41,619 bases of DNA. Source: Curvibacter sp. Its GTDB lineage: Bacteria; Pseudomonadota; Gammaproteobacteria; Burkholderiales; Burkholderiaceae_C. The position numbers and the translations under genes are program-made. Shown here in pieces: positions 1-41,619 of this stretch. Location: NCBI GenBank assembly GCA_003987795.1, contig RXJO01000214.1, positions 281 through 41,899 on the forward strand. Direction: 5' to 3'. The first letter of the stretch is position 1, and the number at the start of each line of letters is the position of its first letter. The notes beneath the pieces are model-generated. The model had not been told where the DNA came from. It searched no databases and saw only the letters and a program-made list of their open reading frames with translations.

Positions 1-195
1 ATTGCATGCTCCCCATGTGTCCTTTCGTCATTGCCTTGGTGCGCGGTCATCACTGAGGACCATCACCAATGGAACGTGCCGCCAGTGTTCCTGAGCAGAG
101 TGATTGCGGAGGAGGCTGATCCCAAGGCGTCACCTGCACAGGTGATTCAGTTGCCTGGAAAGCGGTAAGCCTGGGGCCCCAAGGCTGATATAGGC

Positions 196-345
196 CGGTC
201 AAGATGGGATGCCCGGCCGCTTACGAGCCTAGTGCAGTCTGCTCGCCTGAACGGGCACGCCCCGTGGGCCTACTTGCGAGCTGTGATGAAACGGTTGCCG
301 ACGCTGCTCAAACGCCTGCTTGAGGAACTGCTGCATCCTCGCTGA
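196..345 (+). mobile_element. 3' remnant of an IS66-family transposase (TnpC C-terminus)
   Basis: Frame 1 translates as ...GRSRWDARPLTSLVQSARLNGHAPWAYLRAVMKRLPTLLKRLLEELLHPR* which matches the IS66 transposase C-terminal pattern (SLVQSARLNGHxPxAYLxxVxxRLPT...EELLPxR). No full-length ORF; a stop lies just upstream in the same frame. A degenerate IS66-like end (GGCGCTCAC, compare CGCTTAC) follows at about 392-400. Confidence 0.75.
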
Positions 346-545
346 ACCTCGAGTCAAGCCTGAACGCATCGTAGCCGTCAAGCTGGTGCGGACAGGCGCT
401 CACGAAGGTGCCGTCTACCAAGCAATGCATAAAAACCAACCAGCCATCGCGTTTCTGTCGCTGCTCTCGCCTAAATTTTGATGCATCGATGGTATCGATA
501 GGTAAAATATCAAAGCTTAATTTTGCCAATTGAAAAGACATACTG

Positions 546-2384
546 ATGCAGACTAATAAGCAGAGCGAAGTCGCCCAGCCCCCTACTGTGCAAAAGGTAC
601 TGGTTGCGCTCTGTGCTGCGGGGACCATTCTACTGATAGGGTGGCTTCTCAAATACAGCAATTACGGAATAGACTTTACAGACGAGAGTTTTTATTTAGC
701 ATGGATAAGCAATCCATTTATATATGATGCATCTATAACTCAGTTTGGTTTTTTATACCATCCACTTTATAAAATTCTGAATGGCAACATTGCCACACTT
801 AGACAAGCCAACATACTTATAACATTCACTCTGGCTTGGGGACTGGCTTACTCCTTCATTTACTCACTCGCTCCCAGAGGAAATGAAAGCCGGATTAGTC
901 AACTAACGGCTTCAGCGGGTCTGGCAACCAGTGCTTTTATTATTTTTGGCTCCTGGCTGCCCACACCAAGCTACAACAGCTTGAATTTTCAAGCTTTACT
1001 GATCGCAGCAACCGGTTTTATTTTAGCCGAAAAAAAAATAAATCGCAAAAGCATAGCCGGTTGGCTCCTCATTAGTGTTGGCGGTTGGTTGGCATTCATG
1101 GCCAAACCAAGCACGGCACTGGGTCTGTGCGTTGGTTCGCTCATCTATTTACAATTATCGCGTAAAACTTCAATTCGAATGCTCGCGCTGGCCACAGCGT
1201 CTGCACTCACCTTGCTCTTGCTTAGTGCGCTATTGATTGATGGCTCTGTGCCTGGTTTCATCAATCGCCTTCAGCTTGGTATCGAATTTGCACGAATTTT
1301 AGGCGGGGGGCACACTTCAGGTAAAATATTTCGCATTGATGATCTTCCGCTAAGTTCGAAGTTTAAAATCATCATTCCAATAGTTGGTATTTCACTATTT
1401 CTCGCACTTTGGGGCATGCGTGAGAAGCATAAGAAATTTTTAAAACTTGAGTTTACAATTTCTATTGTACTTTTTACATCAACTGCCTTATTAACATTAG
1501 ACCAAATTCATCAAGCCACTGGACTTGGTAATTTTCAGGGTCTGCTATTATTTTTGACGCTTTATGTGGTGGTAATTGCATCAATCATGCTTGATCACCT
1601 ACAGATGCTAAAAACCATCTCATTGCAACAATGGGAGATTGCCGCTTTCTTCTTGGCAATGCCCTATATTTATGCACTCGGAACAAACGGCAATTATTGG
1701 CAAGCCGGAAGTTCGGCCGCTATATTTTGGTTGATTGCCAGCTTAACGCTGCTAGGTCCGATTATGCGAAAACACACCTCATGGAGGCTCTTACTACAAT
1801 TTGCACTTGCGTCTCAAGCAATTACCGCAGCTTTTATACAAACAGGATTGGAAAGACCTTACCGTCAACCACAACCCTTGAGACTCAACGCATCAAACTT
1901 GAAAGTTGGCGCTCAAGGGTCAGCGCTAATACTGTCCGAGAATTATTCTACATATATTTCAACCGCATCAGCGGCCGCAAAAATGGCTGGCTTTGAACCA
2001 AACACGCCACTGATTGATTTGTCGGGCCAATCACCCGGGATACTTTATGCCATTGGCGCTGAACAAATAGGGCAAGCCTGGATAATTGGTGGTTATCCAG
2101 GCAGCTTAAACCTTGCCAAAGCCGCGCTAACGCGTACACCTTGTGAAAAAATTTCAGCAGCTTGGGTTTTGCTCGAACCAGAGGGAGCACGCAGCATTCC
2201 TACAGAACTAATGATCAGCTTAGGTACTATTTTTCCCAACGATTATGAGCAAGTTGAATCATGGAAAACAGCGACGGGGGCTGGCGACTATCCAGATCGA
2301 CGCACTCAAGAACTTTACAGACCGCTTAACCAAAACAAAACGTTGATGAATTGCAGAAAGCTGCGTAAAGAGATCGCTCAATGA
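546..2384 (+). CDS. polytopic membrane protein, putative GT-C fold glycosyltransferase
   Basis: 612 aa, many hydrophobic segments, soluble C-terminal part, first gene of a coupled glycan operon (ATGA overlap with next gene at 2381). Family not certain. Confidence 0.7.
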
Positions 2385-3073
2385 AAAAAATCGCCATCGT
2401 TCAATCCAATTACATACCTTGGAAGGGTTATTTCGACTTGATTGCCGCTGTCGATGAATTCATTCTTTACGATGACATGCAATACACACGGCGTGACTGG
2501 CGCAATCGAAACCAAATCAAAACGCCTCAAGGAGTTCAGTGGCTAACGGTTCCTGTGCTGGTGAAAGGTAAGTATCACCAAAAAATCAGAGAGACCGAGA
2601 TTGACGGCACTGACTGGGCTGCTGTACATTGGAAAACCATGGTACAAAATTATCGCCACGCTCCATATTTTCAAGAAATCGCTTTATGGCTTGAGCCGCT
2701 CTACCTCGATAAGAAATACACGTATATTTCGCATCTAAACCGCTGCTTTATTGAAGCCATTTGCAATTATTTAGAAATAAAAACAGTCATAACAAACTCC
2801 TCGGACTACACCTTACTAGATGGAAAGACAGAACGACTTTCTGATCTGTGCATTCAAGTTGGGGGCACCGAGTACATCTCAGGTCCAGCAGCAAAAAACT
2901 ATGTCGACGAAGATATATTCTCAAACAATGGAATCAAGTTAACCTGGTTCGACTACGCCGGATACCCTTCATATCCACAACTTTGGGGTGAATTCACTCA
3001 TGGCGTGACCATCCTTGACCTTCTATTTAATTGCGGTAGAGACGGCTCTCGATATATGAGACATGTAGCATGA
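2381..3073 (+). CDS. WbqC-like family protein
   Basis: [51 protein letters not shown]... is the typical WbqC N-terminal signature. Confidence 0.9.
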
Positions 3074-4005
3074 AACTTTCAATAGTCGCAACTCTTTATA
3101 AGTCTGCTCTTTATATCAATGAATTTCATGATCGCTCTAGCGCTACTGCAGAGAAGCTGGTTGGCGACGATTATCAGATAATACTTGTGAATGATGGCTC
3201 TCCAGACGACAGCCTGGATCTGGCTATTAATCTAACAAAACAAGACCCTCACATTGTTATTATTGATTTGTCACGCAATTTTGGTCATCACAAGGCAATG
3301 ATGACTGGTTTAGCGCACGCAAAAGGAGATCTTGTATTTCTTATAGATAGCGATCTTGAAGAGGAGCCTGAGTGGCTGCAAAGCTTCGACGAACAGATGA
3401 AACGAGAGTGCTGTGATGTTGTCTATGGAATTCAGGAAAAGCGCAAAGGCGGAGTCTTTGAAAGAAGTACGGGTGCAGTATTCTATAAGCTCTTCCGTAA
3501 ATTGACAGGCATTAATCAGCCTGACAATATAGTGACGGCTAGGCTCATGACACAGCGTTACGTGCAAGCGCTACTGGCCCACAAGGAAAGGGAGCTGAAC
3601 ATTGGCGGATTGTGGTTGATCACAGGGTACAAGCAAACCGAACACTTAGTACATAAACATTCAACCAGCCCTACAAGCTACACTCTGTCCGCTAAATTTT
3701 CCCATTTAGTCAATGCTGTAACAGCATTCAGTAGCCTCCCGCTCGTTTATACATTCTATTCAGGACTTTTTATTTCGATCTCTGCATTATTTTATATAGC
3801 ATATCTTCTTATGCGGTATTTTTTTATTGCCTCCCCACCGAATGGCTATACATCCATAATTGCATCAATTTGGCTGTTTTCTGGATTAATTATCTTCTTT
3901 TTGGGCATTCAAGGAATATACCTCTCCAAGATATTCTCCGAAGTGAAGCAACGCCCATACACCATTATTCGCGAAGTCTACCAAAAAGGGTTAGAACAGG
4001 AATAG
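3070..4005 (+). CDS. glycosyltransferase family 2 (polyprenyl-phosphate sugar synthase / GtrB-DPM1 type) with C-terminal TM helices
   Basis: [22 protein letters not shown]...VNDGSPDDS...[13 protein letters not shown] motifs, two C-terminal hydrophobic segments; ATGA overlap with WbqC gene. Confidence 0.88.
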
Positions 4006-4009
4006 CAAA

Positions 4010-4834
4010 ATGACAAAAATTGCCCCCCCCACCATTCCCACTGATAGCTATGGCGTACTTTTTCGAGACAAGCATGAATCGGAATTTGATGATGTCGCCG
4101 AACAAGTCAGGCGCATCGGCTATGGCATTCTAGATTCAGGCTACTCCATCAAAGAACTAAAGCATCTATCCGAAGCTTTCAATCTGACACGCACCAATTA
4201 TATACAATCTTATGGTGAAATGCGCCTGCGTAGCGCCAAAGAATTCCATACAATTCGGGCTCCGCTAACACATGGAGACCCAGTTTTTGTGCGACTTGCC
4301 ACTAATGAGAAACTTTTGAATGTGGTGCGCAGGTTGATAATTGGAAAATTCATCCTGAATCAGCAAAACGGCATAATTAACCCCCCCCAAAAAAATTACA
4401 ATCAAGGGGCATGGCATAGAGATTTACCTTATCAACATTATATTTCCAACAGCCCCTTAGCTGTTAATGCCTTGTTTTGTGTAGATGACTTTACTTTCGA
4501 AAACGGATCTACTTTCGTGCTGCCGGCGACGCACAAAACGCCTAACTATCCATCGGAGTCATACATTCGGAGAAACGCCTTGCAGATTAAGGCCAAGGCG
4601 GGCCAGTATATCTTATTGGACTGCATGATCTTTCATAGCGGCGGATTTAACGCCACAAATGCAGAACGACGCGCGGTCAATCACGTATATACCATCCCTT
4701 ATTTTAAGCAGCAGATCAATCTTCCCGATCTCCTCCGACATGCCGATCTTAATCAAAATCAAAAAGAGATCTTTGGATTCGATTTTCAAGAATTCACATC
4801 AATTGATAACTATTTAAATGGGAGACCCAGATGA
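4010..4834 (+). CDS. phytanoyl-CoA dioxygenase (PhyH) family Fe(II)/2-oxoglutarate-dependent oxygenase
   Basis: WHRDLPYQHY (HxD) and distal LLDCMIFHSGGFNATNAERRAVNHVYTIPYF (His...Arg) are consistent with a PhyH-type active site. Confidence 0.8.
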   Translation: MTKIAPPTIPTDSYGVLFRDKHESEFDDVAEQVRRIGYGILDSGYSIKELKHLSEAFNLTRTNYIQSYGEMRLRSAKEFHTIRAPLTHGDPVFVRLATNEKLLNVVRRLIIGKFILNQQNGIINPPQKNYNQGAWHRDLPYQHYISNSPLAVNALFCVDDFTFENGSTFVLPATHKTPNYPSESYIRRNALQIKAKAGQYILLDCMIFHSGGFNATNAERRAVNHVYTIPYFKQQINLPDLLRHADLNQNQKEIFGFDFQEFTSIDNYLNGRPR

Positions 4835-4858
4835 GGCACACCTCATCCAAGGAATAAT

Positions 4859-5653
4859 ATGAGCAGCCTACCACCTGGCACCATTCTACAACTGATGTAC
4901 CTAAAAGAGCGCCTAAACAAGCTCAAGCCCGGCCGATTCATAGAAATTGGACCAGGTAGCGGTGAAATATCTGAATTGCTTTTAAAGCTCGGCTGGGAGG
5001 GTGTGTCGTATGATCTTGAGTCGCGCACTGTAGAAAGACTTCAAAGCCGCTTCATTGTACAAATTTCAGAAGGTCGATACAACGCAATAAATGAAGATTT
5101 TCTCAATGTCACCAAAATCAATTTTTGCAAGGTTGACTTAATAATATCGTGCATGGTTATGGAGCATTTGAATGATGACTTAGAAAATAAATTCATGGAG
5201 ATATCTGCCAATCTATTGACAGAAGATGGATTAATGGTGGGTTTGGTTCCAGCATCTCCACGACACTGGGGTATAGAGGACGACATTGCCGGCCATTGCA
5301 GAAGATATACTAGGGATAGTTTGCGCAAGTTGGTAGATAGCAATGGATGGAAAATACTCCATTGCAGCGGATTAACTTATCCTACCTCAAATATACTTCT
5401 TCCAGTATCTAATTTTTTAGTCGGCCGCACCGAAAAAGCCAAACTTGAATTTTCTGATATAGAAAAAACCAAGGCATCCGGAATTCGAGATGTTCGATTT
5501 AAAACCAAATTCCCTAAAGTTCTGAAATTTATACTTAACAAGCATTCTCTAATGCCACTTCACTGGATACAAAAAGCATTCTCCAATTCCAGAAATTCTT
5601 TAATTTTATATTTCGAAGCCTTACCGCCGCAGATTATTCTAAAGGATAAATAA
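4859..5653 (+). CDS. class I SAM-dependent methyltransferase
   Basis: GRFIEIGPGSGEISELLLKLGWEGVSYDLE (SAM motif I) and LIISCMVMEHLND. Confidence 0.83.
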   Translation: MSSLPPGTILQLMYLKERLNKLKPGRFIEIGPGSGEISELLLKLGWEGVSYDLESRTVERLQSRFIVQISEGRYNAINEDFLNVTKINFCKVDLIISCMVMEHLNDDLENKFMEISANLLTEDGLMVGLVPASPRHWGIEDDIAGHCRRYTRDSLRKLVDSNGWKILHCSGLTYPTSNILLPVSNFLVGRTEKAKLEFSDIEKTKASGIRDVRFKTKFPKVLKFILNKHSLMPLHWIQKAFSNSRNSLILYFEALPPQIILKDK

Positions 5654-5655
5654 GA

Positions 5656-6288
5656 GTGCAGACAACCAACTTACTCGTCGACGTTGCGGCATATTATGAA
5701 AGCAAAATTGCCGAATACGGTGATACGCCTCGCGGCGTTGACTGGAATGGTGAAGAAAGTCAAACGGCTAGATTTGCAGAGTTATGCAAAATTATTGACT
5801 CGAACACTACATACTTTTCCCTGAACGATCTGGGTTGTGGCTACGGTGCCTTGTTTGATTATCTACGAGGTAAGTACACAGCATTTACATACCTTGGGGT
5901 AGATGTTTCCCCTGAGATGGTTAAGCTCGCAAAACAAAGAAACATAACCGTCGAAGGAGCTCGTTTCATCAACTCAGATAAGCCAGACAAAATCGCCGAC
6001 TATTGCCTCGCCAGTGGTATTTTCAATGTCCGACTTGGTCGATCGGATACAGAATGGTTTGATTATCTGCAGGGCAACCTGGACATTCTTGACCGAAGCA
6101 GCAGACTTGGCTTTGCTTTTAACTGCCTAACCGCATACTCAGACGAAGACAAAAAGCGTGACTACCTCTATTACGCAGACCCTTGTCGACTGTTTGATTT
6201 ATGCAAGCGCCGCTATTCCAGTCAAGTGGCATTGCTCCATGACTACGGACTTTATGAATTTACGATTCTGGTGAGAAAAATTTCATGA
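5656..6288 (+). CDS. class I SAM-dependent methyltransferase (GTG start)
   Basis: SLNDLGCGYGALFDYLRGKYTAFTYLGVDVSPEMVKLAKQR motif I region; in-operon position. Confidence 0.82.
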   Translation: MQTTNLLVDVAAYYESKIAEYGDTPRGVDWNGEESQTARFAELCKIIDSNTTYFSLNDLGCGYGALFDYLRGKYTAFTYLGVDVSPEMVKLAKQRNITVEGARFINSDKPDKIADYCLASGIFNVRLGRSDTEWFDYLQGNLDILDRSSRLGFAFNCLTAYSDEDKKRDYLYYADPCRLFDLCKRRYSSQVALLHDYGLYEFTILVRKIS

Positions 6289-6950
6289 AAAAGCCACTTG
6301 TTATTTTCGGGTCTGGTGAAATCGCCCAAATTGCACATTACTACTTTAAGACCGACTCCAGTTACGAAGTCGTTGCCTTTACCGTAGATGCTAATTACAT
6401 CAAGAAATTCGAATTTTGTGGACTTCCAGTTATTGCATTTGAAGAGTTGACCAGAAGATACCCACCCGAATTCTATGAAATTTTCATTGCACTTAGTTAC
6501 TCAAACCTGAATGCTCTACGAAAAGAGAAATTTTTCGCTGTAAAGGAAATGGGCTACAAACCAGCAAGCTTCATTAGTTCGCGTGCGACGATCCTTAATG
6601 ATGGGCAAATTGGTGAAAACTGCTTCATTTTTGAAGACAATACCATCCAACCGTTTGTAACGATAGGAAATAACGTGACCTTGTGGAGTGGTAATCACAT
6701 CGGCCATCATTCGGTTATTCACGATCATACTTTCATAGCTTCGCACGTGGTTATCTCTGGTGGAGTAGAAATCGGTGAGCAGTGTTTCATAGGCGTAAAT
6801 GCGACACTGCGTGATCACATTAAAATTGGTGACAAATGTGTTGTAGGAGCTGGAGCGCTTCTACTCGGCGATGCCGAACCTGAAGGCGTATATCTTGGAA
6901 CAGCCAGTGAACGATCAAAGGTACCTAGCACAAGACTGAGAAACATATGA
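6285..6950 (+). CDS. NeuD/PglD-like sugar O-/N-acyltransferase (left-handed beta-helix)
   Basis: N-terminal PLVIFGSGEIAQIAHYYF Rossmann-like segment plus hexapeptide repeats (IGENCFIFEDNTIQPFVTIGNNVTLWSGNHIGHHSVI...VVGAGALL). Confidence 0.86.
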   Translation: MKKPLVIFGSGEIAQIAHYYFKTDSSYEVVAFTVDANYIKKFEFCGLPVIAFEELTRRYPPEFYEIFIALSYSNLNALRKEKFFAVKEMGYKPASFISSRATILNDGQIGENCFIFEDNTIQPFVTIGNNVTLWSGNHIGHHSVIHDHTFIASHVVISGGVEIGEQCFIGVNATLRDHIKIGDKCVVGAGALLLGDAEPEGVYLGTASERSKVPSTRLRNI

Positions 6951-7873
6951 CAAGGCATTGGATAAAACTTGGTCAACTTTATGCTCCCAGCAAAAGTAAC
7001 CGACATCCTAAACTGCTTTCACACGCGGCAAATCCATTAGCGGTCCATATGACAGGAGATATTTATCGCGTCTTTTTTAGTGGTCGTGATGAACAACAGC
7101 GCTCCTCTGTGGGAGCCGTGGATATCGACATTGTTCAGCGGAAAATTATCACTGAACATCACAACCCTTTTTTCGAGAACGGGCCGCTCGGAAGTTTTTA
7201 TTCTGATGGCATAAGCATCGGCAACTGCTATCAAGCGAATGGTATTCGATATATTTTATTCATGGGGTGGCAAAACCCACCAAATAGTCATTGGAGAGGT
7301 GATATCGGTCGCCTGACCTTGACTCCAGAATATACCCTTCAAATGGACAGCAAAGAACCCTTTATGGGGAGCAACTCGACAGATCCGATCAGCCTGTCTT
7401 ACCCGTGGGTGCAAGAACGGCGATCGGGTGGATTTGATATGTGGTACGGATCAACACACTCCTGGGATGCGGGCAATGGGGAGATGCTGCATGTAATTCA
7501 CCATGCCTCTTCTGATGACGGAAACAATTGGATCCGTACTGGCTTATCTGTGCCATACAAAATTGGACTTGCCCAGGCTTTTTCAAGGCCTGCGGTCATG
7601 CTCGATTACAAGGGCGATTTTGAGATGTGGTTTTCTTTTCGTAGCGGTGTTGGCGAGAAATACCGTATAGGTTACGCTCAATCCACTGATGGTAAAAACT
7701 GGACTTTGAACTTGAATAAAGCTGGAATTGACGTCTCTACAAGCGGCTGGGATTCTGAAATGATCGAGTACCCGTTTGTCTTCGATCACAACGGTGCACG
7801 CTACATGCTCTATAACGGTAACGGGTATGGCAGGACTGGATTTGGGTTGGCTGTATTCAAGGATAACACATGA
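6947..7873 (+). CDS. GH43/GH32-like five-bladed beta-propeller protein of the type found in glycan clusters
   Basis: HWIKLGQLYAPS...SHAANPLAV...YRVFFSGRDEQQRSSVGAVDIDI... and repeated blades (DMWYGST, FEMWFSFRSG...YRIGYAQSTDGKNW, YMLYNGNGYG). Confidence 0.75.
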   Translation: MTRHWIKLGQLYAPSKSNRHPKLLSHAANPLAVHMTGDIYRVFFSGRDEQQRSSVGAVDIDIVQRKIITEHHNPFFENGPLGSFYSDGISIGNCYQANGIRYILFMGWQNPPNSHWRGDIGRLTLTPEYTLQMDSKEPFMGSNSTDPISLSYPWVQERRSGGFDMWYGSTHSWDAGNGEMLHVIHHASSDDGNNWIRTGLSVPYKIGLAQAFSRPAVMLDYKGDFEMWFSFRSGVGEKYRIGYAQSTDGKNWTLNLNKAGIDVSTSGWDSEMIEYPFVFDHNGARYMLYNGNGYGRTGFGLAVFKDNT

Positions 7874-8244
7874 ATCGGTACTTAGACTATCTTTATATAC
7901 TCGCAACCATCGGCTTTACCGTATATGGACAATTAATCTTAAAGTGGCGAATTGTGCAATTTGGTTCGCTACCGGTAGATTTCTCGGAAAAGATCAAGTT
8001 TTTATTTGGACTTTTTATCGATCCGGCAATATTTACAGGCTTCACGTGCGGATTTCTAGCCTCGCTTACATGGATGGCAGCCATGACAAAATTTGATCTA
8101 AGTCATGCCTACCCTTTTTTGAGTCTTAATTTTGCTGTAGTTTTGCTCCTAAGTAGTTGGTTGTTAAGCGAGCCTTTGACTTTTCAGAAAGCTCTAGGTG
8201 TGGGGCTGATCATTGTTGGTACGATGGTGGCAGCTCATGGCTAA
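7870..8244 (+). CDS. small EamA/SMR-like 4-TM transporter, putative lipid-linked sugar flippase (ArnE/ArnF-like)
   Basis: 124 aa, four hydrophobic segments, ends AYPFLSLNFAVVLLLSSWLLSEPLTFQKALGVGLIIVGTMVAAHG typical of EamA/SMR half-transporters. Confidence 0.8.
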   Translation: MNRYLDYLYILATIGFTVYGQLILKWRIVQFGSLPVDFSEKIKFLFGLFIDPAIFTGFTCGFLASLTWMAAMTKFDLSHAYPFLSLNFAVVLLLSSWLLSEPLTFQKALGVGLIIVGTMVAAHG

Positions 8245-9868
8245 CTCGCTCTACTCAATTCCAAGCAAAAAAAAATCTCTGTTATTTTCTAGTTTTTTAA
8301 TTTCCTCTTCGATAATATTTATCTTTTGCTTTTTTTTTAATCCTCACTGGGAAACTAATGATGATGTTGCGATGTCCATGGTTGCACATGGCTATGGTAT
8401 TGCCGCAGTTGGCATGCCCAATTTAGTTTTTTCCAATGTCATTTGGGGCTATTTAGTTCGGTCGATACCCAAAATTTACGGTGTACTAGGATATTCTAGT
8501 GCAAGTATTAGCGTGCTTGTGATCATAGGCACAGTGTTATTACACGCTCTACGAAAGTTAGGTCTTGCTTGGCTGCTATCGTTGCCCCTATTATTACTCA
8601 TACTGGTACGCCCTGTACTTTTTCCACAATTCACAATAAATGCTGGACTACTTACTGTAGGGGCCATTGTTTGCTGGTATTTCTATGAACAGGAGGGTGA
8701 TAAGCGATCACTCGTGATCGGGTGCTGCCTTGCCTTCCTCGGTTACATCATTCGTAGCCAGCAATTTTTGATGGTTCTATTGATATCGGCGCCCCTTCTT
8801 CCCTGGTCAAAATTATTAAAAGATAGCAAGGTCATATTTTTTACATTCGCTCTCATTTTTGCAATTTGCACCGCAATCCTTATCGATCAATACGCGTATC
8901 AGAGCGATGATTGGCAGGCATTTAAGAAGTTAAATCCAGCCCGTGCTTATATTACTGATTTTGGATTTGATGTTTTACTTAAACAGCGACCAGATATTCT
9001 TTTCCAAAATGGTTACACACAGAACGACATCAATCTATTACACTCTTGGTTTTTCGTTGATACAGAATTAGCAAATCCCAGCCACTTAATCGACATGATT
9101 AATAAACTGGGACCAACTCCAGGGCAAAGTCATTTACTCACAAATGGCTTGCTAGGCATAAAAGCATTTGCAGATCCTGTTTTATTTTCAACTTTCATTG
9201 TTGCAATTCTACTACTATTCGCCTTACCAAGCCGCAAGCTGCTTTTAGTTTGGATACTTACTTTATTGGCCGTCTTCGGCTTAGGACTGTTGGGTCGACC
9301 AGGAATTTTAAGAGTTTATATTCCCCTACTTTCAATGCTGTTGATTGCACCATTTTTACAAAAGGGCTATGGGGCTTCAGCGCATCTTCCATTTCTACTG
9401 CGCTGCTCTTTAATAGGAATTATCACAGCAGGGGCATTCTTCAATCTAATAACAGTACTCTCTCAATCGAAAGTTGCTCAAGTAGATTCGGAGGTGGTGC
9501 ACCATGACTTAAATTGGTTTCCAGAGGAAACTGTTGTGTTATGGGGTTCCTCATTTCCTTATGAGTCAGCCTACCCTGTCCTGTGGACAGAGGAGTCGAT
9601 GAAACCATTAAAACTATACGGATTGGGGACTTTTACTCTTACGCCATTTTCAGTGGCATATCAGGAATCATCTAATGGGCGCGGCATGCTCGATAGATTA
9701 TTTTCCAATGACGGAATTCCGATTTTAGCTCAACCATATCTTCTTGAATACTTAAGGATTTATTGCCTTGAACACTTTGATGGACGCCTTCAAGAACTCG
9801 GCGAACAGAAATTTGGACCACTTCACATTAGCAGGCAACGGTGCGATAAAAAAATCAAACCCAGATAA
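8237..9868 (+). CDS. polytopic membrane protein, putative GT-C-like glycosyltransferase
   Basis: Start at MANSLYSIPSKKK (8237) overlaps the upstream stop by 8 bp; about 540 aa with many TM segments and a short soluble C-terminus. Confidence 0.7.
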   Translation: MANSLYSIPSKKKSLLFSSFLISSSIIFIFCFFFNPHWETNDDVAMSMVAHGYGIAAVGMPNLVFSNVIWGYLVRSIPKIYGVLGYSSASISVLVIIGTVLLHALRKLGLAWLLSLPLLLLILVRPVLFPQFTINAGLLTVGAIVCWYFYEQEGDKRSLVIGCCLAFLGYIIRSQQFLMVLLISAPLLPWSKLLKDSKVIFFTFALIFAICTAILIDQYAYQSDDWQAFKKLNPARAYITDFGFDVLLKQRPDILFQNGYTQNDINLLHSWFFVDTELANPSHLIDMINKLGPTPGQSHLLTNGLLGIKAFADPVLFSTFIVAILLLFALPSRKLLLVWILTLLAVFGLGLLGRPGILRVYIPLLSMLLIAPFLQKGYGASAHLPFLLRCSLIGIITAGAFFNLITVLSQSKVAQVDSEVVHHDLNWFPEETVVLWGSSFPYESAYPVLWTEESMKPLKLYGLGTFTLTPFSVAYQESSNGRGMLDRLFSNDGIPILAQPYLLEYLRIYCLEHFDGRLQELGEQKFGPLHISRQRCDKKIKPR

Positions 9869-10693
9869 ATTATCAGATCAATTAGAAACAAAACATCTCA
9901 TCAATCCCATTAAATTACTCAAACACTCAATATATTTGAGAGCATCTTGATAAAACCACATCCCAGACACTGTTAATTGCTTCATATTTAACACAGGTTA
10001 GCGCCACGCACTCGGCTTCATTGACAGATTTTGAAGACAGCTCAAAACAAACAATATATACTCACTATCTCACACAACAGAAATTTAGCAAGAACTATCG
10101 CACCGTTCACCTTCGTCTATATTTTATATTATGCCCCACAACCGTGATATGCAGTATCAGTATCTCTAAATGATGATACGCCTACCGGATTGATCCAAAT
10201 TCTTGATGACAAAGTAGCTACTCTTGCCTATCAAAGCAAAACACCCCAATACGGCATGCCGGAGTGTGACGAAAATCGTAACGCCAGTGCCTTTTATAAA
10301 AATGCTTCGTCAGCCGAAAACACCCCTATTTTAGACGACTACATCGAAGTCCATGAAAATATTCCAAATTAATCAAGCAATCAATCCATCAATACGAATC
10401 GATTTCTAGATTACGGATATCATTCTCGTATGCATACGTGACGGCGAACTGCAGTAACAACTTTACCTCGTCTTGAAAATACTTCAAGTACCGCCTATGC
10501 AAGGCCTGCACCTATACCGATGCGATCGTATATTGGTCATGCAACATGATAGTCTACTGACCAGAGGAGCTCTTAGCCAAATGCATCTCATTCTTGACCA
10601 GTTTTTTATCTTGATCGAAAATTTGCCAGCTTGCGAGTAAAATGATTATATGCATAGTGTTAATAATAAGCACCACTGACTGGAAGTTAGAAT

Positions 10694-11830
10694 ATGACAG
10701 AGAAAATTCATTTCAACCGACCATTCATGACAGGCAAAGAGCTTTACTACATCGCCGAGGCCAGGTTTGGCAACATCCTCGCTGGTGATGGCCCATTCAC
10801 GAAGCGTTGCCACAAATGGTTAGAACATAAGAGTGGCTGCAATAAGGCCTTGCTGACCCACTCATGTACGGCAGCGTTGGAGATGGCAGCCTTATTGCTC
10901 GACATCCAGTCAGGTGACGAAATCATCATGCCCTCTTATACATTCGTTTCTACGGCCAATGCATTTGTGCTGAGAGGCGGAGTGCCGGTATTTGTGGATA
11001 TCCGGGCAGACACGTTAAACCTCAATGAGAGCCTGATTGAGGCGGCGATTACACCTCGCACTCGAGCCATTGTGCCCGTACACTACGCGGGTGTTGCGTG
11101 TGAGATGGATACCATCATGGCGATTGCCAAGCGACACGGGGTTAAAGTTGTCGAGGATGCAGCACAGGGCGTAATGGCCTCTTATAGAGGATTAGCGCTG
11201 GGCAGCATTGGCGATTTGGGTGCCTATAGTTTTCACGAGACTAAAAACGTTATCTCGGGTGAAGGTGGTGCACTGCTCGTCAACGATCAAATGCTAGCGA
11301 CCCGCGCAGAAATCATCCGCGAAAAAGGTACCGATCGCAGTCGATTCTTCCGAGGCGAAGTGGACAAATACACTTGGCAGGAGGTGGGCTCTTCATTTCT
11401 TCCCGGAGAACTAATCGCAGCCTTCTTGTGGGCACAGTTTGAGGAGGCAGAAAGCATTACGAGTCATCGCTTGGCAATCTGGCAGCGTTACCATGAGCTG
11501 ATAGAGCCGCTTGAACAGAAGGGTCTGTTGCGGCGTCCGATCGTACCGGCGGACTGCCAACACAACGCACATATGTACTACGTGCTGCTGGCTCCTGGGA
11601 TCGATCGACAAAAAGTAATATCCAAGTTGAAGGAAAACGAGATCCACTCAGTATTCCACTACGTTCCCCTGCACTCATCACCAGGTGGGCAGCGCTACGG
11701 TCGGACACATGGCGAGCTTGAGGTCACGATCAGGCAGTCTGAACGATTGGTCCGTTTGCCTCTTTGGGTGGGTTTGTCGTCCGAACAACAGGATCGGATT
11801 GTTGACGTGTTGAATGATGCTCTGGGTTGA
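10694..11830 (+). CDS. dTDP-4-amino-4,6-dideoxygalactose transaminase-like (RffA/WecE/FcnA) PLP aminotransferase
   Basis: MTEKIHFNRPFMTGKELYYIAEA...GDGPFTKRCHKWLE...ALLTHSCTAALEMAALLLDIQSGDEIIMPSYTFVSTANAFVLRGG...YSFHETKNVISGEGGAL (PLP Lys in HETKN) is characteristic of RffA/WecE. Confidence 0.9.
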   Translation: MTEKIHFNRPFMTGKELYYIAEARFGNILAGDGPFTKRCHKWLEHKSGCNKALLTHSCTAALEMAALLLDIQSGDEIIMPSYTFVSTANAFVLRGGVPVFVDIRADTLNLNESLIEAAITPRTRAIVPVHYAGVACEMDTIMAIAKRHGVKVVEDAAQGVMASYRGLALGSIGDLGAYSFHETKNVISGEGGALLVNDQMLATRAEIIREKGTDRSRFFRGEVDKYTWQEVGSSFLPGELIAAFLWAQFEEAESITSHRLAIWQRYHELIEPLEQKGLLRRPIVPADCQHNAHMYYVLLAPGIDRQKVISKLKENEIHSVFHYVPLHSSPGGQRYGRTHGELEVTIRQSERLVRLPLWVGLSSEQQDRIVDVLNDALG

Positions 11831-11992
11831 TCTTTCCGATCACATGAGCTCCCATCGGAGTTGCTTTTGCAAGGCCTCGGTGCTTTTCTAGTTGAACAGC
11901 ATCTGGTGGAAATCAACGTCAAAGAGAAGGAGGCTTAGTTTGGTGATGAGGAAATACTGACCGTACCGGATCCGTGCAGATATCCGTCTGAT

Positions 11993-13147
11993 TCAAGATG
12001 ACTGAGCGGGATGCTTACCTTGATTCAGCGACGAAGCCGGGCCGCTAGGCAAACCCAGCGCCACACGCATGTGTTCCACAAACCGGGCCTGCGTGAACTG
12101 CTGAGCCCGGTCCATGCAGGCCTGGGACACCTCGGGCCCGTGCATATGCTCCAAGGCGTCCACGGCGGCCATCACGGACGTCGGAGTGGGCGGCTCGGCG
12201 ACCAGAATGCCCGTCTGGCCATGGACAACAGTTTCGAGCAGCCCCCCCTGTGCCACGCCGATGACAGGCTTTCCAGCAGCCATGGCCTCGACCGGCGACA
12301 TACCGAAGTCTTCGTCCAACGGTAAATAAACCACCGCCCGGGCTCGCCCCACCCAATGGCGCAACTGCTCATCGGTTTGCCAGCCCGTGAATTCGATATT
12401 TGCAGCACCAGCCGCCAGCGCCTTCAGGCGTTCAAGCTCCGCCCCACCCGACAACACCACCAGCCGCCTCTGCGGCATCTGCAAAAAAGCGCGCACGATA
12501 ATGTCCACCCGCTTGTTGGGCACCAGCCGCGCCGTTGACAGGTAGTAGCCTGCGTCACCCAGCGATCTGAAATTTTCTGTGTCGACAGGCGGATAGACCA
12601 CTGTGGAATCCAGTCCTGTATAGCGTCGCAAGCGCTGGCGCACATTCTCCGAGTTCACCAGAATGCGGTCCATGCGACCTATGGCCTTCTCGTAACGCCT
12701 GCGGAACCACCAGACAAACAGCCTGTACAGCGGGCGCAACGGCGCCGGAAATTGCGCCAGCGTGCTTCCGTAGAGATCGTAGGCAAAGCGAGGAATCGTG
12801 TGGCAGTAGTACAGGCGCAACCCGCTGCGCTGCTGGTAGACAGCGAAAGGCCCGTAAAAGCCGCTGTAGACCACCTGTTGCGCATCACACAGGCACTGCG
12901 AACGAAATCGAAAGCACCACATACTTTCAGGTATGCGCGGCAACCAGGCTGACCAACCGCCGCACAGCTCGCGCACGTGCACTTGCGAGCCGTCGAGCAG
13001 CGGCATGGCCTGCGCATAACAACGGCTCACCAGAACTTCAAAGCCAGGGAGTGCCTCTGCCAGCGTCAGGGTGACGCGCTCTGCGCCACCCGCCACCTGC
13101 ATGAAGTCATAAAGAAGGAAATGTCGGCCCTCTGTTTGTTTCGTCAT
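11993..13147 (-). CDS. glycosyltransferase family 4 (GT-B)
   Basis: Start MTKQTEGRHFLLYDFMQVAGGAERVTLTLAEALPG (13147); motifs ARLVPNKRVDIIVRAF, EDFGMSPVEAMAAGKPVIGVAQGGLLETV. The track ORF to 13690 is over-extended. Confidence 0.9.
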   Translation of the reverse strand: MTKQTEGRHFLLYDFMQVAGGAERVTLTLAEALPGFEVLVSRCYAQAMPLLDGSQVHVRELCGGWSAWLPRIPESMWCFRFRSQCLCDAQQVVYSGFYGPFAVYQQRSGLRLYYCHTIPRFAYDLYGSTLAQFPAPLRPLYRLFVWWFRRRYEKAIGRMDRILVNSENVRQRLRRYTGLDSTVVYPPVDTENFRSLGDAGYYLSTARLVPNKRVDIIVRAFLQMPQRRLVVLSGGAELERLKALAAGAANIEFTGWQTDEQLRHWVGRARAVVYLPLDEDFGMSPVEAMAAGKPVIGVAQGGLLETVVHGQTGILVAEPPTPTSVMAAVDALEHMHGPEVSQACMDRAQQFTQARFVEHMRVALGLPSGPASSLNQGKHPAQSS

Positions 13148-14277
13148 GCCAACAATGCCTCCAAGCGAGCCAGCATGGCCTGGGTGCGCGCCTCCCAGGC
13201 GTGCTCGCGCACGAAGTTCTGGGCATGCCCAGGAGGGCGTGCCTGTGCTTCGGCGCGCGCCTGCTCTATGGCCTGCGCGAAACCCCTCACTCCATTGCCG
13301 TAGCAAGCCAGCTCGCCCATACCGGTACGCAGAGCGCCAAAATTGGTACTGGCTACACCAAGACCGGCCGCCACATATTCGTAAAACTTCAGTGGCTTCT
13401 CCACATAGCGCATCCGTCCGTCCGTATCCTGGAATGGGATCAGTCCTACCTCGTATCGAGGCAGCAGTTCCACCAGGGCATCGCGCGTAATACTGCCGTG
13501 CCAGCGCAGATTCGCAGGATCCCCTGGGCGAGCTACGGCACCCGGGCCATAGATGTCGAAACGCCAGTCTGGCATATGCCGTGCCACCGCAGCCAGCAAC
13601 CCCTTGTCCAGCCAGGCAGCCATGGCTCCCACATAGATGGCACTGCGCGGCAGCCGTGTTTGGACTGGCTTCGCCGATCTCAGCAGCCAAGCGTCCACCC
13701 CATTGGGAAAATACGGCACGGACATTCCTGGGCGAAGATTGAGGGCATATTCCTGCAGCGGCCTGGAGACAGCCCAGATCTCGTCAAAGCACGATCCGCG
13801 CAGCATCTCCTCCATGGCACGCAGCGCCACTGGATGCAGGTCCTTGGCAAAGCCCTGTGGCCAATCGTTGAGTCGACAAATGCGCGCACGCGCACTGATA
13901 GCACCCTGCATCAGCATATTGGGCGCGACATCGGCCAAGCACAGGTCGTAAGTGGTGCGGCGCAACCGTGCCGGTAGCAAGCTGCCATAGAGACCGGTCT
14001 GCCACGCGAAGCGGAGAAACAGGCGGTGCGCAGGAAACGGTGCTTTGGCTGTCCACTCGGTCAATCCCGGAGAAATTTCCCGAGCCATGCCCCCCCCACC
14101 CCATGCGCGGCAGAGACGGGCATGGCGCTGCCGACCTACCAGGTCCAGAGGCGATGACAGAGTGGGCACATAGTCCACGCCCCAACCAGCCTCGGCCAGC
14201 GCCTGGGCCAGATACTGGATGCCGACCTTGGTGCCGCCATCAATGAAGGACTGGGTGCCGAAGAGGATAGCCCGCAT
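13144..14277 (-). CDS. glycosyltransferase (GT-B, family 4/1-like)
   Basis: Start MRAILFGTQSFIDGGTKVGIQYLAQALAEAGW (14277); YVGAMAAWLDKGLL...WRFDIYGPG...EVGLIPFQ...PLKFYEYVAAGLGVASTNF; ATGA overlap with the gene downstream. Confidence 0.85.
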   Translation of the reverse strand: MRAILFGTQSFIDGGTKVGIQYLAQALAEAGWGVDYVPTLSSPLDLVGRQRHARLCRAWGGGGMAREISPGLTEWTAKAPFPAHRLFLRFAWQTGLYGSLLPARLRRTTYDLCLADVAPNMLMQGAISARARICRLNDWPQGFAKDLHPVALRAMEEMLRGSCFDEIWAVSRPLQEYALNLRPGMSVPYFPNGVDAWLLRSAKPVQTRLPRSAIYVGAMAAWLDKGLLAAVARHMPDWRFDIYGPGAVARPGDPANLRWHGSITRDALVELLPRYEVGLIPFQDTDGRMRYVEKPLKFYEYVAAGLGVASTNFGALRTGMGELACYGNGVRGFAQAIEQARAEAQARPPGHAQNFVREHAWEARTQAMLARLEALLA

Positions 14278-14278
14278 T

Positions 14279-15460
14279 TCAGGAGCCCTGGTTGGTGCTT
14301 GCCGCATCCGCGTACGGCCGCCGGTCCTCGAGCAGCGCGTTGACCTCGGCCAGCAGCCAGGCACGCGTGACCTCGGCGTTCCAGTGCGTCGCAGCCCTAT
14401 CAGAGGCCTGCTTCATGGCTTGGATCTGCTCGCGTGAGAGCGCATTGAGCACGCCTGCCAGATCGACGGGCTCAAAGCCGGGCGCCACTACGCCACAGCC
14501 ATGCGCGTCGACCAAGGCTTGCATCTGCGGTGACGGACCAATGGCGATTGCCAGACGCGCCTGCATGAATTCGAAGAATTTGTTCGGCAAAGCGTGCAGG
14601 TAATTGAAATTGACGGGAGGTAGCAGAAACAGACCGATGTCATAGCCGTTGGTGCGTGTTGCGATCTCCGACATGGCAACGGGCTCCACGAAGCGGATGC
14701 GCGGTTGGTTCTGCGCCCTTCGCCGCAGCGACGCCATATAAGCCGGGTCTTGTTCGAGCAGCATCAAATCAAGGGAGAAGCGTTGGTCCAGGTGCCGCAC
14801 GAGATCGATCATGACTTCAATGCGGCGCGAGGCGATGGCTGCACCATGATGGATCATGCGTATCGAACCGTCGGCCACTGGACGCACAGGCAAATCCATG
14901 GGCTCGGGACAGTTGGGCATGACTGCCACCGGCAGCCCGTAGCGCATTGCGTACTCTTGGGCGATGCCGTCACAGACCGTGCTCATGCGCGCCACTCGAC
15001 CCAACTCGCTCCGGCACACGGCGTCAAAGAAAGGTCCCAGCAGCAAGCGCCATGCTGTCCTGTCTTCAAATTCACGTGGCGCATATTCATGGGCATCAAG
15101 CCAGACAGGAGCCCCCCGCGCCAGCTTCAGTGCAGCAGGCAAGGTCATCACATCATTGGCCAGCACCAAGTCGAAACTATTGGCTGGCAGCCTTTGTGCA
15201 GCGTGCAACAGTGCGCGAACCTGAGCATGGCGCCAGTAATACCAGCGGTGACAGCGCGCCGCCAGCAGGACGGCATTGGCTGCAGAGGACCAAGTGCCAC
15301 CCTCTACTTGGCGTACGGCTTCAAAGGCGTGGACGCCTGTTGGTCGAGGACCAAAGCCCAGTACATGAAGCTCATGCTCCTGGCCCAAAGCCTGGATCTG
15401 GCGCATGACGCGTGGGTCCGAAACAATGGGAGACAAGGACAGCAGCAACAGGCGAGCCAT
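14279..15460 (-). CDS. glycosyltransferase (GT-B, family 4-like)
   Basis: MARLLLLSLSPIVSDPRVMRQIQALGQEHELHVLGFG...; IGLFLLPPVNFNYLHALPNKFFEFMQARLAIAIGPSPQMQ. Confidence 0.85.
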   Translation of the reverse strand: MARLLLLSLSPIVSDPRVMRQIQALGQEHELHVLGFGPRPTGVHAFEAVRQVEGGTWSSAANAVLLAARCHRWYYWRHAQVRALLHAAQRLPANSFDLVLANDVMTLPAALKLARGAPVWLDAHEYAPREFEDRTAWRLLLGPFFDAVCRSELGRVARMSTVCDGIAQEYAMRYGLPVAVMPNCPEPMDLPVRPVADGSIRMIHHGAAIASRRIEVMIDLVRHLDQRFSLDLMLLEQDPAYMASLRRRAQNQPRIRFVEPVAMSEIATRTNGYDIGLFLLPPVNFNYLHALPNKFFEFMQARLAIAIGPSPQMQALVDAHGCGVVAPGFEPVDLAGVLNALSREQIQAMKQASDRAATHWNAEVTRAWLLAEVNALLEDRRPYADAASTNQGS

Positions 15461-15464
15461 GGTA

Positions 15465-17354
15465 TCAACCCCCGAACTGGCGCGCGTGCCAGCGCGTGAA
15501 GTTGATCCAACGCCAGACCTGCCAGCTGAAGGGACGCTGGCCAGCCACGACCTGATCGAAGGCCTTGAGGATTTCGTCTTGGCGCAAGAAAGGCAGGTTC
15601 AGCGGCTGGCGCAGCCAATCGCGCACCTGGGGAGCCATCTGCATCAGCCAATCCTTTTCCGGTGTGGCAAAACCGATCTTGTCGCGACGATTCAAGATCT
15701 CATCCGGGACCAGCCCTCTCATGGCGCGCCTGAGCAAGTGCTTGGTCTCTCCATTGGGAGCCACCAGATAGTCCTCCGGCAACGTCAGCAGAAAATCCGC
15801 AAGCGCCGTGGTCAGGAAGGGGACTCGGCTTTCCACGGAAAAGCGCATGGAATTTCGGTCGCCATGGCGCAGTAGCCCGGGCAGACCCAGCCCGTGCAGC
15901 GAACGAGCCAGTTCGGCAGCCATGCGCCTTCCCGGCGCTGACAAGAATGGTCGGTGCAGTGGAAAGCGTGGCAATACGCCAGCCTCGCCCAGCATGTTGC
16001 CATCAAGCCAGGACGGCGATAACTGCGCACCATTGAGCTGTCTCAGCAACTGGTAGGCGCCGTCGCCCAAGAACTCGGCCACCGCGGCCTTCAATCCATC
16101 CATCGGTGTTCGCCCAGGCCATTGACCCCAAGCCTTGAGAAAGGCTGCGGCGTGGCCCCAGTGCCCCAGCTCCAGCAGGCTGCGAATGCGCGGCCCCGGA
16201 TAGCCGACATAGCCGCCACAGAGCTCATCGGCGCCCTGGCCATCCAGCGTGACGACCATGCCGTGTTCACGCGCCAATCTGAAGACCCTGTACTGGGCAT
16301 ATATGCTGGTACTGCCGAAAGGCTCGCCCTGGGCGACGATCAGGTCATCGAGGTCCGCGGCAAGCTCCTGGGGCTCGATTTCCAGCTTGTGTGCCGTGGC
16401 GCCGGCCTTGTCATTGACAAGATCGACCCAGCGCTCCTCAGACACCGCGCTGCCCGACGCGATAAAACTGAAGGTATGCAGCGTGGCATCAGGCTCCAAA
16501 TGACGCATGCAGGCCACGATGGCCGAGGAATCCAGACCGCCTGACAGCGCGGCGCCCAATGGCACATCGCTGCGCAATTGCAGACGCACACTGTCCAATA
16601 GCAGGCGCCGCAGCTCTTCGGCGGCCTCGTCCAGCGACAGGCGCTGCACGGGCGCAATCGTCGGCTGCCACCATGCGCTCAACGTCAATTCGCCACTGCC
16701 GGTGTCGTAGCAAAAACGGTGGCCTGCGGGCAATTCGTGGACCTCTTTGAAAAATGTGCGTGTCCCGGTGTCATAGCTGCCATGCAGCAGATAGTCATAA
16801 GCAGACTGCCAGTCCAGCGTTGGCTTGTTTGGCCGAAGTGCGAGTAGCGCTGGGATCTCCGATGCAAAGCCAAAGCCCTGGGTATCGACGTGATAGTAGA
16901 GCGGTTTGATACCGAAGGCATCCCGTGCCCCATGCAATTGCCGGGTCTGCCGATCCAACAGCACAAACGAGAACATTCCGATCAGGCGTGGCAATGTTGC
17001 CGCCCCCCAAACCTCCCATGCTTGCAACAGCACCTCGGTATCCGAAGTGGATCGAAATTGCCGTCCCATAGCTTGTAGCTCACGCCTTAGCTCACGGTAG
17101 TTGTAAATTTCGCCGTTGAAGACCATGCAGAAACGCCCATCGCTGCTCCACATGGGCTGATGACCCGCAGCACTCAGATCGATGACCGCCAGCCTGCGCT
17201 GGGCCAGCGCAATCGTCCAACCGTCCAGCCCAAACAATTCGCGGCCTTCGTCGTCTGGTCCTCGCCGTTGCATGAGCTCCAAACTGGCCTGCAAACGTCG
17301 CTCGAGCATCAAAGCATCAAGACCAGCCCATGCTCCTCCTCCAATACCGCACAT
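15465..17354 (-). CDS. asnB: asparagine synthase (glutamine-hydrolysing)-like amidotransferase
   Basis: MCGIGGGAW (Cys2 nucleophile), RGPDDEG, VFNGEIYNYRELR, ALSGGLDSSAIVACM PP-loop; 629 aa. Confidence 0.92.
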   Translation of the reverse strand: MCGIGGGAWAGLDALMLERRLQASLELMQRRGPDDEGRELFGLDGWTIALAQRRLAVIDLSAAGHQPMWSSDGRFCMVFNGEIYNYRELRRELQAMGRQFRSTSDTEVLLQAWEVWGAATLPRLIGMFSFVLLDRQTRQLHGARDAFGIKPLYYHVDTQGFGFASEIPALLALRPNKPTLDWQSAYDYLLHGSYDTGTRTFFKEVHELPAGHRFCYDTGSGELTLSAWWQPTIAPVQRLSLDEAAEELRRLLLDSVRLQLRSDVPLGAALSGGLDSSAIVACMRHLEPDATLHTFSFIASGSAVSEERWVDLVNDKAGATAHKLEIEPQELAADLDDLIVAQGEPFGSTSIYAQYRVFRLAREHGMVVTLDGQGADELCGGYVGYPGPRIRSLLELGHWGHAAAFLKAWGQWPGRTPMDGLKAAVAEFLGDGAYQLLRQLNGAQLSPSWLDGNMLGEAGVLPRFPLHRPFLSAPGRRMAAELARSLHGLGLPGLLRHGDRNSMRFSVESRVPFLTTALADFLLTLPEDYLVAPNGETKHLLRRAMRGLVPDEILNRRDKIGFATPEKDWLMQMAPQVRDWLRQPLNLPFLRQDEILKAFDQVVAGQRPFSWQVWRWINFTRWHARQFGG

Positions 17355-17366
17355 GCCGTATCCCTA

Positions 17367-18146
17367 TCAGTTGGTACTATCCAACACGGACTCGTGTGCG
17401 CCAGCGTTGTGCAACGCAAGGCACTCCTCCAAGCCGCCCTCATGCACGATCCGCCCTTCGGACATCACAATGCCTTTGGAGCAGAAGGCCCGCAGAATGT
17501 CTTCGTTATGGGAAGCCAGTACCAGAATCTCCACCTGGCTCATCAGCTTTCCCAGCCGGGAATGCGCCCGCTCTATGAACTGGGAATCGCCCACCCCGAT
17601 CATCTCGTCCATCAACAGGATATCTGGAACCACGGCCGTGGACACTGCGAATGCCAAGCGCAACAGCATGCCGGTGGAGTATGAGCGCACTGGCAGATGC
17701 AAGTAGTCGCCCAACTCGGTAAAGGCCTCCACGTCGGGGAACAGATTGCGGGCCTGGCTCTTGGTCAGTCCCATGACAATGCCTCGCGTCACGACGAAAT
17801 CATAGCCACTGGCCTCGGGATCAACGCCCAGCATCAAGTCTGTAAGCGCCGATATCTTGCCACTAGAGTGAATCTCGCCTCGCTCGGGTTCATAAACGCC
17901 CGACATAACGCGCAGCATCGTTGTCTTGCCCGCCCCATTGCGACCGATCAAGGCGACGCGATCACCGGCCTTCAACTGCATCGTGATATCTCTCAACGCG
18001 TGAACAGTCACTCCAGCCCCCCCTTTGGACTCAATCCGGCGTTGGACAGAGCGATCGAAACGCAGCAAAGAATTGATCAATCCACGCGACTGCGAGGAAA
18101 AAATGGGGAAGTCCACGCTGACGCTGGACATTTCAAGATGGGCCAT
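17367..18146 (-). CDS. wzt: polysaccharide ABC transporter ATP-binding protein (Wzt/KpsT-like), no C-terminal carbohydrate-binding domain
   Basis: Start MAHLEMSSVSVDFPIF (18146); GRNGAGKTTMLRVMSGVYEPERGEI Walker A, RSYSTGMLLRLAFAVSTAVVPDILLMDEMIGVGD signature/Walker B. Confidence 0.92.
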   Translation of the reverse strand: MAHLEMSSVSVDFPIFSSQSRGLINSLLRFDRSVQRRIESKGGAGVTVHALRDITMQLKAGDRVALIGRNGAGKTTMLRVMSGVYEPERGEIHSSGKISALTDLMLGVDPEASGYDFVVTRGIVMGLTKSQARNLFPDVEAFTELGDYLHLPVRSYSTGMLLRLAFAVSTAVVPDILLMDEMIGVGDSQFIERAHSRLGKLMSQVEILVLASHNEDILRAFCSKGIVMSEGRIVHEGGLEECLALHNAGAHESVLDSTN

Positions 18147-18153
18147 GGTTCGC

Positions 18154-18945
18154 TCAAATCCAGTACACAATCCTGCGCCGGCCCAGCACATAGAGCACAA
18201 GACACAGCACGGAAAGCACAAACAAGGTGACAAGCACCAAGCCCAAGGCGGCCATCGAGGGCATGGCGCCAAGCATTGGTGCTCTGATCAGCTCCAAAAT
18301 GGCAGCCAAAGGGTTCAGCCGCGCGGCAAGCTGAGCACGATCCGTCAGTTGCTCCGGACGCCACATCACCGGCGTCACGAAGAACGCGATCTGCATGACA
18401 CTGGTCACAATCATCGGCACATCGCGAAATCTTGCTGCGATCAGGCCCAGAATCGCGACTGCCAAAGTAGAACAATATACCAGTGCTAGTGCCCCAAGCA
18501 AGAGCCAGCCTAAACGTATCTGCCCCAACCCTGAAGTGAATCCGATGACCAGGATGACGACGGGAAAATTATGTGCAAATAAAAGCACATTGCGCCACAC
18601 CACTCGAAAAATAAAAGCAAACTTTGGGAAGGGTGCCTGCTTCAGATAAGGCTCTGCCTGCATGAAAACCTGGCAACCCTCATTGATCAGCAGCGAAATA
18701 TAGGTAAATACAACATGCCCCACACACAGATAGGGAAGATATTCATGCACCCCGGATTTAAAAAGCTGAGCCCCGATCAATCCAAAAACAAAAATGAACA
18801 ACCCAGTATTCAGGGTAATCCATATCGGCCCCAGTATAGAGCGTCGGTATTGTCGTGCCACATCCTCCCAGCCAAGATGAACCCAGAAACGCCAGATACG
18901 CAATGAGTCCCACACATCTTTATATAACTTATGCAGTTGCATCAT
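18154..18945 (-). CDS. wzm: polysaccharide ABC transporter permease (Wzm/KpsM-like)
   Basis: LGWEDVARQYRRSILGPIWITLNTGLFIFVFGLIGAQLFKSGVHEYLPYLCVGHVVFTYIS typical ABC-2 polysaccharide permease; start at MMQLHKLYKDVW is more plausible than the track start 18975. Confidence 0.9.
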   Translation of the reverse strand: MMQLHKLYKDVWDSLRIWRFWVHLGWEDVARQYRRSILGPIWITLNTGLFIFVFGLIGAQLFKSGVHEYLPYLCVGHVVFTYISLLINEGCQVFMQAEPYLKQAPFPKFAFIFRVVWRNVLLFAHNFPVVILVIGFTSGLGQIRLGWLLLGALALVYCSTLAVAILGLIAARFRDVPMIVTSVMQIAFFVTPVMWRPEQLTDRAQLAARLNPLAAILELIRAPMLGAMPSMAALGLVLVTLFVLSVLCLVLYVLGRRRIVYWI

Positions 18946-19732
18946 TGAAACCCCCAAAACACCCACCATCAACATTCTTTGTAAAAGCCATTTTTGAGCG
19001 ACATCTTGTGATCAGCAGTACACCTTAATTTCAGCATGTGAGTCTACGGCCACCTAGCCTCTATTTCCGCCCTAACGCCAGTTGACTCAGTAAACATACA
19101 TAGATTGAATTTTCCAGAGTGCTGCAGTCTGTTCATATCGCTTAGTCACGTCTCCTTACATAGTCGAAATGCTGTTGAACTTGACAAACAACTCCTTCCG
19201 CGCCAGCGACAACTAGCCGAGTTAGATCACTTTTCTGCAAGCCCATTCTCGATACCGGCCAGCAATACGCTCGCCTCCATGGCTCGATAAATGATGTACG
19301 CCAAAGCCATTTTATTTCGACCTCATGATGGAACATTTATCAAAACAACGGCATGTCGGCGGATAAATTTCAAAAAATTCCATGTATCGAATCACTTTCA
19401 TTACTCCGCCAACCCAGATCTTCTCCTCATCCGCGTCATAGTCGGCGGTCCTTCGAAAAGGATAGAGGCATAGTTACAGGGCTCATTGGCCTCATCCATT
19501 CAGCATCCTCCACCTTTGCGCATTTACAGGCAATAGATATTTCCCGTTCCATATTTAGTTGTGTTACCGCCCCTAATGTCACATGAGAGTTTTCCAAAAT
19601 AAGCGCCATTGACACCTGTGCCGTTTCAGCGAAAAAATAACATCACAGTCCCGGCATACTGAATCACTTGAACGGATTTTTGACGATGAAAATCAACAGG
19701 CATGACGATACTCATTCATAGTGTGGAATCCA

Positions 19733-22282
19733 TCAATCCGGCAAACGAGTAAGAAATGCTTTTTTTAACGTTAGGCGTGAAATCCCATAACGTTCAATAC
19801 CAATGCGCATCAACTGCACGCCCTCAGGCATGCGCATGCGACGTTTAAACATCAAAGAGGGTATCTGTGGCGAAAGCACGAAGTCACCAGCAAAATATGG
19901 CCCCGACCATCTCTCGACATTCGGCTCCCTCATCCATACCAATACTTTATTGAAACCCTCTCCTTCCACATCAAGGTTAATCACATACTCTTTTCCCGGG
20001 ATAACATGAACGAGTTGCTCTATATTCCCCTCCAGCAAGCCATTGGAATCGCCATCACCCACCTCCAGAATATGACTATAGCTTTTAGCCAAAAGGCTGG
20101 AGTGTGACTCGGAAGTGGCTGGCAATTGTACAGTGCGAGAGAATTCTCCCTGAAGTGCAAAGGCTGGCCCTCCTACGCCAATACGTGGATATTCTCGCCA
20201 TGGAAGAGCCGATAAGTCTATCTTCGAGGACTCGACCTCATTAAAATCAGCTATCGGCAGACTCTTTAATGCATATAGCTGGCTAAATTTCGCATCTTGC
20301 ACAAGAACAGTCAACCGCGGGTCGCTTATTAAATCCATCAAAGCCGAGTTATTCACTGGAGGAATGAAATAATCAGGAACCTGAATGTAACCAACCCCCG
20401 ATTTATGCAATTGCTCAAATAGCTGGCGCGCATCTTTACACCCATACATGGGAACCATGATCGGATCGAGATAACTTACCATTTTGCGCCGCGCATAATA
20501 CATGTCGGCAGGCCTGATAGCGAGAACGAGTGCCTCAGGCGAAATATATGCATGCATATTCTGGGCTATCTTTATCCCATTCAAGTTGGCCAGCGGATCT
20601 TTGCGCATCGATATTTCCAGAGACATCGATGATTCAGGGCGCCTAATATCCAGCAACTGCGCCCACTGAGCCAGATTACCGTAGAGCAAGAATGCACAGG
20701 CATGTCCAATAAGCAAAACGGCAACCACTGCCACCAGAGCCCCGCTCCTCAAGTTAATGCCAGCTTGGGCATAGAGTGACATGCTGCAACTATGTATAAC
20801 TCTGGCAATCCCACTTGCGGCCAGCAGAGCAATAGGTGGAGTGACCACCAGAAAATAGCGATCATTCTTGATCATGAGATCCGTGCCTATGAGCATGGAT
20901 GCGAGTACACCTGCGTGATATATGACAAGCACTGCTAGAGAAACAAGCAGAAATCCATCGCCTTCATCCATGGAACGCATATAGCGTACATCTTTCAGCC
21001 AACGCCCGAGCATTCCGGTAAAAATGAGATAAACAAATGCCAAGCCGCCTAGCCAGAAAACAAACCCATAATTATGTACAGCCACCAGCCCTTTGAGTAG
21101 CCCATACTGCAAACGGGTTCCCCAGTTATAGATGGAGCGTGTATATCTAAAATATCCGGCCCAGTCCAAACTAGGCAAAGAAAAAACTTCCGGATTATCT
21201 GAAATCGGAACTCCATAGATTTCCATATTGTGCAAATACGGATATCCAGCCACTATAAGCACCACTACCAAGGCTAGACTCACCACCCTCAGGGATATTT
21301 TCCAATTCGCCACACCACCCGTTGCAAATAAAACCACCACCACAATAGGAAGATACAGAATCACCTGCGAATGCGTCCATAATCCAAGCCCAACCAGTAA
21401 ACCAATATAGATGGGAGTCAACCAATTTTTTCGCTCCAAGCCTACGAGACTCAACATAAGCAAAACCATCCCGGCCACGGGTAAGGCATCGATCGCGGCA
21501 TTCTCTGAACCGATGGCTAGCAGTGGGACGCCAATAAATAGAATACCGGCAAGCCAGGCCGTACGTACGCCTTGTAAGCGCCCCATCCCGATAACGCCAG
21601 CTGCTGCTGACAGCATGAACCAGGGTGCGATGAGCTTCATCCATCCTGCGATTTCGGCGCTTCCCTGCAATGCATATGCGACATAGATCAACGAAGAATA
21701 AAGCGGCGGGTGGGTCCAGGGAGCAAAAAAACCCGAAGCCGAAGCGCTGGTATCCAGCAGCGGGTATACGGAAAGGCTGCGAGCGTCATAGATAGCCCGG
21801 CCTACCAATCCATACTCAAGCGCGTCGTTTTCCGCGAGTGGCAGCTTCGCCGCCAGAAAAATCACATCAACCACGCATAGAAGAAAAATTGACACCAGAA
21901 GCCAATCGCTGAATTTTCTGATTTCCGCCGGTCGATCGGCTTTTCGCCATCGTGATTTTTTCGTAGCTAGCAAAAAGGCAACGACCAAAAGACCAAGAGC
22001 CAAATAGCGCAAATGAATATGTGGTGATACACCACCAAACACAACAAGAGTCAGTATTGTGCAGAGCCCCAATATAAATGGACCCAAGGCAAGGGCAAGC
22101 GGCCAGGCAAGGCAATAAAAATGAGTACTGCTGCGCCAGGGCGCCAAACGCACAACCCCATAGCCCACCCCCGTGGACAGCAGAATAAAAATGATAAAAT
22201 CAACCATCAATGCAACGCCCAACCGAAATAAAATTATGCAAAATTCAGCCCTTGCAAATAATTTTTCTACAAAGCATGCCAC
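19733..22282 (-). CDS. large polytopic membrane protein, putative GT-C/PMT-like glycosyltransferase
   Basis: 849 aa; N-terminal about 550 aa hydrophobic with PLAENDALEYGLVGRAIYDARSLSVYPLLDTS (acidic motif in first loop) followed by a soluble C-terminal domain. Start uncertain (a later Met is possible). Confidence 0.75.
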   Translation of the reverse strand: MACFVEKLFARAEFCIILFRLGVALMVDFIIFILLSTGVGYGVVRLAPWRSSTHFYCLAWPLALALGPFILGLCTILTLVVFGGVSPHIHLRYLALGLLVVAFLLATKKSRWRKADRPAEIRKFSDWLLVSIFLLCVVDVIFLAAKLPLAENDALEYGLVGRAIYDARSLSVYPLLDTSASASGFFAPWTHPPLYSSLIYVAYALQGSAEIAGWMKLIAPWFMLSAAAGVIGMGRLQGVRTAWLAGILFIGVPLLAIGSENAAIDALPVAGMVLLMLSLVGLERKNWLTPIYIGLLVGLGLWTHSQVILYLPIVVVVLFATGGVANWKISLRVVSLALVVVLIVAGYPYLHNMEIYGVPISDNPEVFSLPSLDWAGYFRYTRSIYNWGTRLQYGLLKGLVAVHNYGFVFWLGGLAFVYLIFTGMLGRWLKDVRYMRSMDEGDGFLLVSLAVLVIYHAGVLASMLIGTDLMIKNDRYFLVVTPPIALLAASGIARVIHSCSMSLYAQAGINLRSGALVAVVAVLLIGHACAFLLYGNLAQWAQLLDIRRPESSMSLEISMRKDPLANLNGIKIAQNMHAYISPEALVLAIRPADMYYARRKMVSYLDPIMVPMYGCKDARQLFEQLHKSGVGYIQVPDYFIPPVNNSALMDLISDPRLTVLVQDAKFSQLYALKSLPIADFNEVESSKIDLSALPWREYPRIGVGGPAFALQGEFSRTVQLPATSESHSSLLAKSYSHILEVGDGDSNGLLEGNIEQLVHVIPGKEYVINLDVEGEGFNKVLVWMREPNVERWSGPYFAGDFVLSPQIPSLMFKRRMRMPEGVQLMRIGIERYGISRLTLKKAFLTRLPD

Positions 22283-22428
22283 CCAATAAAGTCACATCAA
22301 CCCCAAACCAGAAGTAAAGGAATTCCATAAACTGAAGGGAATTATTTAATTTCAAGGACATCCCCATCACAAAAAGCCTCCACTTCAACCCCCTATCCTC
22401 ACCAGTAAAAATTCATCAAAGCGCCACC

Positions 22429-22450
22429 CACCCGCACACACGGGCGGGTG
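22429..22450. terminator. putative stem-loop downstream of the fusion amidotransferase gene
   Basis: CACCCGC-ACACACGG-GCGGGTG: perfect 7 bp GC-rich stem in the gap between two - strand genes; only a weak T-run, so terminator function is tentative. Confidence 0.4.
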
Positions 22451-22463
22451 TTTAACTCACGAC

Positions 22464-22481
22464 ACCCCATTTAAATGGGGT
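22464..22481. repeat. 18 bp perfect palindrome ACCCCATTTAAATGGGGT
   Basis: Self-complementary by inspection; 7 bp stem with TTAA loop, just past the stop of the 22497-24446 gene. Confidence 0.7.
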
Positions 22482-22496
22482 TCAAAATTATGATTT

Positions 22497-24446
22497 TCAA
22501 TACATTTTTTTCACATTATCAATGATGCGCATGACAATATTAAAATCCACACCTATAATAGAACAGTATTCATGGATCGACGCAATGCGCGGCTGATTCT
22601 CCAAATAGACCAATCGCAGCGCCTCATCTCGGGAAATAACACCCTCCCGAATTTGATTGCTGCGAAAGGTCTCATACTCACTAAATCCGGCGATTGTTTG
22701 ATAAATATAGTTATAGAACGGGGCAGTACCGTCGCCAATCCGCCAACTAGTCGGAGTATCTTTTGCAAGCTCCCACCCGTACTCACCAATCAGTGTACGG
22801 TTGATTTCCTGTTCATCCCAAGAAATATAATCAAACAAATAAAGAAAATCCTGCCTCACAAAATAGTAAGAAAGAAATGCCGTAAAAGTATCGCCCAGAG
22901 ATTTATTTATATAACCCGGATTGAGGAGGTAATTTTTCAAATAATAAGCCACCATCCTTGCTTTGGACAGGAAGGACATTCGATTCAGCCGTATCCCGGC
23001 CGACGCAGGTGCTACCCCACAAAACCCCGTCTTGAAGTCTGTACGCTCATAGTGGTTCGTGGAATACACCATCAGACGGATATCCGTCTCCTTCATGAGC
23101 CGATTGGCGTGCCACATGAACTGTTTGTCTCCAGCCATGAAGAGCGGCACCATTCCCAAATCGGGACGCCGTAACCATGCCTCCACATTACGCCGAACAT
23201 TTTTTCGCTTGGCTTTGATATCTGCAGAAACCCAGATGTGTTCGACGCCCAGCCTGCCACATAGCCTAGCCTGATTGCGGCGAGCCAAGTCGGTCACCAT
23301 TCCCCAGTCATATGTGTACGCAATTGGGTTCATTCCATAGCGTGTCTTCAACAGATGCAGGCCATAACTGCTGTCGCGTCCTCCGCTGAAGCCGACCAAG
23401 CAATCGGGTTCGCCGTTATTGCTACGGTACTGGTCCAACAGTCGCAGCAGCGCCCCTTCGCCTGCCAGCGACTGGCGTTGATAGTTGCGGCAGTAGTTGC
23501 AGACGCCATCGGCATCGAACTTGATGAAAGGCATGGTCTCGGGGAGGATGCAACATGTGCATCGCCGCATACTGCGCCAGCGCTGTTGCACCAGATCCTT
23601 GCTGAGGGTGATGGTGCGTTGGCCGGGCTCCGTTGACACGGTATCTTGCATGGCTACGGCCGCTGCCGCATCGCTTCCCACTGAAAAATGGAGCCCAGGC
23701 TCTGCCGTGGCTAGGTCAATCAATACAGCGGTATTGGCCTTGAGCTGTTTCACCGTGCACGTCTTCCAACTGCCCCCCATCTGTTGTATGACCTTGCGGG
23801 CAATGGCCGCCTCCGAGCAATAGAAAGCCACTTTTCGCGATGCGTCCGCCACGAGGAACAGCGATCCGGTGTTGGTGGCCAGCAGCATGCTCTGCCTGGC
23901 AGAAAACAGCACGGCAAGCGAGGCTTCACCATAGATGCGGCCAAACACAGACGAGGTGGCACTTGCTAAGGAGACACCAGAAGAAATGGCTTGGTCCAGC
24001 ATGGCTGCCACGACCTCCGTGTCCACCTCCGTCTCCTTCACCAAGGCCGGCTGTTGTGCCCAGAGTTGCGGCTCGTTGACGATGATGCCGTTGTGAACGC
24101 AAACCACACCGCCCTTGACCACAGGCTGGTTGTTGGCATCGATGCCTTGCAGCCCGTTCGTCACAAGCCTCGCATGTCCGATCACAGCAAGGGCACCAGC
24201 AACCGGCAGCTCTAATTGAACAAGTGCATCGTCCCGAAACCGTTGGTACTCCTCATGGGCCAGCAATTCCGATGCAGGCAATGCCTTACGGATAACCCGA
24301 ATATCGGAGCCAGAACAGAACGCGGCGCCTGCAGCCTCCTTGCCCCGAGATTCCGATCTCAGAAACAACCGGGTCAGAAGTAGGTCGAATTCTCCGCGGC
24401 CAATGTCGCTACCCGCGCCGGCCACCACTCCAAAAATGCCACACAT
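22497..24446 (-). CDS. fusion protein: N-terminal class II (Ntn/GlmS-PurF type) glutamine amidotransferase + WbpG/PseA-like N-acetyl-sugar amidotransferase PP-loop ATPase
   Basis: MCGIFGVVAG (Cys2), GHARLVTNG, VVCVHNGIIVN glutaminase motifs; then CTCCILPETMPFIKFDADGVCNYC Zn-ribbon-like and DCLVGFSGGRDSSYGLHLLKTRYG PP-loop. Confidence 0.85.
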   Translation of the reverse strand: MCGIFGVVAGAGSDIGRGEFDLLLTRLFLRSESRGKEAAGAAFCSGSDIRVIRKALPASELLAHEEYQRFRDDALVQLELPVAGALAVIGHARLVTNGLQGIDANNQPVVKGGVVCVHNGIIVNEPQLWAQQPALVKETEVDTEVVAAMLDQAISSGVSLASATSSVFGRIYGEASLAVLFSARQSMLLATNTGSLFLVADASRKVAFYCSEAAIARKVIQQMGGSWKTCTVKQLKANTAVLIDLATAEPGLHFSVGSDAAAAVAMQDTVSTEPGQRTITLSKDLVQQRWRSMRRCTCCILPETMPFIKFDADGVCNYCRNYQRQSLAGEGALLRLLDQYRSNNGEPDCLVGFSGGRDSSYGLHLLKTRYGMNPIAYTYDWGMVTDLARRNQARLCGRLGVEHIWVSADIKAKRKNVRRNVEAWLRRPDLGMVPLFMAGDKQFMWHANRLMKETDIRLMVYSTNHYERTDFKTGFCGVAPASAGIRLNRMSFLSKARMVAYYLKNYLLNPGYINKSLGDTFTAFLSYYFVRQDFLYLFDYISWDEQEINRTLIGEYGWELAKDTPTSWRIGDGTAPFYNYIYQTIAGFSEYETFRSNQIREGVISRDEALRLVYLENQPRIASIHEYCSIIGVDFNIVMRIIDNVKKMY

Positions 24447-24448
24447 GT

Positions 24449-25765
24449 CTAAGCCCTAAAAGTATTCGACAGCAGATTCCAGCCGTGAATTCGCCTGGTG
24501 AGATAGATCAGCATCGCTGCTCCGGCCACGTAGCTCGCTGCCGTCCCTGCGGCGGCACCCGCCATCCCGAATGAAGGCAGCAACGCCGCTGCTACCAGCA
24601 CATTGGCACCCACGGTTGCCATCTGCTGGACCGTCTGGTAGCCCGGGTGCCCCGACACCATCATGAGATTGTCGAAAGGCACCAGGAAAGACACCGCGAC
24701 AAGTGCACACAGCAATACGGCGAGCGATAGAAACCCCTCCATGAGTCCCTTGGACGGCATGACGAAGGTAGCAAACAGGTAATAGCCAATCAGCAGCCCG
24801 GCAGCTAGCACCAGCGCTGTCGGCAGTACGTAGGCTGCGGATTGTCGCCTTAGCTTGACCATCGCGCCACGCTCCCCGTCGCGCATGGCTGCAACCATCA
24901 TGGGATTGAAGTTGATACGGACCATGGCCAGCACCTGGTAGAGGCCATCCACCAACATCACTGCAAAGCTGTAGACCCCGGTTTCCCTTTCAGAGAGGAA
25001 AAAGCCGATCATCAGCACATCCACACGAGAATTGATCTCCGAGAACATGCCTGCCACCAAGCCCGTGGAACCAAACCGGTAGTGCGTGAGTGCCCACGAG
25101 CGAGTGAACCCCGGCGTTCCCGCGAGTCTGTTCCGGACAATGAACGCCATCACGGCTATCGTCGTACCTGCTTCGGCCACGACAAAGCACAGGGTTAGTG
25201 TCTCGGCAGGCATGGAGGTGGCGGCAATGCCTGCGACCAGCAGCATGACCACGAGGTAGCGCTGAGCCTGCAGCACGGAGAACGCCTTCATGGCCCGCAG
25301 TCCGTTGAGATAGGCCAGGAGCACCTTGTTGAGAGGGAAAACCAACAGCCCTAACGCCGAATTACCGATGGCCCGGGCCGTCACTTCACTTTGGAAGATG
25401 ATCAAGAACAATGGCTCTGCCAGCACGACACCGATAGCGGCCAGCAGCCCCATGCCCAGGGCGCAGACGCCAGCTGTCCACAACATCCGACTGCGTTCGG
25501 ACGCATCGTCTTGGTGGTAGGCCGTGTGCCTCAACACAGAGTAGTGCAAGCCCCACACCGCAAACTGCGAAGTGAGAATATATACGGCATAGGCAATGTT
25601 GAAGACCCCCAATGTGGCCACATCACGCTGTGCAGTGACAACGATGTTGATGACGATACCGCTGATGGCCAGCACTACGAAACTGCCTAAGCTATACGCT
25701 ATGTCCTGGGACAGTTTCTGGTGGCGCAGGCTGTGCAACAGTTGCGCGCTCAGGGCCCGAATCAT
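24449..25765 (-). CDS. MOP-superfamily polysaccharide flippase (Wzx-like)
   Basis: 438 aa, about 12-14 hydrophobic segments, MATE/Wzx-like pattern (YSLGSFVVLAISGIVINIVVTAQRDVATLGVFNIAYAVYIL). Confidence 0.82.
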   Translation of the reverse strand: MIRALSAQLLHSLRHQKLSQDIAYSLGSFVVLAISGIVINIVVTAQRDVATLGVFNIAYAVYILTSQFAVWGLHYSVLRHTAYHQDDASERSRMLWTAGVCALGMGLLAAIGVVLAEPLFLIIFQSEVTARAIGNSALGLLVFPLNKVLLAYLNGLRAMKAFSVLQAQRYLVVMLLVAGIAATSMPAETLTLCFVVAEAGTTIAVMAFIVRNRLAGTPGFTRSWALTHYRFGSTGLVAGMFSEINSRVDVLMIGFFLSERETGVYSFAVMLVDGLYQVLAMVRINFNPMMVAAMRDGERGAMVKLRRQSAAYVLPTALVLAAGLLIGYYLFATFVMPSKGLMEGFLSLAVLLCALVAVSFLVPFDNLMMVSGHPGYQTVQQMATVGANVLVAAALLPSFGMAGAAAGTAASYVAGAAMLIYLTRRIHGWNLLSNTFRA

Positions 25766-26760
25766 GCCAGTGTGGAGCGCTTGTTGGCGGTGTCGCGGTG
25801 TTTGAGCGGGGGATTCAGGTGCTTGTTTTCGTCATAGTCGAACCACATGGCGAAGAACAGCGAGTTGAAACCCAGTGAGAAGGAAAACAGCCAACTCAGG
25901 AACGTGATTTCCGGCACATGACCCAGATTGAACCACAGCCACATCAGGCGCAGAAACATTAACGCACTGAGCCCTACACCAAAGAAGCCGAAGGCATAGA
26001 AGAACACCAGCGGATGGAAGTTGCGAATGATGTACTTTTCCTTGAGCCGCCAGAAAAACAGACGCACAAGCAAGGAACCGATGGTAAAGACTACCTTGCG
26101 CACCTGGATGCCCGATTTCTCGCCCACGTTGTACACCGGCTCTATGGGCACATCAACCACACGCATTCCGGCCACGTTGAGCTTGACCAGCAAGTCATTT
26201 GGCTGTCCGTAGCGCTTGTACATCCGATCCCAGTTGATGGTTTGCAACGCCGTCTGGTTGAGGGCTGTGTAGCCCGTCTGCGAGTCCGCCACATGCCAGT
26301 ACCCCGAAGCGATTTTGGTGAAAAGTGACAGGGCGGCATTGCCGAAAAAGCGAATTTTCGGAATCTTGCGGAATGCCTCTCCCGTGACTAGCCGATTGCC
26401 CTTGGTGTAGTCGGCCTCATCATCCACCACGGGATCAAGTATGGCAGGTAGATCATCCGGATCCATCTGCCCGTCGCCGGCCATGACAACAGCTATGTCG
26501 TAGTTATGATCACGCGCCCATTTGTAGCCCGTGGCAATCGCTCCGCCAACCCCCTGGTTCACTTCGTGCTCCAGCAAGGTGACTTTGCCGGCTGCATATC
26601 CAGGATGGGCTCTGATGACTTCGGACGTTCGGTCCTTGCTGCAATCGTTCGTGATGACGATCATGTCCACGAAATCTGGCATGGTCTCTATCACGCGGGC
26701 AATCTGGGTTTCTTCGTTGTATGCAGGCACAACAACAACGATTTTTTTCTCTCTGTACAT
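25762..26760 (-). CDS. glycosyltransferase family 2 (DPM1/polyprenyl-P type) with C-terminal TM segments
   Basis: MYREKKIVVVVPAYNEETQIARVIETMPDFVDMIVITNDCSKDRTSE...VVMAGDGQMDPDDLP; ATGA overlap with flippase gene. Confidence 0.92.
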   Translation of the reverse strand: MYREKKIVVVVPAYNEETQIARVIETMPDFVDMIVITNDCSKDRTSEVIRAHPGYAAGKVTLLEHEVNQGVGGAIATGYKWARDHNYDIAVVMAGDGQMDPDDLPAILDPVVDDEADYTKGNRLVTGEAFRKIPKIRFFGNAALSLFTKIASGYWHVADSQTGYTALNQTALQTINWDRMYKRYGQPNDLLVKLNVAGMRVVDVPIEPVYNVGEKSGIQVRKVVFTIGSLLVRLFFWRLKEKYIIRNFHPLVFFYAFGFFGVGLSALMFLRLMWLWFNLGHVPEITFLSWLFSFSLGFNSLFFAMWFDYDENKHLNPPLKHRDTANKRSTLA

Positions 26761-26776
26761 TTTTCTCGGACTGGAG

Positions 26777-27900
26777 TCAGATGGATGCCATGGCTGCGAC
26801 GACGCGACTCAGGTCCTGATCGCTGAGATCGGCGCTCATGGGAAGGCTCATGACCCGGTCTGCGGCCCAATGGCTGTGAGGCGTTTCCAGCGCCGACTGA
26901 TCATCGCGGTAGGCCGGCTGCCGGTTCAGGGCCAATGGATAGTGGACTGCCGTGGGAATTCCCATTCCTTGGAGCTTTTGCTGAACCACGGCCCTGTCCT
27001 CCACGAGAACTGTAAATTGGGCCCAGACGCAATCCCTGTTCTCGCGGACGGAAATAAGCCTTGCGGCACATCCTGCCTCCTTGAGCTTCTGGCGATATGT
27101 TCTTCCCAGCTCCAGGCGGCGCTGGATCTCCCAATCGAAGCGCTGCAGTTTGCCCAAGATGACTGCGCATTGGATCGTATCCATGCGCCCCCCTACGCCG
27201 ATGCGCGTATGGTGATAGCGCCGCTCCTGCCCATGCACCCTTATTTCGCGTAACACCTTTGCCAATGCATCGTCGTTGGTGAACACTGCACCGCCATCGC
27301 CATAGCAGCCCAATGGCTTGCTGGGAAAGAAGCTGGTGCATCCGACAGTGGAGAGATTGCAGCTTCTGCGCCCCTTGTAGCTGGAGCCGAAACTCTGGGC
27401 AGCATCCTCGATGACGCTCAAACCATGCACCTGTGCGATGGCGTTGATCTCATCCATATCAGCAACCTGTCCATAGAGCGATACTGGCATGATTGCCTTG
27501 GTTCGCGGAGTGATCTTGGCCTCAATCTGCGCGGCATCGATCAGGCAGGTGTCGGGCTCGATATCCACATAGACCGGCTTGGCTCCGGCGAGCACGATCA
27601 TCTCCGCAGTCGCCGCGAATGTGAATGGAGTGGTGATCACTTCATCACCGGGGCCTATGCCTAGCGCAAGGAGCGCCATCAATAGAGCTTCGGTCCCGGA
27701 GGCACAGCTGATGCAGTGCCGGGCTCCGGTATAGGCCGCGAGTTGCGCCTCCATCTCACCAACCTCCGGCCCCAGGATGTATTGGCCATGCTCCAGCACT
27801 CGTTGAATCCGCGCATCGATATCTTTTCGAAGCACACGGTACTGGGCCTTGAGATCAATGAATTCCATGCGCTCGACGGCGGATTGCGGCAGATTGGCAG

Positions 27901-27904
<4 letters not shown>
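26777..27904 (-). CDS. wlbC: DegT/DnrJ/EryC1 aminotransferase (WlbC/WbpE: UDP-3-oxo-GlcNAcA transaminase)
   Basis: [84 protein letters not shown]...[25 protein letters not shown] start at 27904 or internal ATG at 27868. Confidence 0.92.
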
Positions 27905-30745
<2,841 letters not shown>

Positions 30746-31321
30746 GTTTCAAGCGAAGGAAAAATTTGATGCAACCGTTATCGTTATCTGATCCGCCGTT
30801 TGGAACATGACGACCATAGATGCCCCCAAGCCTCACGAAATTATTTTCGCCTAGATAGGCACCGGAATGGACTTCGATGATCGGCGGCGGGCTTTCGCCA
30901 GGATTTGTCAGTTCAGCACTCTACCACCGGGATGTAGGTCGACTGATCCGACCTCCGCAGACAGGGGTTCTCACCATTTGCAACCACGGCCGCGCCCTGT
31001 ACGTGGACCCGATGTATCGCAAGGTACCTATGCATCTGCAGACTCAGGCTTGCGCCTCACTTGACCACGCTATGCTTGAGCTGAAAGCACATGACTGCAT
31101 TGATATTGTCACACCAGCCGCAGGGCCTCTAGACCTTTCTGGGTGTCATCGCCTAGGCATAACCTAAGTTCTGTAGATTCACCACGACCTGCCTCACTTC
31201 ATACGTACGCCACGTGTCCGCGATCAGCACAGCGTCAGGCGTGCCGTAGCAAGATCTGCTTGAATCGCCCTGGTGCGATTCACTACTACATGGCGGCTTG
31301 CGCTCGCCTCAGCAGATCACC

Positions 31322-31642
31322 TCAATCGGAAGGCTGCGGAAATAGGGTCTTTTGAAAGAGTTTTACAACGGTGAGCGGCTCCACGACCCCGTCGCTGATA
31401 GGCTCTGCCACACAAGGCAGCACCCAACCTTCGGCCTTCTCTTCGCGGCTCAAGCCCGGCCATTCGATGCGATAGCGCACCTCACCCGCTATCAGACGGC
31501 ACATGCAGGCGCGGCAGGTGCCGTTGCGACAAGAACTCAGCAAGCCGATGCCTGCCCGCTCGGCCGACTCGAGCAAGGACTCGCCGTCTTCAGCCGACCA
31601 CTCGGCGTCCAGATCGGGGCAGCGGATGCGCCATTCCGTCAT
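31322..31642 (-). CDS. 2Fe-2S plant-type ferredoxin
   Basis: CRNGTCRACMC (CX4CX2C) plus distal LPCVAEP; 106 aa. Confidence 0.85.
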   Translation of the reverse strand: MTEWRIRCPDLDAEWSAEDGESLLESAERAGIGLLSSCRNGTCRACMCRLIAGEVRYRIEWPGLSREEKAEGWVLPCVAEPISDGVVEPLTVVKLFQKTLFPQPSD

Positions 31643-31645
31643 GGC

Positions 31646-32455
31646 TCAGACCACCATGGGCGTCACCGCGCCGTCCATGGCCAGGATGGCACCCGTGATG
31701 TAGCTGGCCTTGGGCGAGGCCAAAAACACCACGGCATTGGCGATCTCCTCGGGCGTGGCCAGGCGGCCCAGGGGCAGCCGGGCCCGAGAGCGCTCCAGGG
31801 CCTCTTCGGCGCTGATGCCTTGCAGACGGGCTTCGGCATTCAGTCCCTCGCGCAGGCGTTCGGTCAGGGTGGGGCCGGGATTGACCGCGTTGACCCGCAC
31901 ACCCCGCGGGCCATAGGCCGCGGCCAGGCCGGCACCGACCAGCATGAGCGCGGCGTTGGCGGCACCGCCGGGCAGGTGGATGGGGCTGGCCACCTTGCCC
32001 CCTGCCCCGACCACATTGACGATCACACCTTGCCCACGCTGGGCCATGCGCTTGATCGCAGGGTCGATCATGTGCAGGTAGCTGAAATACTTGGCCTGCA
32101 TCGCGTCATGCCAGGCCTGGGGCGTCAGCTCATCGGGCGGGGTACGGCGGGCGGCACCTGCCGAATTGACCAGCACATCGACCGGCCCGAATCCCGTCTC
32201 GGCCGCGTCGAGTGCCGCTTGGGCCGCCTGCGCATCGCACAGGTCAGCAGCCACGGTGGCCACCCGCTGCGCATCCCCACCCAAGGCCTCGTGCGCCTGT
32301 GCCAGCGTCTGCGGGTTGCGCGCCACCAGGGTCACACGGGCCCCCTCGGCCAGAAAGCCTTGCGCACAAGACAGGCCGATGCCTTTGCTGCCGCCCGTGA
32401 CCAACACATGCTGCGCTTTCAGGCCAAGTTCCATGCTCATCTCCAGGGTTGTCAA
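31646..32455 (-). CDS. short-chain dehydrogenase/reductase family protein with atypical catalytic residues
   Basis: VLVTGGSKGIG cofactor motif, NSAG, NAVNPG; but LPGGAANAALM where YxxxK is expected. Confidence 0.88.
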   Translation of the reverse strand: MTTLEMSMELGLKAQHVLVTGGSKGIGLSCAQGFLAEGARVTLVARNPQTLAQAHEALGGDAQRVATVAADLCDAQAAQAALDAAETGFGPVDVLVNSAGAARRTPPDELTPQAWHDAMQAKYFSYLHMIDPAIKRMAQRGQGVIVNVVGAGGKVASPIHLPGGAANAALMLVGAGLAAAYGPRGVRVNAVNPGPTLTERLREGLNAEARLQGISAEEALERSRARLPLGRLATPEEIANAVVFLASPKASYITGAILAMDGAVTPMVV

Positions 32456-32514
32456 AAAATGCAGGCAGACTAACGCAATCGCCGCCTATGGGCGCAACCT
32501 CAGGAGAAAACCCC

Positions 32515-33024
32515 ATGCCCGTGCTCGCCCGGCCCCGCGTCCAGTCCCCCATGAAACGCCTGGGGGCGTGCTTGTGTCTTGCCCTGTTCGCCTTGTCGGC
32601 CCACGCCGGTCCCGATCTGGTCGGCGACGTCAGCACCGCCTTCAAGCTGATCGGCCCCAACCACAAGATCGTGGTCGAGGCTTATGACGACCCGCTGGTG
32701 GACGGCGTGACCTGCTTTGTGTCCCGAGCCCGCACCGGTGGGCTTTCAGGGGCCTTCGGCCTGGCTGAAGACAAGGCCGAGGCTTCCATCGCCTGTCGGC
32801 AGGTGGGCCCGATCACGTTCAAGAAGCCCCTGCCCCACGAAGACGAGGTGTTCTCGGAGCGCATGTCCATCCTGTTCAAGCGCCTGCGCGTGGTGCGCAT
32901 GGTGGACGCCAAACGCAACACCCTGGTCTACCTCACCTACTCGGATCGACTGGTCGATGGCTCGCCCCAGAACAGCCTGACGGCGGTGCCGGTGGATCGC
33001 GCCCAGGCCATTCCCCTGAAGTAA
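32515..33024 (+). CDS. creA: CreA family periplasmic protein
   Basis: Signal peptide, GDVSTAFKLIGPNHKIVVEAYDDPLVDGVTCFVSRARTGGLSGAFGLAEDKAEASIACRQVGPI; AGGAGA-like RBS before ATG 32515. Confidence 0.92.
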   Translation: MPVLARPRVQSPMKRLGACLCLALFALSAHAGPDLVGDVSTAFKLIGPNHKIVVEAYDDPLVDGVTCFVSRARTGGLSGAFGLAEDKAEASIACRQVGPITFKKPLPHEDEVFSERMSILFKRLRVVRMVDAKRNTLVYLTYSDRLVDGSPQNSLTAVPVDRAQAIPLK

Positions 33025-33028
33025 ATCC

Positions 33029-33967
33029 TCAGCCCTCTGCCGGGATGCGGCGGCGGCGCACCGGCACCAGGCGCTGCATCTCCTCACGCAGCAGGGCCAC
33101 CATCTCGGTGGCGGCGGGGCTCAAGGCCCGGCCTCGCCGCGTCACCAGGCCGATGGGGCGGCGGATATCGGGTCGGCACAGACGACGCTTCACCACCCCG
33201 GGCAAAGGGGCCACGGCGGCGGCCCATTCGGGCAGGGCAGCCACGCCCAGACCAGCGGCCACCATGGCCTGGATGGTGGCCAGGTGCTCCACCTCGTAAC
33301 GCGGCGCGAAGCGCAGGCGGTGTTCCAGCAGGGCTGCGTCGGCGTATTGGCGCACGCTGGTGGGCTGGGGCATGGAGATGTGCACCAGATCGGCCACCTC
33401 GGCCCAGCCCAGGGCCTGCCGCCCTTTGGCCAAAGGGTGCTGGGCCGGCAACAACAACACAAAGCCGTCCGAGGCCAGGGGCTGATCGTCGAGGTCGGCA
33501 TAGGCCGGGTTGGCGGCCGTCAGCGCAAAGTCGACTTCGCCGCGCCGCACCAGGTCAAACGCCGGCCCCGACAGGGTGTCGATCACCGACAGACGAATGC
33601 CCGGGTGCTGGGCGGCGAGCCGAGCCATCGCGGCGGGCACCACGGTGGCCGCCAACGAGGGCAAGGCCGCCAGCGTGACCTGGCCCACCTGCAGTTCGGC
33701 CACGCTGCGCACCGCACGCACGGCCTCGTCGGTCTGGGCCCGCAACACCTGCACCTGCTCGAAAAACACCTGCCCGGCCAGGGTGAGTTGAACACTGCGC
33801 GTGGTGCGGTCGAACAGGCGCGTGCCCAAGGATTCCTCCAGCCGCGTGAGCACGCCGGACACGGCCGATTGCGACAGATGCACCTGATCGGCGGTGCGCC
33901 GAAAACTCAGGGTTTGCCCCAGGGCCAGGAAGACATCGAGCTCGCGGGTGGACCAATTGATCTGCAT
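33029..33967 (-). CDS. LysR family transcriptional regulator
   Basis: N-terminal HTH: RELDVFLALGQTLSFRRTADQVHLSQSAVSGVLTRLEESLGTRLFDRTTRSVQLTLAG. Confidence 0.94.
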   Translation of the reverse strand: MQINWSTRELDVFLALGQTLSFRRTADQVHLSQSAVSGVLTRLEESLGTRLFDRTTRSVQLTLAGQVFFEQVQVLRAQTDEAVRAVRSVAELQVGQVTLAALPSLAATVVPAAMARLAAQHPGIRLSVIDTLSGPAFDLVRRGEVDFALTAANPAYADLDDQPLASDGFVLLLPAQHPLAKGRQALGWAEVADLVHISMPQPTSVRQYADAALLEHRLRFAPRYEVEHLATIQAMVAAGLGVAALPEWAAAVAPLPGVVKRRLCRPDIRRPIGLVTRRGRALSPAATEMVALLREEMQRLVPVRRRRIPAEG

Positions 33968-33980
33968 GACCGATCAGTTT

Positions 33981-34041
33981 ATTGAAAAAATCGTCTGGAC
34001 GGTGCAATACCGGCTTCCTAGACTGCGCTGACTTTTTCAAT
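33981..34041. promoter_or_regulatory. inverted repeat ATTGAAAAA ... TTTTTCAAT in the LysR/dehydrogenase divergent intergenic region
   Basis: Perfect 9 bp arms at 33981-33989 and 34033-34041, between divergent genes. Confidence 0.4.
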
Positions 34042-34071
34042 TCGCCCGCACGGCCTCCGCGCTCAGACACC

Positions 34072-35037
34072 ATGAACACCGATTTGCTTTTGCCTGCCCG
34101 TCCACGTCACACCCACGCCGTCGTCGTCGGCGCCGGCACCATGGGGGCCGATGTGGCGACCGTGCTGGCCCGGGGCGGCTGCCGCGTCACCGTGAGCGAC
34201 CCCAACACTGTCCAGCGGCAGGCCCTGCCCTCACGGGTGCGGCAAGGCCTGCAGGCCCTGGGCCTGGCCCACCGCGTCGAGCGCGTGCAGGCTGTGGCCA
34301 GCCTGCAGGAGGTGGACTGGCACGATGTGGTGCTGGTGATCGAATGCATTCCCGAGAAGCTGGATCTGAAACAGGCGCTGTTCGCCGAACTGGTGCAGCG
34401 CGCCCCTGCCCAAGCGGTGCTGACCAGCAACAGCTCCAGCTTCCCCATCAGCGCCATTGCGGCCGGTCTGCCCACGGCCGAGCGCATGCTGGGCCTGCAT
34501 TTCTTCATGCCGGCCCACCTGGTGCCCTTGGTCGAGGTGGTGCATGGACCAAGCACCGATGAGGCGCAGGCCGAGCGCCTGTGCCAGTTCATGCGCGGCT
34601 GCGGCAGCGTGCCGGTGCGGGTGCGCAAGGACAAACCAGGCTTTCTGGCCAACCGCCTGCAGCACGCGCTGGCCCGCGAAGCCTTTGCCATGATCGACGA
34701 GGGCGTGGCCACGCCGGAGGACGTGGACGCCGCCGTGCGCTTCGGTTTTGGCTTCCGTTACCTGGCCGCCGGACCGGTGCTGCAGCGTGACCATGCGGGG
34801 CTGGATGTGCATTGCGCCGCAGCGGCCACCATGTACCCCTCGCTGGCCGCCAATACCGAGCCGGCCAGGGTGCTGCGCGAGCAGGTGGCCGCCGGGCGCC
34901 TGGGCATGAAGACCGGCGCGGGCTTCTACGACTGGCCGGAGGATCGGCGACTGGCCGAGCGCCAGCGCTACGACGCCCTGCTGCAGCAAGGGCTGGCCCT
35001 GCTGGCGGCCGAACTGCCCCCGATCGATCGCGACTGA
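34072..35037 (+). CDS. 3-hydroxyacyl-CoA dehydrogenase family / L-carnitine dehydrogenase-like NAD-dependent beta-hydroxyacid dehydrogenase
   Basis: HAVVVGAGTMGADVATVLARGGCRVTVSD, SNSSSFPISAIAAGL, GLHFFMPAHLVPLVEVVHG, KDKPGFLANRLQHALAREAFAMIDEGVATPEDVD. Confidence 0.88.
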   Translation: MNTDLLLPARPRHTHAVVVGAGTMGADVATVLARGGCRVTVSDPNTVQRQALPSRVRQGLQALGLAHRVERVQAVASLQEVDWHDVVLVIECIPEKLDLKQALFAELVQRAPAQAVLTSNSSSFPISAIAAGLPTAERMLGLHFFMPAHLVPLVEVVHGPSTDEAQAERLCQFMRGCGSVPVRVRKDKPGFLANRLQHALAREAFAMIDEGVATPEDVDAAVRFGFGFRYLAAGPVLQRDHAGLDVHCAAAATMYPSLAANTEPARVLREQVAAGRLGMKTGAGFYDWPEDRRLAERQRYDALLQQGLALLAAELPPIDRD

Positions 35038-35071
35038 CTGAATGCGCGCCGCCCTGCCTCTGGAGAACATC

Positions 35072-35890
35072 ATGCCCAGCACACCTCTGATCATCACCTC
35101 GGCCCCCAACGGGGCCTACAAGCTGCACAGCGACCACCCCGCCGTGCCCCTGACCCCCTCGGCCTTGGCCGTCACCGCCCGCCAATGCCTGGATGCGGGT
35201 GCGGCCATGCTGCACCTGCACATCCGAGACGCCCAAGGCCATCACAGCCTGGATGTCGAAGGCTACCGCGACGCCCTCAGCGCGGTGCGCGCCGCCGTGG
35301 GCGACCAGATGGTGCTGCAGGTCACCAGCGAGGCCGCCCGCGTCTACCACGCCCCGGCCCAGATCGCCATGGTGCGCGAACTGCGCCCCGAGGCGGTGTC
35401 GGTCGGCCTGCGCGAGGTCGACCAGCCCGAGATCGGTGAGCACGGCCTGGCCGACTTCTTCGGCTGGCTGGCGCGCGAGCGGGTGATGACCCAGGTGATT
35501 CTTTATGACAGCGCCGATCTGCAGCGCTGGCAATCGCTGCGCGAGCGGGGGGTGGTGCCCGAGGCGCCCTGGTTCCTGCTGTTCGTGCTGGGCCGCTACA
35601 CCGCAGGGCAGACCTCCAGCCCGCGCGATCTGGTGCCCTTTGTGCACGCCCACACCGGGCCCGAGCCCTGGGCCGTGTGCGCCTTCGGGGCCACCGAGCA
35701 CGCCTGCGTGACCGCGGCCGCCGCACTGGGCGGGCATGTGCGGGTGGGCTTCGAGAACAACCTGCAGCTCAAGGACGGCAGCCGGGCCCCGCACAACGCG
35801 GCCCTGGTCGCCCAGGCGGCCGAAGCGGCTGCCAGCCTGGGCCGCCCTCTGGCCACCGCGCGCCACATCCGCGAACTGTTTGCAGGCTGA
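35072..35890 (+). CDS. beta-keto acid cleavage enzyme (BKACE / DUF849 family)
   Basis: MPSTPLIITSAPNGAYK...GAAMLHLHIRDAQGHHSLD (HxH metal motif), LRPEAVSVGLRE, GHVRVGFENNLQLKDG. Confidence 0.92.
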   Translation: MPSTPLIITSAPNGAYKLHSDHPAVPLTPSALAVTARQCLDAGAAMLHLHIRDAQGHHSLDVEGYRDALSAVRAAVGDQMVLQVTSEAARVYHAPAQIAMVRELRPEAVSVGLREVDQPEIGEHGLADFFGWLARERVMTQVILYDSADLQRWQSLRERGVVPEAPWFLLFVLGRYTAGQTSSPRDLVPFVHAHTGPEPWAVCAFGATEHACVTAAAALGGHVRVGFENNLQLKDGSRAPHNAALVAQAAEAAASLGRPLATARHIRELFAG

Positions 35891-35930
35891 AACCAGCCCC
35901 CGAAAAAGAAACACCACAGGAGACAACACC

Positions 35931-36947
35931 ATGCAACGCCGTTCCCTCATCCGCTCTGTCGCCGGCACCGTCACCGGTCTGACCCTGGGCTCGCTGGCCA
36001 CCCTGGGCGCCCTGTGCAGCCCCCTCGCCCAAGCCGAGGAGGCCTGGCCCAGCAAATCGATCCGCTTCGTGGTGCCCTACCCGCCCGGTGGGCCGACGGA
36101 CCTGATGGCCCGCCTGCTGCAGGGCGAGATGCAGACCCGGCTCGGGGTCTCGGTGATCGTCGACAACAAGAGCGGTGCCGGCGGCAACCTGGGCAGCGCC
36201 GAGGTGGCCAAACAGGCCCCGGCCGATGGCTACACCCTGCTGCTGGCGGCCAGCGGCCCCATGGCGGTCAACCCCACTCTGTACCGCAGCATGCCCTTCA
36301 ATCCCTTGACCGATCTGGCCCCGGTGATCCAGCTCTCCGCCTTTCCGCTGGTGCTCGAAGTCAATCCCAAGACCGGCATCAAATCGGTCAAGGAGCTGAT
36401 CGCCGCGCTCAAGAGCAAGCGCGCTGCCGAGTTGGCCTTTGCCTCGGCGGGCAATGGCACGCCCCAGCATCTGGCTGGCGAGCTGTTCAACACCCAGATC
36501 GACACCAAGATGCCGCACATCCCCTACCGTGGGGCGGGCCCGGCCCTGAACGATCTGCTGGGCGGGCAAGTGAACGTGATGTTCGACATCCTCGGCAGCT
36601 CGCTGCCTTACATCCAGTCAGGCAAGCTCACCGCACTGGCCGTGACGACCCCCAAACGCGTCCCCAACCTGCCGGATGTGCCGACCATGGCCGAAGCCGG
36701 CATGCCCGGCTACGAGATGACCGGCTGGCACGGCATTGCCGTGCGCGCCGGCACCCCACCGGCCGTGATCGACAAGCTCAACGGCACCCTGAACGCGATC
36801 TTCAGCCAACCCGAATTCCGCAAGAAGTGGGAGGCCATCGGCACCCCCGTGGTGGCCGGCAGTGCGGCTCAGTTCGGTGAGCTGATCAAGAAGGAGTCGG
36901 TGCGCCTGGGCAAGCTGGTGAAGGACTCAGGGGCAACGGTGGATTGA
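35931..36947 (+). CDS. Bug/TctC family tripartite tricarboxylate transporter substrate-binding protein
   Basis: Signal peptide; WPSKSIRFVVPYPPGGPTDLMARLL, VIVDNKSGAGGNLGSAEVAKQAPADGYTLLL. Confidence 0.95.
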   Translation: MQRRSLIRSVAGTVTGLTLGSLATLGALCSPLAQAEEAWPSKSIRFVVPYPPGGPTDLMARLLQGEMQTRLGVSVIVDNKSGAGGNLGSAEVAKQAPADGYTLLLAASGPMAVNPTLYRSMPFNPLTDLAPVIQLSAFPLVLEVNPKTGIKSVKELIAALKSKRAAELAFASAGNGTPQHLAGELFNTQIDTKMPHIPYRGAGPALNDLLGGQVNVMFDILGSSLPYIQSGKLTALAVTTPKRVPNLPDVPTMAEAGMPGYEMTGWHGIAVRAGTPPAVIDKLNGTLNAIFSQPEFRKKWEAIGTPVVAGSAAQFGELIKKESVRLGKLVKDSGATVD

Positions 36948-36958
36948 ACCCATGAAAA

Positions 36959-36984
36959 AGCCCTGGGGCTTGCGCCCCAGGGCT
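36959..36984. terminator. bidirectional intrinsic terminator between convergent genes
   Basis: AGCCCTGGGGC-TTGC-GCCCCAGGGCT: perfect 11 bp stem, tetraloop, A-run on the left (T-run for the - strand gene) and pyrimidine-rich right side. Confidence 0.85.
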
Positions 36985-37003
36985 CTTCCTTGATCTTGTG
37001 AGG

Positions 37004-37867
37004 TCAGAGCTTGAAAGCCACCACTTCCTGTCGCTGTTCTCCCAGGCCGCTGATGCCCAGGGTCATGACATCGCCCTTCTTCAGGAACACCGGTGCCGGC
37101 TGGCCATCTTTCTTGATGCCCATGCCCACGCCCGGCGGCGTGCCGGTGGTGATGATGTCGCCCGGCTCCAGGGTCACGAACTGGCTCAGGTAGCTGATGA
37201 TCTTGGCCACGCTGAAGATCATGGTCTTGGTGTTGCCGCTTTGCATGCGCTGACCATTCAAGTCCAGCCACAATTCCAGTCGCTGCGGGTTGGGCACCTC
37301 GTCGCGGGTCACGAGCCAGGGGCCGACGGGTCCGAAGGTGTCGCAGCCCTTGCCCTTGTCCCAGGTGCCGCCACGCTCGATCTGGAACTCACGCTCGCTC
37401 ACATCGTTCACGAGCACATAGCCAGCCACATGGTTCAGGGCCTCCTTCTGCGACACATGGCGGGCCTGCTTGCCGATCACCACGCCCAGCTCAACCTCCC
37501 AATCGGTCTTCTTCGAGCCCTTGGGCAGCATCACCGGGTCATTGGGGCCCTGCAGGCAACTGATGGCCTTGGTGAACACCACCGGTTCCTTGGGCACTGG
37601 CAGGCCGGCTTCAGCGGCGTGATCCGCGTAGTTCAGGCCGATGGCGATGAACTTGCGCACACCCGCCACGGGGGTGCCAAAACGGGGCTTGCCGCGCACC
37701 AGGGGCAGTTTGTCGACCTTGACCTTGGCCAACTTGGCCAGGGCGGCATCGCTGAGTTGCTCGGGACCCAGGTCCTTGAGGACGCTGCTCAGGTCGCGCA
37801 GCTTGCCTTCGGCGTCAATCACGCCGGGTTTCTCCTTGCCTGGGTTGCCGTAGCGTACGAGTTTCAT
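37004..37867 (-). CDS. fumarylacetoacetate hydrolase (FAH) family protein
   Basis: AIGLNYADHAAEAGLPVPKEPVVFTKAISCLQGPNDPVMLPKGSKKTDWEVELGVVIGK...GDIITTGTPPGVGMG. Confidence 0.94.
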   Translation of the reverse strand: MKLVRYGNPGKEKPGVIDAEGKLRDLSSVLKDLGPEQLSDAALAKLAKVKVDKLPLVRGKPRFGTPVAGVRKFIAIGLNYADHAAEAGLPVPKEPVVFTKAISCLQGPNDPVMLPKGSKKTDWEVELGVVIGKQARHVSQKEALNHVAGYVLVNDVSEREFQIERGGTWDKGKGCDTFGPVGPWLVTRDEVPNPQRLELWLDLNGQRMQSGNTKTMIFSVAKIISYLSQFVTLEPGDIITTGTPPGVGMGIKKDGQPAPVFLKKGDVMTLGISGLGEQRQEVVAFKL

Positions 37868-37975
37868 GAGGTTCTTTCTTCATCCAATTTCACCTGTCCA
37901 TCACAGGCAGATCTGTCGGACTCCCATCTCAAACAAGTTTGAGCAATGTGCCCAAAACCGACGCAGAGCAAATGA

Positions 37976-38569
37976 TCAGTAGACGATCTCCAGCTTCAGA
38001 TCATCGGCCCACAAAGCACCCGGTCCCTCCAACATATATCCGAATCGCAGGACATAGGTGTTCGGCGGGATGGGGATTTCGATGGAATGCTTGGTCCACG
38101 GCGTCGTGCCACGAACCTTGTTTTCATTCATGTGATTCCAGGACAGGATGTCGCCGCCGCCGCCATTGGCCTGGAGAACCAAAGCGCCCCCGACTTCCGT
38201 GACGTCCTGGCTGCGCAGGAAGCCACTGAGGACGGCCTTTTTGCCGACCCAACAAGACTTGATCACAAAGGTCTGCTGCAGAGACCCGAAATCCTCGTCA
38301 CCCACGCGCTTCATCTTGGCGCTGACCGGGGGCGAATGCGGCTGCTGGGTTTCGCGCTCGAACACATAGTGGCCCGGATGCACGTGCTCGATGGTCTGCC
38401 AGTCGCGGATACCGGACGGGGGGCCCACTTCATCAAACGAGGCGTTCTTGATCGACACGGTTTCGCGGGTTCCAGGCGCACCGGCCACGCAGGGTTGAAG
38501 CTGCGCCAAAGCGGCCTGACTGCTCAGCAGAAAGGCCAGCGAAAGAAACGTGCGATCAAAAAAGGTCAT
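37976..38569 (-). CDS. secreted protein with jelly-roll/CBM-like domain
   Basis: Signal peptide MTFFDRTFLSLAFLLSSQAALAQ; C-terminal WTKHSIEIPIPPNTYVLRFGYMLEGPGALWADDLKLEIVY pattern. Confidence 0.65.
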   Translation of the reverse strand: MTFFDRTFLSLAFLLSSQAALAQLQPCVAGAPGTRETVSIKNASFDEVGPPSGIRDWQTIEHVHPGHYVFERETQQPHSPPVSAKMKRVGDEDFGSLQQTFVIKSCWVGKKAVLSGFLRSQDVTEVGGALVLQANGGGGDILSWNHMNENKVRGTTPWTKHSIEIPIPPNTYVLRFGYMLEGPGALWADDLKLEIVY

Positions 38570-38650
38570 GACAGATTCATCCTGAAAAACAGGCGGGCTG
38601 GCCAAAGGCCCCACCCGCAAAACTCGGAGGAACAAAATGCAGGGCTTGGC

Positions 38651-39382
38651 TCATGGCCCCGGTGACAACAGCAGGTCCAGAGTACCCTCGATTTGTTCCG
38701 AGGGCAGGCGCTTGAAGCCCGTGCGCGCATAACGCTGCAAGCGTCCCTGGAGGAAGGCGGTCAGCACTGCAGCTTGGGCCTGGGACTGCACCGACGGCTT
38801 GGCAGACCCCGTGGCCTCTGCTTGCGGACGCAGACATTGGCGAAACGTGAGCTCCAACCGTTCAAAGAACTGGTTCATGCGCTGCTGCAGGCGCTCGTGC
38901 TCGAGCACCAGCGCATCGCCACACATCACGCGCACCATGCCAGGGTTCTTTTCAGCGAACTGCACCAACAAGTACATCACCCGGGTGGCTTGGCGACGGC
39001 CCAAGGTGGCCGGGTCGGGGTTGGCACTGGCCTCGCGATCGATCATCTGCTTGGACAGCGAGAACACGGTCTGCTCAATGAAGTCGATCAGGCCCTCGAA
39101 CATCTGGGCCTTGCTGGCGAAGTGACGATAGAGCGCCGCCTCGCTAACGCCGATGCGGGCGGCCAATGCCGCCGTCGTGATGCGTTCGGCGCCCGGTTGC
39201 TCCAGCATGCTGGCCAGGGTCTGCAGAATCTGCACCCGGCGCTCTCCGGGGCGCGGTCGCTTGCGGGTGACGGGGGCGTCGGCCTCCGCGCCAACCGGAT
39301 GGACCTCGGCTTCAGATGCGGCGGGAAGTTCGTGCGTTTCAGACATCGGCATGGAAGATGGGCTCGAATGATTCTCGCACAC
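38651..39382 (-). CDS. TetR/AcrR family transcriptional regulator (SlmA-like N-terminus)
   Basis: RRVQILQTLASMLEQPGAERITTAALAARIGVSEAALYRHFASKAQMFEGLIDFIEQTVFS. Confidence 0.88.
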   Translation of the reverse strand: MCENHSSPSSMPMSETHELPAASEAEVHPVGAEADAPVTRKRPRPGERRVQILQTLASMLEQPGAERITTAALAARIGVSEAALYRHFASKAQMFEGLIDFIEQTVFSLSKQMIDREASANPDPATLGRRQATRVMYLLVQFAEKNPGMVRVMCGDALVLEHERLQQRMNQFFERLELTFRQCLRPQAEATGSAKPSVQSQAQAAVLTAFLQGRLQRYARTGFKRLPSEQIEGTLDLLLSPGP

Positions 39383-39386
39383 CGAC

Positions 39387-40808
39387 CTAAGCCGTCTGCG
39401 CCGGCAACACCAGCCTGACCAGCAGGCCGCATTGCCCCGGGCCGCTCATCAACTCCAGGCAGCTGTGGTGCACGCGGGCGATTTCGTGGGCGATGGCCAG
39501 ACCGAGCCCACTGCCCTCGCCCACCGTACCCGGCACCCGGTAAAAACGTTCAGTGACCCGGTTGCGTTCAGCCGGTGCAATGCCCGGCCCATCGTCTTCC
39601 ACGGCCAGGTATGGCAGCATGGCCTCGCCCACCTCCAACTGACCGCAGCGGATGGTCACGCTGCCGCCGCGCGGGGTGTAGCGGATGGCGTTGTCGATCA
39701 GGTTGGCCAGCAACTCGCGCAACAACCACTCATGGCCGGTGGCGTGGGCCACCTGCGCCGCAAGCCCCAGGTCGATCCCCCGTGCCGTGGCCGCATCGAG
39801 GTGGGCCTCCAGCAGCGACTCACACAGCGCCAGCAGATCGACCCGCTGCATCGGTTGTGCCTCCATGGCCCGCGCGTCGGCCCGCGACAACGCCAGCAAC
39901 TGGTTGGCCAACTGAGAGGTGCGCCGGGTCGCCTGGCGCAGCTTGTCGAGCTGTTCGGCATTCAAGCTGATGCTGGTCGGTGCCGAACCCGACACCCCCA
40001 GTTGCTGCCGCTGCCGGGTCTGCAGCACCTGGGCCCAGGCCTCCACCTGGGCTTGCAGGCCGGCCAGCGGGGTGCGCAACTGGTGGGCCGCGTCGGCGAT
40101 GAAACGACGCTGGCTGGCCGACTGGGCATTCACCAGATCGAAGAGGCGATTGAGCGACTCCACCAGGGGGCGCACCTCGGCCGGCGAGGCCTCCACATCG
40201 ATGGCGCTCAGGTCTTGTGGCGAGCGTTTGCTGACGGCCTCGGTGAGCTCGGTCAGGGGCCGCAAAGCCCGGCCCACCGCCCAACTCACCGCCAGGGCCG
40301 CCGCCACCATCAACACCCCGTTGGGCAGCAACACACGCAGCAGGGCACTGAGCCATTGCTGGCGAGGGTCAGAGCCGTCGGCCAGCTGCACGATCAGATC
40401 GCCGGCCCGCGTGTGCACCCGCTGCGACACGATGCGGTAGGTGACGCCTTCGTACTCGGTGCTGTGGAACTCGGGCTCGCCCGTGGCCACCGTGATGGCG
40501 GGCAGCCACAGATCGCCATGCAGCAGACGGCCTTCCAGGTCGTTGACGCTGTAGCCCGCCAAGCCGGAACGCCCCTTGAGGAAATCCTCCACCGGGGGCG
40601 CCAACAACAGCACCGGTGGATCGCCGGCTTGCACGCCCGGCGCCAGCACCGAATCGGCCAGCAAGGGCACATAGCGCAGCAATTGCCGGTCATGCTGCAC
40701 CGCCGCACTGTCAGCCGAGCGGTAATCGACCCAGACGTTGACCAAGCCCAACACGAACAGCGGCCCCAGCAGCAGCACCAGCAGCCGGTTGCGCAGACCC
40801 GACGCCAT
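39387..40808 (-). CDS. sensor histidine kinase (TctE-like)
   Basis: RRFIADAAHQLRTPLAGLQ H-box, NLIDNAIRYTPRGGSV N-box, VEDDGPGIAPAERNRVTERFYRV. Confidence 0.93.
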   Translation of the reverse strand: MASGLRNRLLVLLLGPLFVLGLVNVWVDYRSADSAAVQHDRQLLRYVPLLADSVLAPGVQAGDPPVLLLAPPVEDFLKGRSGLAGYSVNDLEGRLLHGDLWLPAITVATGEPEFHSTEYEGVTYRIVSQRVHTRAGDLIVQLADGSDPRQQWLSALLRVLLPNGVLMVAAALAVSWAVGRALRPLTELTEAVSKRSPQDLSAIDVEASPAEVRPLVESLNRLFDLVNAQSASQRRFIADAAHQLRTPLAGLQAQVEAWAQVLQTRQRQQLGVSGSAPTSISLNAEQLDKLRQATRRTSQLANQLLALSRADARAMEAQPMQRVDLLALCESLLEAHLDAATARGIDLGLAAQVAHATGHEWLLRELLANLIDNAIRYTPRGGSVTIRCGQLEVGEAMLPYLAVEDDGPGIAPAERNRVTERFYRVPGTVGEGSGLGLAIAHEIARVHHSCLELMSGPGQCGLLVRLVLPAQTA

Positions 40809-40813
40809 GCGGC

Positions 40814-41518
40814 TCAGCCTTCCTGCTGTTCAAGCCGGTAGCCGAAACCCCGGATCGAGCGCAGCGCAAGGCCATGCGGCTCGAGCTTGCTGCGCAGGCG
40901 CGAGATGTACACCTCGACCGCGTTGGGCGTGATCTCCTTGTCCCAACCGGTCAGGGCCGCGAGCAGTTTGTCCTTGCTGGCGGGCTTGGGCGCGTTGATC
41001 AGCAGGTATTCCATCACCGTCCACTCGCGTGGCCCGAGCTCGATCACCTGCTGGCGGGCCTGGCCGTCGACCACCGTGCGCACGGTGGCGCGGCGGCTGG
41101 CAGTGTCCATTTCGAGCGGGCCGAAGCTCAGCACGGCCGAGGTGGCGGCCTGGGAACGGCGCAGCAAAGCACGCAGGCGGGCCAGCAACTCGGGCAGCTC
41201 AAAAGGCTTGACCATGTAATCGTCTGCCCCCTGGTCCAGTCCCTGCACCCGGTCCTGCAAGGCGTCACGAGCGGTCAGGATCAGCACCGGCATGGTGCGG
41301 CTGGCCACATCGGACAGGCGCAGGCGCCGCGTCAGGTCCAGGCCGCTCATGCCCGGCAGACCGATGTCGATGATGGCCGCATCGAAGTTCTCGGCACGCA
41401 GCACCTCTTCGGCGCGCTCGGCACTGCCCACCCAGTCGACGGCATAGCCGGCGTCCGTCAGGCCCAGCTTGATGCCGCTGGCCACCATCACATCGTCTTC
41501 GACCAGCAGCAGCCTCAT
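40814..41518 (-). CDS. OmpR-family response regulator (TctD-like)
   Basis: MRLLLVEDDVMVASGIKLGL...AAIIDIGLPGMSGLDL...QGADDYMVKPFELPELLARL...winged-helix C-terminus. Confidence 0.94.
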   Translation of the reverse strand: MRLLLVEDDVMVASGIKLGLTDAGYAVDWVGSAERAEEVLRAENFDAAIIDIGLPGMSGLDLTRRLRLSDVASRTMPVLILTARDALQDRVQGLDQGADDYMVKPFELPELLARLRALLRRSQAATSAVLSFGPLEMDTASRRATVRTVVDGQARQQVIELGPREWTVMEYLLINAPKPASKDKLLAALTGWDKEITPNAVEVYISRLRSKLEPHGLALRSIRGFGYRLEQQEG

Positions 41519-41555
41519 GGCGATGCCATCATCAACAGCGTGAAACCGGCGCCGC

Positions 41556-41619
41556 TCAATGCGAGCGGATCATGGTGCCGTAAGCCTGATCGGTCAGGAT
41601 TTCGAGCAGCATGGCGTGC
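41556..41619 (-). CDS. argB: acetylglutamate kinase C-terminus (partial, runs off window)
   Basis: - strand translation ...HAMLLEILTDQAYGTMIRSH* resembles the ArgB C-terminus of Burkholderiales. Confidence 0.65.
   Translation of the reverse strand, partial: HAMLLEILTDQAYGTMIRSH

Follow-up and report, generated by a model that had tools for sequence, protein, structure and literature searches.

A glutaminase-WbuX-like fusion protein as a probable self-contained sugar amidotransferase, encoded beside glycosyltransferase and flippase genes

Results

The locus

The window under analysis, a stretch of 41,619 nucleotides from Curvibacter sp. (contig RXJO01000214.1), contains a gene in which a class II glutaminase is joined to a WbuX-like PP-loop amidotransferase (Table 1). 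The open reading frame is intact, with an ATG start and no internal stop codons. The Wlb genes, the GT2 gene, the flippase gene and the fusion gene form one close-packed, co-directional run, in which the UGDH, WlbA, WlbB and WlbC genes precede GT2 with 4-bp overlaps or short gaps. On the other side of the fusion gene lies the gene for a polytopic membrane protein. No family match was found for this protein itself, and its structure model was poor (pLDDT 58); its homologue in locus L025 matched PMT_2 (E 2.5e-4).

The fusion gene is absent from 149 relatives of the window's genome, and the GC content of the island (43–61%) is lower than that of the right-hand flank (67–69%). Horizontal acquisition of the island is therefore likely. 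A separate low-GC cluster (43%) with WbqC-like, PhyH, methyltransferase and hexapeptide genes is found on the plus strand of the window (546–9868), and probably represents a different acquisition. AsnB-type genes recur near fusions, in 11/76 loci including the window, and two are present on plasmid pDCAR1.

Table 1. Features of the fusion gene and its neighbors in the window.
Feature	Position	Strand	Evidence
Fusion gene, class II glutaminase + WbuX-like PP-loop amidotransferase, 649 aa	22497..24446	-	Profile matches, conservation, AlphaFold, Foldseek
N-terminal Ntn glutaminase domain, residues 1 to ~245 (C2, R93, N119-G120, D142)	23712..24446	-	Pfam/NCBIfam, conservation, Foldseek 1xff TMt 0.77
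Linker region, residues ~256-292, partly of low model confidence	23571..23681	-	pLDDT <50 at residues 268-278
C-terminal amidotransferase domain, residues 293-649	22500..23570	-	TIGR03573 residues 293-632; 8wex
Tetracysteine C296xxC299...C316xxC319, predicted zinc site	23490..23561	-	65/65 conserved; zinc in LpNASAT (PMC10607449)
PP-loop SGGRDSS, residues 354-360	23367..23387	-	S-G-G-x-D-S in 65/65
MOP-type flippase of a rare, fusion-linked family	24449..25765	-	Pfam Polysacc_synt_3; neighbor survey
GT2 glycosyltransferase, polyprenyl-monophosphate sugar synthase-like, hydrophobic C-terminal part	25762..26760	-	Profile matches; neighbor survey
WlbC/WbpE-like aminotransferase	26777..27904	-	DegT_DnrJ_EryC1
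WlbB/WbpD-like acetyltransferase	27901..28494	-	Hexapep
WlbA/WbpB-like dehydrogenase	28491..29441	-	GFO_IDH_MocA
UDP-GlcNAc 6-dehydrogenase-like (UGDH)	29450..30745	-	TviB model 568 bits, just below cut-off 592
Polytopic membrane protein, tentatively GT-C glycosyltransferase	19733..22282	-	12 hydrophobic segments; L025 homologue
Wzm-like ABC exporter permease	18154..18975	-	Profile matches
Wzt-like ABC exporter ATPase; true start probably downstream of ORF start	17367..18272	-	Profile matches
Separate AsnB-type amidotransferase	15465..17354	-	No detectable BLASTP similarity to fusion

Domain architecture of the fusion protein

An earlier note, made from this DNA sequence alone, had described an intact Ntn glutaminase, a CX2C...CNYC cluster and a SGGRDSS loop on one polypeptide, and had advised that the two halves be identified separately. 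Both the reading frame and the motifs bear out the description: the protein begins with M1-C2 and carries GHARLVTNG (90–98), HNGIIVN (118–124), C296xxC299...C316NYC319 and SGGRDSS (354–360). Profile searches and Foldseek identified the N-terminal half as a GlmS-type glutaminase and the C-terminal half as a WbuX-type domain related to 8wex. The Pfam models GATase_7 and GATase_6 matched residues 87–208 above their gathering scores, NCBIfam GlmS/PRK00331 matched residues 1–217, and TIGR03573 (WbuX) gave 135 bits (E 3e-39). The Asn_synthase domain (PF00733) was absent from the C-terminal half in the Pfam search. Among PDB sequences, the relatives of the fusion were LpNASAT (8wex, E 1.6e-15) and the GlmS glutaminase.

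An AlphaFold model computed from 65 sequences had a pLDDT of 93 and a pTM of 0.93, with residues 268–278 as the loose stretch. Foldseek with this model returned GlmS, AsnB-type proteins and 8wex; against single-domain targets, TMt was 0.77 for the glutaminase domain (1xff) and about 0.6 for 8wex. Assignment of the glutaminase to the Ntn class II fold, unrelated to HisH, is thus supported. Zinc is present in LpNASAT (PMC10607449), and the tetracysteine of the fusion is a predicted zinc site.

Distribution and conservation of the fusion family

A survey seeded with peptide patterns taken from the window's protein found about 70 glutaminase-WbuX-like fusions in many bacterial phyla and in archaea. 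The 75 fusion-clade loci on genome contigs come from Pseudomonadota, Bacteroidota, Bacillota, Planctomycetota, Myxococcota, Chloroflexota, Actinomycetota, candidate phyla and archaea. In phage records, the fusion found GlmS-type matches over its N-terminal part only.

Both the WbuX and the GlmS-type models matched 65/65 full-length fusions. The four cysteines (CxxC...[GN]xCxxC) and S-G-G-x-D-S were present in all 65, as was D142, while C2, R93 and N119 were kept in 64/65 and G120 in 64–65/65. The sole exception in the glutaminase residue set is L063 (187–1983), which combines C2S, R93G and N119S, and whose glutaminase domain is apparently dead as judged from these substitutions. Four other members (L059, L062, L066 and L076) consist of the C-terminal domain alone, and a search for a glutaminase remnant beside these genes found none. 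HisH was not found in 4/5 of the genomes with a dead or missing glutaminase, the fifth, that of L062, having one. Free ammonia or another donor may serve such proteins.

Several individual records deserve mention. In L074 (3025–4960), from a single-cell genome, the coding sequence is split between two overlapping frames, one for the glutaminase and one for the amidotransferase; this probably reflects a sequencing error, because the close relative L072 has one open reading frame. The Ignavibacteriaceae genome of L019 has a second WbuX-type match (G544:C21:341888–342916) with a fusion-clade-like score in a 405-aa frame. Two C-terminal ORFs of odd length, L129:4420 and L132:685, were rejected as further fusions, as they look like read-through of upstream frames. 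L132:13521–15602 and L140:604–3021 read as single-ORF HisF-WbuX fusions, each close to a HisH gene, and on sequence grounds would be a third way in which the sugar amidotransferase system is built. The fusion on plasmid pDCAR1 (L164:12001–13965) is named 7-cyano-7-deazaguanine synthase in RefSeq, a likely misannotation. The family is widespread and misnamed, as 7-cyano-7-deazaguanine synthase, glucosamine 6-phosphate synthetase or hypothetical protein.

Absence of HisH and HisF partners

The earlier note had proposed that an unrelated glutaminase fold supplies ammonia where HisH2 and HisF2 are missing, and had suggested a survey of gene neighborhoods. That survey separates the two kinds of gene: of the stand-alone WbuX genes in the fetched loci, 34/43 have HisH as well as HisF no more than 6 kb away, compared with 1/76 fusion-clade genes (Fisher p about 3e-20, with related genomes taken as independent and with control loci from a single phylum and with shorter flanks). 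The one fusion-clade locus with both genes, L039, also carries a separate WbuX. Beyond 6 kb, HisH occurs in L037, which comes from a genome with a separate WbuX on that contig, and in L053. One HisH and one HisF are encoded in the window's genome, both in the his operon beside hisB and hisA, and a search of that genome for HisH2/HisF2 beyond this operon found none.

HisH was also sought in 17 fusion-clade genomes, many of them metagenome-assembled and of unknown completeness, so that absence is weak evidence for any single one: none was found in 8, one in 7 and two in 2. The two genomes with two copies also hold a stand-alone WbuX at most 2 kb from one of them. The proposal of the earlier note agrees with these counts, and the fusion is very probably a glutamine-dependent amidotransferase that works without HisH and HisF. 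In L130 (6347 and 11495; genome G172) and in L039 (10001 and 15175), a fusion shares its locus with a stand-alone WbuX and the HisH/HisF of the latter, which suggests different substrates.

Linkage to a GT2 glycosyltransferase and a flippase

Neighbor clustering identified GT2 and the flippase as the genes nearest to the fusion. With profile models built from the fusion loci, the fusion-linked GT2 group scored 335–523 bits, compared with at most 140 for other GT2s, and almost all of the flippase group scored above 435. Of the fusion-clade genes, 37/76 have either gene or both no more than 6 kb away, compared with 0/43 stand-alone WbuX genes, whose loci come from one phylum and have shorter flanks; about half of the fusion-clade loci have neither nearby. 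At least 33/75 fusion-clade genomes encode the flippase, 28 of them within the fetched loci and 5 elsewhere in the genome, compared with 0/398 other Pseudomonadota when the best few candidates per genome were scored. GT2 orthologues above 300 bits were found in 2/398 control Pseudomonadota. On pDCAR1, which was outside the set used to build the models, a GT2 orthologue lies directly upstream of the fusion.

When the GT2 profile was compared with the PDB, dolichol-P-mannose synthase was the closest match, and ArnC and GtrB scored lower. Because chondroitin synthase was also among the matches, a role as polyprenyl-phosphate sugar synthase is likely rather than proven. Linkage to such a GT2 and to a rare flippase points to a cell-surface pathway.

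Relation to stand-alone WbuX

The WbuX score of the fusion falls below the curated cut-off of TIGR03573 (203 bits), as do those of the other fusions. Among 399 Pseudomonadota sampled, the 54 WbuX matches were made of 51 at 233 bits or more and 3 fusions at 133–137 bits. Because the scores of the fusions fall below the cut-off, the C-terminal domain is a sister family rather than WbuX/WbpG itself. In a tree of 122 C-terminal domains, stand-alone WbuX and fusion-type sequences were split by a long branch with 99% support. As the tree is unrooted, it suggests, but does not demonstrate, that the fusion arose once. The four C-terminal-only members sit at separate places within the fusion side, a scatter that fits later losses of the glutaminase.

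Residues common to both sides include the four cysteines, SGGxDS, N391, E467, G587 and R606. Others are specific to the fusions: the stretch 376–383 (AYTYDWGM), GDK (439–441), W568, and E590, which is R or K in WbuX. Since many residues conserved in the fusion clade differ, E590 included, the substrate and product of WbuX cannot be assumed for the fusions. Of the label "WbpG-like" given in the earlier note, the homology stands, whereas identity of substrate and product does not follow.

Candidate substrates

The earlier note had also taken the substrate of the fusion to be a nucleotide sugar that the neighboring Wlb genes produce. In its full form, the enzyme would make a 3-acetamidino sugar from UDP-2,3-diacetamido-uronic acid, doing the job of WbpG, HisH2 and HisF2, and would have no special link to GT2 or the flippase. 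We regard this explanation as doubtful. As a general rule it is not supported by the survey, in which two Wlb-type genes or more were found no further than 6 kb away in 6/78 fusion-clade loci (and for 1/44 WbuX genes), against 37/76 for the recurrent GT2, the flippase or both, and the many fusion-specific residues unlike WbuX also speak against it. In the window itself a Wlb-made sugar is a possible substrate, because the Wlb genes share one run with GT2, the flippase and the fusion, and because in a Sphingomonas surface-polysaccharide cluster, which has sugar genes of these kinds together with a gene for an exosortase-associated amidotransferase, WbuX, HisF2 and HisH take the place of the fusion (PMC11340318). 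Transposon insertions in that cluster change colony morphology (PMC11340318). A 10-row subclade that includes 604–610-aa forms and some Clostridia (L051-L053, L055-L057, L063, L066, L130 and L131) adds to the Wlb side: 5/10 of its loci have a minimum of two Wlb-type genes within 10 kb, compared with 6/68 of the others (p 0.004, a comparison chosen after inspection of the tree), and neither GT2 nor the flippase is nearby.

Two other chemistries were weighed. Interpretation of the fusion as AsnB was rejected because of its domain identity, and conversion of a uronic-acid carboxylate to the amide (a uronamide) by an AsnB-like enzyme is improbable: the order of parts is that of asparagine synthetase and uronic-acid genes adjoin the fusion, but the C-terminal domain is WbuX-type with a tetracysteine instead of Asn_synthase, the cluster already has a true AsnB-type gene, and many fusion loci lack nearby uronic-acid genes. 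A non-sugar substrate, such as a queuosine-type base or a lipid head group, is very improbable indeed. Weak QueC, LarE and TilS matches, which come from the common PP-loop fold, and the RefSeq name of the pDCAR1 member would speak for it; against them, WbuX is the strongest match to the C-terminal domain, present in 65/65, and glycan genes abound in the loci examined.

The reading that we prefer, with a probability of about 0.6, is that the fusion is a self-contained glutamine-dependent sugar amidotransferase whose substrate belongs to the GT2/flippase module. For its parts, placement of the substrate within the GT2/flippase pathway is evenly balanced, and an acetamidino product is, by our analysis, slightly favored.

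Discussion

Proposed mechanism

In the reaction that we envisage, Met1 would be removed and Cys2 of the GlmS-type domain, whose residues are conserved, would hydrolyze glutamine. Ammonia would then move inside the protein, through a putative channel, to the C-terminal domain, thus replacing the HisH-HisF pair, whose genes are absent from the neighborhood. There, ATP would be cleaved to AMP and PPi by the tetracysteine PP-loop domain, which would thereby activate a carbonyl oxygen of the sugar for replacement by nitrogen, most likely turning an N-acetyl into an acetamidino group, as homology to WbuX/WbpG suggests. The substrate would be a sugar of the conserved module formed by a GT2 resembling polyprenyl-phosphate-sugar synthases and a dedicated flippase; the genes are linked, and the order of the steps is presumed. 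In the window, a candidate for it is the 2,3-diamino-uronic-acid sugar that the Wlb genes would make. We place the fusion, by inference, at a step where a sugar is amidated in connection with polyprenyl-phosphate sugar transfer.

A rather unlikely extension is that the fusion, GT2 and the flippase together form the center of an unrecognized pathway in which polyprenyl-phosphate-linked amidine sugars are moved across the membrane and give surface glycans positive charge, much like the ArnC/ArnT route, which decorates with aminoarabinose.

We found neither a description of the fusion nor any biochemistry for a member in the openly licensed literature. Papers on Bordetella wbm and on b-Cool were considered as prior descriptions and set aside; the passages available from them name no such fusion. 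If active as predicted, the protein would be a natural one-protein replacement of WbpG-HisH2-HisF2 by means of an unrelated glutaminase. The lack of HisF in such a system suggests that HisF conducts ammonia and takes no part in the chemistry on the sugar. One polypeptide would also be easier to reconstitute than a three-protein system.

Comparison with known systems

WbuX, WbpG and PseA (TIGR03573; LpNASAT, 8wex, PMC10607449) have the same C-terminal fold, with the residues listed above; they are stand-alone proteins paired with separate HisH and HisF, whereas the fusions lie below the TIGR03573 cut-off and beyond a long branch. GlmS and PurF have the same N-terminal Ntn glutaminase with its Cys, R, N-G and D residues, but their partner domain is an isomerase or a phosphoribosyltransferase instead of a PP-loop amidotransferase. 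Asparagine synthetase B and beta-lactam synthetase share the order of parts, a class II-type glutaminase fold followed by a PP-loop ATPase; the fusion differs from asparagine synthetase B in that its C-terminal domain is outside the Asn_synthase family and carries a zinc-type tetracysteine, and in that its glutaminase matches GlmS best. Functional parallels are WbpG, HisH2 and HisF2 of Pseudomonas aeruginosa O5 and WbuX, HisF2 and HisH of Sphingomonas (PMC11340318), where the same presumed sugar amidation is encoded beside Wlb-type UDP-sugar genes. Those systems employ three proteins and a class I glutaminase; the fusion, whose glutaminase is of class II and which lacks HisF, probably does alone what these well-studied bacteria do with three proteins.
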